Assembly: GCA_947643415.1 (NCBI GenBank)
Contig: CANRWA010000025.1
Span: 1-52,584, forward strand
Direction of reading: 5' to 3'
Length of the DNA: 52,584 nucleotides
From: an uncultured Clostridia bacterium
Lineage (GTDB): Bacteria; Bacillota; Clostridia; Lachnospirales; Lachnospiraceae
The notes below the pieces were generated by a model. The model was not told the DNA's origin. It saw nothing but the letters and a program-made list of their open reading frames with translations, and did not search any database. Shown here in pieces: positions 1 to 52,584 of this stretch. Position 1 is the first letter of the stretch. Every line of letters begins with the position of its first letter. A program made the position numbers and the translations under genes.

Positions 1-134
1 GCGTATTTTGCAGCCGGGAGAAACAATCATTTTTCGGGCTGTGATATAAGGACAGGAGACGGGATAGGATCCGCCCGCTTTGAAACAAATTTTTAAGCGA
101 TTGCCCTAGGCAGTCACTTTACAGCTTGCAAATG
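1..134. other. Short flank with no recognised gene
   Basis: This stretch lies downstream of the maf stop codon at the window edge. I see no convincing open frame, RNA gene or strong hairpin. It probably belongs to the spacer before the next gene outside the window. Confidence 0.4.
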
Positions 135-716
135 TCAGGCAGTAACCAGCATCCTCAGCCTGTCATACAGCTGATGCACCGGCAGTCCCATAACATTATA
201 ATAATCCCCCTGTATCCCCTGGATATATTTCGCGAAAATACCCTGTATCCCATATGCCCCTGCTTTGTCATATGGTTCTTCTGTTGCAATGTACTCCTCG
301 ATCTCCTGTTCATTCATGGGTGCCACCATAACCTTCGTCCCCTCAGAGAAAACCTCTGCCTTTTCTCCCTGTCGGTCCTTTACCAGAATCGTCACACCCG
401 TATATACCATATGTTCTTTTCCCTGCAGCATACAGATGGTGGAGCGGGCTTCCTCTACACTGGCTGGTTTCCCAAGAATCTGGTTCCCGACCGCCACAAC
501 AGTATCTGCCCCAATGATAATGGCCTCTTCCTCACCAACAAGTTCCGCCGCGACAGCATGCGCTTTCTGCCAGGACAGCTCTTCTGTCACTGCTGCCGGA
601 TCCGTGCCCTTCACCTTCTCTTCCGCATCCGATACCATCACCGAGAAAGGGAAACCGATGAGTCCCATCAGTTCCCTCCGTCTCGGTGACTGGGATGCCA
701 GTATAATCTGTTTCAT
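135..716 (-). CDS. maf: Maf family nucleotide pyrophosphatase
   Basis: This 193-residue protein belongs to the Maf/HAM1-like family of nucleoside triphosphate pyrophosphatases, which hydrolyse non-canonical or modified nucleotides and are linked to septum formation. The N-terminal signature IILASQSPRRRELM and the internal IIGADTVV motif are typical, and the length matches the family. The frame stays open further upstream, but that part overlaps purL and reads as nonsense. The ATG at 716 begins one base after the purL TAA, so the gene is probably translated by coupling at the end of the foldase-purL-maf operon. The family call is secure; the physiological substrate cannot be told from sequence. 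Confidence 0.93.
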   Translation of the reverse strand: MKQIILASQSPRRRELMGLIGFPFSVMVSDAEEKVKGTDPAAVTEELSWQKAHAVAAELVGEEEAIIIGADTVVAVGNQILGKPASVEEARSTICMLQGKEHMVYTGVTILVKDRQGEKAEVFSEGTKVMVAPMNEQEIEEYIATEEPYDKAGAYGIQGIFAKYIQGIQGDYYNVMGLPVHQLYDRLRMLVTA

Positions 717-717
717 T

Positions 718-3700
718 TTATTTAAAGTAATTGACGCCACTGAGGAATATCTTCTGGTCCTGGTCTCCATAGATATTCCGTGCAACGCCATCTCCACGCC
801 TCTCTGAGTGCGCCATCTTGCCAAGAACACGTCCATCCGGGCTTGTGATTCCCTCGATCGCCATATAAGATGCATTGGGGTTGAAGTCTTCATCCATGGT
901 AGGATTGCCATCCACATCTACATACTGTGTCGCTACCTGTCCATTTTCAAACAACTTTTTCAGCCACTCTTCATTTGCCACAAACCGGCCCTCTCCATGA
1001 GAAGTCGGGATCGCATATACGCCGCCCAGTTCCGCTTCCTGCAGCCAGGGTGACTTATTCGTTACTACTTTTGTATACACTGACTTCGAGATATGGCGTC
1101 CGATCCGGTTTGTCGTCAATGTCGGTGAATCTTCTGTCTGCGTCGTGATCTTGCCATAAGGTACCAGCCCAAGTTTCACCAGTGCCTGGAAACCATTACA
1201 GATTCCGAGGATCAGGCCATCTCTCTCATCCAGCAGGCGGTGGACTGCTGCCTGAATACGCTCACTCCGGAAAACGGAAGTAATAAACTTCGCCGAGCCA
1301 TCTGGCTCATCTCCCGCACTGAATCCGCCAGAAAACATAAGAATCTGAGAGCCGTCAATGGCCTTCTCAAAAGCAGTCACACTATCTGTGATGTTCTGTT
1401 CTGTCATATTTTTAAATACGATGCTCTCTGTATCAGCACCTGCTGCCTCAAAGGATCTCGTAGTGTCATACTCGCAGTTCGTGCCAGGGAATATGGGGAT
1501 AAATACCTTCGGCCTTGCTGCCTTATGCCTGCACACATAGATATCTTTGGTACGATAAACATCCGTATCAATCTTCTTCCCTTCCACACCGGAATGGGTT
1601 GGAAATACCCTTTCCAGAGTGCCTGTCCATGCCTTCAGTGCCTCTTCCATTGTGATCTCTTCCGTATCACAGACAAACTTCGGCTCTGCCAGCACCTTAC
1701 CGATCCTGTCATACGCCACCCCGGCTGCCTCTAACTTTGCCAGATCCTCTTCTGCGATCTCCGCAATGATCTCACCATAGGCCGGTGAGAAGAAATATTC
1801 CTTCGGTTTATGCTTACAGAACTTAGCCCCCAGCTTATTGCCAAAAGCCATCTTCGCCACAGCATCTGCCACACCATTTCCGTCCAGGGCATAAGCCGAC
1901 CGGATCACGCCTGCACGCATAAGTGAAGTGATCTTTCCATACTGTTCCATGATGGAAGGAAAATCCGGAAGATCATACTCATCTCTCTGGACCGTAAATT
2001 TCACAAGACGGCTGCCTGCTTCCTTTAGCTCATTTGTTACCACATCCGATAATTCAGCCACATCCACCGCAAAAGAACAAAGCGTCGGAGGTACATCAAT
2101 ATCATTAAAGGTACCTGACATACTGTCTTTTCCGCCAATGGAGGGAAGACCAAGCTTTATCTGTGCATCATAAGCACCAAGGAGAGCCGCCATGGGTTCT
2201 CCCCAGCGCTTCGGATCTTCTGTCATACGTTTGAAGTATTCCTGAAAGGTAAAACGAATCTTTGTATGGTCTCCGCCTGCTGCCACGATCTTCGCTACTG
2301 AGGTCAGGACTGCATATTCTGCTCCGTGATAGGGACTCCAGCTCATGAGATATGGGTCCATGCCATAGCTCATCATCGTCACCGTATCACATGTACCATC
2401 CAGAACCGGAAGTTTGGCTGTCATCGTCTGCACCGGCGTGAGCTGGTACTTTCCGCCATATGGCATCGTCACTGTACATGCACCAATAGAACTGTCAAAC
2501 ATCTCCACAAGCCCTTTTTTCGAGCAGGCATTCAGACTGCTGAGCTTCTTCAAAAAGGACTCCTTAAAGCTCTTTACTTGTTCTACTCTTGTAAGATAGT
2601 TGTCTTTTTTCTCCGGAATCGAGACGACTACATCTGTCTCCTGATGAGCTCCATTCGTATCCAGAAATGCACGGGAGATATTAACGATCTCTTTCCCTCT
2701 CCATTTTAACACCAGCCTTGGAGATTCTGTCACTGTGGCAACACACACAGCTTCCAGGTTTTCTTCCTCTGCAAAACCGAGCATCTTATCCACATCTTTC
2801 GGGTCTACAACAACCGCCATACGCTCCTGGGATTCAGAGATCGCCAGCTCTGTGCCATCCAGTCCCGCATATTTCTTCGGAACCTTATCAAGATCCACTG
2901 TAAGGCCGTCAGCAAGCTCCCCGATTGCAACGGATACACCACCGGCGCCAAAGTCATTACATTTCTTAATCAGACGGCTGACCTCTTCACGGCGGAAAAG
3001 CCTCTGTATCTTACGCTCCGTTGGCGCATTTCCTTTCTGCACCTCAGCACCGCAGGTATCAATGGACGCTGTCGTGTGTGCCTTAGAAGAACCGGTTGCG
3101 CCTCCGCAGCCATCACGTCCGGTACGTCCACCAAGAAGGATAATGATATCTCCCGGATCTGAATTTTCCCGGATGACATTTTTTCTCGGTGCTGCACCCA
3201 TGACAGCCCCAATCTCCAGCCTCTTCGCCGCATAATTGGGATGATATACCTCATCCACCAGACCAGTGGCAAGTCCGATCTGATTGCCATAGGAACTATA
3301 TCCCTGTGCCGCACCTGTCACAATCTTTCTCTGGGGAAGCTTGCCCTCCATCGTCTCTTTCAATGACTTCGTCGGATCCGCAGCGCCTGTCACACGCATT
3401 GCCTGATACACATATCCACGCCCGGACAGTGGATCGCGGATCGCACCGCCAAGACAGGTAGCTGCCCCACCAAATGGTTCAATCTCCGTTGGATGATTAT
3501 GTGTCTCGTTCTTAAAGAACACCAGCCACTCTTCTGTCTCCGGACCATTTCCATGATCAATCTCCACTGGCACTACAATGGAGCAGGCATTGATCTCGTC
3601 CGATTCCTCCATATCCTCCAGTTTCCCCTCAGCACGCAGCTTTTTCATCCCAAGGAGCGCAATATCCATCAGGGAGACGAACTTATCATCCCTGCCCTGA

Positions 3701-4494
3701 TACATTTCCTCATGGGCTTTTTTATAAGCTTCAAAGGTCTCCTTAACAGGTTTTGTGTAATCCCCCTCTTCAAAGGTAACATTTTTTAATTCAGTAAGAA
3801 ATGTAGTATGGCGGCAGTGATCCGACCAGTATGTGTCCAGGACACGGATCTCTGTCATAGAAGGATCACGTTTTTCTTCCCCCTGAAAATAATTCTGAAT
3901 ATGGAGAAAATCCTTAAAGGTCATAGCAAGCCCAAGAGAATTATAGATCAACTTCAGTTCATCCTCCGGCATGTCCTTAAACCCATCTAAGGTTTTCACG
4001 TCATCCGGCTCATCAAATACCGTCACCAAAGTATCCGGCACTGTCTCATCTGTCTCGCGGGAATCCACCGGATTGATACAATACGCCCGGATACGGTCAA
4101 AATCTTCATCTGTAATACTGCCACTGAGAACATACGTAGTGGCAGACCGGATCACCGGCTCTTCCTTCTCATTTAACAGTTTCACACACTGTTCGGCGGA
4201 ATCCGCCCGCTGGTCAAACTGCCCAGGGAGATATTCCACAGAGAAAACCCTGTCTCCGTCATTTTTCCTGAAATCCCCTTCATACACAGTATCAACAGGG
4301 GGTTCTGAAAATACCGTAACCAGTGCCGTGTCATAAGTGACATCGGACAACGCTTCCACATCATAACGGATAAGCACCCGCACATCTTCCAGGTCTCTGA
4401 TATCCAGATACTCTTTCAGCTCCTGCTTTAATTCTTTTGCACGAACTGCGTATGGTTCCCTCTTTTCCACATAAATCCTCTTAACGTTTGCCAT
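718..4494 (-). CDS. purL: Phosphoribosylformylglycinamidine synthase, single chain
   Basis: This is the ATP-dependent FGAM synthase of de novo purine synthesis, converting FGAR and glutamine to FGAM. At 1258 residues it is the large one-polypeptide type. The AIRS-like synthetase part (FFKNETHNHPTEIEPFGG, GDIIILLGGRTGRDG, IGGKDSMSGTF) is followed by a C-terminal glutamine amidotransferase with PGTNCEYD, the nucleophile motif GICNGFQ and SHGEGRF. An ATG at 4506 is in frame, but its next codons are themselves the ribosome binding site GGAGGAG for the ATG at 4494, so I take the downstream start. It sits 20 bases behind the foldase gene and directly before maf. Confidence 0.97.
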   Translation of the reverse strand: MANVKRIYVEKREPYAVRAKELKQELKEYLDIRDLEDVRVLIRYDVEALSDVTYDTALVTVFSEPPVDTVYEGDFRKNDGDRVFSVEYLPGQFDQRADSAEQCVKLLNEKEEPVIRSATTYVLSGSITDEDFDRIRAYCINPVDSRETDETVPDTLVTVFDEPDDVKTLDGFKDMPEDELKLIYNSLGLAMTFKDFLHIQNYFQGEEKRDPSMTEIRVLDTYWSDHCRHTTFLTELKNVTFEEGDYTKPVKETFEAYKKAHEEMYQGRDDKFVSLMDIALLGMKKLRAEGKLEDMEESDEINACSIVVPVEIDHGNGPETEEWLVFFKNETHNHPTEIEPFGGAATCLGGAIRDPLSGRGYVYQAMRVTGAADPTKSLKETMEGKLPQRKIVTGAAQGYSSYGNQIGLATGLVDEVYHPNYAAKRLEIGAVMGAAPRKNVIRENSDPGDIIILLGGRTGRDGCGGATGSSKAHTTASIDTCGAEVQKGNAPTERKIQRLFRREEVSRLIKKCNDFGAGGVSVAIGELADGLTVDLDKVPKKYAGLDGTELAISESQERMAVVVDPKDVDKMLGFAEEENLEAVCVATVTESPRLVLKWRGKEIVNISRAFLDTNGAHQETDVVVSIPEKKDNYLTRVEQVKSFKESFLKKLSSLNACSKKGLVEMFDSSIGACTVTMPYGGKYQLTPVQTMTAKLPVLDGTCDTVTMMSYGMDPYLMSWSPYHGAEYAVLTSVAKIVAAGGDHTKIRFTFQEYFKRMTEDPKRWGEPMAALLGAYDAQIKLGLPSIGGKDSMSGTFNDIDVPPTLCSFAVDVAELSDVVTNELKEAGSRLVKFTVQRDEYDLPDFPSIMEQYGKITSLMRAGVIRSAYALDGNGVADAVAKMAFGNKLGAKFCKHKPKEYFFSPAYGEIIAEIAEEDLAKLEAAGVAYDRIGKVLAEPKFVCDTEEITMEEALKAWTGTLERVFPTHSGVEGKKIDTDVYRTKDIYVCRHKAARPKVFIPIFPGTNCEYDTTRSFEAAGADTESIVFKNMTEQNITDSVTAFEKAIDGSQILMFSGGFSAGDEPDGSAKFITSVFRSERIQAAVHRLLDERDGLILGICNGFQALVKLGLVPYGKITTQTEDSPTLTTNRIGRHISKSVYTKVVTNKSPWLQEAELGGVYAIPTSHGEGRFVANEEWLKKLFENGQVATQYVDVDGNPTMDEDFNPNASYMAIEGITSPDGRVLGKMAHSERRGDGVARNIYGDQDQKIFLSGVNYFK

Positions 4495-4514
4495 AGTCTC
4501 CTCCATTCATTTTT

Positions 4515-5765
4515 TTATTCAGATGCAGAGCCAGATGCAGCAGAACCAGATGCAGTATCATCCTCTTCTCCATCCGTCTCTGAGCCAGCGTCCGGATCAT
4601 AAGTCAGGTAACCGAGGTTGACTCTTCCTTTCCAATAGCTCTGTGCCTTTGCTGTATAATTGCTCTTTATCTCATTTTTATATTTGGTATTAAATTGGGC
4701 CTGTTTCTCATCCTCTACAGCCTGTGTACACTGCTTTTCATATGCTTCCTGATTGTTGTTATTTACCATCTTCACAACATAATACGCATCGTCGTCTTCC
4801 AGTACTCCGGAAATATCACCATTGTTCATTTTCTTGATCTTCTTCAGGACATCTTCAGAAGCAAACTCTGTATCATTGCCAAGTAATCCCTCCGTATTAT
4901 AAGAAATGCCTGTCTTATCATCTTCATTGTTGCTGTCTGAATCAGTAATAATACCCTTTGTAAAGTCCTTTGCTTTCACTGCCTTTTTCTGCAGCTCTTC
5001 TATATTTTTCTTCGCCGTCTTCAGTTCCTCTGCGCTTTTCTTAGTGCTGTTTCCCTGCTGGTCTGTCTCTGATTTCTCAAAGGTATAATACTGCAGGTCA
5101 TACTGACGGTAATCCTCCTTGCTGACCGTTGCCTTTACCGCAGCTTCATCAATGCCAAGCCCATCGATGATCTGCTGTTTGTATTTGTCCGCCAGCGCCT
5201 GTTTCTCGATGACCGTGTGGACAGTCTTCTCATCCAGCCCAAACAGTTTCTTTTGTTTCTTAGATAAACCATCACGGAAAGTTTTTACGTCCTTTTCCAC
5301 TTTGGTCTTTTCCTCATCCGTCAGGGACACACCATTTTTCACAGCATCCAGATACAGGATCTCACGCTGTTTCATGTTTTTCATAAGCTCTGATTTCGCT
5401 GCTGCCGCTCCATTATTGCCTTTACTGTCTACATTTTCAGCCTCCCAGAATGTGGAACCATAAAACTGCTGATAGAGCTGCGCCATGCTATTATACTGCA
5501 TCTCTGTATTATAAATATCATACATTGCTTCTTTATAATATATTGTATGGGTACTTGTACTTCCATCTGCATCTTTTGCCTCAACCTTCAATATCGCCCG
5601 CGGACGCAGATTAATATAACATACCACTGCAACCAGTGCTGCCATAACCATCAGGCCTATGATTAAAAGCACCTTATTTTTCTGCAGAACATTAGATTCC
5701 GCATGAACGGGACGTTTATCATTCTTCAGCCCCTGATTCTTCATGATCTTCTTTGCATTATTCAT
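4515..5765 (-). CDS. Membrane-anchored foldase of the PPIC/SurA type
   Basis: This is a 416-residue protein with a short basic cytoplasmic N-terminus, one membrane helix at about residues 31-52, and a long extracytoplasmic part rich in Lys, Glu and Gln. Around residues 270-345 the pattern (NTEGLLGNDTEF, GDISGVLEDDDAYYVVKMV) matches the end of a parvulin-type peptidyl-prolyl isomerase domain. The last 25 residues are low-complexity Ser, Ala, Gly and acidic. A likely role is folding of exported proteins, like PrsA, though it lacks a lipobox and I cannot confirm isomerase residues. GGAGG lies 7 bases before the ATG. It heads the operon with purL and maf. Confidence 0.7.
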   Translation of the reverse strand: MNNAKKIMKNQGLKNDKRPVHAESNVLQKNKVLLIIGLMVMAALVAVVCYINLRPRAILKVEAKDADGSTSTHTIYYKEAMYDIYNTEMQYNSMAQLYQQFYGSTFWEAENVDSKGNNGAAAAKSELMKNMKQREILYLDAVKNGVSLTDEEKTKVEKDVKTFRDGLSKKQKKLFGLDEKTVHTVIEKQALADKYKQQIIDGLGIDEAAVKATVSKEDYRQYDLQYYTFEKSETDQQGNSTKKSAEELKTAKKNIEELQKKAVKAKDFTKGIITDSDSNNEDDKTGISYNTEGLLGNDTEFASEDVLKKIKKMNNGDISGVLEDDDAYYVVKMVNNNNQEAYEKQCTQAVEDEKQAQFNTKYKNEIKSNYTAKAQSYWKGRVNLGYLTYDPDAGSETDGEEDDTASGSAASGSASE

Positions 5766-5848
5766 TGTTTAGCCTCCAGTATATAGTTTCTTCAAATACT
5801 ACTGCTCACTTGCCTTCGTGAGAATAAAGGAAAGCAGGCCAGTAATCT

Positions 5849-5868
5849 TAAAATACCTTAGTATTTTA
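5849..5868. repeat. Perfect 8-bp palindrome before the foldase gene
   Basis: TAAAATAC and GTATTTTA face each other across four bases. The element lies about 85 bp upstream of the foldase ATG and just past the tRNA terminator. It may be an operator in the foldase promoter region, but no clear -35 and -10 pair fixes its role. Confidence 0.35.
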
Positions 5869-5872
5869 GCAC

Positions 5873-5904
5873 AAAAAAAAATTCCCCGCAATATAAACAG
5901 GGAA
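5873..5904 (-). terminator. Intrinsic terminator after tRNA-Leu
   Basis: Read on the minus strand, a TTCCC/GGGAA stem with a loop of about 13 bases is followed by nine Ts. It lies about 80 bases downstream of the tRNA-Leu 3' end and separates the tRNA transcript from the foldase operon. Confidence 0.7.
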
Positions 5905-5983
5905 CAATTCATGAACATTTCACCAATTCTCTTCTTTAACCACTGTCAGGTAACAAACAGAATCTGAATTACACATTATAAAA

Positions 5984-6067
5984 TGCAGGAAAAGGGACTT
6001 GAACCCTCATGGTATTGCTACCACACGGACCTGAACCGTGCGCGTCTGCCAATTCCGCCATTCCTGC
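5984..6067 (-). tRNA. tRNA-Leu (anticodon CAG)
   Basis: An 84-base cloverleaf reads on the minus strand. The seven-base acceptor stem GCAGGAA pairs with TTCCTGC, with discriminator A. The D-arm is GGCGGAATTGGCAGAC-like, the anticodon loop TTCAGGT sits between CACGG and CCGTG, a long class II variable arm follows as expected for leucine, and the T-arm contains GGTTCAAGTCC. The anticodon CAG reads CTG codons. The 3' CCA is not encoded, since TTT follows the discriminator. Confidence 0.96.
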
Positions 6068-6078
6068 ATGCAAGTGAT

Positions 6079-6107
6079 ATATTACCACGTAGCTGAATAA
6101 ATGTCAA
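6079..6107 (-). promoter_or_regulatory. Promoter of tRNA-Leu
   Basis: On the minus strand a perfect TTGACA (6102-6107) and TAATAT (6079-6084) are separated by 17 bp. The predicted start lies a few bases before the mature tRNA 5' end at 6067. Confidence 0.8.
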
Positions 6108-6118
6108 TCACTTTTTTC

Positions 6119-6147
6119 TTGAAAAAAAGAATTTTTCCCTGTATACT
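6119..6147 (+). promoter_or_regulatory. Promoter of the fapA/HD-GYP operon
   Basis: TTGAAA (6119-6124) and TATACT (6142-6147) are separated by exactly 17 bp, about 45 bp before the FapA-family start codon. This is a good housekeeping sigma match, back to back with the tRNA-Leu promoter. Confidence 0.7.
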
Positions 6148-6193
6148 TAAACCATAATATAAACTTTGTTATTTAAGTTAGAAGGATTCAGAA

Positions 6194-8377
6194 ATGAAAG
6201 AAAATTTAGAGGATTTAGACATTTTATTGCGAAAGAAAGGCTTCTCTTCTGATCAGATCCATGAGATCAAGATAGGAATGGAAGCAGATCTGCCCGTCGC
6301 CAGCTATGCCGGCAAAGAATACATGGCAATCCAGATGTACCAGATCCGGCTCGGACTGCAGGAACATCTTCCTGTCCAATACTATGCCAAGCCACATTAT
6401 GACTGGTTTCAGATGGAAGAGATCCGAAAGGGACTGGAACACGGCCTGGATGTCAGAATATATGCAAAACCAGATATTCCTTATGATAAAATGCGTGAAC
6501 TGCGCAAAGGCCTGGAAAAGGAAATGAACCTGTCCCCTTTCCTGAACCTTAGGGTCGGCATCCTCCGGCAGCTTCGAAAATCCATTCTGTCCGGCATATC
6601 GATCATACCTTATATCAAAGAAGGTTATGATGAAGAACAGCTAAAAGCAATCCGCCATGCTGTCCAAAAAAGGATTCCCATTGAGCCATGGCTTAACCCA
6701 TACTATAAAGGGGATTCCATCCGTGAGATCAGTACCGGCCTGTCCCGCGGCCTGGATGTCTCTCAATATGCGGATCCAGATTTTTCATGGCGCCAGATGA
6801 GGGAGATCCGTCTTGGTCTGGAAAAAAGGCTGGATACTTCACTGTATGCCGATCCGCTGTACTCCTACTCACAGATGGAAGAGATCCGTGCTGGTCTGGA
6901 AAAACGTTTGGATGTCAGCCGTTACAACAGCCTGATGTACACAGCCAAAGAGATGCGGCGGCGCAAGCTTTTATTGGAAAAAGGTGAGTCTACAGACATA
7001 GAACAATTCCGCCATGAATCTGTTTCCGGAGAATCTTTCTACATCTCAGTCAGCGAGGATAGTATGACTGCTTATATCCATGTCGTGGATTCCAGACAAT
7101 CCCTGAAAAGAGAAACCATTCTGGCTGCACTGTTGGCTCAAGGGGTATGTTATGGCATTGATGAAATTGCCATTGATGACCTTCTTTCTGGGAAATATCA
7201 GGGAAAGGGCACTATCATTGCCCAGGGTACTCCTGCCACAGAAGGCGTTGATGGCTGGTATGAGTATTTTTTCCGTACCGAGCTGAACAGAAAGCCAAAA
7301 GAACTGCCCGACGGTTCTGTTGATTATCACTGTGTAGAATGGTTTGAACTGGTCAATGAGGATCAGAAGATTGCCTATTACCATGAACCAGGAGAGGGAA
7401 TATCTGGCAAAACAGTGACTGGGCAGGTTATTCCCGCTAAATCCGGAAAAGAACAGCCCCGTCTCATCGGTATCGGTTTCAAACTTCTGATGGATCAGAA
7501 AACTTATATCTCTACAATTACAGGGCGCATTGAACTAAAAAATGAGAGAATGGATATTACAAGCCTTCTGCTTCTTGAGGATGTCACTGCCGCAGGCGGG
7601 GACATTGATTTTGATGGAAGTATACAGGTCAATGGGAACATCGGCATGGGAGCTGTACTTCATGCCACTGGTGACATCGTTGTAAATGGTTATGTGGAAG
7701 CAGCAGAACTTTCCTGTGGGGGTAACATACTTATCAGGCAGGGGGTAAGCGCTGGTGGTGCCGGCAGCCTCCGTGCCTCCCAGAACATCGTCGGACACTA
7801 TTTTGAATCCGCGAATCTGTATGCTGAGGGGGAGATTCAGGCTGCCTATTGCCTGAACAGCAGCCTCTTTGCCCGTGGAATCATCTCCGCCCTGGATGGC
7901 AAGGGAATGATCGCTGGCGGAAATGCCTACTCTGAAACTGGATTCCAGATCCGCAATGCCGGAAATACTGCAGGGGTCCCTACCAGGCTGACCACAGGTA
8001 TAACGAAAGACCTGGAAAAAGAAAATGCTCAGCTTATGCACAAGCTGAAAGAAGTTCAGGATGAACTTAATATACTGGGGCATGCCTATGATGATTATCA
8101 CCGCAGATTTAAACCGGAGATCCGAAACACCATGAAACCTTATCTTGAATTGGAAGAGGCCATTGATACCAAGCAAAAGCAGCTCTCTATTTTAGAAAAA
8201 GAGACAGAACAAATGAATGCCCGTCTGGAAAAAACAGATTCTGCCTGTGTCGTGATCCGTCATGTCTTACATGATAATGTAGTTGTAGACATCAGCGGAA
8301 CGATCTGGCGCGGCGATTCACTACGGCAGGTTACTTTTAGAAAAAGTACAGACGGTGCGATTAATCTTGAAACATAA
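6194..8377 (+). CDS. FapA family (DUF342) protein with N-terminal helical repeats
   Basis: This 727-residue protein has three parts. Residues about 14-260 hold nine to ten copies of a ~24-residue unit with the consensus QMxEIRxGLExxLDVSxYAdP. The middle (about 270-610) matches the FapA/DUF342 fold, including the repetitive Gly- and Val-rich strands GSIQVNGNIGMGAVLHATGD that suggest a beta-helix. The end (about 625-690) is a predicted coiled coil. FapA proteins are widespread in Firmicutes and often sit near motility or signalling genes, but their biochemical role is poorly defined. It is cytosolic, with no signal peptide. The HD-GYP gene follows after 20 bases, so the two are probably co-transcribed. 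Confidence 0.85.
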   Translation: MKENLEDLDILLRKKGFSSDQIHEIKIGMEADLPVASYAGKEYMAIQMYQIRLGLQEHLPVQYYAKPHYDWFQMEEIRKGLEHGLDVRIYAKPDIPYDKMRELRKGLEKEMNLSPFLNLRVGILRQLRKSILSGISIIPYIKEGYDEEQLKAIRHAVQKRIPIEPWLNPYYKGDSIREISTGLSRGLDVSQYADPDFSWRQMREIRLGLEKRLDTSLYADPLYSYSQMEEIRAGLEKRLDVSRYNSLMYTAKEMRRRKLLLEKGESTDIEQFRHESVSGESFYISVSEDSMTAYIHVVDSRQSLKRETILAALLAQGVCYGIDEIAIDDLLSGKYQGKGTIIAQGTPATEGVDGWYEYFFRTELNRKPKELPDGSVDYHCVEWFELVNEDQKIAYYHEPGEGISGKTVTGQVIPAKSGKEQPRLIGIGFKLLMDQKTYISTITGRIELKNERMDITSLLLLEDVTAAGGDIDFDGSIQVNGNIGMGAVLHATGDIVVNGYVEAAELSCGGNILIRQGVSAGGAGSLRASQNIVGHYFESANLYAEGEIQAAYCLNSSLFARGIISALDGKGMIAGGNAYSETGFQIRNAGNTAGVPTRLTTGITKDLEKENAQLMHKLKEVQDELNILGHAYDDYHRRFKPEIRNTMKPYLELEEAIDTKQKQLSILEKETEQMNARLEKTDSACVVIRHVLHDNVVVDISGTIWRGDSLRQVTFRKSTDGAINLET

Positions 8378-8397
8378 CCCATATAAATGGAGAAAGA

Positions 8398-9444
8398 GTG
8401 AAAAATATGCACAACAAAATCATACTTATGGATTCCCACGATGAAGACCATTCTATACTGGTAAAGATTTTAAATGAAAATTATGTAGTCACAGAAGTAA
8501 CTGATAACAGCCAGATACTGGATCTCATTGGACGCGATGCTGATATCGCTGCCATTCTGGCTGACTATGCCATAATGAGGTCAGATGATTTCTCCCTGGC
8601 AAAGATGATACGTCAGAACAACCAGTATGACCGGATCCCTGTCATTACTGTCAGCCGGGATACCTCCGATGATCTGGGAAATAACCTCAGCCGATATGAA
8701 ATCGCCGAATGTATCTGTGCCCCCTTTGACTCCGGCCTGATAAAGATCCGGATAAAAAATGTCATTAAATTGTATCAATATCAGAACACGATGAAGAAAC
8801 AGCACAGGCTCTTAAAACTGCAGTCAGACCGCCTGATGAAAAATAATGAGACAATCATTGATGCACTGGGAGATATCGTAGAATACCGTAATGTTGAGAG
8901 TGGTGAACATATCCGCCGTGTCAAGGAATATACAAAGATCCTTGCCACAGAGGCAATGAAGAGTTTTCCTGAATTCGGACTCACTCCTGAGAGAGTCTCG
9001 GTCATCGTTACAGCAAGCCCGCTTCATGATATTGGCAAGATTGCCCTGCCCGATAAGATCCTGATGAAACCAGGACGTCTTACGGACCAGGAATTTGAAT
9101 ACATAAAATCACACACCATCAGTGGCTGTGAGATCCTGGATAATATGAAAGGTGTATGGAGTGAAGAATATGCCAAAGTATGTAAAGAGATCTGCCACTC
9201 CCATCATGAACGTTATGACGGGAGCGGTTACCCGGACGGACTGCGCGGTTCAGAGATCCCTCTTTCTGCCCAGATCGTCTCCATCGCCGATGTATATGAC
9301 GCCTTGACAAACGAACGGGTATATAAAGATGCCATTCCAAAAGATCATGCTTTCCGTATGATCATCAATGGCGAATGTGGTATATTTTCGCCAAAACTGA
9401 TGGAATGCCTGAGAAATGTCCGGACAGAATTTGAAAATGTATGA
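8398..9444 (+). CDS. Response-regulator-like HD-GYP phosphodiesterase
   Basis: This 348-residue protein has an N-terminal receiver-like domain (about 6-125), a coiled linker and a C-terminal HD-GYP domain (about 150-345). The HD-GYP residues are intact: H210/D211 in LHDIGK, H269/H270 and GSGYP at 275-279 (HHERYDGSGYP). Such domains hydrolyse cyclic di-GMP or related cyclic dinucleotides. The receiver is degenerate: D56 sits at the acceptor position (AAILADYAIM), but the usual Lys-Pro motif reads Ala-Pro (CICAPF), so normal phosphorylation switching is doubtful. I chose GTG at 8398 because GGAG lies five bases before it; an ATG at 8407 is the alternative. Confidence 0.88.
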   Translation: MKNMHNKIILMDSHDEDHSILVKILNENYVVTEVTDNSQILDLIGRDADIAAILADYAIMRSDDFSLAKMIRQNNQYDRIPVITVSRDTSDDLGNNLSRYEIAECICAPFDSGLIKIRIKNVIKLYQYQNTMKKQHRLLKLQSDRLMKNNETIIDALGDIVEYRNVESGEHIRRVKEYTKILATEAMKSFPEFGLTPERVSVIVTASPLHDIGKIALPDKILMKPGRLTDQEFEYIKSHTISGCEILDNMKGVWSEEYAKVCKEICHSHHERYDGSGYPDGLRGSEIPLSAQIVSIADVYDALTNERVYKDAIPKDHAFRMIINGECGIFSPKLMECLRNVRTEFENV

Positions 9445-9452
9445 TAGAGGGC

Positions 9453-9481
9453 TTTCCACATAACAATTTATATGATATAAT
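9453..9481 (+). promoter_or_regulatory. Promoter of the small membrane protein gene
   Basis: TTTCCA (9453-9458), 17 bp, then TATAAT (9476-9481) preceded by TGA, giving an extended -10. It starts just after the HD-GYP stop codon. Confidence 0.6.
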
Positions 9482-9510
9482 AGAAATATTAAGATATAGA
9501 GGTGATATTC

Positions 9511-9873
9511 GTGATTATGAATCCTGCTATGCTCCTTTTTGGCCTTATAGATTCAGGCGTGGCATTTTTCCTTGTATACTATATGATCAAAGCTAGGTTT
9601 GGCGGTAATAAAAAAGCCATTGCCCGCATCCTCGCAGCAATTCTTGGAATTCTTGTCTTTACAATATATTTTGCTGTCATCGTATGGTTTAACACAGCCA
9701 CCCGCTCTGTCTCACAGGAAGTAAAGCTTGTTGTTTACCTGGCGCCATTCGTGTTATCCGCCCTGATGATCGCATTGGTTCTTCTGTCCCAGCCGCCGAA
9801 AGAAAAGAAAAATGGGGAGACAGAGGAGGAAACAGAGGAAAATCTGGAAGAGAAGGCCGAAGAGGCGGTATAA
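9511..9873 (+). CDS. Small integral membrane protein, unknown function
   Basis: About 120 residues with three predicted membrane helices (roughly residues 5-25, 38-60 and 72-95) and a highly acidic Glu-rich tail of about 25 residues. I recognise no family. The Shine-Dalgarno AGAGGTG (9498-9504) fits a GTG at 9511 or an ATG at 9517; a more upstream GTG at 9502 lies inside the binding site and is unlikely. It has its own promoter after the HD-GYP gene. Confidence 0.6.
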   Translation: MIMNPAMLLFGLIDSGVAFFLVYYMIKARFGGNKKAIARILAAILGILVFTIYFAVIVWFNTATRSVSQEVKLVVYLAPFVLSALMIALVLLSQPPKEKKNGETEEETEENLEEKAEEAV

Positions 9874-9877
9874 AAAA

Positions 9878-9942
9878 GGGCTGTCTGAAAACCGCAGCCC
9901 TCCAAGAATCGCAAAGCGAATAAATTCGCTATGGCGATTCTT
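9878..9942. repeat. Tandem hairpins, probable dispersed repeat or terminator
   Basis: GGGCTG (9878-9883) pairs with CAGCCC (9895-9900). Immediately after, AAGAATCGC (9904-9912) pairs with GCGATTCTT (9934-9942), with AGCGAA and TTCGCT pairing inside it. The nested palindrome looks like a small mobile or dispersed repeat element rather than a plain terminator, since no T-run follows on the plus strand. Confidence 0.5.
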
Positions 9943-9973
9943 GCTCCGCACATGGCGAACTTTCCTATAAGAC

Positions 9974-10012
9974 AAAAAAGGGCAGTGCACGTTCTCACAT
10001 ACACTGCTCTTT
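9974..10012 (-). terminator. Intrinsic terminator of the Ig-like protein gene
   Basis: On the minus strand, an 11-base stem (AAAGAGCAGTG with CACTGCCCTTT, one mismatch) is followed by a T-run. It starts about ten bases after the stop codon of the gene ending at 10021. Confidence 0.75.
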
Positions 10013-10020
10013 CCTTTTGA

Positions 10021-10818
10021 TCAAAGATAGCCCCGAAGCGCCCTTTTCTTAATCCTTCCTATATTACATGCCAGAATAATCGCAACCACCTTGTTCTTCT
10101 TATTCAGATAAAAGCGGATACGGTACTTTCCATATGTAACATCTCCATAGGTCTTCACTTTGTTTTTCTTCAGGCCCTTCATCTTCGTAAAGGGATCCTT
10201 TGATGTACATTTCTTCCAGCTTATCTCTCCATAAGCATTCTGGACTTTCGTTTTGGAAGCATCAATCTTTATCTTTCGGTAGGTAGATTTCTTCTTTCCT
10301 CCACCCTTCCACTGACCGGCCCATGCATACCCTTTGCTATAGCCTTTGCGCTTGCAATAGCTGACGAAATTCTCACCGTTGAACTTTCCAAAATCTTTCT
10401 TTCCCATCTTGTCAACGATCGTGACATTACACTGACGTATGACTCCATCCACACTTGCCTGAATTACAGTCTTACCCTTCTTAACTCCCTTTACTACTCC
10501 TGTCTCACTGACAGTGGCTACCAGGGGATTCTGGCTCGTCCATGTCACCGGGCTCTGTGTACCACTAATGCTCAGTGTCACTTTCTTTCCAGCCATAAAG
10601 ATGCCCTTTGTTCTATTAATCTTGATATTTGCTGGGTCTACTGGTGTAGGCGACGGATCGGGTGTCACTGCTGATCCAGATGTTGTCATACCGGGAAGTT
10701 CTGGCTGTGTCTCCGCTTTAACCTGCCTGCCAGAAACCACCGGACAGATGCCAAAGGCCAGCGCTGCGCACAGTACCAGACTGAGAACCTTTTTACTTCC
10801 AGTTCTGTACATATTCAT
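10021..10818 (-). CDS. Secreted protein with one BIG2-type Ig-like domain
   Basis: This 265-residue protein has a typical signal peptide (basic start, hydrophobic core at about 10-25, cleavage near VKAET) and a Thr/Pro/Ser linker (TPDPSPTPVDP). A bacterial Ig-like BIG2 domain follows at about residues 64-136 (VTWTSQNPLVATVSETGVVKGVKKGKTVIQASVDG). The remaining ~125 residues are very rich in Lys and aromatic residues and I do not recognise them. It is probably a cell-surface or extracellular protein that binds wall polymer or carbohydrate. GGAG stands four bases before the ATG at 10818. It is monocistronic, with its own terminator. Confidence 0.75.
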   Translation of the reverse strand: MNMYRTGSKKVLSLVLCAALAFGICPVVSGRQVKAETQPELPGMTTSGSAVTPDPSPTPVDPANIKINRTKGIFMAGKKVTLSISGTQSPVTWTSQNPLVATVSETGVVKGVKKGKTVIQASVDGVIRQCNVTIVDKMGKKDFGKFNGENFVSYCKRKGYSKGYAWAGQWKGGGKKKSTYRKIKIDASKTKVQNAYGEISWKKCTSKDPFTKMKGLKKNKVKTYGDVTYGKYRIRFYLNKKNKVVAIILACNIGRIKKRALRGYL

Positions 10819-10919
10819 CTCGCTCCTTCCTATTGTTAAAATCCACTATCATGATTCTATACCATACGAACAATTTTGTCCAGCGAAACTTTCTTTCCCT
10901 ATATTACTATCCACAGCTC

Positions 10920-12773
10920 CTAAGCAAGTTCCACTGCCCCTGTATACAACTGGTAATATCTCCCTTTCTTCTCCAGTAGTTCTTTATGCGTTCCCCGCTC
11001 AATGATCTCCCCCTGTTCCAGGACCATAATGCAGTCAGCATTGCGCACAGTAGACAAACGGTGGGCAATCACAAATGTAGTACGGTCTTTCATCAGCCGC
11101 TCCATACCATGGTCTATATGCATCTCTGTACGGGTATCCACAGAACTCGTGGCCTCATCCAGCACGAGGATCGGTGCCACAGAGATGGCAGCCCTGGCAA
11201 TATTTAACAACTGTCTCTGCCCCTGGCTCAGATTCGTCCCATCTCCCTCCAATATTGTGTCATACCCATTCTCCAATCTCATGATAAACGAATGGGCACT
11301 GGCTGTCCTGGCTGCCTGTTCGACTTCCTCATCCGTGGCATCCGGCCTTCCATACCGGATATTTTCCCTGACCGTCCCACTGAACAGGTGGGTATCCTGT
11401 AATACCATTGCTATGTTGCTGCGCAGGCTCTCTCTCTTATATTGTTTCAGGTCAACACCGTCAATTTTGATGGTTCCCTCTTCGATATCATAAAAACGGT
11501 TCAAAAGATTTGTAATTGTGGTCTTTCCCGCTCCCGTAGAGCCGACAAATGCCACCTTCTGCCCAGCATGGGCATATAAATTGATGTCTTTCAGAATGAC
11601 CTTATCCGGATTGTAACCAAAGGTCACATGCTCCATAACAACTTCACCTTTCACATCCTTCATCTCTACGGCGTCTGACGGATCTTCCGCTTCTGGTTCC
11701 ATATCCATAACAGTAAATACCCTCTCAGCGCCAGCAAGGGCAGAGAAAATCGTATTGACCTGCATGGAGAGCTCATTAATGGGACGGCTGAACTGTCTGG
11801 AATAGTTCACAAAGATTGTCAGTCCGCCCACTGTCAGTGCCCCATCCAGAACAAAAAGTGCACCAATGGCTGCTGTCAGGCCATAGCAGACCTGACCAAT
11901 ATTTCCCATAACGGGCCCCATGATACCGCCAAAGAACTGAGCTTTAATCTGTTTCTCCCTCAGATCATCATTCAGATCCGTAAATTCATCCACGACTTTG
12001 TCTTCATGACAGAACACCTTCACCACTTTCTGTCCTGTCACAGTTTCCTCAATATATCCATTCAGTGCACCAAGTGCATTCTGCTGTTCCCTATAATAAA
12101 CAGAACTCCTTTTTGCAATACTGCCGCCTGCTTTCACCATAACCGGCACCAGAACAATCGTGATCAGTGTGAGCCATACATTCTGGACCAGCATAATAGC
12201 AAGCGTGCCTACAATACTGATGATTCCGGATACAAGCTGCGTTACCGTATTATTCAGAAGTTCCCCAATAACATCAACATCATTGGTGAAACGGCTCATA
12301 ATATCCCCCACACTATTTGTATCAAAATAACGCACAGGCATATCCTGCAGATGGTCAAACAGATCCTTCCTGATGCGGATCAATGCCCTTTGGGATACAC
12401 CAATCATGATTCTCTGCTGCAGATAGTTAGAAATGATCCCTGCGCCATATACTGCCAGCATCACAAGGATACTATACATTAAATGCGATGTAGCAGATAG
12501 GATCAATGTAAACTTCTCTCCCCCCGCCTGTGTTTCTGCGATCGCACCGGCTGATCTGGTCAGATCATCAATGATCGGCTTGAGCAGGTAGGATCCTGCC
12601 AGCATCGTAGCACTGCTGATAACCACACACAGCATTGCCGCCGTAACCCGCCACATATCCGGTCTCATATATGACAACAATCTTCCTACGGCAGCTCCTG
12701 CATTTTTTGGCTTCCCGCTTCTCATAGCTCCTGGTCCATGTCCCGGACCCGGACCGCCTGGTCTCCTACTCAT
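10920..12773 (-). CDS. ABC exporter, permease-ATPase half (canonical partner)
   Basis: This 617-residue half-transporter has a six-helix type IV exporter membrane domain (about 25-345) and an ATPase domain with Walker A GSTGAGKTT, signature LSQGQRQ and Walker B ILVLDEATSSVD with the catalytic Glu. The N-terminus is Gly-, Pro- and Arg-rich. Its start overlaps the stop of the other half-transporter (12770-12773), so the two are co-translated and most likely form a heterodimer. Related pairs export drugs, lipids or peptides. Control by the MarR protein at the head of the operon points to drug or toxicant efflux, but the substrate is not visible. Confidence 0.92.
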   Translation of the reverse strand: MSRRPGGPGPGHGPGAMRSGKPKNAGAAVGRLLSYMRPDMWRVTAAMLCVVISSATMLAGSYLLKPIIDDLTRSAGAIAETQAGGEKFTLILSATSHLMYSILVMLAVYGAGIISNYLQQRIMIGVSQRALIRIRKDLFDHLQDMPVRYFDTNSVGDIMSRFTNDVDVIGELLNNTVTQLVSGIISIVGTLAIMLVQNVWLTLITIVLVPVMVKAGGSIAKRSSVYYREQQNALGALNGYIEETVTGQKVVKVFCHEDKVVDEFTDLNDDLREKQIKAQFFGGIMGPVMGNIGQVCYGLTAAIGALFVLDGALTVGGLTIFVNYSRQFSRPINELSMQVNTIFSALAGAERVFTVMDMEPEAEDPSDAVEMKDVKGEVVMEHVTFGYNPDKVILKDINLYAHAGQKVAFVGSTGAGKTTITNLLNRFYDIEEGTIKIDGVDLKQYKRESLRSNIAMVLQDTHLFSGTVRENIRYGRPDATDEEVEQAARTASAHSFIMRLENGYDTILEGDGTNLSQGQRQLLNIARAAISVAPILVLDEATSSVDTRTEMHIDHGMERLMKDRTTFVIAHRLSTVRNADCIMVLEQGEIIERGTHKELLEKKGRYYQLYTGAVELA

Positions 12774-14524
12774 CCTGCCACCTCCTCTTTGTCTTTCTGA
12801 GAATAATATATTTCCTGATAAGGCTCACAATTCCTCATTAACTCTTCATGTGTGCCCTGACCGACGATATGTCCTTCTTCCATGACCAGAATCCTGTCTG
12901 CAGACTCTACCGATGTAATACGCTGTGCGATGATCAATTTCGTCGTATCCTTCAGGGAAGTCTGGAAACTCTGCCGGATCTTTGCCTCAGTTGCAGTATC
13001 TACTGCGCTTGTGCTGTCATCCAGAATCAATATCTTCGGTTTTTTCAGCAGCGCCCTGGCAATACACAGCCGCTGTTTCTGTCCGCCAGAGACATTGACT
13101 CCTCCCTGGCCAAGTTCTGTATCATAGCCATCCGTAAAATCCTTTACAAACAGATCTGCCTGTGCAGCATCCGCCATGGCATATACTTCTTCGTCCGTGG
13201 CATTTTCATCACCCCATCGCAGATTATCCATTATCGTACCAGAAAACAGTGTGTTCTTCTGGAGAACCATCGCCACGCCATTCCGAAGATTTTCCAGCGA
13301 ATAATCTTTTACATTCACACCATCCACCAGTACCTCCCCCTCATCACAGTCATACAGACGCGGAATCAACTGCACCAGAGAACTTTTACCTGACCCTGTT
13401 GAGCCTATGATACCGATAACCTCACCTGGGTTTGCCACAAAATTGATGTCCTGCAGAACATTATTTTTATGTTTTTTGTAATAACGGAATCCGACATTCC
13501 TGAATTCAATCCTTCCGCTGGTTACCTCTCTTTCTTTATCCATCGCCTCATCATCATTGAGATCGATCTCTGTATCCAGCACGGCAGTGATCCTTCGGGA
13601 AGAAGCGATAGCACGGGATCCCTGAATAAAGATCATGGAAACCATCATAAGGGACATGAGGATCTGGACTACATATGTAGTAAACGCTGTCAGATCACCT
13701 ACAGGCATATCTCCTACGAGGATTTGATTCCCGCCAAACCATACTACAGCAATAGTCGTGACATTCATCGCCAATGTCATTACTGGAATTGTCGCAATTA
13801 CAATCTTCATGGCATGGAGTGTTTTATCTTTTAACTCATTGTTCGCACTGTCAAAAGTCTCCTTCTCGAAATCATCCCGGACAAATGATTTCACAACACG
13901 CTGGTTTGTTATATTTTCCTGAATTCTTGAATTCAGGGCATCAATCTTCTTCTGCATTACATCAAAACGTGGAAATGCGGTTTTCATGATTAGTACCAGC
14001 ACCAGGATGAGAAGTGGAATCACAACGCAGAATACCAATGCCAGTTTCGCATTGAGCAAAAATGCCATGATCATCCCGCCAATGAGCATGCCTGGTGCAC
14101 GCAGCATCATGCGCAGCGCCATTGCCACCACATTCTGTATGTTGGTAATATCATTAGTGAGGCGGGTCACCAGTGAACCAGTAGAAAACTTTTCAATATT
14201 GGCAAAGGAAAATTTCTGTACCTTCGCAAATACATCATGACGCAGGTCAGCGGCAAAATTTACCGAAGCCTTAATGGCAAAATAAGCGCCCAGCACCCCT
14301 CCAGCCATCATGATAAACGCAGCGGAAATCATCGCCACGCCGACCAGTATGATAAATCCTGTCCCTCTCGCCTCAACGCCTTCTTCTGCCCCACATCCAA
14401 TATTGATGATGACCGACATTAACTTGGGCAGGATAACTTCGCCCAGAACTTCCACGATCATAAAGACCGGGCCAAGAATAAACGCTGATAAATATGGCTT
14501 TATATATTTTTTGTATTGTCCCAT
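12770..14524 (-). CDS. ABC exporter, permease-ATPase half (degenerate-site partner)
   Basis: This 584-residue half-transporter has a membrane domain (about 10-310) and an ATPase domain with Walker A GSTGSGKSS, signature VSGGQKQR and Walker B ILILDDSTSAVD. The catalytic Glu after Walker B is Asp here, the mark of the non-canonical site in heterodimeric exporters of the TM287/TM288 kind; the partner at 10920-12773 has the Glu. Its start lies inside the end of marR (25-base overlap), with GGAGG six bases before the ATG. The operon order is marR, this gene, then its partner. Confidence 0.92.
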   Translation of the reverse strand: MGQYKKYIKPYLSAFILGPVFMIVEVLGEVILPKLMSVIINIGCGAEEGVEARGTGFIILVGVAMISAAFIMMAGGVLGAYFAIKASVNFAADLRHDVFAKVQKFSFANIEKFSTGSLVTRLTNDITNIQNVVAMALRMMLRAPGMLIGGMIMAFLLNAKLALVFCVVIPLLILVLVLIMKTAFPRFDVMQKKIDALNSRIQENITNQRVVKSFVRDDFEKETFDSANNELKDKTLHAMKIVIATIPVMTLAMNVTTIAVVWFGGNQILVGDMPVGDLTAFTTYVVQILMSLMMVSMIFIQGSRAIASSRRITAVLDTEIDLNDDEAMDKEREVTSGRIEFRNVGFRYYKKHKNNVLQDINFVANPGEVIGIIGSTGSGKSSLVQLIPRLYDCDEGEVLVDGVNVKDYSLENLRNGVAMVLQKNTLFSGTIMDNLRWGDENATDEEVYAMADAAQADLFVKDFTDGYDTELGQGGVNVSGGQKQRLCIARALLKKPKILILDDSTSAVDTATEAKIRQSFQTSLKDTTKLIIAQRITSVESADRILVMEEGHIVGQGTHEELMRNCEPYQEIYYSQKDKEEVAG

Positions 14525-15000
14525 CTCTTGCCTCCTTTACTTTGTCTCTCCGCCATCCCATGCATATTTTCATAAATACGTTCAAGAAAGCGGCTGAAAT
14601 GCATTCTTTCCTCCCTGGTAAACCCCTGATACATCTGCTGGTCCAGCATATCAAAAAAATCTCTGCTTTCCTCCACCACCCTCTGTCCTTTCTCTGTCAG
14701 TTCCACAAAATTGACACGGTTGTCTTCCTGTCCCATACGTTTTTCAATAAGTCCTGACTTTTCCAGTGATTTCAATGATACAGCAATGGTTGCCGGAGAA
14801 ACCTCAAGCATCCGCGCCAGCTCCACCTGCGACCGCAGCTCATTGCACGCCAGTGTCATCAAAAGCCGGTGCTGTGCCCGGTGTATCCCTGTTCCCTCCA
14901 AATTATTTTCCAGCATTCTCTTATGCATCTGATTGGTCAGGATCATGCGTCGGGTCACTTCCCGTGGTTCATATTCATCTGCAGATTCTCTTCGCTTCAC
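14500..15000 (-). CDS. MarR family transcriptional regulator
   Basis: This 166-residue winged-helix regulator has its DNA-recognition region at about residues 55-90 (SQVELARMLEVSPATIAVSLKSL) followed by the wing (MGQEDNRVNFVELTEKG). MarR proteins usually repress their own operon and release DNA on ligand binding. It heads the exporter operon and overlaps the first ABC gene by 25 bases. The start is GTG at 15000, with GAGGAAGGTG about seven bases before it. The strong promoter upstream carries an imperfect dyad, which fits autorepression. Confidence 0.9.
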   Translation of the reverse strand: MKRRESADEYEPREVTRRMILTNQMHKRMLENNLEGTGIHRAQHRLLMTLACNELRSQVELARMLEVSPATIAVSLKSLEKSGLIEKRMGQEDNRVNFVELTEKGQRVVEESRDFFDMLDQQMYQGFTREERMHFSRFLERIYENMHGMAERQSKGGKRWDNTKNI

Positions 15001-15023
15001 ATTATTACACCTTCCTCTTCAGA

Positions 15024-15080
15024 TAATTAGCTTCTAAATGATTAGCAAGTTAATTATATTCCACTGGCATAAAATGTCAA
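15024..15080 (-). promoter_or_regulatory. marR-exporter promoter with candidate MarR operator
   Basis: On the minus strand TTGACA (15075-15080) and TATAAT (15053-15058) are separated by 16 bp. An imperfect dyad of 10-bp arms (15024-15033 and 15047-15056, one mismatch) begins inside the -10 and covers the transcription start. A repressor bound there would block initiation. Confidence 0.7.
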
Positions 15081-15146
15081 GTATAAATTCACCCTTTTCA
15101 CAAAATATTCATATATTATAAATAATCTATTTTCTCCGAGGTAATT

Positions 15147-16379
15147 ATGGAATATGGAAATTTAAATATCAACGTTGTATCAGAAAATACAAGCCGCCCT
15201 GTAGAGGGCGCCACGATACGTATCACAGGCGAAAATGCACAGGGCCGGACAATCGAAGAAGCCCGGACCAATGCGCAGGGCCAGTTAAATGATATTGAAC
15301 TGGAAGCACCGCCTCTTGAATACTCTATGAACCCCAGCGCAGATAAACCTTATTCTGAATACACCATTTACATCAGTGCACCCGGCTTTGAGACAACAGA
15401 AGTGAGTGGTGCTGAAATTTTCTCTGGTGAAACAGCGATCCAAGATATCAGCCTCATCCCTGCAGATACGGCAGAACCTGACAGCGCCGAACTATTTGTG
15501 ATCCCAGATCACACGTTATGGGGTGACTATCCACCAAAGATCCCGGAAAGTGAGATTAAGACAGTAGAAGAAACGGGAGAAATCGTCCTGTCCAGAGTGG
15601 TAATCCCGGAATTTGTCGTTGTTCATGATGGGCCGCCCTCCGATGCAAACGCCAAAAATTATTATGTCAGGTACCGGGATTATATTAAAAATGTGGCAAG
15701 CAGTGAGATCTATTCCACCTGGCCGGAGGCAACGATCCAGGCAAATGTATTGGCAATCCAGTCCTTTACCCTGAACCGGGTGTATACGGAGTGGTACCGA
15801 AACAAAGGCTATGAATTCACCATTACCACCTCTACAGCCTACGACCACAAATGGATTCCAAACCGCAATGTCTTTGAGAGCATCTCTGCTGTGGTAGACG
15901 AGATATTCAGCAACTTCCTCTCACGTCCAGATGTGCAGCAGCCTATCCTCACTCAGTACTGTGACGGCAAAAATGTTTCCTGCCCGAACTGGATGAGCCA
16001 GTGGGGTTCAAAATCACTGGGTGACCAGGGATATACCGCCATCGAAATACTGCGGAATTACTATGGTGATTCTATTTATATCAATGAAACAGAGGAAATA
16101 TCCGGTGTTCCCTCCTCCTATCCGGGAACTCCACTGCGGCAGGGTTCGACAGGCGACAAGGTGAGACAGATGCAGCGGCAGCTCAATGTCATTGCCGGGG
16201 CCTATCCTCTGATACCGAAGATCGCAGAAGATGGAATCTTCGGTCCAAGGACGGAGGAAGCTGTTAAGACATTCCAACGTATTTTCAATCTAACTCAGGA
16301 TGGCATCGTAGGTTTCAGAACCTGGTATAAGATATCACAGATCTATGTGGGGGTCAGCCGGATCGCTGAGCTGGTATAA
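15147..16379 (+). CDS. SpoIID-like protein with carboxypeptidase-regulatory and peptidoglycan-binding domains
   Basis: This 410-residue protein has no signal peptide. Residues 1-110 resemble a carboxypeptidase-regulatory beta-sandwich (ATIRITGENAQGRTIEEA). Residues about 150-315 match the SpoIID/LytB fold, with DYIKNVASSEIYSTWPEATI followed by AIQSFTLNRVY and, near the end, SQWGSKSLGDQGYTAIEIL. Residues about 325-395 are a PG_binding_1 domain (GSTGDKVRQMQRQLN, DGIFGPRTEEAVKTFQ). SpoIID acts as a lytic transglycosylase in engulfment, but the usual catalytic Glu region (SSEI) is shifted, so activity is unsure. It is divergent from marR and stands alone. Confidence 0.75.
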   Translation: MEYGNLNINVVSENTSRPVEGATIRITGENAQGRTIEEARTNAQGQLNDIELEAPPLEYSMNPSADKPYSEYTIYISAPGFETTEVSGAEIFSGETAIQDISLIPADTAEPDSAELFVIPDHTLWGDYPPKIPESEIKTVEETGEIVLSRVVIPEFVVVHDGPPSDANAKNYYVRYRDYIKNVASSEIYSTWPEATIQANVLAIQSFTLNRVYTEWYRNKGYEFTITTSTAYDHKWIPNRNVFESISAVVDEIFSNFLSRPDVQQPILTQYCDGKNVSCPNWMSQWGSKSLGDQGYTAIEILRNYYGDSIYINETEEISGVPSSYPGTPLRQGSTGDKVRQMQRQLNVIAGAYPLIPKIAEDGIFGPRTEEAVKTFQRIFNLTQDGIVGFRTWYKISQIYVGVSRIAELV

Positions 16380-16408
16380 AACTTCTGACTGCGATCATAT
16401 GATTGGTC

Positions 16409-16454
16409 AAAAAAGAACACCGGGAAAAAGATTACTGACATCTTTCCCGGTGTT
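16409..16454 (-). terminator. Terminator of the rhamnose-peptidase operon
   Basis: AACACCGGGAAA (from 16416) pairs with TTTCCCGGTGTT (to 16454). Read on the minus strand it is followed by T-rich sequence (complement of 16409-16414) and sits 15 bases after the M15 peptidase stop. On the plus strand there is no T-run. Confidence 0.8.
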
Positions 16455-16468
16455 GCCCTGACAGAGAA

Positions 16469-17155
16469 TCATCCTGTATATTCAAAGTGCTGGTAATCTT
16501 TTAGTGAGTACCATTCCCCGCCCCATTTGAATCCATATTTCTTAAATATCTTATAAACCTTATCACCCTTCTGGATCATATATTTTTTATACTTTCCCTT
16601 ACATTTATTAACATTGCGGTTTTTATACACATTACCATTGGGAGGATCCACCTTGCCATTTCGGATACATGGATTGATACGTGGGTTGAGGTCAATAGCC
16701 AGTCCCATGCTGTGCATGGACAATTTCGTACTTCCCTCCACTGTGCGGTAATTGAATGCAGATGTATTATTCGCCTCCATAGATCTTGTATCATCGGCAT
16801 CATAGGCATCAATCGGTCTGATCCGCTGTATCGGATACCGGATCTGATAGAGTTCATAGAAGATCTTCGCTATCTTTAATGCGATCTTTTTATTTACGAT
16901 AAGAGTACCTGATCTGGTATTCCCCTTGAAATCATAATATTTTACCTTTACTTCCCGAAGTTCAGAAAAGGAGATCTTCGCCCCTGTTTTAGGATATGAT
17001 TTTCCTTTCATCTGCGATTTCAATTCGGATGACACTTTATTATATACAAATCCCTTTTTATATTTCTTAGCCTGTACCACTGCCGGCTTTCCTGGAAGAC
17101 ATGCTCCGGAAAAGATCAAGAGCGCCGCTAAAGCAACCATCATCCTCCGCCTCAT
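16469..17155 (-). CDS. Exported M15-family peptidase (D-Ala-D-Ala carboxypeptidase type)
   Basis: This 228-residue protein has a signal peptide at about residues 1-29 (cleavage near VVQA). The catalytic half carries the M15 zinc-site pattern: SMHSMGLAIDLNPR (His and Asp ligands) and the C-terminal WGGEW...DYQHFEY (second His). Such enzymes trim the peptide of peptidoglycan. Its ATG overlaps the rfbC stop in an ATGA arrangement, so it is translated with the dTDP-rhamnose genes, which links it to wall-polymer assembly. Confidence 0.85.
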   Translation of the reverse strand: MRRRMMVALAALLIFSGACLPGKPAVVQAKKYKKGFVYNKVSSELKSQMKGKSYPKTGAKISFSELREVKVKYYDFKGNTRSGTLIVNKKIALKIAKIFYELYQIRYPIQRIRPIDAYDADDTRSMEANNTSAFNYRTVEGSTKLSMHSMGLAIDLNPRINPCIRNGKVDPPNGNVYKNRNVNKCKGKYKKYMIQKGDKVYKIFKKYGFKWGGEWYSLKDYQHFEYTG

Positions 17156-17757
17156 TGCACATACTCCTTTATCCCGGACCAGTTCTGGTCTCTCTCATTG
17201 ATCTTCAATGGGGAACCATCTGTCATCTTATATCCATCCGAAGAACCATTGCCCGAATATTCACCACAGATTCCCGGCCACTGGATCCCAATATCCGGAT
17301 CATTCCACGCCAGGCCGCCCTCGTCCCCGGGATGATAGAAATCGGTGCATTTATAACAGAATTCTGCCCAATCACTCAGCACCAGATAGCCGTGGGCAAA
17401 TCCTCCGGGAACCAAAAACTGCTTTCTGTTCTCCTCAGATAATTCAAGCCCAAACCATTTCCCATATGTTTTCGAATCTTTTCGGATATCCACTGCTACA
17501 TCATATACTCTTCCCCTTATAACGCGGACGAGTTTCCCCTGGGGATATTCCTTTTGGAAATGAAGCCCCCTCAGAACCCCTCTGGAAGAGCTGGACTGAT
17601 TATCCTGAACAAACTGATAATCAAATCCGGCCTCTTCCATATCATTTTGATTATATGTCTCCATAAAATAGCCACGGCTGTCTCCATGCAGGGCAGGTTC
17701 GATTACACACAAGCCCTCAATGCCTCCAACATTTTTATCAACCTTTATCTGTCCCAT
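17152..17757 (-). CDS. rfbC: dTDP-4-dehydrorhamnose 3,5-epimerase
   Basis: This 201-residue RmlC-type cupin epimerises dTDP-4-keto-6-deoxyglucose at C3 and C5 on the way to dTDP-L-rhamnose. GVLRGLHFQ contains the catalytic His, and YKCTDFYHPGDEGGLAWNDP is the usual C-terminal pattern. It is the fourth of the rfbA-rfbB-rfbD-rfbC series, 18 bases after rfbD, and its stop overlaps the start of the M15 peptidase. Confidence 0.95.
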   Translation of the reverse strand: MGQIKVDKNVGGIEGLCVIEPALHGDSRGYFMETYNQNDMEEAGFDYQFVQDNQSSSSRGVLRGLHFQKEYPQGKLVRVIRGRVYDVAVDIRKDSKTYGKWFGLELSEENRKQFLVPGGFAHGYLVLSDWAEFCYKCTDFYHPGDEGGLAWNDPDIGIQWPGICGEYSGNGSSDGYKMTDGSPLKINERDQNWSGIKEYVQ

Positions 17758-17775
17758 ACTTTCCTCCGTCTTATT

Positions 17776-18717
17776 CTATATCTCTACCACCTGCAGATAT
17801 CTCCGCAGGGCATCCTGCCAGACAGGCAGGGGGGTAAATCCATTTTTTTCCAGTTTACTTCTGTCCAGCCTAGAATTAAAGGGGCGTTTTGCCTTAGAGA
17901 TCCCATATTCTTCCGTTGTGACAGGCCTGACCAGAAGATGGTCTTCATCATAATCCGTGTATCCTAATGCCGCTGCCTGCCGGAATATCTCCACAGCAAA
18001 ATCATACCAGCTAATATAGCCGCCTTCATTCGTCGCATGGTAATATCCATATTTCTCTGTCTCAACCATATCCACCAGAAGCCTTGCCAGATCATACGTA
18101 TAAGTAGGCGTCCCGATCTGATCATTTACCACAGTTAATTGATCATGGTTTTTTCCCACCTTAAGCATTGTTTTGATAAAATTATTTCCATTTACGCCAA
18201 ATACCCAGGCGATTCGGACGATAAAATACCTGGAAAGATGCTCTGCCACAGCTATCTCTCCTTCCAGCTTTGTCCTGCCATACACATTTAATGGCGCATA
18301 ATCTTTGCAGTCCGGATCCCATGGTGTATCTCCCTGGCCGTCAAAGACATAATCGGTAGAGAGATATAACAACTTGCAGTCTGCCTCTTTACATGCATGG
18401 GCAAGATACTCTGTTCCCCTGCTGTTTATCTCTTCCACTTTTTCCTGTTTGTCCTCATCCTCCGCAAGATCCACTGCAGTCCATGCTGCGCAATGTATCA
18501 CGGCATCTGGCTGAACCCTTTTCACTGTTTGTTCTACAGCTATAGAGTCGGTAATATCCATGGAAAAATAAGGCATTTGGGTCACCGCTGTCCCATCTGG
18601 CAGACCACTGTAGTCTTCTGCCAGATCAGAACCAATTCCCTCATGTCCACGTTTCTCCAGTTCATTCATCACATCATGCCCCAGTTGTCCGCCTACCCCT
18701 GTCACAAGTACTTTCAT
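17776..18717 (-). CDS. rfbD: dTDP-4-dehydrorhamnose reductase
   Basis: This 313-residue RmlD-type SDR reduces dTDP-4-keto-L-rhamnose with NAD(P)H, the last step of dTDP-L-rhamnose synthesis. It has the nucleotide motif TGVGGQLGHDV, STDYVFDG and the YGRTKLEGE catalytic YxxxK. At 313 residues it is slightly longer than many RmlD proteins because of an extra acidic stretch near residue 35. It lies 23 bases downstream of rfbB. Confidence 0.95.
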   Translation of the reverse strand: MKVLVTGVGGQLGHDVMNELEKRGHEGIGSDLAEDYSGLPDGTAVTQMPYFSMDITDSIAVEQTVKRVQPDAVIHCAAWTAVDLAEDEDKQEKVEEINSRGTEYLAHACKEADCKLLYLSTDYVFDGQGDTPWDPDCKDYAPLNVYGRTKLEGEIAVAEHLSRYFIVRIAWVFGVNGNNFIKTMLKVGKNHDQLTVVNDQIGTPTYTYDLARLLVDMVETEKYGYYHATNEGGYISWYDFAVEIFRQAAALGYTDYDEDHLLVRPVTTEEYGISKAKRPFNSRLDRSKLEKNGFTPLPVWQDALRRYLQVVEI

Positions 18718-18740
18718 TTAGGGTGTCTCCTTTCCTGTGA

Positions 18741-19766
18741 TCATCGGTTTCCATACATCTGCTCATAATAATTCTGATACTCGCCGGAAATGATCGTTTC
18801 CCACCATTCCTTATTATTAAGATACCACTGGATCGTTTTCTGTATACCATCCTCAAATTTCGTCTCAGGAAGCCATCCCAGCTCATTATGGATCTTCGTG
18901 GGATCAATGGCATATCTCATATCATGCCCCTTGCGGTCCGTGACATAAGTGATGAGACTCTCTGGTTTATCCAGTGCTTTACATATGATCTTCACAATAT
19001 CAATATTTTTCATCTCATTGTGTCCGCCTACATTATAAACCTCACCCACACGTCCTTTATGGATGATCCGATCGATCGCCTTACAGTGATCCTCTACATA
19101 AAGCCAGTCACGGACATTTTCACCCTTTCCATAGACAGGAAGCGGTTTGTCATTCAACGCATTGGCGATCATAAGCGGAATCAGCTTCTCCGGGAAGTGA
19201 TAGGGACCATAGTTATTAGAACAGCGGCTGATGGTCACAGGCAGGCCATATGTCCTGTAATAGGCAAGCACAAGAAGATCCGCCGCTGCCTTACTGGAGG
19301 AATATGGACTGGATGTATGAATCGGGGTTTCCTCTGTAAAGAACAGATCTGGACGGTCTAAAGGCAGATCCCCATAGACTTCATCTGTGGAGACCTGGTG
19401 ATAACGCTCGATGCCATATTTGCGGCAGGCATCCATTAAAACAGAAGTTCCTATGATATTCGTATCCAGAAATACCTGTGGATCTTCAATGGAACGGTCC
19501 ACATGGCTCTCTGCCGCAAAGTTCACTACCATATCTGGTTTTTCTTCTTCAAAAAGCCGATATACTGCCTCTCTGTCTGTAATACTCTCCTTCACAAAAC
19601 GAAAATTAGGATTATCCATCACTGGTTTCAAAGTGGAAAGGTTGCCCGCATAAGTCAGGCAATCCAGACAGATGATCCGGTAATCCGGATATTGATCCAG
19701 CATATGAAACACAAAGTTACTTCCAATAAATCCGGCACCGCCGGTGACAATAATAGTTTTACCCAT
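18741..19766 (-). CDS. rfbB: dTDP-glucose 4,6-dehydratase
   Basis: This 341-residue extended SDR makes dTDP-4-keto-6-deoxyglucose. It has TGGAGFIGSNF for NAD binding, the STDEVYGDL substrate loop and YSSSKAAADLL with the catalytic YxxxK. The frame is open upstream to 19832, but the ATG at 19766 is preceded by GAGGG at good spacing and matches the family N-terminus MGKTIIVTGGAG. The gap to rfbA carries two hairpins. Confidence 0.96.
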   Translation of the reverse strand: MGKTIIVTGGAGFIGSNFVFHMLDQYPDYRIICLDCLTYAGNLSTLKPVMDNPNFRFVKESITDREAVYRLFEEEKPDMVVNFAAESHVDRSIEDPQVFLDTNIIGTSVLMDACRKYGIERYHQVSTDEVYGDLPLDRPDLFFTEETPIHTSSPYSSSKAAADLLVLAYYRTYGLPVTISRCSNNYGPYHFPEKLIPLMIANALNDKPLPVYGKGENVRDWLYVEDHCKAIDRIIHKGRVGEVYNVGGHNEMKNIDIVKIICKALDKPESLITYVTDRKGHDMRYAIDPTKIHNELGWLPETKFEDGIQKTIQWYLNNKEWWETIISGEYQNYYEQMYGNR

Positions 19767-19808
19767 AATTTCCCTCATTTCTGCGCTGCCTTTTGCGCAT
19801 AATGCAAC

Positions 19809-19863
19809 GTTTGTGTCGCAGCGCAGACACAAACTTGCCGGGTGAAAAATTTATTTTTCACCC
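19809..19863. repeat. Two perfect hairpins between rfbA and rfbB
   Basis: GTTTGTGTC (19809-19817) pairs with GACACAAAC (19826-19834). Right beside it GGGTGAAAAA (19840-19849) pairs with TTTTTCACCC (19854-19863). The second has no following T-run beyond its own arm, so full termination is not expected; mRNA processing or differential expression of rfbA versus rfbBDC is possible. Confidence 0.6.
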
Positions 19864-19877
19864 TTTCCTCCATTCTG

Positions 19878-20774
19878 CTAATATAACGCATCCATATATT
19901 TGCCGCTCAGCACATCCATCAGATACTGTCCATATTGATTTTTCTTCACCTCTTCATAGATCGCAAGGACATCTTCCCTTGTAATCCATCCGTTCAGATA
20001 TGCGATCTCCTCCAGACATGCGATCTTCCGGTGCTGATGTGTCTCAATGGTCTTGACAAAATTTGTCGCATCCACAAGGCTCTCATGAGTTCCTGTATCG
20101 AGCCAGGTGAATCCCTGCCCCAGAAGTTCTACATTCAGCCTCCCATCCTCCAGATAGATTCTGTTCAGATCCGTGATCTCCAGTTCACCACGGGAAGACG
20201 GTTTTAGATCCTCTGCATATTTAACTACCTTGTTGTCATAAAAATAAAGTCCGGTGACACAATAATTGCTCTTCGGCCTTTCTGGCTTTTCCTCAATAGA
20301 AATTGCCCTGCCATCATGGTCAAATTCCACGATTCCAAATCGCTCCGGATCCTCCACATAGTACCCGAACACCGTAGCCCCTTTCCCATTTTCAGCATTT
20401 TCTACCGCTGCTTTCAGCCTTTTCTTCAGGCCATGTCCGGCAAAAATATTGTCTCCCAGCACCATTGCCACAGAATCCTCCCCAATGAAATCCCTGCCAA
20501 TGACAAATGCCTGGGCGAGGCCATCCGGACTTGGCTGAACAGCATATGACAGATTCAGCCCAAACTGTTCCCCATCCCCAAGAAGGTCCCTGAAACGCGG
20601 TGTATCCATTGGAGTCGATATAATGAGGATATCACGGATCCCTGCATTCATCAATACCGACATTGGATAATAGATCATTGGCTTGTCATAGATCGGCAAA
20701 AGCTGTTTACTGGTCACTTTTGTCAGTGGATACAACCGTGTTCCTGATCCACCGGCTAATATAATACCTTTCAT
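19878..20774 (-). CDS. rfbA: Glucose-1-phosphate thymidylyltransferase
   Basis: This 298-residue RmlA-type nucleotidyltransferase joins dTTP and glucose-1-phosphate. The [11 protein letters not shown] signature is at the N-terminus, followed by [16 protein letters not shown] and GDNIFAG. It is the first gene of the dTDP-L-rhamnose operon. The promoter upstream at 20832-20862 contains a dyad typical of MerR control. Confidence 0.96.
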
Positions 20775-20831
20775 ACACTTATTCCTCTCTTTCTCATGCC
20801 TTAGGATGTTATTGTTGTCCTTATTGAAACT

Positions 20832-20862
20832 ATTATAAAAGGTGACGCAACGTCACCTTCAA
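20832..20862 (-). promoter_or_regulatory. rfbA promoter with MerR-type dyad in a 19-bp spacer
   Basis: On the minus strand TTGAAG (20857-20862) and TATAAT (20832-20837) are 19 bp apart, longer than normal. A perfect dyad of 9-bp arms (AAGGTGACG and CGTCACCTT around TTG, 20839-20859) fills the spacer. MerR-family activators bind such dyads and untwist the overlong spacer. The MerR-type gene lies directly upstream on the same strand. The hairpin could also help end that gene's transcript. Confidence 0.7.
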
Positions 20863-20920
20863 GTACTTTTTTTCTTTTTTTGTATTTTTCTTATGCAGTT
20901 AGTCTGGCGGCGCCAATATT

Positions 20921-22105
20921 TCATTTCAAAGACGCAAAAATCCCCGCATCCTTTGTGATGGCCAATCCCCCATAAGACATCTTCTTTGCCAGAAAGGACC
21001 GGAATTTCGTGTATCGGTCAAGTATATACCGGTTCTGGTTGCCATGGCAGGAAAGAATATATTCGATCAGCGGCTCCGGCGAATCAATCCTCAGTGAATC
21101 TTCATATGGATGCCATACGACATCATGAAAACATTTTTCCAGTATTTCTTTTCCATTTTCCCTGCCAAACCGTTCATAGAGACAATCTGCTGACAAAACG
21201 ATCCGGTCATCAAACTCCTGAACCAGTTCACTGATCTCTCTCATATGATCGGGTCCATATGTGCTGCATACAAACTGTCCGCCTTTTTTCAAAACCCGTT
21301 TTACTTCCATCAGCACACCCTGAATATCCTCACAGTAAAATAACATATGATTTGCGATCACAAGGTCAAAAGTATCCGGATCATGTGGCAACCTGTGACA
21401 GTCTGCCACTTCAAAGGAAAAATGTGTCCCCTTCAGCCTCTCATCACGGCGGATCTCCCGGATCATCCCCTCAGAGATATCTGATAACACAACCGACAGC
21501 TTTGGGGGAATCCGATTTCGGTTCTCCGTCCAGAGCTGCGCATTTCCACACCCTATCTCAAGAATCTTCATACCATTTTGGATATGGCACTGCCCATAGA
21601 GCCATGGAAACCATCCCTGCGGATTCGTAGAATACTGGTTGTGAAGCTGTATCCGTGCCGTAATATTACTGGAATTCTGATACTGGCTCTTCAAACTGTT
21701 TTCCATATTGGTGAGATGGATCAGATCCAGCATATGAACCCAGTTCACATTAGCATTCTGCTGTATCTCTTCTATCGTATCCGCAATCGCCTTCTCCACC
21801 ATCTGCAATTGCTCGATCTTATCCTGGATCAGCTTCCTCTGTAGCCCCAGGGAATTCTTGAGAAACCGATAATCCGGATCTTCGATGAGCAGTTCACGGA
21901 TATCTTCCAGTGAGAAACCCAGATATTTCAAGAGCATAATCTGCTGAAGGCGAACAAAATCATGGTCGGAATAAAACCTCGCACCAGATGCATTTACATA
22001 AGAAGGTTTCAATAAATTCTGTTTGTCATAGTATCTCACGGTACGCACAGAAATATGTGCCATTCTGGCGAATTCGCCAGAGGAATAATAATCAGGGTGT
22101 TTCAT
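20921..22105 (-). CDS. MerR-type regulator fused to a SAM methyltransferase domain
   Basis: This 394-residue protein begins with a MerR helix-turn-helix (about 7-75: FARMAHISVRTVRYYDKQNLL and GARFYSDHDFVRLQQI), then a coiled dimerisation helix (about 85-120). From about residue 165 a class I methyltransferase follows, with motif I ILEIGCGNAQ at 181-190, VADCHRLP and FDLVIANHMLFY. In MerR proteins the C-terminal domain usually senses the ligand, so the methyltransferase fold may bind SAM or a metabolite, or it may still methylate a substrate. The dyad promoter of rfbA just downstream is the obvious target. It also borders the acyl cluster whose last gene ends at 22257. Confidence 0.85.
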   Translation of the reverse strand: MKHPDYYSSGEFARMAHISVRTVRYYDKQNLLKPSYVNASGARFYSDHDFVRLQQIMLLKYLGFSLEDIRELLIEDPDYRFLKNSLGLQRKLIQDKIEQLQMVEKAIADTIEEIQQNANVNWVHMLDLIHLTNMENSLKSQYQNSSNITARIQLHNQYSTNPQGWFPWLYGQCHIQNGMKILEIGCGNAQLWTENRNRIPPKLSVVLSDISEGMIREIRRDERLKGTHFSFEVADCHRLPHDPDTFDLVIANHMLFYCEDIQGVLMEVKRVLKKGGQFVCSTYGPDHMREISELVQEFDDRIVLSADCLYERFGRENGKEILEKCFHDVVWHPYEDSLRIDSPEPLIEYILSCHGNQNRYILDRYTKFRSFLAKKMSYGGLAITKDAGIFASLK

Positions 22106-22256
22106 ATTAGTTCTTCCACCTTACAGGAATTTTCTTCTGATGAGGAGTATATCATAATGAAAATATAAAGTCCATTCAATATTGGCTCAGCTCGAATTTA
22201 TGAAAATATTGGCTTTATGGATAATGGAATATAAGAATTTATTTACCTGAAAAAAA

Positions 22257-23231
22257 CTAATTATCATACCTTATAATAGTTCCTGCATAAGAAAGCCCCA
22301 CACCAAAACCGGCAAACAGCACCTTTTTCCCAGATAGGTCAATTCCGGCATCCAGCATGCCTTTTCGCAGTGCTAATGGGATACTAGAAGATACAGTATT
22401 GCCACACTCTTCTAAATATATGATCATCTTTTCGTCTTCGATCTTCATAATCCGCTGAATATTTTTCAGAATATACTGATTGCACTGATGAAATACGTAA
22501 TAATCAATATCTTCTTTCTGCATATGGTTCTTCTCTAATAGTTCTTTCACTATTTTGGGGACAACTTTCAATGCAAACCGCATAACCGCTGGACCGTCCA
22601 TATAAAATCCCTGTGCCTGCGTCCTGCCAGAATAAGGATCACCGATCCGTTTTATCGAATCTTCAATAATAATCGCATCAAATCCAGCACCCTCTGTGCC
22701 AAACACAAAGGAGCCAAAATGATCTGCTGCCTCCTCTGTCAGCAATGTTGCTGTCGCCGCATCGCCAAAGATACTCCTGTTATTGTAATCTTCTTTTCTT
22801 ATATACTTTGAATACATATCACTTGTAATAAGCAATACCTTTCTGCCCATACCTGACTTAAGCCAGGCACTGGCCACAGACAACCCATACACATAACCCG
22901 AACACCCCACGTTCACATCCATCGCTGCAACATTGCTGGGCAGACCCAGCCTGCCTTGTAAAACACAGGACATAGAGGGCATAATGTAATCAGGGCTCTG
23001 CGTGACAAACAATATAAGATCCACATTATCGATGTCTGGTACACACAAAGACTGGACTGCCTCATATGCCATATCTACACATGTCTCTGTCGTCGCTATA
23101 TGACGGGAAGAGATCCCAAATTTTTCACTTGCATAATCCGGTGAAAAATCCGGGCATTCCCTATGCAGATCCTCATTGCTTAATGTATGAAAAGGCAGAA
23201 AAACTGCCGTCTGAAACCATGTGTCCAACAA
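22257..23231 (-). CDS. KAS III (FabH-like) condensing enzyme, full triad
   Basis: This 324-residue beta-ketoacyl-ACP synthase III-like protein has the complete catalytic set: C110 in VGCSGY, H248 in YVFHQCN and N278 in GNTVSSS. Such enzymes condense an acyl starter thioester with malonyl-ACP or transfer an acyl group. It is the last gene of the left operon. No ATG fits: the two consecutive TTG codons at 23231 and 23228 directly follow the TGA of the carrier gene, with AGGAGG four bases upstream. It may act with the long carrier just before it, since the right operon also has a long carrier and a stand-alone KAS III. Confidence 0.88.
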   Translation of the reverse strand: MLDTWFQTAVFLPFHTLSNEDLHRECPDFSPDYASEKFGISSRHIATTETCVDMAYEAVQSLCVPDIDNVDLILFVTQSPDYIMPSMSCVLQGRLGLPSNVAAMDVNVGCSGYVYGLSVASAWLKSGMGRKVLLITSDMYSKYIRKEDYNNRSIFGDAATATLLTEEAADHFGSFVFGTEGAGFDAIIIEDSIKRIGDPYSGRTQAQGFYMDGPAVMRFALKVVPKIVKELLEKNHMQKEDIDYYVFHQCNQYILKNIQRIMKIEDEKMIIYLEECGNTVSSSIPLALRKGMLDAGIDLSGKKVLFAGFGVGLSYAGTIIRYDN

Positions 23232-23534
23232 TCATCCTCCTAACATATCGGCTATATATATTTTTAGTTTCCCAATACTGTTCAGTGGATTCGTCTCATC
23301 ATTATTCTTAAAACACTCGTCATCCATTAAAACAATTTCTTTCCCCATTATGTCTTCCAGCTCTGTCTCAATAAACTCAATTAACACTACCCGGTCCATG
23401 GAATCGATCGAACAGCCTGTTCCCATTAGCTGTAATTCATCACAGTATTTGACCTGATCTTTTTCTTTTAATTGAGTATTCAGATCCGAGACTGCCCTCC
23501 TTAAAATATCCTCTGCCATTTCCAAACCATTCAT
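23232..23534 (-). CDS. Long acyl carrier protein-like protein
   Basis: This 100-residue carrier resembles the four-helix ACP fold, with the phosphopantetheine Ser at residue 45 in SIDSMDRV. It is longer than standard ACPs and carries an extended loop (GTGCSIDSM) and an extra segment (DDECFKNNDETNPLNSIGKL) before the last helix. The same build is seen in the carrier at 47561-47854 in the right operon. AAGGAGG lies 8 bases before the ATG. Confidence 0.78.
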   Translation of the reverse strand: MNGLEMAEDILRRAVSDLNTQLKEKDQVKYCDELQLMGTGCSIDSMDRVVLIEFIETELEDIMGKEIVLMDDECFKNNDETNPLNSIGKLKIYIADMLGG

Positions 23535-23537
23535 TTT

Positions 23538-24143
23538 TCAGTCCTCCTTTTCATCATGGGGCACATAACCGATAATCTTTGCAGGATTTCCTGATACCAT
23601 TGCATAATCCGGTATATTTCTTCCCACAACAGATCCCGCACCGATTACAGCACCTTTTCCGATCCTTGTCACTTTCGGCAATATAATCGCACGTTCTCCT
23701 ATCCATGCGCCCTCCTCCACAACAACTTTATAGAAACGAAGCAATTGCGGTTTTTTTAAATAAAGATTATGTTCTGTAGGATGAGAATGGGATAAAATCA
23801 AAGCATGGGAGGAAATCTTGACATTATCTTTTAATTCCACTCCCCCTGAATAATCAATGTTTACATCTGATGCTAAGAGCACGTTATTGCCAATCTTTAT
23901 GTCGCAGCCCTTGTTCCTCTCCGTCATATGCCGACGCTGTAACCGGACATACGAACCAACCTCACAGCCTTTTCCCATTTCAAAAAACAAACCGTAAACA
24001 TACCCCCTCAAGAAAGGTAATTTTTTTAAATTCAGCAGATAACATCCCATAAACCACTGCATAATTACCCGGTATACAATTCGGTGCTGACTTGTCCTGA
24101 GTCTTTCCCGAATCAGACTGCTTATTTTTATTTGGTTATTCAT
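23538..24143 (-). CDS. Left-handed beta-helix acyltransferase
   Basis: This 201-residue protein has hexapeptide repeats from about residue 75 (IGNNVLLASDVNIDY, WIGERAIILPKVTRIGKGAVIGAGSVV) and the family tail [18 protein letters not shown] contains the likely catalytic His. It resembles maltose/galactoside O-acetyltransferases and NodL-like enzymes that use acetyl-CoA or an acyl thioester. The start overlaps the previous stop (ATGA). Confidence 0.85.
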   Translation of the reverse strand: MNNQIKISSLIRERLRTSQHRIVYRVIMQWFMGCYLLNLKKLPFLRGYVYGLFFEMGKGCEVGSYVRLQRRHMTERNKGCDIKIGNNVLLASDVNIDYSGGVELKDNVKISSHALILSHSHPTEHNLYLKKPQLLRFYKVVVEEGAWIGERAIILPKVTRIGKGAVIGAGSVVGRNIPDYAMVSGNPAKIIGYVPHDEKED

Positions 24144-24628
24144 TTTATCAACTCCTTCAACGATATGACTCTTTCATCTCTGCCCTCCGCATATAAATCT
24201 CGCATAACAGAATGAAATGCATGGATAGGCGTCACAAGGATCAAGTCGACAGGTTCCATTTCACTTAGCGTGCTAAAAGAAAAGACCGGAAGACCGTTAT
24301 GAGTACCCTCTTTTGCGAATTTGTCGATATAACATTCTATATGGACATTACTATGTTCCAGATCATCTTGAACCTCATCGCCCAGTGTGCCTTTGCCATA
24401 AATAGCGATGGTTTTTACGCCCATGCCTTCTAATGTTTCGCCCAGTCCCAGCCCCTCCCGGTTCTTTTTGTGCATAATCTTCGCGTAAAGATCCACATAC
24501 TCATTGGCCCTGTAAATCCTTGAACTGCAGCCATCGATACGGGTGTTGATCTTCCTCAGCCTCTTTGTAATATAATTGAAAGACAGACCAGCCGCCACCA
24601 ACAGTACCACTTTATCTTTCTTCGTCAT
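24140..24628 (-). CDS. Membrane-anchored PglD-like Rossmann protein
   Basis: This 162-residue protein starts with a hydrophobic segment (VVLLVAAGLSF, about 7-17), then a helical part, then a Rossmann-like domain: TIAIYGKGTLGDEV for nucleotide binding, VHIECYIDK, and VDLILVTPIHAFH. It resembles the N-terminal domain of PglD-type sugar acetyltransferases and related redox-sensing modules, without the beta-helix part. Related modules occur at 24687, 42006 (N-terminal), 45906 and 50985 (C-terminal). The frame extends to a TTG at 24652, but AAGGAGG fits the ATG at 24628. Confidence 0.65.
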   Translation of the reverse strand: MTKKDKVVLLVAAGLSFNYITKRLRKINTRIDGCSSRIYRANEYVDLYAKIMHKKNREGLGLGETLEGMGVKTIAIYGKGTLGDEVQDDLEHSNVHIECYIDKFAKEGTHNGLPVFSFSTLSEMEPVDLILVTPIHAFHSVMRDLYAEGRDERVISLKELIK

Positions 24629-24686
24629 GTAGATTTTGCCCTCCTTCCACAACGGATAACAAAATGTCTTTCCGCTTTCCTATATC

Positions 24687-25202
24687 TTATCGAATGATTT
24701 TTTCTAATGACACAATCTTTTTTTCTGGTATTCCTTTTTCCAATAACTCCTTCTTTATATCATCAAAATAGAATACCGGTGTTACAATAATGGCATCGAC
24801 ATCACCTTTATACTCATAATCTTCTAACGGATACAGCGGGATGCCATTCAACCCCTCTTCAGCTCCTGCCTCCTTATCAATAAAGCAGGCAACCTCAATT
24901 GCACTGTCTTCAATCGTCCGATAGAACAGCTCACCCAGTAAACCGGCGCCATACATGGCAATCTTATTCATTCTCTTTCTAGACAAAACTTTTTCAAATT
25001 TTTCACAGTCATAATTAAAATAAATCCAGTCTGACAAAATTTTGTTATATGCATGCATCCTTCTTGCATACTTAAGCTCCATCGCTTTCAAAATACTGCT
25101 GCATATTTTGACAAGCCCTCTTATGATACATACCACTAGCAGGATGATCTTCAAGGTTTTAACAATATTTCTGTCTTCCGTCCTATCCTGAATCCTCTTC
25201 AT
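24687..25202 (-). CDS. Membrane-anchored PglD-like Rossmann protein (second copy)
   Basis: This 171-residue protein has a membrane helix at about residues 15-38 (TLKIILLVVCIIRGLVKIC), a helical linker (ILSDWIYFNYDCEKFEKVL) and the same Rossmann module as its neighbour: KIAMYGAGLLGELF, IEVACFIDK, VDAIIVTPVFYFDDIKKEL. It begins one base after the upstream carrier's TGA, with GGAGGAG seven bases before the ATG. Reading further upstream in frame only runs into the carrier gene. Function unknown. A role in holding a soluble pathway at the membrane or sensing a nucleotide is possible. Confidence 0.65.
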   Translation of the reverse strand: MKRIQDRTEDRNIVKTLKIILLVVCIIRGLVKICSSILKAMELKYARRMHAYNKILSDWIYFNYDCEKFEKVLSRKRMNKIAMYGAGLLGELFYRTIEDSAIEVACFIDKEAGAEEGLNGIPLYPLEDYEYKGDVDAIIVTPVFYFDDIKKELLEKGIPEKKIVSLEKIIR

Positions 25203-25203
25203 A

Positions 25204-25428
25204 TCACTTCTCCTCCACCAAATCAACCAATTCGTACACATATTCACAATGCCAGATATCCGAAACAGATAGTTTTTTCCCTGTTTTCTCCTGTATAAGA
25301 GACGCAAAAAATATGCTGGCAAGAGAATCCCACTCAAAAAAATCCGCTAACACCATTTCTTCATCTAACTGTTTTACATCCTTTTCCAGTGTCTCAGCCA
25401 AACACTGCATAACCTTTTCCTTCATCAT
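25204..25428 (-). CDS. Discrete acyl carrier protein (EWDSL type)
   Basis: 74 residues, a complete four-helix ACP with the phosphopantetheine Ser at residue 35 in FFEWDSLASI. The EWDSL motif is the form also seen in the carriers at 26092, 28571 and 39322. GAGG lies eight bases before the ATG ATG pair. Confidence 0.88.
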   Translation of the reverse strand: MMKEKVMQCLAETLEKDVKQLDEEMVLADFFEWDSLASIFFASLIQEKTGKKLSVSDIWHCEYVYELVDLVEEK

Positions 25429-25464
25429 TTAATCATCCTCTCTTTCTATCACTTTTCTGTTTGG

Positions 25465-26061
25465 TTAATCTTCATCCCGATAACCGATTATTTTTGCAGG
25501 ATTCCCCGCTACAATCGCACCATCTGGCACATTACCCCTCACCACAGAACCCGCAGCAACCATAGCACCCTTCCCGATATAAGTAGCTCTCGGAAGAATA
25601 ACCGCATTCGCCCCAATCCACGCCCGTCTTTTGATCTCTACCGAATAATATTCCAAGGCATTACCATTGTTTAACATCCACCTTTTTTTCTTACCGCGCG
25701 AATGGTCGTGGGTATAAATCACCGCACCGTCCGAGATGGAAACCCAATCCTCGATTTTTATTCCTCCACTGTAATCAATCCGGATACCTGTTCCCAAAGT
25801 TACATTATTACCGATCACCAAGTCGGCATTCCGAAAGCGATGTGGACTAAAAAAACGCATCCCACTTGACAGATACGCCCCTTTTCCTATATCAAAGAGG
25901 CAGTGGTATCCCCACCAACGGACTCCTTTCAGGCTGTTCAGCTCAAAAATAGGTGAAGATAAAATAGCATATCCGGCATCCCTGAGACGGATAATATCAA
26001 AAACTTTTTTCAATATGTTCCGGATCATGCCCGCAACCTTCAATTTCGTTTCTATTTTCAT
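25465..26061 (-). CDS. Left-handed beta-helix acyltransferase (second copy)
   Basis: This 198-residue hexapeptide-repeat acyltransferase has the repeats from about residue 75 ([37 protein letters not shown]), the likely catalytic His in [10 protein letters not shown], and the tail GNPAKIIGY. It is a paralogue of 23538-24143. The open frame reaches 26088, but GAGGAGG sits eight bases before the ATG at 26061. It lies between two carriers (25204 and 26092), so a carrier-bound acyl donor is plausible. Confidence 0.85.
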
Positions 26062-26091
26062 GCAATCATCCTCCTCTATATGCAGCACATT

Positions 26092-26313
26092 CTACTTCTC
26101 CATCATATCTGCCAGTTCTCCGACAGTTTTAATTTTCTGAATATCTTTTGCATGAAAATATTTATCAAATTTTTCATGCATAAATGCGATAAAAGATAGA
26201 ACTGCTACTGAATCCCATGTCTCCAGTGCATCTAAAGCCATATCGTCCTGTAGTTCCTCTGCCTCCATTTCGAGTATGTCTGCAATTTCTTCCATTTTTT
26301 CTTTTCTTGTCAT
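26092..26313 (-). CDS. Discrete acyl carrier protein (TWDSV type)
   Basis: 73 residues with the attachment Ser at residue 35 in LETWDSVAVL. The helices are acidic as expected for an ACP. AAGGAGG precedes the ATG. It lies between an SDR and an LbH acyltransferase. Confidence 0.87.
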   Translation of the reverse strand: MTRKEKMEEIADILEMEAEELQDDMALDALETWDSVAVLSFIAFMHEKFDKYFHAKDIQKIKTVGELADMMEK

Positions 26314-26363
26314 AGTTCATATCCTCCTTGTTCAAATAAGTTCTTATGGCAAGCTACTTTCTG

Positions 26364-27083
26364 TCAGGATACCTGACCACCTCCCACGGGAATCAATGCT
26401 CCCGTTATATAGTCCGCATCCCCGTCGCTTAAAAATGCAGCTAACTTGGCAATACTTTCATATTTTATCAACCCTAATGGCTGTATTTTTTTTAATTCAT
26501 CTTCACTTAAAAATCTTCTTTCTTCTACCATCGGTTTTTCCAAATATCCCGGCAGAATAGCATTTACACGGATCTTTCGGGATAACAGTTCCTTTGCCAT
26601 CGTTTTTACAGCCGAGTTCAATGCCGCTTTTGCAGCCGAATACATGCACATGCCTTTTACATTCGCCAAGGCAGCCATAGAAGAAATAGCTACAAGTGAA
26701 CCATTCTCCACTGCATATTTCTTTTTGCTGAAATATTTTCCCATTTCTACAAAAGAGAATAAATTTATTCGCATCATCCGCTCCATAGTGTCCACATCAT
26801 TTATTTTTATCGGCATGCTCTGGTTCAGACCCGCACAATGTATCAGCCCTTTTAACTGTATCCCCTGCGAAACACATTCCTGAAATACCATCTCAATCTG
26901 GTGGATATCCTCCAGATCATATTTAATACAGGCTGATACATTTCCCATTGTTGCTTTTAATTCCCTTAATTTTTCTTCATTCCGTCCAAGCAGAACCACC
27001 CGTTCTCCGTGTTCCATGAACTCTTTGACAACCGCCTGCCCGACTCCTCCAGATGCTCCGGTAATCAGATATGCTTCATTCAC
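26364..27083 (-). CDS. SDR-family ketoacyl reductase (FabG-like)
   Basis: This 239-residue classical SDR has the cofactor motif TGASGGVGQA at the N-terminus, the catalytic Ser in SLVAISSMAA and Tyr-Lys in MYSAAKAAL. In this context it most likely reduces a beta-ketoacyl thioester on one of the carriers. The start is GTG at 27083, overlapping the ligase stop in a GTGA, with GGGGGAG upstream; a GTG at 27089 lies too close to the binding site. Confidence 0.88.
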   Translation of the reverse strand: MNEAYLITGASGGVGQAVVKEFMEHGERVVLLGRNEEKLRELKATMGNVSACIKYDLEDIHQIEMVFQECVSQGIQLKGLIHCAGLNQSMPIKINDVDTMERMMRINLFSFVEMGKYFSKKKYAVENGSLVAISSMAALANVKGMCMYSAAKAALNSAVKTMAKELLSRKIRVNAILPGYLEKPMVEERRFLSEDELKKIQPLGLIKYESIAKLAAFLSDGDADYITGALIPVGGGQVS

Positions 27084-28567
27084 GAACACTCCCCCTTATC
27101 TTCTGTATTTACTTCCCATATTTTTTTCAAACTTCCCCTGTCAATTTTTCCAATCTGGTTCTTTGGTATCTCATCAATCACGATGATTTCATGTGGAACC
27201 TTATAATGTTCTAGATGCCCTTCCAAATATTTCTTCAGATTACCCACATCTACAGTATGTCCTGTTTCTTCTGTAATGTACAGGACAGGTATATAACCAA
27301 GAATTCCCCTCATATCTTCCACACCAATACAGGCACATTCCCGGACGCCGATATATTCCAATGCAGTATTTTCGATTTCTAAAGGTGATACTTTTTCTCC
27401 TCCTGTGTTAATCACATCATTATTTCTGCCAATTAAATAGATATATCCATCTTTATCCATATACCCAAGATCTTCAGAATAAAATATTCCTTTAGATAAA
27501 ACACTTTGCGTTGTTTTGGGATCATTATAGTATCCCATCATATTCATGTTACCCCGAATAGCAAGATGTCCAAAATGTGTCTTTGAAGAATCAATTTTTC
27601 TTCTGTCATCATCTACGATCCAAATGGAAACATTCTCAACTGCCCGTCCAATCGCAGTTATTTTTTCTGGATTTTTATCCAAACGCATATAAACGGTTCT
27701 GGCAGATTCCGTCGCACCATATGAATTATATAAACGTGTACCTTTTAATTGTTCAGACAATACCAGACGCATTTTTTTATCCAATGGGGCAGTACAGAAT
27801 TCTATTTTTTCTATATCCCCTAATAGCAGATCCAGTCTCTGTCTTGTCTGAAAATAAAGGACACGCAGGGCAGCGGGCACCATATATATGGTGTTACAGC
27901 TATGCACATGAATATTTTCATTTATTTTCTTTACAGAAGCTACACCATCCTGTAGTACGACAGTCCCCCCATTATATAAAACAGCCCGGAGTGTGGTAAG
28001 CCCAAATGCGTGATGCAGTGGCATCGTCAAAAGATTTATATCTTGTTGTGACATTTCCCCCCCAGTTATCACATTAAGTGCTCCCGCCACTTCATTTCGA
28101 TGACTGAGCATCACACCTTTTGGCATGCCAGTAGTGCCTGTCGTAAACAGGATATCTGCCAATGATCCTGGTTCATAATTGCCTTTTGTAATCGTAAAAT
28201 CCGATACTGTAAAAGAATCATAACAGTCTGCTCCAATTTCTGCCTGATTTAATATGATAAGCTTTGGTGAGATACTTTCAATCAGTTGGGACAACGATTT
28301 TATAGATGCCTTTTTTTCCACCACCACATTAACTGCCCCCAACCAGTGTACTGCACAGTACATTTCAACAAACTGCACTGTATGGTTAGATGCCAAAATA
28401 ACTTTATCTCCGTTTTTGATCCCACGTTCTGATAATTGTGATGCATATGACAAGATACCTTGTTTCAAATCATTATATGTTATCTCCGAATTATCAGTAA
28501 CAATTGCAGTTTTATTACATAACTGTTCTGCAAAATGCATAACTGCTTCCACAACTGAACCAAACAT
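27080..28567 (-). CDS. AMP-forming acyl ligase (acyl-CoA/acyl-ACP synthetase)
   Basis: This 495-residue ANL-superfamily enzyme activates a carboxylic acid as its adenylate and loads it on a thiol. Motifs are all present: P-loop FTTGTTGMPKG, YNSYGATESA, YSEDLGYMDKDGY, GRNNDVINTGGEKV and the C-terminal KNQIGKIDRG with the catalytic Lys. It follows the carrier at 28571 by three bases, which suggests that carrier as acceptor. Confidence 0.9.
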   Translation of the reverse strand: MFGSVVEAVMHFAEQLCNKTAIVTDNSEITYNDLKQGILSYASQLSERGIKNGDKVILASNHTVQFVEMYCAVHWLGAVNVVVEKKASIKSLSQLIESISPKLIILNQAEIGADCYDSFTVSDFTITKGNYEPGSLADILFTTGTTGMPKGVMLSHRNEVAGALNVITGGEMSQQDINLLTMPLHHAFGLTTLRAVLYNGGTVVLQDGVASVKKINENIHVHSCNTIYMVPAALRVLYFQTRQRLDLLLGDIEKIEFCTAPLDKKMRLVLSEQLKGTRLYNSYGATESARTVYMRLDKNPEKITAIGRAVENVSIWIVDDDRRKIDSSKTHFGHLAIRGNMNMMGYYNDPKTTQSVLSKGIFYSEDLGYMDKDGYIYLIGRNNDVINTGGEKVSPLEIENTALEYIGVRECACIGVEDMRGILGYIPVLYITEETGHTVDVGNLKKYLEGHLEHYKVPHEIIVIDEIPKNQIGKIDRGSLKKIWEVNTEDKGECS

Positions 28568-28570
28568 AGT

Positions 28571-28801
28571 TTACTGCACCTTTCCTAATGTTATTTTTTT
28601 AACGGCACTAAGGGAATCCATCTGCAGGATATCCTCGAATTCATACTTGACACCAAATGCATTCTCAAGTTTCATAACCAGTGACATACTGGCAAGAGAA
28701 TCCCATTCCTCCATATTGTCACTATTCATATCATCATTAAGCTCCATATCTTCATCCAATTCCATAACTTCCCTAAATATTTCTTCTATTTTTTCTTTCA
28801 T
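28571..28801 (-). CDS. Discrete acyl carrier protein (EWDSL type)
   Basis: 76 residues with the phosphopantetheine Ser at residue 35 in MEEWDSLASM and very acidic helices 1 and 2. It lies immediately upstream of the AMP ligase, which is its likely loading enzyme. GAGGT precedes the ATG. Confidence 0.88.
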   Translation of the reverse strand: MKEKIEEIFREVMELDEDMELNDDMNSDNMEEWDSLASMSLVMKLENAFGVKYEFEDILQMDSLSAVKKITLGKVQ

Positions 28802-28807
28802 AATACC

Positions 28808-29626
28808 TCACACTTTCTTATAAATATATGTATACACACCATCATACTTTAAGATATTCCTCTTCAGGGATCTGTCATTATTGGTATTGATCCAAGAGTA
28901 TTTCATAATTACATTATAATTATTTACGACTTCCATATGAGCACGTTTTTCCAAACAATATAAAACAGTGGCTGGCAATGAATTATAAGAAAAATTGGAA
29001 TAAAATTTCCTCCCTTGAATCTGAAAAATATACAAACTCCGTATTTTACCAGCAAGACGATAAACCAGAATCCATTTCTTTTTTGCATATTCCCGGACCT
29101 CATTAACAAAGGGAATATGATCTACCTCTTTGTCAAACACATTATTCAATAATTCTGTAATTTCTTCTGCATCATTCTCTGTGGCGTATTCACCAACGGT
29201 CTCATCATAATACGCATCCAAAATTTCTGAATGGGAACGTTTAAAATCTTTACCCTCAGTCAAAAAATTTATGCTTTTCCTTGTATAAGATGCAATTTGC
29301 CTGAAACCACCACCAAGGAAAACACCTTCCAATTCATTTTCCCCTTTGCATATATAATCAAGAATTGCCCCTTGAGGGAAACAACTTAACTCTTTTTCCA
29401 AGTCGGACACATTATAGGAGATAAAGAACATACGATATATTCCCCCTTCATCCTTATAAGCAAAAACAAGTGAAGAGTTTGTCAACCGGTAATCAACCTT
29501 TTTATGCATAATTTCTTCAGGCCAAAATTGATATATATTCATATATGTTTTACTTGAAGATGCTTTTGCTTTTTTCTTTATTTCATCCTGCAATATGAGT
29601 ATATCTTTCAATTCTCTCTGCTCCAT
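28808..29626 (-). CDS. GNAT-fold acyltransferase-like protein
   Basis: This 272-residue protein has no clear named family. The C-terminal half (about 140-270: ATENDAEEITELLNNVF, WILVYRLAGKIRSLYIFQIQG, LYCLEKRAHMEVV) has the strand-helix order of a GNAT N-acyltransferase, and the N-terminal half may be a second degenerate copy of the fold. A pathway role would be transfer of an acyl group from carrier or CoA to an amine. A perfect AAGGAGG precedes the ATG. Confidence 0.55.
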   Translation of the reverse strand: MEQRELKDILILQDEIKKKAKASSSKTYMNIYQFWPEEIMHKKVDYRLTNSSLVFAYKDEGGIYRMFFISYNVSDLEKELSCFPQGAILDYICKGENELEGVFLGGGFRQIASYTRKSINFLTEGKDFKRSHSEILDAYYDETVGEYATENDAEEITELLNNVFDKEVDHIPFVNEVREYAKKKWILVYRLAGKIRSLYIFQIQGRKFYSNFSYNSLPATVLYCLEKRAHMEVVNNYNVIMKYSWINTNNDRSLKRNILKYDGVYTYIYKKV

Positions 29627-29656
29627 AGATGACCTCCTTCTTTAATTTCACAATAC

Positions 29657-30427
29657 CTAAGAACTCTGGCGGGACGCATGTTCCTTTGTTCCCCATTCAG
29701 TAAAATATCCGGCTGTGACAGGCAATAAAGAACCCGTAATGTAATCACTTTTCCCAGATAATAAAAATTCCACATAATATGCAATCTGTCTTGGTGGGAT
29801 AATGCCAAACGGCTGATTTCTCTCGATTTTCTCACTCAAATCCGAGACCCCCACCGAATTTCTTGTCGGCAGATCCGTATCCACAAATGACGGCATCAAC
29901 GCATTCACACGAATTTTCCGTCTCGCAAATTCCTTTGCCATAACCTGTGTCACTGCATTTAAAGCTGCCTTGGATGCTGCATACCCAGCCAGTCCCTTAT
30001 CACACATCACAGCGGCCTGTGAAGAGATCGCCACCATACTGGCACCGTCATTTGAATATCTCTTCTTTGAGAAATACCTTCCTAACTCGGCAAATGCAAA
30101 ACAATTCAACTGCATCTGTTTCTCCATCATTTCCATCTGCTTTACCTTAATCGGCAAATTAGCTGATATGCCGGCACTATGAACCATGCCATCCAGCTTA
30201 AGTCCAGACGCCTGGAGAAATTTAAAGACTTCCTCGTAATGTTCAAAATCAAATAAATCATAAGCAATATAGGTATCATCCGGATTCAAATCTTCCACAA
30301 GTTCCTTTAATTTTTCTTCTGTTCTTGACAGGGCAATTACCCGATACCCCTGTCCGGAAAGATAGACACAAGTTTCCCTGCCAATTCCGGATGAAGCACC
30401 CGTAACTAGTATATTTTTTTTATCCAT
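29657..30427 (-). CDS. SDR-family ketoacyl reductase (FabG-like)
   Basis: This 256-residue classical SDR has TGASSGIGRE, the catalytic Ser in SMVAISSQAA and Tyr-Lys in GYAASKAAL. It is a paralogue of the SDRs at 26364 and 41278, all with the shared segment NRPFG/QPxGxIxPxxIAxYVEFLLS near the end. Probable role: beta-ketoacyl or keto-sugar reduction in the left pathway. Confidence 0.88.
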   Translation of the reverse strand: MDKKNILVTGASSGIGRETCVYLSGQGYRVIALSRTEEKLKELVEDLNPDDTYIAYDLFDFEHYEEVFKFLQASGLKLDGMVHSAGISANLPIKVKQMEMMEKQMQLNCFAFAELGRYFSKKRYSNDGASMVAISSQAAVMCDKGLAGYAASKAALNAVTQVMAKEFARRKIRVNALMPSFVDTDLPTRNSVGVSDLSEKIERNQPFGIIPPRQIAYYVEFLLSGKSDYITGSLLPVTAGYFTEWGTKEHASRQSS

Positions 30428-30480
30428 CTATCTCCTCCTATTCCTTTCAGATTTCGGTGGGACAACACAAGGTACACCAA

Positions 30481-30705
30481 TCAACCCCCGCTTTTTTTTA
30501 CCAATTCCGCAATCGCCTCAAGAGAAACAAAATTCTCAGAACGTACATCTGTCCCCGCTATCAGACAACCAAACTCATTTTCTAATTCGCTTACCAGGGT
30601 CGTTATATCAAAAGAGTCCAGATATCCGTCTTCTATAAAATTTTCACTGCTTTCAAAATCAAATTCCGGTTCCAGTTCTTTTAATATATTAAGTATTTTA
30701 TCCAT
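30481..30705 (-). CDS. Discrete carrier protein (DltC-like, LDSF type)
   Basis: 74 residues with the attachment Ser at residue 31 in GYLDSFDIT. This motif is closer to D-alanyl carrier proteins (DltC) than to fatty-acid ACP. It stands right downstream of the amino-acid adenylation gene (30741), so the pair probably forms a loading unit for an amino acid. Confidence 0.85.
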   Translation of the reverse strand: MDKILNILKELEPEFDFESSENFIEDGYLDSFDITTLVSELENEFGCLIAGTDVRSENFVSLEAIAELVKKSGG

Positions 30706-30740
30706 GGATGATGCCTCCTTTTGAATATAATAGAATTTTT

Positions 30741-32267
30741 TTATCTACTATATATATATTGTTTTTTCAATTCTTTCCGGTCAATTTTGCCATTGTCATT
30801 ATATGGCATTTTATCTACTTTCCAGAATTCTTTTGGAATCATGTATTTGGGCAACAGGTTCTTCAGAAGCCTGCGAATCGCTATGTCATCAATTCCTTCT
30901 GTAGACTGGTAGACAGAAATAATCTTCTGATCATTCTCGTCATATAGGCAGCAGGCATTATCAATCCCATCGATACTAAGAATGGCTGTCTCAATTTCTC
31001 CCAGTTCAATTCGGTATCCTCTGTATTTAATCTGGAAATCCTTTCTCCCATCAAACATGATTTCGCCATACTGGTTGTAATGTGCCAAATCACCCGTATG
31101 ATAAATCTTCTCATCATAATAAGAATTCAATGGATTCTGTGTAAACACTTCCTGCGTTTTTTGAGGATTTCCATAATATCCCATTGCCAGGGAAGTTCCC
31201 CTGACACACAGCTCCCCCATTACATCTTTCTGTGTTATCTCATTTCCATCATCATCAAAAAGAATAATTTCTGTATTCCTGCACGCATTTCCAATCGGCA
31301 GCGGATCATCATCTGCAAATTCTCTATTTATACGGTAAAAAGAACAAACATCTGTTATCTCTGTAGGTCCATACAAATTTGCATATACCGCATCCGGCAA
31401 TACCTTTCTCCATATATTTAAATGTTTGTTTGGCATTACCTCCCCACAAAATAAAATTTTGTGAATGGATTTTAAATCAAACTGCTCCAGCAAACCGCTG
31501 TTCGCAGCTCCTACCAGCGCCGATGGAACCCAGAAAATAAACGTAATCTGTCTTTTTTCCAGGTAAGAGAGCAAATCAGCCTGTAATGCAAAATAGATTT
31601 CCGGCGTAATATAAAGCGTGGCGCCCCTGCTCATGCAAAGATATATGTCCAAAATTGAATTATCAAAATAGAAGGGCGCCTGGTTAGCGATCCTCTCATT
31701 TTCACCAATCGAAAATTCCTCCGCCGCCCAATCAATATAGTCTATAATGCTTCTCTGTGTGATTGATACCCCCTTCGGAACTCCAGTAGAACCGGAAGTA
31801 AAAAAGACATATGCCAAATCTGTATCAATAATCCTGTTTAAATATTGCTCTGAACAAAGATCTTTTTTCCCAAAGTCAATATCCTCCAGCAATAAAAGCA
31901 GTTTTTCCTCCACCCCATTTGCCAGAAGATTTTCAGCATTTTTCTTGTCCGTTACGATTAGTTGCGGCTCCAAACACTTAAGTATCCCCTCCACTTTTTG
32001 AAATGGAAACCTGACGTCTGTAGGTGTGTAATAATTTCCGCTATATAAAATAGCCGCAAAAGAAATCAGTATCTGAGTACCCTTTGGTAAATAAACTAAA
32101 ACCGGGCAATGCCTTTTCCCAAGACGATCGCCGATCACTTCCGCCAGACATAATGCCTGGTCCTTCCATTCACTGAATGTCACACTGTATTTTTCATCCG
32201 ATACCGCTAATTTGTCTGGAAAATTCTTAGCTGATTCTTCCAAATAACACAAAACTGAATTTTTCAT
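30741..32267 (-). CDS. Stand-alone amino-acid adenylation enzyme (DltA/NRPS A-domain type)
   Basis: This ~508-residue ANL enzyme has the NRPS-style core motifs: FFTSGSTGVPKG, the A4-like FYFDNSILDIY whose Asp usually holds an amino-acid amine, NLYGPTEITD, YHTGDLA, KYRGYRIELGEIE and NDNGKIDRKEL. It has no condensation or thioesterase domain. An ATG at 32285 is in frame, but its own codons form the GGAGG preceding the ATG at 32267, which I prefer. With the DltC-like carrier at 30481 it probably supplies an aminoacyl thioester to the left pathway. Specificity cannot be read safely. Confidence 0.85.
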   Translation of the reverse strand: MKNSVLCYLEESAKNFPDKLAVSDEKYSVTFSEWKDQALCLAEVIGDRLGKRHCPVLVYLPKGTQILISFAAILYSGNYYTPTDVRFPFQKVEGILKCLEPQLIVTDKKNAENLLANGVEEKLLLLLEDIDFGKKDLCSEQYLNRIIDTDLAYVFFTSGSTGVPKGVSITQRSIIDYIDWAAEEFSIGENERIANQAPFYFDNSILDIYLCMSRGATLYITPEIYFALQADLLSYLEKRQITFIFWVPSALVGAANSGLLEQFDLKSIHKILFCGEVMPNKHLNIWRKVLPDAVYANLYGPTEITDVCSFYRINREFADDDPLPIGNACRNTEIILFDDDGNEITQKDVMGELCVRGTSLAMGYYGNPQKTQEVFTQNPLNSYYDEKIYHTGDLAHYNQYGEIMFDGRKDFQIKYRGYRIELGEIETAILSIDGIDNACCLYDENDQKIISVYQSTEGIDDIAIRRLLKNLLPKYMIPKEFWKVDKMPYNDNGKIDRKELKKQYIYSR

Positions 32268-32311
32268 TCTGATCCTGTCCTCCATTCACTGTAATCATTT
32301 CTTCTTAATCC

Positions 32312-33346
32312 CTACAAATCCGTAGTAATATTTTCACAGAAAATAAAATTATTAAGTGTCAAAAAAGCCCCGCCCCACTCTGCTCCAAGACCATAACCAC
32401 AGATCAGGACGAAATGCCCATCCCCGCCAAGCAGCTCACTGCCATAATGATCAACAATGCCAATCGGATTTAACGTTGCACTCATATCTCCATATTTCGC
32501 AACCAGATCCATCGATACCCGGTCTTTATCAATTGCCAGTTTATCGGCAAATTTTCGAACGGACAATTCATTGGCCTGTATGAAAAAGAAGTGTTCCACT
32601 TCATTTAAATCCACGTGGGCATAATCTGCCAATTGCTGCACAAAATCTGGAACACGCTGTTGATAAAAAAGGAATGATTCTCTCGCAGTATCCAAGTGCA
32701 GATCACATTTCCCCGTATGATAAAGATCTGCATATGCGCCCTGCCGATTGGAAACCAGACTGCCTGCTTCCCCATTCGTTTTCATCATGAAGGGAATCTC
32801 ACAATCATATTCAGTATTCTCTACAATGGTTATGCTTGCCCCATCACCTCCATAGGGAGGAGTATCATATATTTCTTTTTCACCGTTCAACCGATTCCGC
32901 ACATCCCCGGTAAAAAGAAGGACTTTTTTATTTTCGTCCAGTGCCTCCAAAATGCAAAATGCCTGCATCAAGCCCTTTATGTACCCAGAGCATCCTGCCC
33001 AGGAATCAACCGTCAGGATATCTACAGGCAGTTCAAATGCCCCATGGATCTGATTTGATATATGCGGCACATAGTAATCCGGGCTGAAGGAAATTACAAG
33101 AATGGCTCCGATCTCCTCTTTTTCTATGTATCCCTTTTCCAAAAGGTACTGCATACCTTTTATACAAAGCTGCGCTGTCGTCGTGTCCTTTTTTGTCCGG
33201 TAACGTTTCCCATAACCCATATTCCTTTTTATCATTAAGTTGCGAGGGGTTGCTCCCCCTCTCATTTCCTCTTCAAAATCACATGAGGTTTCTGGCAAAA
33301 TGCCAAGAATACCCGAAATTCTTTTATTGCGGAATACCGTTTCCAT
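32312..33346 (-). CDS. KAS III-like protein with His and Asn lost
   Basis: This 344-residue KAS III homologue keeps the Cys (C119 in WAGCSGY), but the triad His is Ile (I256, FFFIQAN instead of FFHQAN) and the triad Asn is Asp (D287, KYGDMSA). It cannot run normal decarboxylative condensation. It lies directly after the intact paralogue 33358-34425 with 11 bases between them, and they share the early motif RxRTKKDT and the same C-terminal order. A heterodimer of active and inactive subunits (as in PqsBC or KS-alpha/CLF) or a Cys-dependent acyl transferase is likely. Start: ATG at 33346 with GAGGAGG six bases upstream. Confidence 0.85.
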   Translation of the reverse strand: METVFRNKRISGILGILPETSCDFEEEMRGGATPRNLMIKRNMGYGKRYRTKKDTTTAQLCIKGMQYLLEKGYIEKEEIGAILVISFSPDYYVPHISNQIHGAFELPVDILTVDSWAGCSGYIKGLMQAFCILEALDENKKVLLFTGDVRNRLNGEKEIYDTPPYGGDGASITIVENTEYDCEIPFMMKTNGEAGSLVSNRQGAYADLYHTGKCDLHLDTARESFLFYQQRVPDFVQQLADYAHVDLNEVEHFFFIQANELSVRKFADKLAIDKDRVSMDLVAKYGDMSATLNPIGIVDHYGSELLGGDGHFVLICGYGLGAEWGGAFLTLNNFIFCENITTDL

Positions 33347-33357
33347 AAAATGCCTCC

Positions 33358-34425
33358 TCAATATGCCGACTCAATCATCCTGCAGAAATCCATTTCCCCC
33401 AATTCCATCACCAGGGCCGCCCATGCAAGTCCGGCGCCAAATCCTGCCAGACAACAATATGTTTTCTCCTGCAACATAGCTTGCGAGGCATGATCTGTAA
33501 TTACCATAGGAATCGTTGAGGAATTTGAATTTCCATATTTTTCAACAAGATCCATAGGGGTTTTCTCTGTGGGGATACCCAACGAATCAACAAGTTTTTC
33601 TAAAATAAACCGATTCGGCTGATGAAAGAAATAGTAAGCCATATCTTCCTTCTCTTTACCTGCATCTTCCAAAATCTCATTTATCAAAGGCGGAACTTCC
33701 ATCTCAACAAAATTAAAAACAAAAGAGCCGTCCATCCACATTTTCATCCCGTTCCCAATTCTGCCATCCGGCAATACCACCTGCGCATCATCCACCGTAT
33801 ATACCGGATATTTAAAAGCGCCTGCCGGGATGATAAGATTTTCTCCCTGGCTCCCATCCGAATAAAACCGAAAATAAATCTCAGAATAATCTGTATTATT
33901 CTCAATCACACTGATTGAAGCTGCATCTCCTCCAAACGCAGGCTCCTCAGACTTCTCTTCATTCTCCCTCTCCCGGTTTAAAATATCTCCCGTAAACAGA
34001 AGAACCTTTTTGTCAGAGAGATGGTTCAGAAGCATAAACGCCTGTGCAAGCCCGACCACATAGCCGGCACATGCCTGAGGAATATCTATACATATTGTAT
34101 CTTCCGGAAAGCCGAATTCACCATGCAGAATATGGCTTACCTGTGGGATCAGGTAGTCCTGTGTCAATGTCACCACCACAATGGCTCCAATCTCTTCCTT
34201 ATTTATCATGTGATTTTCCAACATGTAAGAAAGTCCATATTTATATAGATCAGATACATTTGTATCCTTTTTTGTCCGGCGCCGTTTGTCAAAACCGATA
34301 ATCCTTTTTAGACGGCGTATACGGCTTACGCTTTCTGCCAGAATCGTATCTTCAAAGGAGCACTCATGTTCCGGCAGAACTGTTAAAATTCCAGAAATTT
34401 TTTTCCCTTTCCAAACCGCTTTCAT
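33358..34425 (-). CDS. KAS III (FabH-like) condensing enzyme, full triad
   Basis: This 355-residue KAS III has C119 in PQACAGY, H268 in YYFFHQPN and N299 in KYGNSNSST, so the triad is intact. It is the partner candidate for the degenerate KAS III that follows. Its ATG overlaps the stop of the LDSY-type carrier (ATGA), which suggests that carrier supplies or receives its acyl chain. Confidence 0.88.
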   Translation of the reverse strand: MKAVWKGKKISGILTVLPEHECSFEDTILAESVSRIRRLKRIIGFDKRRRTKKDTNVSDLYKYGLSYMLENHMINKEEIGAIVVVTLTQDYLIPQVSHILHGEFGFPEDTICIDIPQACAGYVVGLAQAFMLLNHLSDKKVLLFTGDILNRERENEEKSEEPAFGGDAASISVIENNTDYSEIYFRFYSDGSQGENLIIPAGAFKYPVYTVDDAQVVLPDGRIGNGMKMWMDGSFVFNFVEMEVPPLINEILEDAGKEKEDMAYYFFHQPNRFILEKLVDSLGIPTEKTPMDLVEKYGNSNSSTIPMVITDHASQAMLQEKTYCCLAGFGAGLAWAALVMELGEMDFCRMIESAY

Positions 34426-34661
34426 GCCGTCCCACCATTCCTCTGTATCGTTTTTACAATCCGCTCCAAACTCCGGAAATTATCTAAAATGATCTCCAAC
34501 CCATCAATTGACACATCAAATGTTTCTTCTATACGGGAGACCAGTTCAATCATATCATAGGAATCTAACAGTTCTTCACCAATGAAATTCTCGCTCTCCG
34601 TATAATCATTTTCAGGATGCATTTCTTTCAATATTTGTAACACCTTTTCTTCCATACTCAT
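34422..34661 (-). CDS. Discrete carrier protein (LLDSYD type)
   Basis: 79 residues with the attachment Ser at residue 34 in EELLDSYDMIEL. It is closely related to the carrier at 30481 (both have a long SENFI segment before the Ser). GGAGG precedes the ATG. It is the second gene of the left operon and overlaps the intact KAS III gene. Confidence 0.87.
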   Translation of the reverse strand: MSMEEKVLQILKEMHPENDYTESENFIGEELLDSYDMIELVSRIEETFDVSIDGLEIILDNFRSLERIVKTIQRNGGTA

Positions 34662-34733
34662 TATTTTTTCCTCCTAATATAATGCACCTGTATTTCGCAT
34701 GGTGCTTCTTTTTCTATATATAATCGGGATGTT

Positions 34734-35726
34734 TCAACACGGTCTGTCCTGGTCGCCGTCCCCCCGGAACATCCTAAGCCCATCCAACCGGGCATCAATT
34801 AATCTGATAGAAATATTTTCCCTCACAAATGGATGAAAATAATTGGGAATTATGTTCTCGCAGTTCTCATCACATCGGCAAAACCCGCCTTCTTCATATA
34901 TTTCTACCGGAACACCATAGGAATACACGTCTACAAATTCGTACCCTCTTTCCTCCATAAGACGGTCAAGTGCCTCTGCGATCTCTCCCAGATCTTCCAT
35001 CCTTCCATAATGGTCAATGATTTCACACACTTTACCACCTTCCGCCATCTCATCTCTGGTAACGAGGACAGAATGGGATTCATTATCAGGAGACACCACT
35101 TTCCATATATCATAATGAAAAACAGGATGCTGAAAATAGCGCTTCTCTATATAGGAATAATCTTTACACAAAATCCGTTCCGTCAGCTTCGTCTCCGGAA
35201 TGATCCGCTTCATTTCTTCCACTGCATGGATACTTTCCAGATGGCAGCCTGCTCCCGTTATTTTCGGAATAATTTTCGTTTTTACTGTCGCGACTTTATA
35301 ATTATCTATATCTGCCAAACGATAATAATGGTCCATCGCCACGACTTTTTTCCCACGCAACGTATGGATTCTGACTGTCTTGTCGCTAAATCCCAGTCCA
35401 AAACAATATCTCGCATTCAGTTTACGGAGCATATAATCATTCAATTCAAGCCCAAGAATGGGGTCACCGCTTTTTATTACCTGCCACGTGCATCCGGAAA
35501 CATCTGGATGATTGCTTTTATTGTATATAACAGCGCCGACCATCCCATAGATTTTTTTGCTATCCTCATCCACCCCGATGAACATATTGACTTTATCCTC
35601 ATCCACAAACTGCCACTCAAAAAAATCCCTGTCCTTTGCAAGAATATTTCCTGGTTTCCAGTGTTCATCCATGAACCGCATAATACCGGGGATATCTTCA
35701 AATACAGCTCTTCTTATTGTGATCAC
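34734..35726 (-). CDS. GNAT-like acyltransferase, first gene of left operon
   Basis: This 330-residue protein begins with a GNAT-like N-terminus (ITIRRAVFEDIPGIMRFMDEHW) and ends with RMFRGDGDQDRPC. Its homologue at 38265-39257 opens the right operon, has the same length and the same last ten residues (FRGDGDQDRPC), and by eye more than half the positions agree. The start is GTG at 35726 with GGAGGAG eight bases before. The role is not known; an N-acyltransferase acting on an amino sugar or amino lipid is a reasonable guess. The gene follows the leader hairpin at 35778-35808. Confidence 0.75.
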   Translation of the reverse strand: MITIRRAVFEDIPGIMRFMDEHWKPGNILAKDRDFFEWQFVDEDKVNMFIGVDEDSKKIYGMVGAVIYNKSNHPDVSGCTWQVIKSGDPILGLELNDYMLRKLNARYCFGLGFSDKTVRIHTLRGKKVVAMDHYYRLADIDNYKVATVKTKIIPKITGAGCHLESIHAVEEMKRIIPETKLTERILCKDYSYIEKRYFQHPVFHYDIWKVVSPDNESHSVLVTRDEMAEGGKVCEIIDHYGRMEDLGEIAEALDRLMEERGYEFVDVYSYGVPVEIYEEGGFCRCDENCENIIPNYFHPFVRENISIRLIDARLDGLRMFRGDGDQDRPC

Positions 35727-35777
35727 AGTATTGTCTCCTCCGCAAATTATGTTTATTAGCCGATTACCGCAACAATC

Positions 35778-35808
35778 AAAAAAAACTGTCCATATCTTCA
35801 GGCACAGT
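35778..35808 (-). terminator. Attenuator hairpin before the left operon
   Basis: On the minus strand ACTGTGCC (35801-35808) pairs with GGACAGT (35785-35791) with one bulged base, followed by eight Ts (complement of 35778-35785). It sits about 50-80 bases before the GTG of the first gene and after the recombination site, so transcripts entering from the invertible segment must pass it. A matching hairpin stands at 38196-38230. Confidence 0.75.
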
Positions 35809-35821
35809 CACTCTTTTCCCT

Positions 35822-35898
35822 TATTTCGTGCCTCCATGCATCTTTTTTGATTAAAGCATCCCTGCTAAAAGTTATCCTTAAGATAAAAACTTAAGGAT
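35822..35898 (-). repeat. Left inverted repeat with recombination core
   Basis: These 77 bp match 38109-38184 in inverted orientation with only two substitutions and one single-base indel. The inner end (35874-35898) is a perfect dyad of 9-bp arms, ATCCTTAAG and CTTAAGGAT, around a 7-bp spacer ATAAAAA, the layout of a tyrosine-recombinase crossover site. The outer ~51 bp form the 5' leader of the left operon and include a six-codon frame (35841 to 35821, M-H-G-G-T-K). Confidence 0.9.
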
Positions 35899-35927
35899 GT
35901 CCTGAACGGACTTATAAAAACAAAAAT

Positions 35928-35933
35928 ATTATA
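35928..35933 (-). promoter_or_regulatory. Possible -10 element firing out of the segment to the left
   Basis: TATAAT on the minus strand, 30 bp inside the left recombination core. No good -35 hexamer is found at 16-18 bp, so this is only a candidate for the promoter carried by the invertible segment. Confidence 0.3.
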
Positions 35934-36027
35934 TTGGGACGAAAGGATAAAGAATGGAAACATTAGAGTTTCTTTTTTCGAATCTGAATAATTTAAAACT
36001 AAGAAGCCATTCGCTAGACATGCCCCG

Positions 36028-36213
36028 GAACGTTTTTACCATGGATTTGTGTTGGGGCTGCTTGTAGATTAGGCAGACAGATATACCGTATCATCAAACT
36101 GGAAAAGCGGATATGGAAGATACGATGTGATGCTTGTTACGAAACAGCTTGGTGATGACGGTATTATCCTGGAATTCAAGATATATAAATCCCAAAAAAA
36201 ATTGATCAGGTAA
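36028..36213 (+). pseudogene. Remnant of an AAA-ATPase-like/PD-(D/E)XK nuclease gene
   Basis: The plus-strand frame reads ERFYHGFVLGLLVD, an in-frame TAG (36070-36072), then ADRYTVSSNWKSGYGRYDV, MLVTKQLGDDGIILEFKIYK and a stop at 36211-36213. This is the end of the common gut-Clostridia and Bacteroides family with an N-terminal AAA-ATPase-like and a C-terminal PD-(D/E)XK domain (the D of RYDV and the E-F-K motif are kept). Most of the gene is missing, so it is a decayed fragment. The preceding ~100 bases may hold more scrambled remains. Confidence 0.7.
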
Positions 36214-36856
36214 TATAGCATTCCAAAGGCTGTTTCTCTCCATGACCGGGGTATACCATTGTTCCAGGATTTAATGTCTGAAAATAGGGAAGGGTGATCT
36301 CTCTGTAATCTTTTTTGCTCCCCCCCGGCAATCTTGTTATGGTGGGATATCCTGTTACAAGGGAATCCCCAGAAAATAAAATATTCCTATCCAGCAAGAT
36401 ACAGATACTTCCTCTTGAATGTCCGGGGGTTCTTTTTAAGAAAAGAGAATGACCTTCCCAGGACATTTCCTTTTCCCCGGAAAAAGTACTGTCTGCTTTA
36501 CAGGAATATGGCTGTATATTCATATTGCGAACATATTCCTGTGTTTCTTTATCCTTTCCTACGAACAGGATTTCCCAAAAATTCGAAAGGTTATCCGATG
36601 GACTTTGCAGTGCTGCTGCACATTCTGAAGAGCACATTACATGGACTTTGGGAAAGTTCTCTCTCAGCCAGTTCACACCAGATATATGGTCATAGTGTTC
36701 ATGGGAGAGTAATACAAGAATCTCTGTTACATTGTTCTCTTGCAGTAACCGCAGTGCATCATCAGAGATACATGGATCGATGACCAGTGCCTTTTCATTT
36801 TCCAGAAGGACATACATTCTAGAGTCAATAGGGTAAAAATCATAAGTATATATCAT
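36206..36856 (-). CDS. MBL-fold metallohydrolase inside the invertible segment
   Basis: This 216-residue metallo-beta-lactamase-fold protein has the metal site HEHYDH (with LLSHEHYDHISGV), H in TPGHSRGSI, D in FSGDSLV and H in VYPGHGE. It is closest to glyoxalase II-like thioester or lactone hydrolases. I start it at ATG 36856, since a TATAAT (36881-36886) lies upstream and the longer frame would overlap the promoter; GGAG is 11 bases before. Being on the invertible segment, it points to the left operon now and would point to the right one after inversion. It may hydrolyse a thioester made by the pathways. Confidence 0.85.
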   Translation of the reverse strand: MIYTYDFYPIDSRMYVLLENEKALVIDPCISDDALRLLQENNVTEILVLLSHEHYDHISGVNWLRENFPKVHVMCSSECAAALQSPSDNLSNFWEILFVGKDKETQEYVRNMNIQPYSCKADSTFSGEKEMSWEGHSLFLKRTPGHSRGSICILLDRNILFSGDSLVTGYPTITRLPGGSKKDYREITLPYFQTLNPGTMVYPGHGEKQPLECYIT

Positions 36857-36880
36857 AGCTATCAGTTCTCCTTTTTTCAT

Positions 36881-36910
36881 ATTATACACTCTTATTGCCA
36901 TCATGCGCAA
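36881..36910 (-). promoter_or_regulatory. Promoter of the MBL gene
   Basis: Minus-strand TTGCGC (36905-36910), 18 bp, TATAAT (36881-36886). No terminator is visible between the MBL stop and the left core, so transcription from here could continue into the left operon leader. Confidence 0.5.
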
Positions 36911-37040
36911 TATTTTTTAGAAATTCAATCGGTGCGCAGGATTTTGAAGAATTGATCACAAAAAATGTTTTTATATTGCTCTGAATATGAATATGCTGGA
37001 ACGGTTCTTCAGCCTGCAATATAAAGGGCAGGGAGAGATT

Positions 37041-37068
37041 TTTGTGAGACATGCCAAGATGCTATAAT
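37041..37068 (+). promoter_or_regulatory. Promoter of the recombinase gene
   Basis: TATAAT at 37063-37068 on the plus strand with a weak -35 (TTTGTG, 16 bp upstream). It is divergent from the MBL promoter and 26 bp before the ATG. No terminator separates the recombinase from the right repeat. Confidence 0.5.
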
Positions 37069-37093
37069 ACATTCAAAAACGGAGGACAAGACT

Positions 37094-38071
37094 ATGATGA
37101 AAACAGAAAAGAAAACAATGACAGTAGAAAGCTGGATCCGAATATGGCAGGATGAAAACCGAAACTTTGTTAAAGAATCTACATTCGCCACATATTCTGT
37201 AACGATCGAGAATCATATACTTCCCTATTATGGGAAGCGTGAATTACAGGATATCAGCCATGAAGACAATCAGGAATTTATTCTCTTCCTTTCCAGAAAG
37301 AAAAGAAAAGATAGATCAGGATATTTATCATCAAAGGCGGTAAAGGATATCATGACTTTATGGTTGGGAATTTTAGGAAAAGCAGAACGGATGGGATACG
37401 TAAATCTGGGGAAAGTCCGGTATCAGTATCCTGCGCCCCGCAACCGGCAGAACATGCGAAAAGAAAACTTCTTGACTTTGCAGGAGGAATTTGAGATAAT
37501 AAATTGTCTTAAAAATCAGAAATCCTTAAAAAGCCTTGGCGTGGCACTAGCACTGGCGACAGGGATGCGGATCGGGGAGGTATGTGCACTCCGCTGGGAA
37601 TGTATTGATATTCAAAGAGGGCTGATCCATGTAAATAAGACATTACAGCGGATATATACAAAAGAAAATGGCATAGGGAAGAGTAAGGTAATCGTATCTG
37701 CTCCCAAATCCCTTAAATCAGACCGGTATCTTCCGCTGCCACAAGAGTATCTGTCCATTATTAAGGAACATCGGGCAGCTCCGTTTGCCTATCTGTTAAC
37801 CGGTAAAGTGGACAAATTCATCGAACCCCGTACATTGCGTGCGTATTATGACCGATTGATGGAAAAGAATGGAACTCGTTATGTAACTTTTCATGGTCTG
37901 AGACATACATTTGCTACCCGGCTGGTTGAGAGTGGCTGTGATTATAAGACAATCAGTGAATTATTGGGACATGCAGATATCAATACTACGTTTCGTACTT
38001 ATGTCCATAGTGATATGGATAAAAAACGGCAATTTGTGGAAAAGGCCAGAAAAATGATTGAAGCCACTTAA
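37094..38071 (+). CDS. Tyrosine site-specific recombinase (probable invertase)
   Basis: This 325-residue integrase-family protein has a SAM-like core-binding domain (about 10-105) and a catalytic domain with R159 (ATGMRIGEV), H267 and R270 (FHGLRHTF), H293 (LLGHADINT) and nucleophile Y303 (TYVH). The set is complete. The stop is 38 bp before the right recombination core, and both cores flank the gene in inverted orientation, so it most likely inverts the segment that contains it. It is of the size of phase-variation invertases and XerD-like enzymes. There is no excisionase or other phage gene nearby. GGAGG stands before the ATG ATG start. Confidence 0.92.
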   Translation: MMKTEKKTMTVESWIRIWQDENRNFVKESTFATYSVTIENHILPYYGKRELQDISHEDNQEFILFLSRKKRKDRSGYLSSKAVKDIMTLWLGILGKAERMGYVNLGKVRYQYPAPRNRQNMRKENFLTLQEEFEIINCLKNQKSLKSLGVALALATGMRIGEVCALRWECIDIQRGLIHVNKTLQRIYTKENGIGKSKVIVSAPKSLKSDRYLPLPQEYLSIIKEHRAAPFAYLLTGKVDKFIEPRTLRAYYDRLMEKNGTRYVTFHGLRHTFATRLVESGCDYKTISELLGHADINTTFRTYVHSDMDKKRQFVEKARKMIEAT

Positions 38072-38108
38072 GAAAAGACAACTTCTGTCCGATATAGAAT
38101 CTGTATAT

Positions 38109-38184
38109 ATCCTTAAGTTTTTATCTTAAGGATAACTTTTAGCAGGGATGCTTTAACCAAAAAAATGCATGGAGGCACGGAATA
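38109..38184 (+). repeat. Right inverted repeat with recombination core
   Basis: This is the 76-bp partner of 35822-35898. Its core (38109-38133) is ATCCTTAAG, spacer TTTTTAT, CTTAAGGAT. The following 51 bp form the leader of the right operon, nearly identical to the left leader, and hold a six-codon frame (38165-38185, M-H-G-G-T-E, stop TAG). The asymmetric spacer gives the two sites opposite polarity, which predicts inversion rather than deletion. Confidence 0.9.
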
Positions 38185-38195
38185 GTAATAATATA

Positions 38196-38230
38196 AAACT
38201 GTGTCCATTGGTTGGGCACAGTTTTTATTT
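38196..38230 (+). terminator. Attenuator hairpin before the right operon
   Basis: AAACTGTGTCCA (38196-38207) pairs with TGGGCACAGTTT (38213-38224) over 12 pairs with one G-U, followed by a short T-run. It is 35 bases before the ATG at 38265. Its place and kind match the left hairpin, while the loop sequence differs. Confidence 0.8.
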
Positions 38231-38264
38231 GAAATAATTTTTTATCATTGAGGGGGAAGATGCC

Positions 38265-39257
38265 ATGGTTACAATAAGAAGGGCTGTGTATGATGATATC
38301 CCCAATATTATGCGGTTCATGGATGAACATTGGAAGAAAGGAAATGTCCTTGCCACAAATCGTGATTTTTTTGAATGGCAGTTCGTAGATGATGATAAGG
38401 TTAATATGTTCCTTGGCATTGATGAAAATAGTGGCAGGATATACGGCATGCTTGGTGTGATCATATACAGTAAATGTGCAAAACCTGATCTTTCTTGCTG
38501 CACCTGGCAGACGATCAAAAGTGACAATCCAATGCTTGGTGTAGAACTGGTAAATTATATGTTTATGCAGTTACGCCCAAGGTATGTCAGTTCTGCAGGA
38601 CTCACAAAAAAGTCGGTAAGGATATATGAACTGAAGGGACGAATCCCGGCATCAATGGATCATTATTACCGTCTTTCTGACAGGGAGGATTATCAGATCG
38701 CCAAAGTACAGAATAAAAGAATACCTGTTGTGAAAGAGAGCGGATACCGCCTACATCTCATCCATTCTGTGGCAGAGATGAAAAAGATCATCCCAGAAGA
38801 AACACTTTCTGGACAGATCCTGAGCAAGGACTACTCATACATAGAAAAACGCTATTTTAAACACCCCATATATCATTATGATCTATGGGAAATTCTTGAT
38901 ACAAATAAAAACTCCCGCTCTATCCTTGTGACAAGAGATGAAACACTGCGGAATTGTAACATATGCAAAATCGTTGATTACTATGGCAATTTAGATGACC
39001 TGCGGTATATAACGTCAGAATTGGACCGGTTAATGGAAGAACGGAATTATGAATTTATTGACATATATTCTTATGGAGTACCAACGGACCTATATGAACA
39101 GGCGGGATTCTGCCATTGTGATGAAACCAGTGAAAATATTATTCCAAATTACTTTCATCCATTTGTACAGGAAAATATAACCTTAAGAATGCTGGAATCC
39201 AAGGTTCCGGGATTGCGATTATTCCGGGGCGATGGCGACCAGGACCGGCCATGTTAA
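38265..39257 (+). CDS. GNAT-like acyltransferase, first gene of right operon
   Basis: 330 residues, homologous over the whole length to 34734-35726 of the left operon (VTIRRAVYDDIPNIMRFMDEHW at the start, same FRGDGDQDRPC end, shared KDYSYIEKRYF in the middle). Same uncertain GNAT-type role. AGGGGGA lies eight bases before the ATG. The first-gene homology with divergent remainder suggests a shared last or first reaction on both products. Confidence 0.75.
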   Translation: MVTIRRAVYDDIPNIMRFMDEHWKKGNVLATNRDFFEWQFVDDDKVNMFLGIDENSGRIYGMLGVIIYSKCAKPDLSCCTWQTIKSDNPMLGVELVNYMFMQLRPRYVSSAGLTKKSVRIYELKGRIPASMDHYYRLSDREDYQIAKVQNKRIPVVKESGYRLHLIHSVAEMKKIIPEETLSGQILSKDYSYIEKRYFKHPIYHYDLWEILDTNKNSRSILVTRDETLRNCNICKIVDYYGNLDDLRYITSELDRLMEERNYEFIDIYSYGVPTDLYEQAGFCHCDETSENIIPNYFHPFVQENITLRMLESKVPGLRLFRGDGDQDRPC

Positions 39258-39321
39258 ATCAGAATATAAAGATGATGGAATCTTTATAGAATATAAAAAC
39301 TAAAAAGAGAGGTAAGATAAA

Positions 39322-39543
39322 ATGACAGGTAAAGAAAAAATCGAGTTTCTGGAAGAGATCATGGATGTAGATGAGGGAACATTAACAGAAGATACTGTTC
39401 TGGCAGATGTGGAAGAATGGGATTCTCTGAGTACATTATCTTTAATTGCAGAAATGAAAAAAAGATATGACCTGAAACTTACTGCAGATATCATCAAAGG
39501 ATTTCAGACAGTATCTGATATTTGCCAGTATATCCCTGAATAA
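39322..39543 (+). CDS. Discrete acyl carrier protein (EWDSL type)
   Basis: 73 residues with the attachment Ser at residue 35 in VEEWDSLSTL. Close to the EWDSL carriers of the left operon. It lies directly before the KAS III-SDR fusion, its probable client. AGAGAGGT precedes the ATG. Confidence 0.88.
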   Translation: MTGKEKIEFLEEIMDVDEGTLTEDTVLADVEEWDSLSTLSLIAEMKKRYDLKLTADIIKGFQTVSDICQYIPE

Positions 39544-39556
39544 TAGGAGGAAAAAA

Positions 39557-41257
39557 ATGATTGGCGAATTTTCTAATGTTAAGATCCAGGGGATGGCATC
39601 AGCAGTACCAGAATATACTGAGGAAAATACAAACTATGTAAATATTCTTGGTCCTAGGAGAACCAAAAAACAGATCCAGCTTACCGGGGTTTCAAAACGG
39701 CATATTTCAGGGCATCATCAGCGGACATCTGATCTGTGCTATGCGGCAGCTTGTCCGCTGCTGGAGAAACTAAACTGGAAAAGTGATGAGATCAAAGTCC
39801 TGATCTATATTACGCAAGGTCCCAATTATATCCTGCCATCCACTGCTTTCTTTCTTCAGCACAGATTAGGCATCCCAAAGGATTGTGTCTGCTTTGATAT
39901 CAACCTGGGCTGCTCTAGTTTTAATGTTGGTGTCCATGTGGTTTCGGCACTGTTACAATCCTGTGATGTATCTGATAAGGCTCTTCTTCTAATCGGTGAT
40001 ACGGCAAGCAAGGTACTCTACCCAGAGGAGCCAATGACAGAAGACGCAATTGCTGGCAGAATGATCTTTGGAGCGGCAGGAGCGGCTATTGCGCTGGAAA
40101 AGGTAGAACAAAGCAATCTAAAGTTTATGACGAAATCAGATGGGAATGGATTCGAAGCAATCATACGCCACTATGGCAAGGGAACGACAATGGACGGCAC
40201 TGCCGTATTTGAATTTGCCATAAATGATGTATCCGATGATGTTAATGTATTTAAAGACCATTTTGGTTTAAAGGAAGAAGATATTGATTATTATGTCTTT
40301 CACCAAGCACAGAAACTGATTCTGGATAATATCGCTGCAAATTGTAAATTTCCAGAAGAAAAAGAACTCCGTTCATTAGAGGAATATGGAAACACGTCAG
40401 GAACTTCCGTCCCTCTGACAGTATGTGCTAACCTGAACCGATTCTCTGATAAGGAACGCGTCAAACTATTCCTTTGTGGTTTTGGTGTAGGGCTTTCATG
40501 GGGAACTATCTTTGCCGAAGTACCAACGGAAAATATTCTACCGGTAATTGAAACAAATGAGCATTATGATGATGATAAAATACCAGCTGATAAACTGGCT
40601 GAAAGCAACATTCTGGTCATTGGGGCAGACCAAATGATGGGAGAAAACATCAGTCGGTATCTTAGCAGCAGATCAGCGAATGTAATCCTGTCTGGATTTG
40701 ATGCGCACAAATTGTATGATATTAAAGAAGATCTATTCTTTGAGTCTCATGTCATAGTGCATGACAAATCAGATCCGTCTCAGTCTGATTCTATTGTACA
40801 GTATTGCTTAGAAAACAACATTTGCCTACATGGAATTGTTTTTGCCGATAAAAATATGGCATCTGATAAGATCCATGATCTCTGCCTAAGACTGCAGGGA
40901 AATGAAATTCTGCAGACAGAGGGTGTCAGTATCGTACTTACTTCCGATATGGAAAGCTTGCGCACTCAGGACAGTGAAATATATTACAAAGAAAAGACAG
41001 CACTGGAAAATATCCTGTCTGGGATTCAGGAAGATATTGATGATGAACGTATCCGCGTCAATGCTGTTACATATGATGAGGAAAAGCTGGATCTGACACA
41101 GATCACAGGAAACGGGCAGGAATGGATCGAAAAATTTCTGCAGGAAGGATGCCCATCAGAAATGAACCGTCCCCTGTATATTGGCAGGACACTGGTTTAT
41201 CTGTTATGCAGTGATTCTCAGTATACAACCGGTTTACTGGTTCCTATCAATCGATAA
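39557..41257 (+). CDS. KAS III fused to a degenerate SDR-like domain
   Basis: This is a 566-residue two-domain protein. Residues about 1-330 are a KAS III with full triad: C119 (LGCSSFN), H249 (VFHQAQ), N279 (YGNTSGTS). Residues about 345-566 have the SDR strand order and end (YTTGLLVPINR), but the glycine-rich NAD(P) motif reads VIGADQMMGEN rather than TGASxGIG. A Ser (VLTSDMES) and a YxxxK (YYKEK) are kept. The SDR domain is therefore a doubtful reductase and may be structural or bind another cofactor. A normal SDR follows directly at 41278, which may supply the activity. AGGAGG precedes the ATG. Confidence 0.85.
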   Translation: MIGEFSNVKIQGMASAVPEYTEENTNYVNILGPRRTKKQIQLTGVSKRHISGHHQRTSDLCYAAACPLLEKLNWKSDEIKVLIYITQGPNYILPSTAFFLQHRLGIPKDCVCFDINLGCSSFNVGVHVVSALLQSCDVSDKALLLIGDTASKVLYPEEPMTEDAIAGRMIFGAAGAAIALEKVEQSNLKFMTKSDGNGFEAIIRHYGKGTTMDGTAVFEFAINDVSDDVNVFKDHFGLKEEDIDYYVFHQAQKLILDNIAANCKFPEEKELRSLEEYGNTSGTSVPLTVCANLNRFSDKERVKLFLCGFGVGLSWGTIFAEVPTENILPVIETNEHYDDDKIPADKLAESNILVIGADQMMGENISRYLSSRSANVILSGFDAHKLYDIKEDLFFESHVIVHDKSDPSQSDSIVQYCLENNICLHGIVFADKNMASDKIHDLCLRLQGNEILQTEGVSIVLTSDMESLRTQDSEIYYKEKTALENILSGIQEDIDDERIRVNAVTYDEEKLDLTQITGNGQEWIEKFLQEGCPSEMNRPLYIGRTLVYLLCSDSQYTTGLLVPINR

Positions 41258-41277
41258 AGAATATTAGAGGTGAGTAT

Positions 41278-41991
41278 ATGGCAAAAAAGATATTGATAAC
41301 AGGAGCTTCCTCCGGAATCGGGGAACAGACGGCACGATACCTGTCCGAGCAAGGTTATGAGACTATTTTAGTAGCAAGAAATGCAGAAAAACTAAATCGT
41401 ATGGCAGAAGAACTTCCTTCAACAACTTATACTTTTCCAATGGATCTGTCAGAACTTGAGAAAATAGAAGAAATATATCAATTCTGCCAAAAAAACGGAA
41501 TCATTCTGGACGGTCTGGTACATTGCGCCGGACTCGCCAGACACTATGCTGTAAAAATGAATGATATCGATGATATGCATATGACATTTCGTGTTAATTA
41601 TGATGCATTTGTGGAATTAGTCAAGTTTTTTTCCATGAGGAAATATTCCAAAAAAGGTTCCAGTGTTATTGTAATGTCATCTTTATCTGCCATAACATGC
41701 CGGGCATCTACATTGAATTACTCAGCCTCAAAGGCAGCATTAAATGCGGCAGTAAAAGTTATGGCAAAAGAATTAGGAAGAAGATCGATACGTGTAAATT
41801 CTCTTTTACCTGGTTATGTGATCACTCCCATGACATCGGATGAGAGTCTGGCAGCTGATGTGGATAAAAGCCAGCCTTTAGGCTTTATTGAACCAGAATA
41901 CATTGCATATATGATTGAATTTTTACTATCAGATAAATCCAAATATATTACAGGGGCTAATATTCCAATTAGTGCCGGAATGAACTTTTAA
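41278..41991 (+). CDS. SDR-family ketoacyl reductase (FabG-like)
   Basis: 237 residues with TGASSGIGEQ, catalytic Ser in VIVMSSLSA and Tyr-Lys in NYSASKAAL. It is a paralogue of the left-operon SDRs and stands 20 bases after the KAS III-SDR fusion. AGAGGTG precedes the ATG. Confidence 0.88.
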   Translation: MAKKILITGASSGIGEQTARYLSEQGYETILVARNAEKLNRMAEELPSTTYTFPMDLSELEKIEEIYQFCQKNGIILDGLVHCAGLARHYAVKMNDIDDMHMTFRVNYDAFVELVKFFSMRKYSKKGSSVIVMSSLSAITCRASTLNYSASKAALNAAVKVMAKELGRRSIRVNSLLPGYVITPMTSDESLAADVDKSQPLGFIEPEYIAYMIEFLLSDKSKYITGANIPISAGMNF

Positions 41992-42005
41992 CTGGAGGGC
42001 CAAAC

Positions 42006-44039
42006 ATGATTAAAACAGAGGATCTTTTTGACCATTATAAAAAAGTCATAGTATGGGGCGCGGGAAATGGATTCACAAAATACTATGAGAACGGATATGA
42101 CATTTCGTATATTGTGGACTCTGATATGTCAAAGTGGGGCAGAAATATATCAGGGCTTAGCGTTGAGCCGCCACAGGAAATATTAAGAGAAGATGTAGAT
42201 ACTACAGCCGTGGTCATTTGTTCTGTGTTTGAAACAGACATATATAATCAGGCAAGGCATATGGGGATCCGCTGTGATATCTATTCAGCAAAGATGCTAT
42301 TCCCGAATCCTTTTTCTGATAATAGCTATTATGCCTTACCTGAATTTATCGAGGATAAACCTTTTACGGGCAGTTATTCAATTGAGAAAAATACCCAGAT
42401 ACTGCTTGCCTTGATGAAAGCCCACGAAATCAAAAAAATTGTGATTAGTCCAGGCGGAACAAATATATGTTTTGTATCCAGCATCCAGTCTGACCCTTTT
42501 TTTGAAATTTACTCTTCCAGTGATGAACGTTCCGCAGCCTATATTGCCTGTGGCCTTGCTGCAGAAAGCGGTGAACCAGTTGCCATTAACTGCACAGGTG
42601 CTACTGCTTCCAGGAATTATATGCCGGGCCTGACAGAAGCATATTATAGGAAATTACCTATATTAGCCATTACATGCAGTCAATACCTTGGGAAAATTGG
42701 TCATAATAACCCACAAGTTACAGACCGTATCCATTTACCAACAGATGTGGCAAAACTTAGTGTACAACTGCCAGTGATCAGGACCGGGCAAGACCAGTGG
42801 TGCTGTGAGGCCAACGTAAACCATGCATTGATTGAATTAAGAAGACATGGCTGCGGTCCTGTCCATATTAACCTTATGACAGAATTCCGCAACGACCGTT
42901 CCATAAAAGCTCTGCCCGCTGTCAAAGTAATCCGGCATATCAGTTATAATGATCCATTGCCAGTGATAGAAAGCGGACGAATCGGTATTCTGGCAGCCGC
43001 CCACAAGCGGTGGAGTGATGAACTGACCGCCAGTGTTGAAGCATTCTGTGAAAAATATAACGCTGTAGTATTATGTGATCAAACAAGTAATTACCGAGGA
43101 AAATATCATGTTCTGGCTCCTCTTCTACTGACGCAAAAGGTAGTTGCCGAAAAAGAGAGTTCATTTGACCTTCTGATCCATATAGGAGATATCACTGGTG
43201 CTTATATGAAAATAAATGCCAAACAGATCTGGCGAGTTAATCCAGATGGAGAAATCCGGGACACATTTACAAGACTTCGATATGTATTTGAAATGGAAGA
43301 ACAGGAATTCTTTATCAAATATGCCAGATTGGAAATCAGTGCTGATAAATATTTTGGTGATGGCATTCAGGCTGAGAGGTGGCAAAAAAGATATCAGGAA
43401 CTTTATAGTAAGATACCAGAATTACTATATTCAAATAAATGGGTAGCGAAAGAAACTGCACCACTCATTCCGGAAGATTCTATTCTTTACCTGGGAATCT
43501 TAGATTCCCTGAGAAGCTGGAATCTATATGAAGTACACAGATCTGTTACGGTATATGCTAATACCGGTGGATTTGGCATTGAAGGAGGAATGTCATCTTT
43601 ACTTGGCTGTTCATTAAACAATCCCGAAAAGCTGTGTTTTGGAGTTTTTGGTGATTTAGGATTTTTTTGCGATATGAATGTTCTCGGCAACCGTCATTTA
43701 GGTAAAAACTTAAGAATAATGATTGTAAATAATGGCTCTGGAGCTGAGTTCTATGCGAAAAACAGTTTCTATAGTGCTTTATTTGGAAAAACAGTAGGAA
43801 AGTACTGTGCTGCGGAAGGACATTTTGGAAATAAATCTAAACAACTTGTAAGAGACCTTGCCAGGAATCTAGGTTTTGACTACATGAGTGCCGAGACAAA
43901 AGAAGAATACCGGGCTGTGGTAAAGGCTTTCACAAATCCGGTTATTGGAGAAAAACCAATGATTATTGAGATCTTTACCAATAGCTGGGATGAAGCAGAA
44001 CAAAGAGAAATAATAGAAACACTGGGACAGGAGAATTAA
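42006..44039 (+). CDS. ThDP-dependent MenD-like enzyme with N-terminal Rossmann module
   Basis: This is a 677-residue fusion. Residues about 1-110 form a PglD-like Rossmann module (VIVWGAGNGFTKYY, ISYIVDSD, TTAVVICSVF). Residues about 130-670 are a thiamine-diphosphate enzyme of the MenD type: Pyr domain with IVISPGGTNICF and the ThDP-activating Glu in SSSDERSAAYIACGLA, and PP domain with the cofactor motif FGDLGFFCDMNVL ending in MIVNNG. ThDP enzymes of this class decarboxylate a 2-oxo acid and add the acyl anion to an acceptor. No succinyl-menaquinone gene is near, so another acceptor is likely. GGAGG precedes the ATG. Confidence 0.85.
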   Translation: MIKTEDLFDHYKKVIVWGAGNGFTKYYENGYDISYIVDSDMSKWGRNISGLSVEPPQEILREDVDTTAVVICSVFETDIYNQARHMGIRCDIYSAKMLFPNPFSDNSYYALPEFIEDKPFTGSYSIEKNTQILLALMKAHEIKKIVISPGGTNICFVSSIQSDPFFEIYSSSDERSAAYIACGLAAESGEPVAINCTGATASRNYMPGLTEAYYRKLPILAITCSQYLGKIGHNNPQVTDRIHLPTDVAKLSVQLPVIRTGQDQWCCEANVNHALIELRRHGCGPVHINLMTEFRNDRSIKALPAVKVIRHISYNDPLPVIESGRIGILAAAHKRWSDELTASVEAFCEKYNAVVLCDQTSNYRGKYHVLAPLLLTQKVVAEKESSFDLLIHIGDITGAYMKINAKQIWRVNPDGEIRDTFTRLRYVFEMEEQEFFIKYARLEISADKYFGDGIQAERWQKRYQELYSKIPELLYSNKWVAKETAPLIPEDSILYLGILDSLRSWNLYEVHRSVTVYANTGGFGIEGGMSSLLGCSLNNPEKLCFGVFGDLGFFCDMNVLGNRHLGKNLRIMIVNNGSGAEFYAKNSFYSALFGKTVGKYCAAEGHFGNKSKQLVRDLARNLGFDYMSAETKEEYRAVVKAFTNPVIGEKPMIIEIFTNSWDEAEQREIIETLGQEN

Positions 44040-44040
44040 A

Positions 44041-45726
44041 TTGTACCATAATATTTATGACTGCAGGGCGTATGCCTGCTATTTGAAAGATAGGGAAGCT
44101 TTGACCCAAAGTACATCCGGCGGCGCTTTTTTTGCATTTGCAGAATATGTTATTAACTTGGGAGGAGTAGTATTTGGTGCTGCCTTCCAGAAAAATTTTG
44201 AAGTCTGGCATATGGGCGCAGAAACTATGGAAGATCTAGAGGATCTTCGGAAGTCAAAATATGTCCAGAGCCGTATTGGAGATACCTATGTGCAGGCACG
44301 TTCCTTTTTGGAAAAAGGGCGGACAGTCCTTTTTTCTGGTACTCCCTGTCAGATCGCAGGACTAAAATCTTATCTTGGCAAAGATTATGATACATTGTTG
44401 ACAGTAGACCTGATCTGTCATGGAGTGCCCAGTAGTCAATTGTTGCAAGAACATATAGAAAGAATGGAAAATCAATATGGTTCTCTGAAAGAAATACAGT
44501 TCAGGGATAAACAGAATGGATGGGATAATGTCTCTGTCAGTTATCAACTAGAAAACAAAAAAGTGGTAGTAGGATACAAAGAAGATGCGTATTATTATGG
44601 TTTTAACCATTATTATTTCCTACGTCCATCCTGTTATGTGTGCCAATACCGCAAAATGAAATCAGGGGCAGATATTACAATTGGTGATTATTGGAACATC
44701 AAAAAAGAGCATCCAGGTTTCACAAATGACAATAAAGGGATTTCATGTATTATCGTTAAGTCCCATAAAGGATTTCAATTATTTCAAAATTGCAGGAATA
44801 AGTTGGTTTATTGCGAATCTACAGTACAAAAAATTGCAAAATATAATATCTGGGTAACAAGTACCCTTGGAAAAAATTTGCCAAGAAAGAGTTTCTATGA
44901 ATGGTATCTCAAAGGAGAAAAAGATTTAAGAACAATTTATCAACATATAGAAAAGAGAATAGATACTATAAAACTAGGGATTATGGGAAGTTACAGTTTG
45001 AGGACAGCGATAAATTTTTGGCGTTCTTATGACCCCTGGGGAGTAAAGATACAGTGGCATATTACAAATTCAGGAATCTGTAGTATGTTATCAGAAAATA
45101 AATGCGATATTGATATCTCAACTTTGAAGATTTCCAATGACTATAGAAGGCAATCTATCGAGAATGATTTTAAAAAAAATCTGGCTGCTAAACTATCAGG
45201 GATACCTGACCCAAAATATATAGTGGTTGATTTTTTGGAAGAACGGTTTCCTCTTCTCTTTCTTAAAAATAGCACTGTCATTACTGACAGTGAAGCATAC
45301 AAGGAAATTCAGGATCAGATCTCGATAAATTCAGAAAAGCATGTAACAATGCTGGATCTTCCGCTGGATTATTGGATGAAATGCTGCGACCAGTTTATAG
45401 ATTCGGTATCAAGATGGTACAGGCCTGAGCAAATTATATTAAACCTTTCCTATCTGGTAGAGAATTACGGTTGGGAAGGACCAGAGCATCCGTTTGAGAA
45501 TTTGGATGAAATCCGTCAGGTCAATAAAAAGCTAAAATACTACTATGACTATTTTACCAGCCATATGCCTGGAATCCATGTGATTGATGTAATTGATCCC
45601 AGAAAAGATTTTTGTTTTCAAGGATCAACATATGGCTGTGCGCCAATATATTATAACAGAACATCCTTGTACAGAATTCGGGATAAAATGATAGAAATAG
45701 TGGAGGATGGACAATCGTGGAATTAG
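44041..45726 (+). CDS. FrhB-type iron-sulfur/flavin protein fused to a DUF6270-like domain
   Basis: 561 residues. The N-terminal ~270 residues match the F420-hydrogenase/dehydrogenase beta-subunit family found in polysaccharide loci (GGAFFAFAEYVI, SGTPCQIAGLKSYL, DLICHGVPS, DITIGDYWNI) with Cys ligands in SCYVCQYRKM. The C-terminal ~270 residues (LGIMGSYSLRTAINF, YIVVDFLEERFPLL) resemble DUF6270, a family of polysaccharide clusters. The start is TTG at 44041 with AGGAG seven bases before; no ATG fits. It overlaps the ferredoxin gene by ten bases. A redox step on a bound intermediate is the likely role. Confidence 0.75.
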   Translation: MYHNIYDCRAYACYLKDREALTQSTSGGAFFAFAEYVINLGGVVFGAAFQKNFEVWHMGAETMEDLEDLRKSKYVQSRIGDTYVQARSFLEKGRTVLFSGTPCQIAGLKSYLGKDYDTLLTVDLICHGVPSSQLLQEHIERMENQYGSLKEIQFRDKQNGWDNVSVSYQLENKKVVVGYKEDAYYYGFNHYYFLRPSCYVCQYRKMKSGADITIGDYWNIKKEHPGFTNDNKGISCIIVKSHKGFQLFQNCRNKLVYCESTVQKIAKYNIWVTSTLGKNLPRKSFYEWYLKGEKDLRTIYQHIEKRIDTIKLGIMGSYSLRTAINFWRSYDPWGVKIQWHITNSGICSMLSENKCDIDISTLKISNDYRRQSIENDFKKNLAAKLSGIPDPKYIVVDFLEERFPLLFLKNSTVITDSEAYKEIQDQISINSEKHVTMLDLPLDYWMKCCDQFIDSVSRWYRPEQIILNLSYLVENYGWEGPEHPFENLDEIRQVNKKLKYYYDYFTSHMPGIHVIDVIDPRKDFCFQGSTYGCAPIYYNRTSLYRIRDKMIEIVEDGQSWN

Positions 45727-45902
45727 TTGCAAAAGAATTATGTTGTGGCTGTGAGGCATGCAGGCAGATGTGTCCGTTAAATTGCATAGAAATGCTGCCA
45801 GATACAGAGGGATTTCTTTATCCTCATATAGATAAAAAGACTTGTGTAGAGTGTGGACAATGCCGAAAGGCTTGTCCGGCAATCGAACGTGAAAGGAACT
45901 AA
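45717..45902 (+). CDS. Small 2[4Fe-4S] ferredoxin
   Basis: 61 residues with two Cys clusters, CCGCEACRQMCP and CVECGQCRKACP. The start is GTG at 45717 inside the end of the FrhB gene, with GGAGG before it. It probably hands electrons to the FrhB-type protein. Confidence 0.9.
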   Translation: MELVAKELCCGCEACRQMCPLNCIEMLPDTEGFLYPHIDKKTCVECGQCRKACPAIERERN

Positions 45903-45905
45903 TGT

Positions 45906-46415
45906 ATGAATGTGATACTTACTATTATTCGAATCTTAATGGGGATTCTGATTGGTATCCTCATAGGTGTGGTCTGTACATGTATTCAATGTGGTAAAGA
46001 TCACCGGGCAGTTTTCCTTCAGGAATCAGAAAAAAATATGCTGGAATACTGGATACAGAGAAATCGGGATGAAAAACGTAATATGTTTCTCTTTTTCTTA
46101 AATAATGACTATTATAATGTGGCTGTTTACGGAGCAAGAGGCAGATACTACGATTGTTTTATGGAGGATACAGCTTTAAAATGTTTTCGTAATATTTACC
46201 TGGCAGACAGATGTGCAAAACAACTGACCAAAGAAAAAGGTGAGAAGGTTTACACAAAGGAAGAACTTCAATCGCTGGATCTGGATGCTATTGTTGTAAC
46301 ATCTGATTTGCACTATAAAGAGATAAAGAAAGAATTGGATGCCCTGCAGTTAGGCGCAGATATTTTTTCATATCGTGATCTAGTATATAACCTGAGAAAG
46401 GAGAAATTAGAGTGA
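45906..46415 (+). CDS. Membrane-anchored PglD-like Rossmann protein (third copy)
   Basis: 169 residues with one membrane helix (about 5-27, ILTIIRILMGILIGILIGVV), a linker with YWIQRNRDE, and the module VAVYGARGRYYDCF, IYLADR, LDAIVVTSDLHYKEI. The nucleotide loop is altered (GARGRYY in place of GxGxxG), so cofactor binding may be lost. It is the right-operon counterpart of 24140 and 24687. The next gene starts in its stop (GTGA). Confidence 0.65.
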   Translation: MNVILTIIRILMGILIGILIGVVCTCIQCGKDHRAVFLQESEKNMLEYWIQRNRDEKRNMFLFFLNNDYYNVAVYGARGRYYDCFMEDTALKCFRNIYLADRCAKQLTKEKGEKVYTKEELQSLDLDAIVVTSDLHYKEIKKELDALQLGADIFSYRDLVYNLRKEKLE

Positions 46416-47583
46416 AAAACAAGATAAAAGTTGGTATTACAACCTGGGTAGGCAATTTATCTTTGAATTATGGCTCTATCCTTCAGGCGGCAGCAATGCA
46501 GAAACTGATCCAGGATTGCGGATGCAATCCAATTACTATTGATTTTTATCATTATCATAGTATGCCAAAACCAAAAGGTAAAAAACGCATTATTCTCTTT
46601 TTTAAACAACTATATAGATATGGAATCAATTATTTAACAACAAAAAGGTCTTTTCAGCGATTTATGCATAAATATATGAATGTATCCCGGTCTATTAGTG
46701 ATAATAAAAAATTAGTGAACTTCGCCAAAAAAACCTGCATATCTTACTCTGTGGAAGTGATGCTATCTGGGTAAAAGAATGGCTTTTTGCACAACCACAC
46801 TTTTTATGGGATTACGAAGAATTAAAAGAATTCCCCAAAATAGCCTATGCCCCCAGTGTCCCTGCAGGGGAACTGTTCTATCCAAACATGAGACAAGCTT
46901 TGGAAGGATTCGTCGCCATTAGTGGAAGGGAAACTATAATGAAAGATCTATTGCTGCCTTATACAGATCAGGAGGTATCTATCGTATTAGATCCGACGCT
47001 GGCAGTAGAAAAAGATTTCTGGAATGACAAATGCCTTAAGCCTCTTATCCAGGAACCTTATATTATAGGCTACTTTCTCTCATATGCCTCCTTACACCGA
47101 TTGTCCATTGAAAAGATCAAACAACGATATCATGTCAATAAAATAGTTTATATCAACACAAATTTTGTTGATATCTATGTTGATGGCAATTTAACTGATT
47201 ATAAAGGAGAAGATTATAAAAAAACAGTTGGGCCAAGAGAATTTTTGACCCTTATTAAAGATTCTGTTGCTGTATGTACAGACTCTTATCATGGCGTAGC
47301 CCTGTCCATTGTCTTCAAAAGGGATTTTTATGTATTTGACAGACCCATGATTCAGGAATACAGGGAAAATTACCGGCTACCTGACCTATTCTTACGGCTG
47401 GGGATTGAAGATCGCTGGGTAGAGACAAACCGTTGTATTGATGAGATGAAAAATATCGATTGGGATACCGTCGATAATAGATTGCAGGAAGAAAGGAAAC
47501 GATCCATTGCTTTTCTGCGCAACGCTATCAAGAAATCAATTGAGAAAAGAGGGACCATAAATGAATATCAGGGATCTAATTAA
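46412..47583 (+). pseudogene. Polysaccharide pyruvyl transferase family gene, frameshifted at an A7 tract
   Basis: The first frame (GTG at 46412, AAAGGAG before it) gives KVGITTWVGNLSLNYGSILQ and runs to a stop at 46772-46774. The rest of the family, LLCGSDAIWVKEW through DPTLAVEKDFW and DSYHGVALSIVF, continues in the other frame to 47583. The frames join at a run of seven As (46727-46733); eight As would restore one reading frame of about 390 residues, the normal family length. Thus it is broken as sequenced, by a real mutation, slipped-strand variation, or a sequencing slip. It would add a ketal pyruvate or a related group. The carrier gene overlaps its end. Confidence 0.82.
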
Positions 47584-47854
47584 AGAATCTATTGAAGAAT
47601 TAAATGAACAGATGGATGATGATAAGCAGTTAATGTATTCCGGTGATATCAGGCTGCTTGGGAAAAATGCATCCATAGATTCAATGGAATTTGTAACTTT
47701 TATTACTATTTTGGAAGAACGGATTTCTGATGAGTTAGATCAGAATATTAAAATCGTATCAGACAAAGCTTTTTCAAGAGAGAGAAGCCCATTCCTTTCC
47801 TTTGAATCCTTAGAGGAATTTATAGCTGAATTAATAGAGGAAGTAGAATCATGA
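47561..47854 (+). CDS. Long acyl carrier protein-like protein
   Basis: 97 residues with the attachment Ser at residue 41 in NASIDSMEFV and the same extended form as 23232-23534 in the left operon (SIDSM, and an added SDKAFSRERSPFLSFE segment). It starts inside the end of the pyruvyl transferase gene and overlaps the next SDR start (ATGA). The pairing of a long carrier with a stand-alone KAS III and an AMP ligase is common to both operons. Confidence 0.8.
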   Translation: MNIRDLIKESIEELNEQMDDDKQLMYSGDIRLLGKNASIDSMEFVTFITILEERISDELDQNIKIVSDKAFSRERSPFLSFESLEEFIAELIEEVES

Positions 47855-48546
47855 TTATAGTGATAACAGGAACCCATAAAGGCATTGGGTATCATATTGC
47901 CAGGCATTATGTTCAGGAAGGCCATACTGTAATTGGCTGCAGCCGTCACGAGAGTGAATTTGAACATGACTGCTATCAGCATTTTATCGTTGATATAAGG
48001 GATGAAAAACAGATTGATGATTTCGCAAAACAGATTAGAAAAAAATATGGAAAAATTGACGCCTTAATAAATAATGCAGGCATTGCAGCCATGAACCATT
48101 TTATGATGACACCAATTGATACTGTGCGAAAACTAATGGAAGTTAATTATCTTGGCAGCCTGGCGTGTATCCGGGCTTTTGTATCTATGCTGAAAAAATC
48201 AGATCATCCCAGAGTCGTCAATTTCTCTACTGTTGCAGTACCATTTTATCTCGAGGGAGAGATGGCTTACTCTTCTTCTAAGGCGGCGGTTGAAAGTATG
48301 ACGAAGGTTCTGGCAAAGGAACTGTCCGGTTTTCATATCACTCTAAATGCAGTAGGACCTACACCAGTCCGAACTGACCTGACAGCAAAAGTTCCAGAAG
48401 AGAAATTAAATAAGATTCTGGATCTTCAGGCAATTCACCGCTTTTGTGAATTTAATGATATTACAAATGTGATTGATTTTTATTTAAAACCAGAAAGTGA
48501 TTTTATCACGGGACAAGTTATTTATCTAGGGGGCGTATATCGGTGA
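47851..48546 (+). CDS. SDR-family reductase
   Basis: 231 residues. The cofactor motif is TGTHKGIGYHIA, a variant of TGxxxGIG; NNAG, the Ser in NFSTVAVPF and Tyr-Lys in AYSSSKAAV are kept. It overlaps the carrier before it and the ligase after it by four bases each, so the three are coupled. Likely beta-ketoacyl reductase. Confidence 0.86.
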   Translation: MIIVITGTHKGIGYHIARHYVQEGHTVIGCSRHESEFEHDCYQHFIVDIRDEKQIDDFAKQIRKKYGKIDALINNAGIAAMNHFMMTPIDTVRKLMEVNYLGSLACIRAFVSMLKKSDHPRVVNFSTVAVPFYLEGEMAYSSSKAAVESMTKVLAKELSGFHITLNAVGPTPVRTDLTAKVPEEKLNKILDLQAIHRFCEFNDITNVIDFYLKPESDFITGQVIYLGGVYR

Positions 48547-49871
48547 ATGTAAACTATTTACTGGATAATTTGAAAAAAAATAAAGACCGGTTAGCAATCG
48601 TATCAGATGACAGAGAATATTCATTTGATGATATTTACAACGAGTATGAAAAGGCTGTAATGCTTCTGCAAAAAAAATCTATATCACCGGGCAGTGTAGT
48701 TTCTGTCATTGCTGAGTTTACGCCGGTATCGATTGCTTTGCTTATTGCTCTGATCGAAAGAGATATGATTATTGTGCCAATATCGAGAACCATTAAAGAG
48801 AAAGATAGGTACATCCGTATTTCAGAAAGCCAGTATGTCATAGATCTGTGGCAAAATATTAACATCAGCAGGACAAATACTGAAGTAAAACATAAGATGC
48901 TTCGTACTCTCATCAGGAAACAGGCCCCAGGGCTTATCCTCTTCTCATCTGGAACTACCGGAGAACCGAAAGCTGCCTTACATGACCTGACTTTTCTCAT
49001 GAAAAAATTTGAGAAGCCGGGTAAATGCCTGAGTACCGTTACTTTTTTATTATTTGACCATATCGGTGGTTTTAATACAATCATGCACTCACTGTCAAGC
49101 GGCTGTATGATCGCAACATTAAAGGATCGGAGTCCGGAAGAGGTCTGCAGGATTATTGAAAAATATAAAATAGAGCTTCTTCCCACATCACCGACATTTA
49201 TCAATATGATCCTCCTTAGCCGGATTTATGAAAAATATAATTTATCCAGCTTGAAAATGATTTCGTATGGAACAGAGCCAATGCCAGAGTCAACATTGAA
49301 GCAATTGCATAAACTCCTGCCAGAGATCAAATTAAAACAGACGTATGGATTGTCAGAACTTGGTATCATGTCTACAAAATCAATGAGTTCAGATTCCCTT
49401 TGGATGAAGGTTGGCGGCGATGGCTATGAGACAAAAATTGTGGATGATATCCTTTATATCCGTGCCAGGTCAGCAATGATTGGTTACTTAAATGCCTCCT
49501 CCCCCTTTGATGAAGATGGATGGTTTAATACAAAGGATAAAGTAGAACAAAATGGGGATTATATCAAAATATTGGGGCGGACTACAGACTTAATCAATGT
49601 TGGCGGAGAAAAAGTATATCCAAATGAGGTCGAAAGTGTTCTGCTATCATTTGATGGAGTCAGAGATGTATATGTATATGGTGAGGCAAATCCGATCACA
49701 GGACAAAGTGTTATTGCCAATGTCTGTGTAGATAAAAATAACGATAACAGAGACTTTATAAAACAGCTTCGGAAATATTGCAAAGACAACCTGGAATCAT
49801 ATAAACGCCCTACTTCATATCGATTAACAACAGAAGTATTTTATGGAGAGCGTTTTAAAAAGAAAAGATAA
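48543..49871 (+). CDS. AMP-forming acyl ligase
   Basis: 442 residues, shorter than the left ligase (495). It has the P-loop FSSGTTGEPKA, QTYGLSELGIMS, FNTKDKVEQNGDY, GRTTDLINVGGEKV and the end GERFKKKR in place of GKIDR, so the C-terminal Lys region is altered. It probably loads a carboxylic acid on the long carrier two genes upstream. The start is GTG overlapping the SDR stop (GTGA). Confidence 0.87.
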   Translation: MNVNYLLDNLKKNKDRLAIVSDDREYSFDDIYNEYEKAVMLLQKKSISPGSVVSVIAEFTPVSIALLIALIERDMIIVPISRTIKEKDRYIRISESQYVIDLWQNINISRTNTEVKHKMLRTLIRKQAPGLILFSSGTTGEPKAALHDLTFLMKKFEKPGKCLSTVTFLLFDHIGGFNTIMHSLSSGCMIATLKDRSPEEVCRIIEKYKIELLPTSPTFINMILLSRIYEKYNLSSLKMISYGTEPMPESTLKQLHKLLPEIKLKQTYGLSELGIMSTKSMSSDSLWMKVGGDGYETKIVDDILYIRARSAMIGYLNASSPFDEDGWFNTKDKVEQNGDYIKILGRTTDLINVGGEKVYPNEVESVLLSFDGVRDVYVYGEANPITGQSVIANVCVDKNNDNRDFIKQLRKYCKDNLESYKRPTSYRLTTEVFYGERFKKKR

Positions 49872-49888
49872 TCTAGAATGGAGAGAAA

Positions 49889-50863
49889 ATGAAAACGATA
49901 ACCCATGGAATTTCAATCAGGGGAATAAGTGCTGCTGTACCAGAAAAGACAATTGAAAATATTTCTTCTATTGAAAAATTTAGGGAGAAAAAAGTAAAAA
50001 TGCGCTTGAAAATCACTGGAATTGAACGGCGCCATATTGCAAAAGAAGGCCAGGATGCAAAAGACCTATGTTTTTCTGCAGCTAAAAGACTGTTGGATCA
50101 TATGGATATTGACAAAGACCAAATAAGTACACTGATCTTCGTCACGCAGACTCCAAGCTTTGTAATCCCTTCCACGTCATTTTGGATCCATGACCAATTG
50201 GGGTTGTCCAAACATTGCATTGTTTATGATATTAACCTAGGGTGTTCCGGATTTGTGGAAGGGCTAAATACCATAGCTTCTGTTATGCAGAGCCAGGAAA
50301 TAGGGAATAAGGGATTGCTTTTAAACGCTGACACAATTTCAAAATACATTGACTGTGAAGATGAGGCAACCAGTATGATTTTTGGTGATGCCGGAACCGC
50401 AACTCTTTTAGAACGTACGGAAGAAGATGATTTCATATGCTGGCACTGTGTAGATTCAGAACAATACAGGGATATTTTCGTCAAAACTCCTGAGCATAAA
50501 CTGATAATGGATGGTATGCAGGTTTTTAGCTACACACTGGAACAGGTAGTTGGGCAGATTAACAATCTTCTTCATGAGCGAAACAATTATGAATTCTATT
50601 TACTGCATCAGGCGCAAAAATATATCGTTGATAACGTTTCGTCCTTATGCGGTCTGCCTCAGGAAAAGGTTCTGACTTCATATGAAGAATACGGGAATAC
50701 ATCAGGAGCTTCTATTCCTTTGACAATGTGCAATAACAGAAAATGTTTTAGCCCGGAAAAAAATTATTCTATCCTGGTTTCCGGTTTTGGTGCCGGACTG
50801 TCCTGTGCAAGTGCTGCTGTAACATTGAGAAATCCAGAGATCATAGATATAGCAGTTCTATAA
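49889..50863 (+). CDS. KAS III (FabH-like) condensing enzyme, full triad
   Basis: 324 residues with C119 (LGCSGF), H240 (YLLHQAQ) and N270 (YGNTSGAS). The same length as the KAS III at 22257 and, with the long carrier, SDR and ligase, it seems to form a complete small elongation unit in the right operon. GAGAG precedes the ATG. Confidence 0.88.
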   Translation: MKTITHGISIRGISAAVPEKTIENISSIEKFREKKVKMRLKITGIERRHIAKEGQDAKDLCFSAAKRLLDHMDIDKDQISTLIFVTQTPSFVIPSTSFWIHDQLGLSKHCIVYDINLGCSGFVEGLNTIASVMQSQEIGNKGLLLNADTISKYIDCEDEATSMIFGDAGTATLLERTEEDDFICWHCVDSEQYRDIFVKTPEHKLIMDGMQVFSYTLEQVVGQINNLLHERNNYEFYLLHQAQKYIVDNVSSLCGLPQEKVLTSYEEYGNTSGASIPLTMCNNRKCFSPEKNYSILVSGFGAGLSCASAAVTLRNPEIIDIAVL

Positions 50864-50899
50864 ACTTACTTCACTACTATACTATCCATCTAAATTGAC

Positions 50900-50932
50900 T
50901 TGTGAATAGCTTTGTTTTAAAGCTATTCACAA
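50900..50932 (+). terminator. Perfect 14-bp hairpin in the 120-bp gap before the AKR gene
   Basis: TTGTGAATAGCTTT (50900-50913) pairs with AAAGCTATTCACAA (50919-50932) around a five-base loop. Only a weak T-rich stretch follows. It is the largest gap in the right operon and may end or reduce transcription before the AKR gene, or act as an operator. Confidence 0.5.
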
Positions 50933-50984
50933 CTTTATACCATTTTTCACAATTATATAAAAATAGAGAATAAGAGGTGATGTA

Positions 50985-52511
50985 ATGGAATTTCAGTATC
51001 CACAGCTCGGTTTTGGAACCTTAAGACTACCCACAAAGAATGGTGAGTTAAATATAACAAAGATAGAAAAAATGGTTGCCGAATATCAAAAAGAGGCATT
51101 TTGTTACTATGATGTACATCCTCATTACCTTGCTGGAAAAGCAGAGGAGACCATCAGAAAAACTGTAGTAGACAGATATCCCCGAGAAAGTTTTCTGTTG
51201 GCAGATAAAATGCCTTTTGACTGCAAAAACAAAGATAATTATGTAAATTATTTTGCATCCTCGTTAATAAATTGTGGGGTTGATTATTTTGATTATTATT
51301 TATTGCATTGTATGACGGAAGAGATATATGCCAACCATGAAAAACTTGGTGGATTTAACTTCCTTTTGCAGAAAAAAAGAGAAGGTTACATAAGGCATAT
51401 CGGCTTTTCTTTTCATGACAAGCCAGAATTGCTGGATAAAATCCTGACTGCACATCCAGAGACAGAATTTGTATATCTTCAACTAAACTATTTTGACTGG
51501 AACAATCCTCTTATCAATGCCGAAGAAAACTACAATGTTGCACGAAAACACAATGTGCCGGTCTTTATAATGGAACCTCTTAAGGGTGGAAGCCTGATAA
51601 AGGGAAGCAGCATATTGCAAAAACTCGATCTAAAAAAAATAACAATACCTTCACTGGCATTAAATTTTGCAGCCAATCTAGAGGGTGTATATATAATCAT
51701 GAGTGGGATGACGGAAAAGGAACATATAGAAGAAAACAGAAAAACGATTGCAGAATCTGGCAAATATCCTATCCCATTTGAAATATATAAGCAGCTTAAT
51801 GACCAGTTAAGAAAAGTTAATAAGATATCATGTACCGCCTGTCGTTATTGTGAACATGAATGTCCCAAAAATATTCCCATTTCAGACCTTTTTTCTCTAT
51901 TAAATTCCTGTGACAGGGAAATTTGGGGAACATCTTTGAAAAGTTTTCCAGGGAAAAGATATACTGTATTTTTAGAAAAATATAAATCGTACATTTCTGG
52001 CAAGGGAAAGGCTGATGACTGTATAAAATGCGGCCGTTGCGAATCAAAATGCCCACAAAAAATAAATATCAGAAAATATATCAGAATAGCGGCTAACACT
52101 TTTGAAAGAAGCAGTACTGATATAAAAATAGAGGGGATCTGGCAAAGATTCGAGACAGTATGCGGCCTGATGCGTGTATCACAGAAAGGATTAATCTTAA
52201 ATAGATGGTTTATAAAAAATAACTACAAAAATATTGCCATATATGGTCTTGGCGAAATCGGAAGATTATTCTTCCATGAACTACAAAAATACCCTGATAT
52301 ATCAGTTAAATATGGAATTGATAAAAACGCTGCAAATATTCACATTAAAGAACTGGATGTTGTAGATTTATGTTCAGGCATGGAAGGAGTAGATGCTATT
52401 ATTGTAACGGCAACATTTGCCTTTGACTTGATTTATGACGAGTTATCCAAAAAAATAAATAGTCCCATTATATCTTTAAATGAGATTATAGACTTTTATG
52501 AATTTCCTTGA
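50985..52511 (+). CDS. Aldo/keto reductase fused to 2[4Fe-4S] and PglD-like modules
   Basis: 508 residues. Residues about 1-270 are an aldo/keto reductase barrel with the catalytic tetrad D43, Y48, K75 and H108. Two Fe-S motifs follow (CTACRYCEHECP near 288 and CIKCGRCESKCP near 345), and a C-terminal Rossmann module (about 420-508: IAIYGLGEIGRLFF, VDAIIVTATFAFD). AKR plus ferredoxin is a known clostridial build; the third domain is the same module as in four other proteins here. It is the last complete gene of the window, with GAGGTG before the ATG. The Fe-S centres suggest electron transfer to the barrel or a partner. Confidence 0.85.
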   Translation: MEFQYPQLGFGTLRLPTKNGELNITKIEKMVAEYQKEAFCYYDVHPHYLAGKAEETIRKTVVDRYPRESFLLADKMPFDCKNKDNYVNYFASSLINCGVDYFDYYLLHCMTEEIYANHEKLGGFNFLLQKKREGYIRHIGFSFHDKPELLDKILTAHPETEFVYLQLNYFDWNNPLINAEENYNVARKHNVPVFIMEPLKGGSLIKGSSILQKLDLKKITIPSLALNFAANLEGVYIIMSGMTEKEHIEENRKTIAESGKYPIPFEIYKQLNDQLRKVNKISCTACRYCEHECPKNIPISDLFSLLNSCDREIWGTSLKSFPGKRYTVFLEKYKSYISGKGKADDCIKCGRCESKCPQKINIRKYIRIAANTFERSSTDIKIEGIWQRFETVCGLMRVSQKGLILNRWFIKNNYKNIAIYGLGEIGRLFFHELQKYPDISVKYGIDKNAANIHIKELDVVDLCSGMEGVDAIIVTATFAFDLIYDELSKKINSPIISLNEIIDFYEFP

Positions 52512-52584
52512 CAATCTGCCGATATATAACCCATTTTCGACACTTAACAAAAATATCAGAGGCGCTAATTCCTGTATTTACGGG
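52512..52584. other. Terminal 73 bases without a visible gene
   Basis: After the AKR stop there is AT-rich sequence with no clear start codon plus binding site, and no clear terminator. The right operon could go on beyond the window. Confidence 0.4.

What the first reader, a model, noticed from the sequence alone, without database searches (positions are those of the whole stretch)
35822..38184. A recombinase-driven inversion switch between two divergent acyl-biosynthesis operons
Seen: near-identical inverted repeats (77 and 76 bp, three differences) flank a complete tyrosine recombinase, and long operons leave both ends in opposite directions. Known: invertible promoters next to such recombinases cause phase variation in gut anaerobes, most often at capsule and surface loci. 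Inferred: here the switch would choose between two different KAS III/carrier-protein pathways, which I do not know as a described arrangement. Each orientation would couple a different internal promoter to each operon.
Basis: partly seen in the sequence, partly recalled or inferred. Interest (0 to 1): 0.95.

Follow-up and report, generated by a model that had tools for sequence, protein, structure and literature searches.

The report
Flagellar-promoter flip switch between glycan operons
A gut-type bacterium appears to carry a flippable piece of DNA, with its own flipping enzyme and one flagella-type 'on' signal, placed between two sets of sugar- and acyl-making genes, so that only one set is used at a time, probably changing the chemical coat of its flagella.

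Summary
Inverted repeats (35822-35898, 38109-38184) bound a 2.2-kb segment with an intact tyrosine recombinase, between two divergent acyl operons. Each repeat is a 25-bp core (ATCCTTAAG-N7-CTTAAGGAT) plus outward leader.

Six further genomes of the genus (Lachnospiraceae) keep recombinase and core. The 7-bp spacer differs between genomes but matches between both arms in 7 of 7. Orientation relative to 93-97% identical operons differs between genomes, so inversion is very likely.

Each of 7 elements carries exactly one outward TAAG-N15-TCCGATAT, 12-13 bp inside the core at the recombinase 3' end. Similar sites precede 6 of 11 flagellin genes tested and FlgM: a sigma-28 (SigD/FliA) promoter. 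So one operon, not both, should be on.

In some relatives the operons lead into NeuB-type nonulosonic-acid genes and share a contig with flagellin. In G028 the two arms reach different NeuBs (29% identical). G034 has promoter and leader without recombinase, beside flagellin.

Best reading: a sigma-28-driven either/or switch between two flagellin-glycan/acyl pathways; Hin-like logic, unrelated recombinase. Inversion 0.88, promoter 0.85, flagellin target 0.65-0.7. No in vivo data; the window itself lacks NeuB and flagellin.

The parts
35822..35898 (-). Left inverted repeat: 25-bp core site (35874-35898) plus outward leader sequence
38109..38184 (+). Right inverted repeat: 25-bp core site (38109-38133) plus outward leader sequence
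35899..38108 (.). Invertible segment (2210 bp between the cores)
37094..38071 (+). Tyrosine recombinase, 325 aa, proposed to invert the segment
   Evidence: orthologues 69-84% in 6 same-genus genomes
37060..37068 (+). Possible recombinase promoter: extended -10 TGCTATAAT (read by eye)
   Evidence: TGTTATAAT between core and recombinase start in the 4 short elements, by eye
38069..38095 (+). Outward sigma-28 (SigD/FliA)-type promoter TAAG-N15-TCCGATAT, overlapping the recombinase stop codon, 13 bp inside the right core
36206..36877 (-). Cargo gene in the segment: metallo-beta-lactamase-fold protein; no match to it in the ORF comparison of six relatives' loci
35777..35873 (-). Leader of the left operon with terminator-like hairpin and alternative pairing (attenuator-like, inferred)
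38134..38229 (+). Leader of the right operon, same conserved elements
34734..35726 (-). First gene of the left operon: tandem-GNAT-fold acyltransferase homologue, 330 aa
   Evidence: fold modelled on its paralogue
22257..35726 (-). Left operon (same-strand run): GNAT-like, ACPs, KAS III, AMP-ligases, SDRs, hexapeptide-type acyltransferases (the last by eye)
38265..39257 (+). First gene of the right operon: tandem-GNAT-fold acyltransferase homologue, 59% identical to the left one
38265..52511 (+). Right operon to the contig end: GNAT-like, ACP, KAS III-SDR fusion, SDRs, TPP enzyme, FrhB/DUF6270, pyruvyl-transferase-like, AMP-ligase, KAS III, aldo-keto reductase
   Evidence: pyruvyl-transferase-like by eye

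Best explanation
The segment 35899-38108 is a site-specific inversion switch. Its tyrosine recombinase (37094-38071) recombines the two inverted 25-bp cores and flips the segment with its own gene. At the recombinase 3' end the segment carries one outward promoter for the flagellar sigma factor sigma-28 (38069-38095). As assembled it faces the right operon (38265 on); inverted, it would face the left operon (35726 down). Transcripts start at or just before the core and pass a leader with a terminator-like hairpin, then a tandem-GNAT acyltransferase gene and an ACP/KAS III/SDR/AMP-ligase set. From relatives, these operons make and attach acyl groups to nonulosonic-acid sugars that decorate flagellin. 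The cell would thus choose one of two flagellin-glycan programmes, used only when the flagellar class-3 regulon is on. Shown by sequence: cores, recombinase, promoter motif and its conservation, different orientations across genomes, linkage to NeuB and flagellin in some relatives. Inferred: inversion in living cells, sigma-28 transcription, silence of the other operon, attenuation, flagellin as the target, chemistry of the products.
For: Cores flank the recombinase in 7 of 7 elements; the spacer has four forms (ATAAAAA, ATGGAAA, ATGAAAA, ATAGAAA) but is identical between the two arms in 7 of 7. Orientation: a 4104-bp operon stretch 93.0% identical lies at the recombinase 5' side in G016 and the 3' side in G020; in G024 both outer junctions are swapped relative to G016 (66 of 71 and 53 of 54 bases), with both operons shared. 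One TAAG-N15-TCCGATAT per element, outward at the same end, 7 of 7; over 10 loci TAAG and CCGATAT never vary while 11 of the 15 spacer columns do. TAAR-N14-16-NCCGATAW precedes 6 of 11 flagellin genes tested, and FlgM. FliA_WhiG over cut-off in 38 of 39 genus genomes. NeuB, cytidylyltransferase or PseB-like genes follow in the operons of G005, G028 and G016; in G028 both arms have a NeuB, 29.5% identical to each other. Flagellin on the switch contig in G005, G028 and G025. G034: same promoter and leader, no recombinase at E <= 1e-30, acyl operon 2.2 kb from flagellin and near fliS/fliD. Enterobacterial flagellin glycosylation islands also hold ACP, CoA-ligase and FabG genes (PMC4875605, passages).
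Against: No reads or several strains of one species were available, so flipping within a population is not shown. In G016/G020 the other flank is not the same operon (no match listed), so exchange of operons instead of inversion is not excluded there; in G024 the scaffold looks misjoined. The window's operons contain no NeuB and its contig no flagellin; NeuB in this genome lies on C103 and C18. Flagellin was not seen on the scanned parts of the switch contigs of G000, G001, G016, G020 and G024: 3 of 8 have it. The promoter pattern gives 20 hits in the genome against 11 for its reversed control; 13 of the 20 lie in stop-to-stop frames over 200 aa, the FlgM site among them. 5 of 11 flagellin genes tested lack it. 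FliA is in nearly all genus genomes, so it does not discriminate. The -35 TAAG overlaps the recombinase stop codon (G034 keeps it without a recombinase), and several of the ten aligned sites come from close relatives. Five of 16 outer flanks lack the leader. Read-through from the MBL gene might feed the left operon.
Confidence: 0.7

Rival explanations
1. The same inversion switch, with the sigma-28 promoter, but the acyl/nonulosonic products go to another surface glycan (capsule, teichoic acid, lipid) and not to flagellin.
For: The window has no flagellin or NeuB, and dTDP-rhamnose-type genes (17152-20774, by eye) lie beyond the left operon. More distant recombinase relatives (38-42%) sit among polysaccharide-type genes (judged by eye from ORF starts) in 3 of 5 loci examined, G394, G166 and G311.
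Against: The promoter is of the flagellar class. G034 places the operon in a fliD-fliS-flagellin cluster; G005, G028 and G025 link it to flagellin. Those five distant relatives show no sigma-28 site within 1.5 kb of the recombinase.
Confidence: 0.2
2. A generic inversion switch whose outputs come from promoters at both ends, so that both operons are always transcribed at different levels.
For: The MBL gene reads toward the left end with no terminator-like site found between it and the core; the recombinase seems to have its own promoter.
Against: No shared outward motif was seen at the other end (by eye); sigma-70-like sites in the region are at the shuffled expectation (11 versus 10.7). The one conserved outward motif is sigma-28-like in 7 of 7. 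The short elements leave little room beyond the recombinase promoter.
Confidence: 0.07
3. The recombinase is a remnant or slow element; inversion or operon exchange has happened in evolution, but it is not an active phase switch.
For: No population data. Decayed or locked forms exist: G025 (recombinase fragments, one core), G017 (degenerate core, no recombinase), G034 (no recombinase).
Against: Intact reading frame and catalytic motifs, arm-matched spacers in 7 of 7, swapped orientations at 93-97% identity, and two contigs of G062 that stop inside the core, one on each side.
Confidence: 0.08

Closest known systems
Salmonella Hin/hix-fljBA flagellar phase variation
   Same: Recombinase gene and outward promoter share one invertible segment; orientation decides flagellar surface chemistry (Hin: passages of PMC9368917; that fljBA is sigma-28-dependent is recalled).
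   Different: Hin is a serine recombinase and switches one operon encoding a flagellin plus a repressor; here a tyrosine recombinase faces two divergent biosynthetic operons.
Clostridioides difficile flagellar switch (RecV, flgB operon)
   Same: Clostridial tyrosine recombinase, inverted repeats, flagellar control (passages of PMC5386303).
   Different: 154-bp segment with 21-bp repeats, acting after transcription initiation on the early flagellar operon including sigD; on/off motility rather than a choice of glycan (same passages).
Tyrosine-recombinase promoter inversions at capsule/surface loci (Bacteroides Mpi, invertons)
   Same: Invertible-promoter logic; a distant relative of this recombinase (G394) has a 28-bp inverted repeat between divergent glycosyltransferase-like genes.
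   Different: Here the promoter is of the sigma-28 class and the outputs are acyl/nonulosonic operons; Mpi acts on at least 13 scattered switches (passage of PMC5386303).
Phase-variable flagellin glycosylation in Campylobacter jejuni
   Same: Nonulosonic-acid decoration of flagellin that varies (title and start of abstract of PMC3068675 in a search listing).
   Different: There a homopolymeric tract in a single gene; here inversion between two whole operons.
Enterobacterial flagellin glycosylation islands
   Same: ACP, CoA-ligase, FabG and related fatty-acid genes within flagellin glycan loci (passages of PMC4875605).
   Different: No invertible segment was mentioned in the four passages seen.

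Membership tests
Tyrosine recombinase (Phage_integrase family) | Catalytic domain with R, HxxR, H/W, Y residues | tested here: met
   Pfam 7.5e-32; motif strings starting at residues 155, 267, 292, 301
Site-specific inversion switch (inverton) | Inverted crossover sites bounding a promoter-bearing segment | tested here: met
   (promoter by motif only)
Site-specific inversion switch (inverton) | Both orientations observed | tested here: inconclusive
   Different orientations between genomes, not within one strain or population
Sigma-28 (SigD/FliA) promoter | TAAA/G-N14-16-(G/T)CCGATAW at a position able to drive the gene (consensus recalled) | tested here: met
   also upstream of 6 of 11 flagellin genes and FlgM
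Sigma-28 (SigD/FliA) promoter | Transcription lost without the sigma factor | not testable with these tools
   needs a fliA/sigD deletion
Salmonella Hin system | Serine recombinase of the DNA-invertase family | tested here: not met
   The recombinase is a tyrosine recombinase
Flagellin glycosylation locus | Nonulosonic-acid genes in the operon | tested here: inconclusive
   Met in G005, G028, G016; not in the window's own operons
Flagellin glycosylation locus | Linkage to flagellin genes | tested here: inconclusive
   3 of 8 switch contigs, plus recombinase-less G034; absent in the window
Flagellin glycosylation locus | Glycan demonstrated on flagellin | not testable with these tools
   needs mass spectrometry

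The most novel reading that the evidence does not exclude
A convergent counterpart of Salmonella H-phase variation in Lachnospiraceae: a tyrosine-recombinase cassette flips a single sigma-28 promoter between two divergent operons that make different nonulosonic acids with different ACP-derived acyl groups, so the flagellum's sugar coat, not its protein, is swapped as a whole programme, with an attenuator leader adding a second control layer.
Probability: 0.55. Interest if true: 0.9.

Novelty: new variant of a known kind. Interest (0 to 1): 0.8.

Why it matters
Flagellins of gut bacteria are seen by the host immune system and by flagellum-binding phages. An either/or switch of whole glycan pathways, tied to the flagellar regulon, would be a way to change that surface without changing the flagellin protein. 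It also makes a clear, cheap prediction (orientation decides flagellin glycan mass) and gives a conserved core sequence with which to look for such switches in metagenome reads.

Tried and rejected
Generic sigma-70 scan of 35500-38500: 11 promoter-like sites versus 10.7 expected, uninformative. Rfam at gathering scores on the whole window: only a tRNA, so the leader matched no described family there. Pfam and NCBIfam gave no hit for the two 330-aa first genes; Foldseek gave tandem-GNAT and N-myristoyltransferase folds, query TM 0.42-0.54 in the 50 rows listed, so it names a fold and not a substrate. FliA presence as a discriminator between genomes with and without the switch failed, 38 of 39 have it. 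A mobile element: disfavoured, because in the loci seen the recombinase sits beside such operons and the sites are inverted with matched asymmetric spacers. NeuB sub-type: NeuB and PseI models both score below their curated cut-offs in 4 of 4 proteins, so the sugar is not assigned. Leader covariation is weak: 1 of 22 pairs has a two-sided change; the attenuator is an inference from hairpin, T-run and conservation.

Ten literature searches showed no such arrangement among the titles and abstract starts listed: searches (0 papers; 5 of 5 listed; 15 of 107; 15 of 79; 3 of 3; 12 of 33; 0; 0; 10 of 2172), 76 (4 of 4). Open-access papers only, and the unlisted ones were not seen. Four papers were looked into, by passages only.

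Dropped before counting: of 7 Flagellin_N hits in G000, 5 were tested for an upstream motif; C62:21303 and C39:16618 were not. Of 16 outer flanks, 9 went into the leader alignment; G005 right and G024 right hold a cut-short version, and 5 (G001 left, G016 right, G020 right, G024 left, G025) lack it.

Full report
OBSERVATION. The inverted repeats are real. The inner 25 bp are a near-palindromic core, ATCCTTAAG-ATAAAAA-CTTAAGGAT (35874-35898), whose exact reverse complement is at 38109-38133. With up to 3 mismatches the core pattern has no third place in the 4.6-Mb, 230-contig draft genome; the pattern read backwards has four. The window is a whole contig (C25) of that genome. Between the cores lie 2210 bp with an intact tyrosine recombinase (37094-38071 +) and a metallo-beta-lactamase-fold gene (36206-36877 -). 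The repeat does not extend inward of the core; outward it is the leader of the two operons.

THE OPERONS. 'Operon' here means a same-strand gene run. Both begin with 330-aa paralogues, 59% identical, without Pfam or NCBIfam match. AlphaFold2 on the right one, in an alignment of 13 homologues (mean pLDDT 86.4), and Foldseek give a tandem-GNAT fold: bacterial tandem GNATs and N-myristoyltransferases, query TM 0.42-0.54 in the rows listed. Then come acyl carrier proteins, KAS III enzymes, SDR reductases and AMP-ligases on both sides (ACPs by eye). The left operon adds two hexapeptide-type acyltransferases (by eye); the right one a TPP enzyme, an FrhB/DUF6270 protein and an aldo-keto reductase, and it runs off the contig end.

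THE ELEMENT IS A CONSERVED FAMILY. Orthologues at 69-84% occur in 6 further genomes of the genus (7 of 37 same-genus genomes searched, the own one counted; E 1.7e-152 or better). The best of 24 same-order genomes is 1.9e-45, 34%. In 7 of 7 the core flanks the recombinase as an inverted pair. The full 25-bp cores agree between arms in 5 of 7; G016 differs at one base and G005 at two, all outside the spacer. The 7-bp spacer has four forms across genomes, yet the two arms of one genome agree in 7 of 7. Matched spacers are what tyrosine recombinases need for strand exchange (established knowledge), so this speaks for working sites. The cargo differs: MBL here, other genes in G005 and G028 (AAA-type and PIN-like by eye), none in four short elements of 1069-1089 bp. 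Divergent ACP/KAS III operons are visible on both sides in G000, G005, G028, G016 and G020; in G001 one side and in G024 the other is cut by the contig end.

ORIENTATION. G016 and G020 share a GNAT-SDR-ACP-SDR operon (4104 bp, 93.0%); in G016 it lies at the recombinase 5' side, in G020 at the 3' side. Their other operons do not match, so operon exchange is an alternative. G016 and G024 share both operons (8680 bp at 96.5%, 5032 bp at 94.2%) and the element (95%), but the short outer junctions of the G024 element are swapped: left 66 of 71 bases like the G016 right, right 53 of 54 like the G016 left and 54 of 54 like the GNAT leader elsewhere in G024. The G024 scaffold has an N next to a third core and probably a misjoin. 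In G062 two contigs stop inside the core, one on each side, and no recombinase is found at E <= 1e-30. Mixed orientations would do this to an assembler, but other causes are possible.

THE PROMOTER. Each of the 7 elements has exactly one match to TAAR-N14-16-NCCGATWW on either strand: TAAG-N15-TCCGATAT, outward at the recombinase 3' end, 12-13 bp before the core. In the window it is 38069-38095. With the dead-recombinase locus G025 and the recombinase-less loci G034 and G017, ten sites align with TAAG and CCGATAT invariant and 11 of 15 spacer columns variable; several come from close relatives, so they are not ten independent events. From recall this is the Bacillus SigD/FliA consensus (TAAA-N15-GCCGATAT). 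Check in the organisms: the pattern precedes 6 of 11 flagellin genes tested in G000, G005, G028 and G025 (spacers 14-16; 5 lack it) and FlgM, the anti-sigma-28 factor (Pfam 2.5e-16). In the whole genome there are 20 matches against 11 for the reversed pattern, and 13 of the 20 lie in stop-to-stop frames over 200 aa, so a match alone is weak; what counts is position, conservation and company. FliA_WhiG is over cut-off in 38 of 39 genus genomes. The recombinase seems to have its own promoter (TGCTATAAT here, TGTTATAAT in 4 short elements; by eye).

THE LEADER. Of 16 outer flanks, nine were aligned and share TGCA(T/C)GGAGGCAC..AAT and a terminator-like hairpin followed by a T-run. Two more hold a cut-short version and five lack it. 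GGCAC can also pair with the hairpin's 5' arm, so an attenuator is likely; covariation is weak (1 of 22 pairs). A model of the nine hits 10 of 39 genus genomes and, in G000, only these two leaders, among the candidates scored.

WHAT THE OPERONS ARE FOR. In relatives the same-strand runs continue into nonulosonic-acid genes: NeuB+SAF, cytidylyltransferase and DUF4910 in G005; NeuB (both arms), cytidylyltransferase, PseB-like and aminotransferase in G028; NeuB, cytidylyltransferase, PseB-like and a sulfotransferase in G016. The two G028 NeuBs are only 29.5% identical; the left one groups with G016/G024 (85-86%), the right one with G005 (79%). PDB relatives are sialic-acid and pseudaminic-acid synthases, but NCBIfam cut-offs are not reached, so the sugar is unnamed. 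Flagellin genes lie on the switch contig in G005 (about 29 kb away, with fliD/fliS/flgK/flgL), G028 (about 15 kb) and G025 (about 14 kb from the remnant); none was seen on the scanned parts of the other five (G000 and G020 whole; G001 2.5-13.1 of 13.1 kb; G016 34-122 of 127 kb; G024 1-64 of 104 kb). The clearest case is G034: no recombinase, but the promoter motif and leader in front of a GNAT-led acyl operon that starts 2.2 kb from a flagellin gene, itself preceded by a sigma-28 motif, in a row with fliS and fliD. In the window's genome a flagellin gene is followed by LicD and probable aminoethylphosphonate genes, the same set as next to the switch remnant of G025. Enterobacterial flagellin glycosylation islands contain ACP, CoA-ligase and FabG genes (PMC4875605, passages). 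Against this: the window's own operons hold no NeuB and its contig no flagellin.

MECHANISM. Shown: sites, recombinase, one conserved outward promoter motif, different orientations among genomes, company of NeuB and flagellin in part of the relatives. Inferred: active flipping; sigma-28 transcription of whichever operon faces the recombinase 3' end; silence of the other; acylated nonulosonic acids on flagellin. As assembled, the right operon would be on.

COMPARISON. It works like Salmonella Hin, with recombinase and promoter on one segment and a flagellar surface change (PMC9368917 passages), but fails Hin's defining serine recombinase. The C. difficile flagellar switch uses a tyrosine recombinase but a 154-bp segment acting after initiation on the early flagellar operon (PMC5386303 passages). 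The nearest recombinases in a draw of 396 other genomes of the family (5 at E <= 1e-60, 38-42%) show no sigma-28 site within 1.5 kb; three sit among polysaccharide-type genes (by eye), and one, G394, has a clear repeat, 28 bp, between divergent glycosyltransferase-like genes. So the sigma-28 version may be a specialisation of a polysaccharide-type switch. None of the papers listed in ten searches (see Tried and rejected) describes, in what was seen, an invertible promoter choosing between flagellin-glycan operons; the library is open-access only and long lists were seen in part.

VERDICT. New variant of a known kind; interest 0.8.

Noticed in passing
L039 6585-6619 and 7870-7904 (G000 contig C27): A second tyrosine recombinase of the same genome (about 32% identical) flanked by a 35-bp inverted repeat (94%), between two divergent large proteins that look secreted: another likely inversion switch.
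   Followed up: partly
L038 6833-7669 (G000 contig C19): A 36%-identical recombinase beside glycosyltransferase-like genes; no flanking repeat was reported by the script used.
   Followed up: partly
window 46412-47583: A pyruvyl-transferase-like gene of the right operon is split into two ORFs in different frames; either sequencing error or a broken gene.
   Followed up: partly
window 32312-33361: This KAS III homologue keeps the Cys motif but has FFIQA and YGDMS where its paralogues have the His and Asn motifs, so it may not be a normal condensing enzyme.
   Followed up: partly
L121 8393-8420 and 9803-9830 (G394): A related recombinase with a 28-bp inverted repeat (TCCTAAAG-N7-CTTTAGGA type core) between divergent glycosyltransferase-like genes: a likely polysaccharide switch.
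   Followed up: partly
L096 10375-15306 (G000 contig C17): A very long flagellin-like ORF (1643 aa) follows a 689-aa flagellin in tandem; this genome has 7 Flagellin_N hits.
   Followed up: no
L053 13947-13971 (G024 contig C8): A third core site about 24.7 kb from the second, in the same orientation, next to an N; more likely a scaffolding artefact than a true third site.
   Followed up: partly
L112 7337-10310 (G000 contig C103): NeuB, a PseG-like gene (by eye) and an aminotransferase fragment run into this contig's end; it could be the continuation of the right operon but this was not shown.
   Followed up: partly
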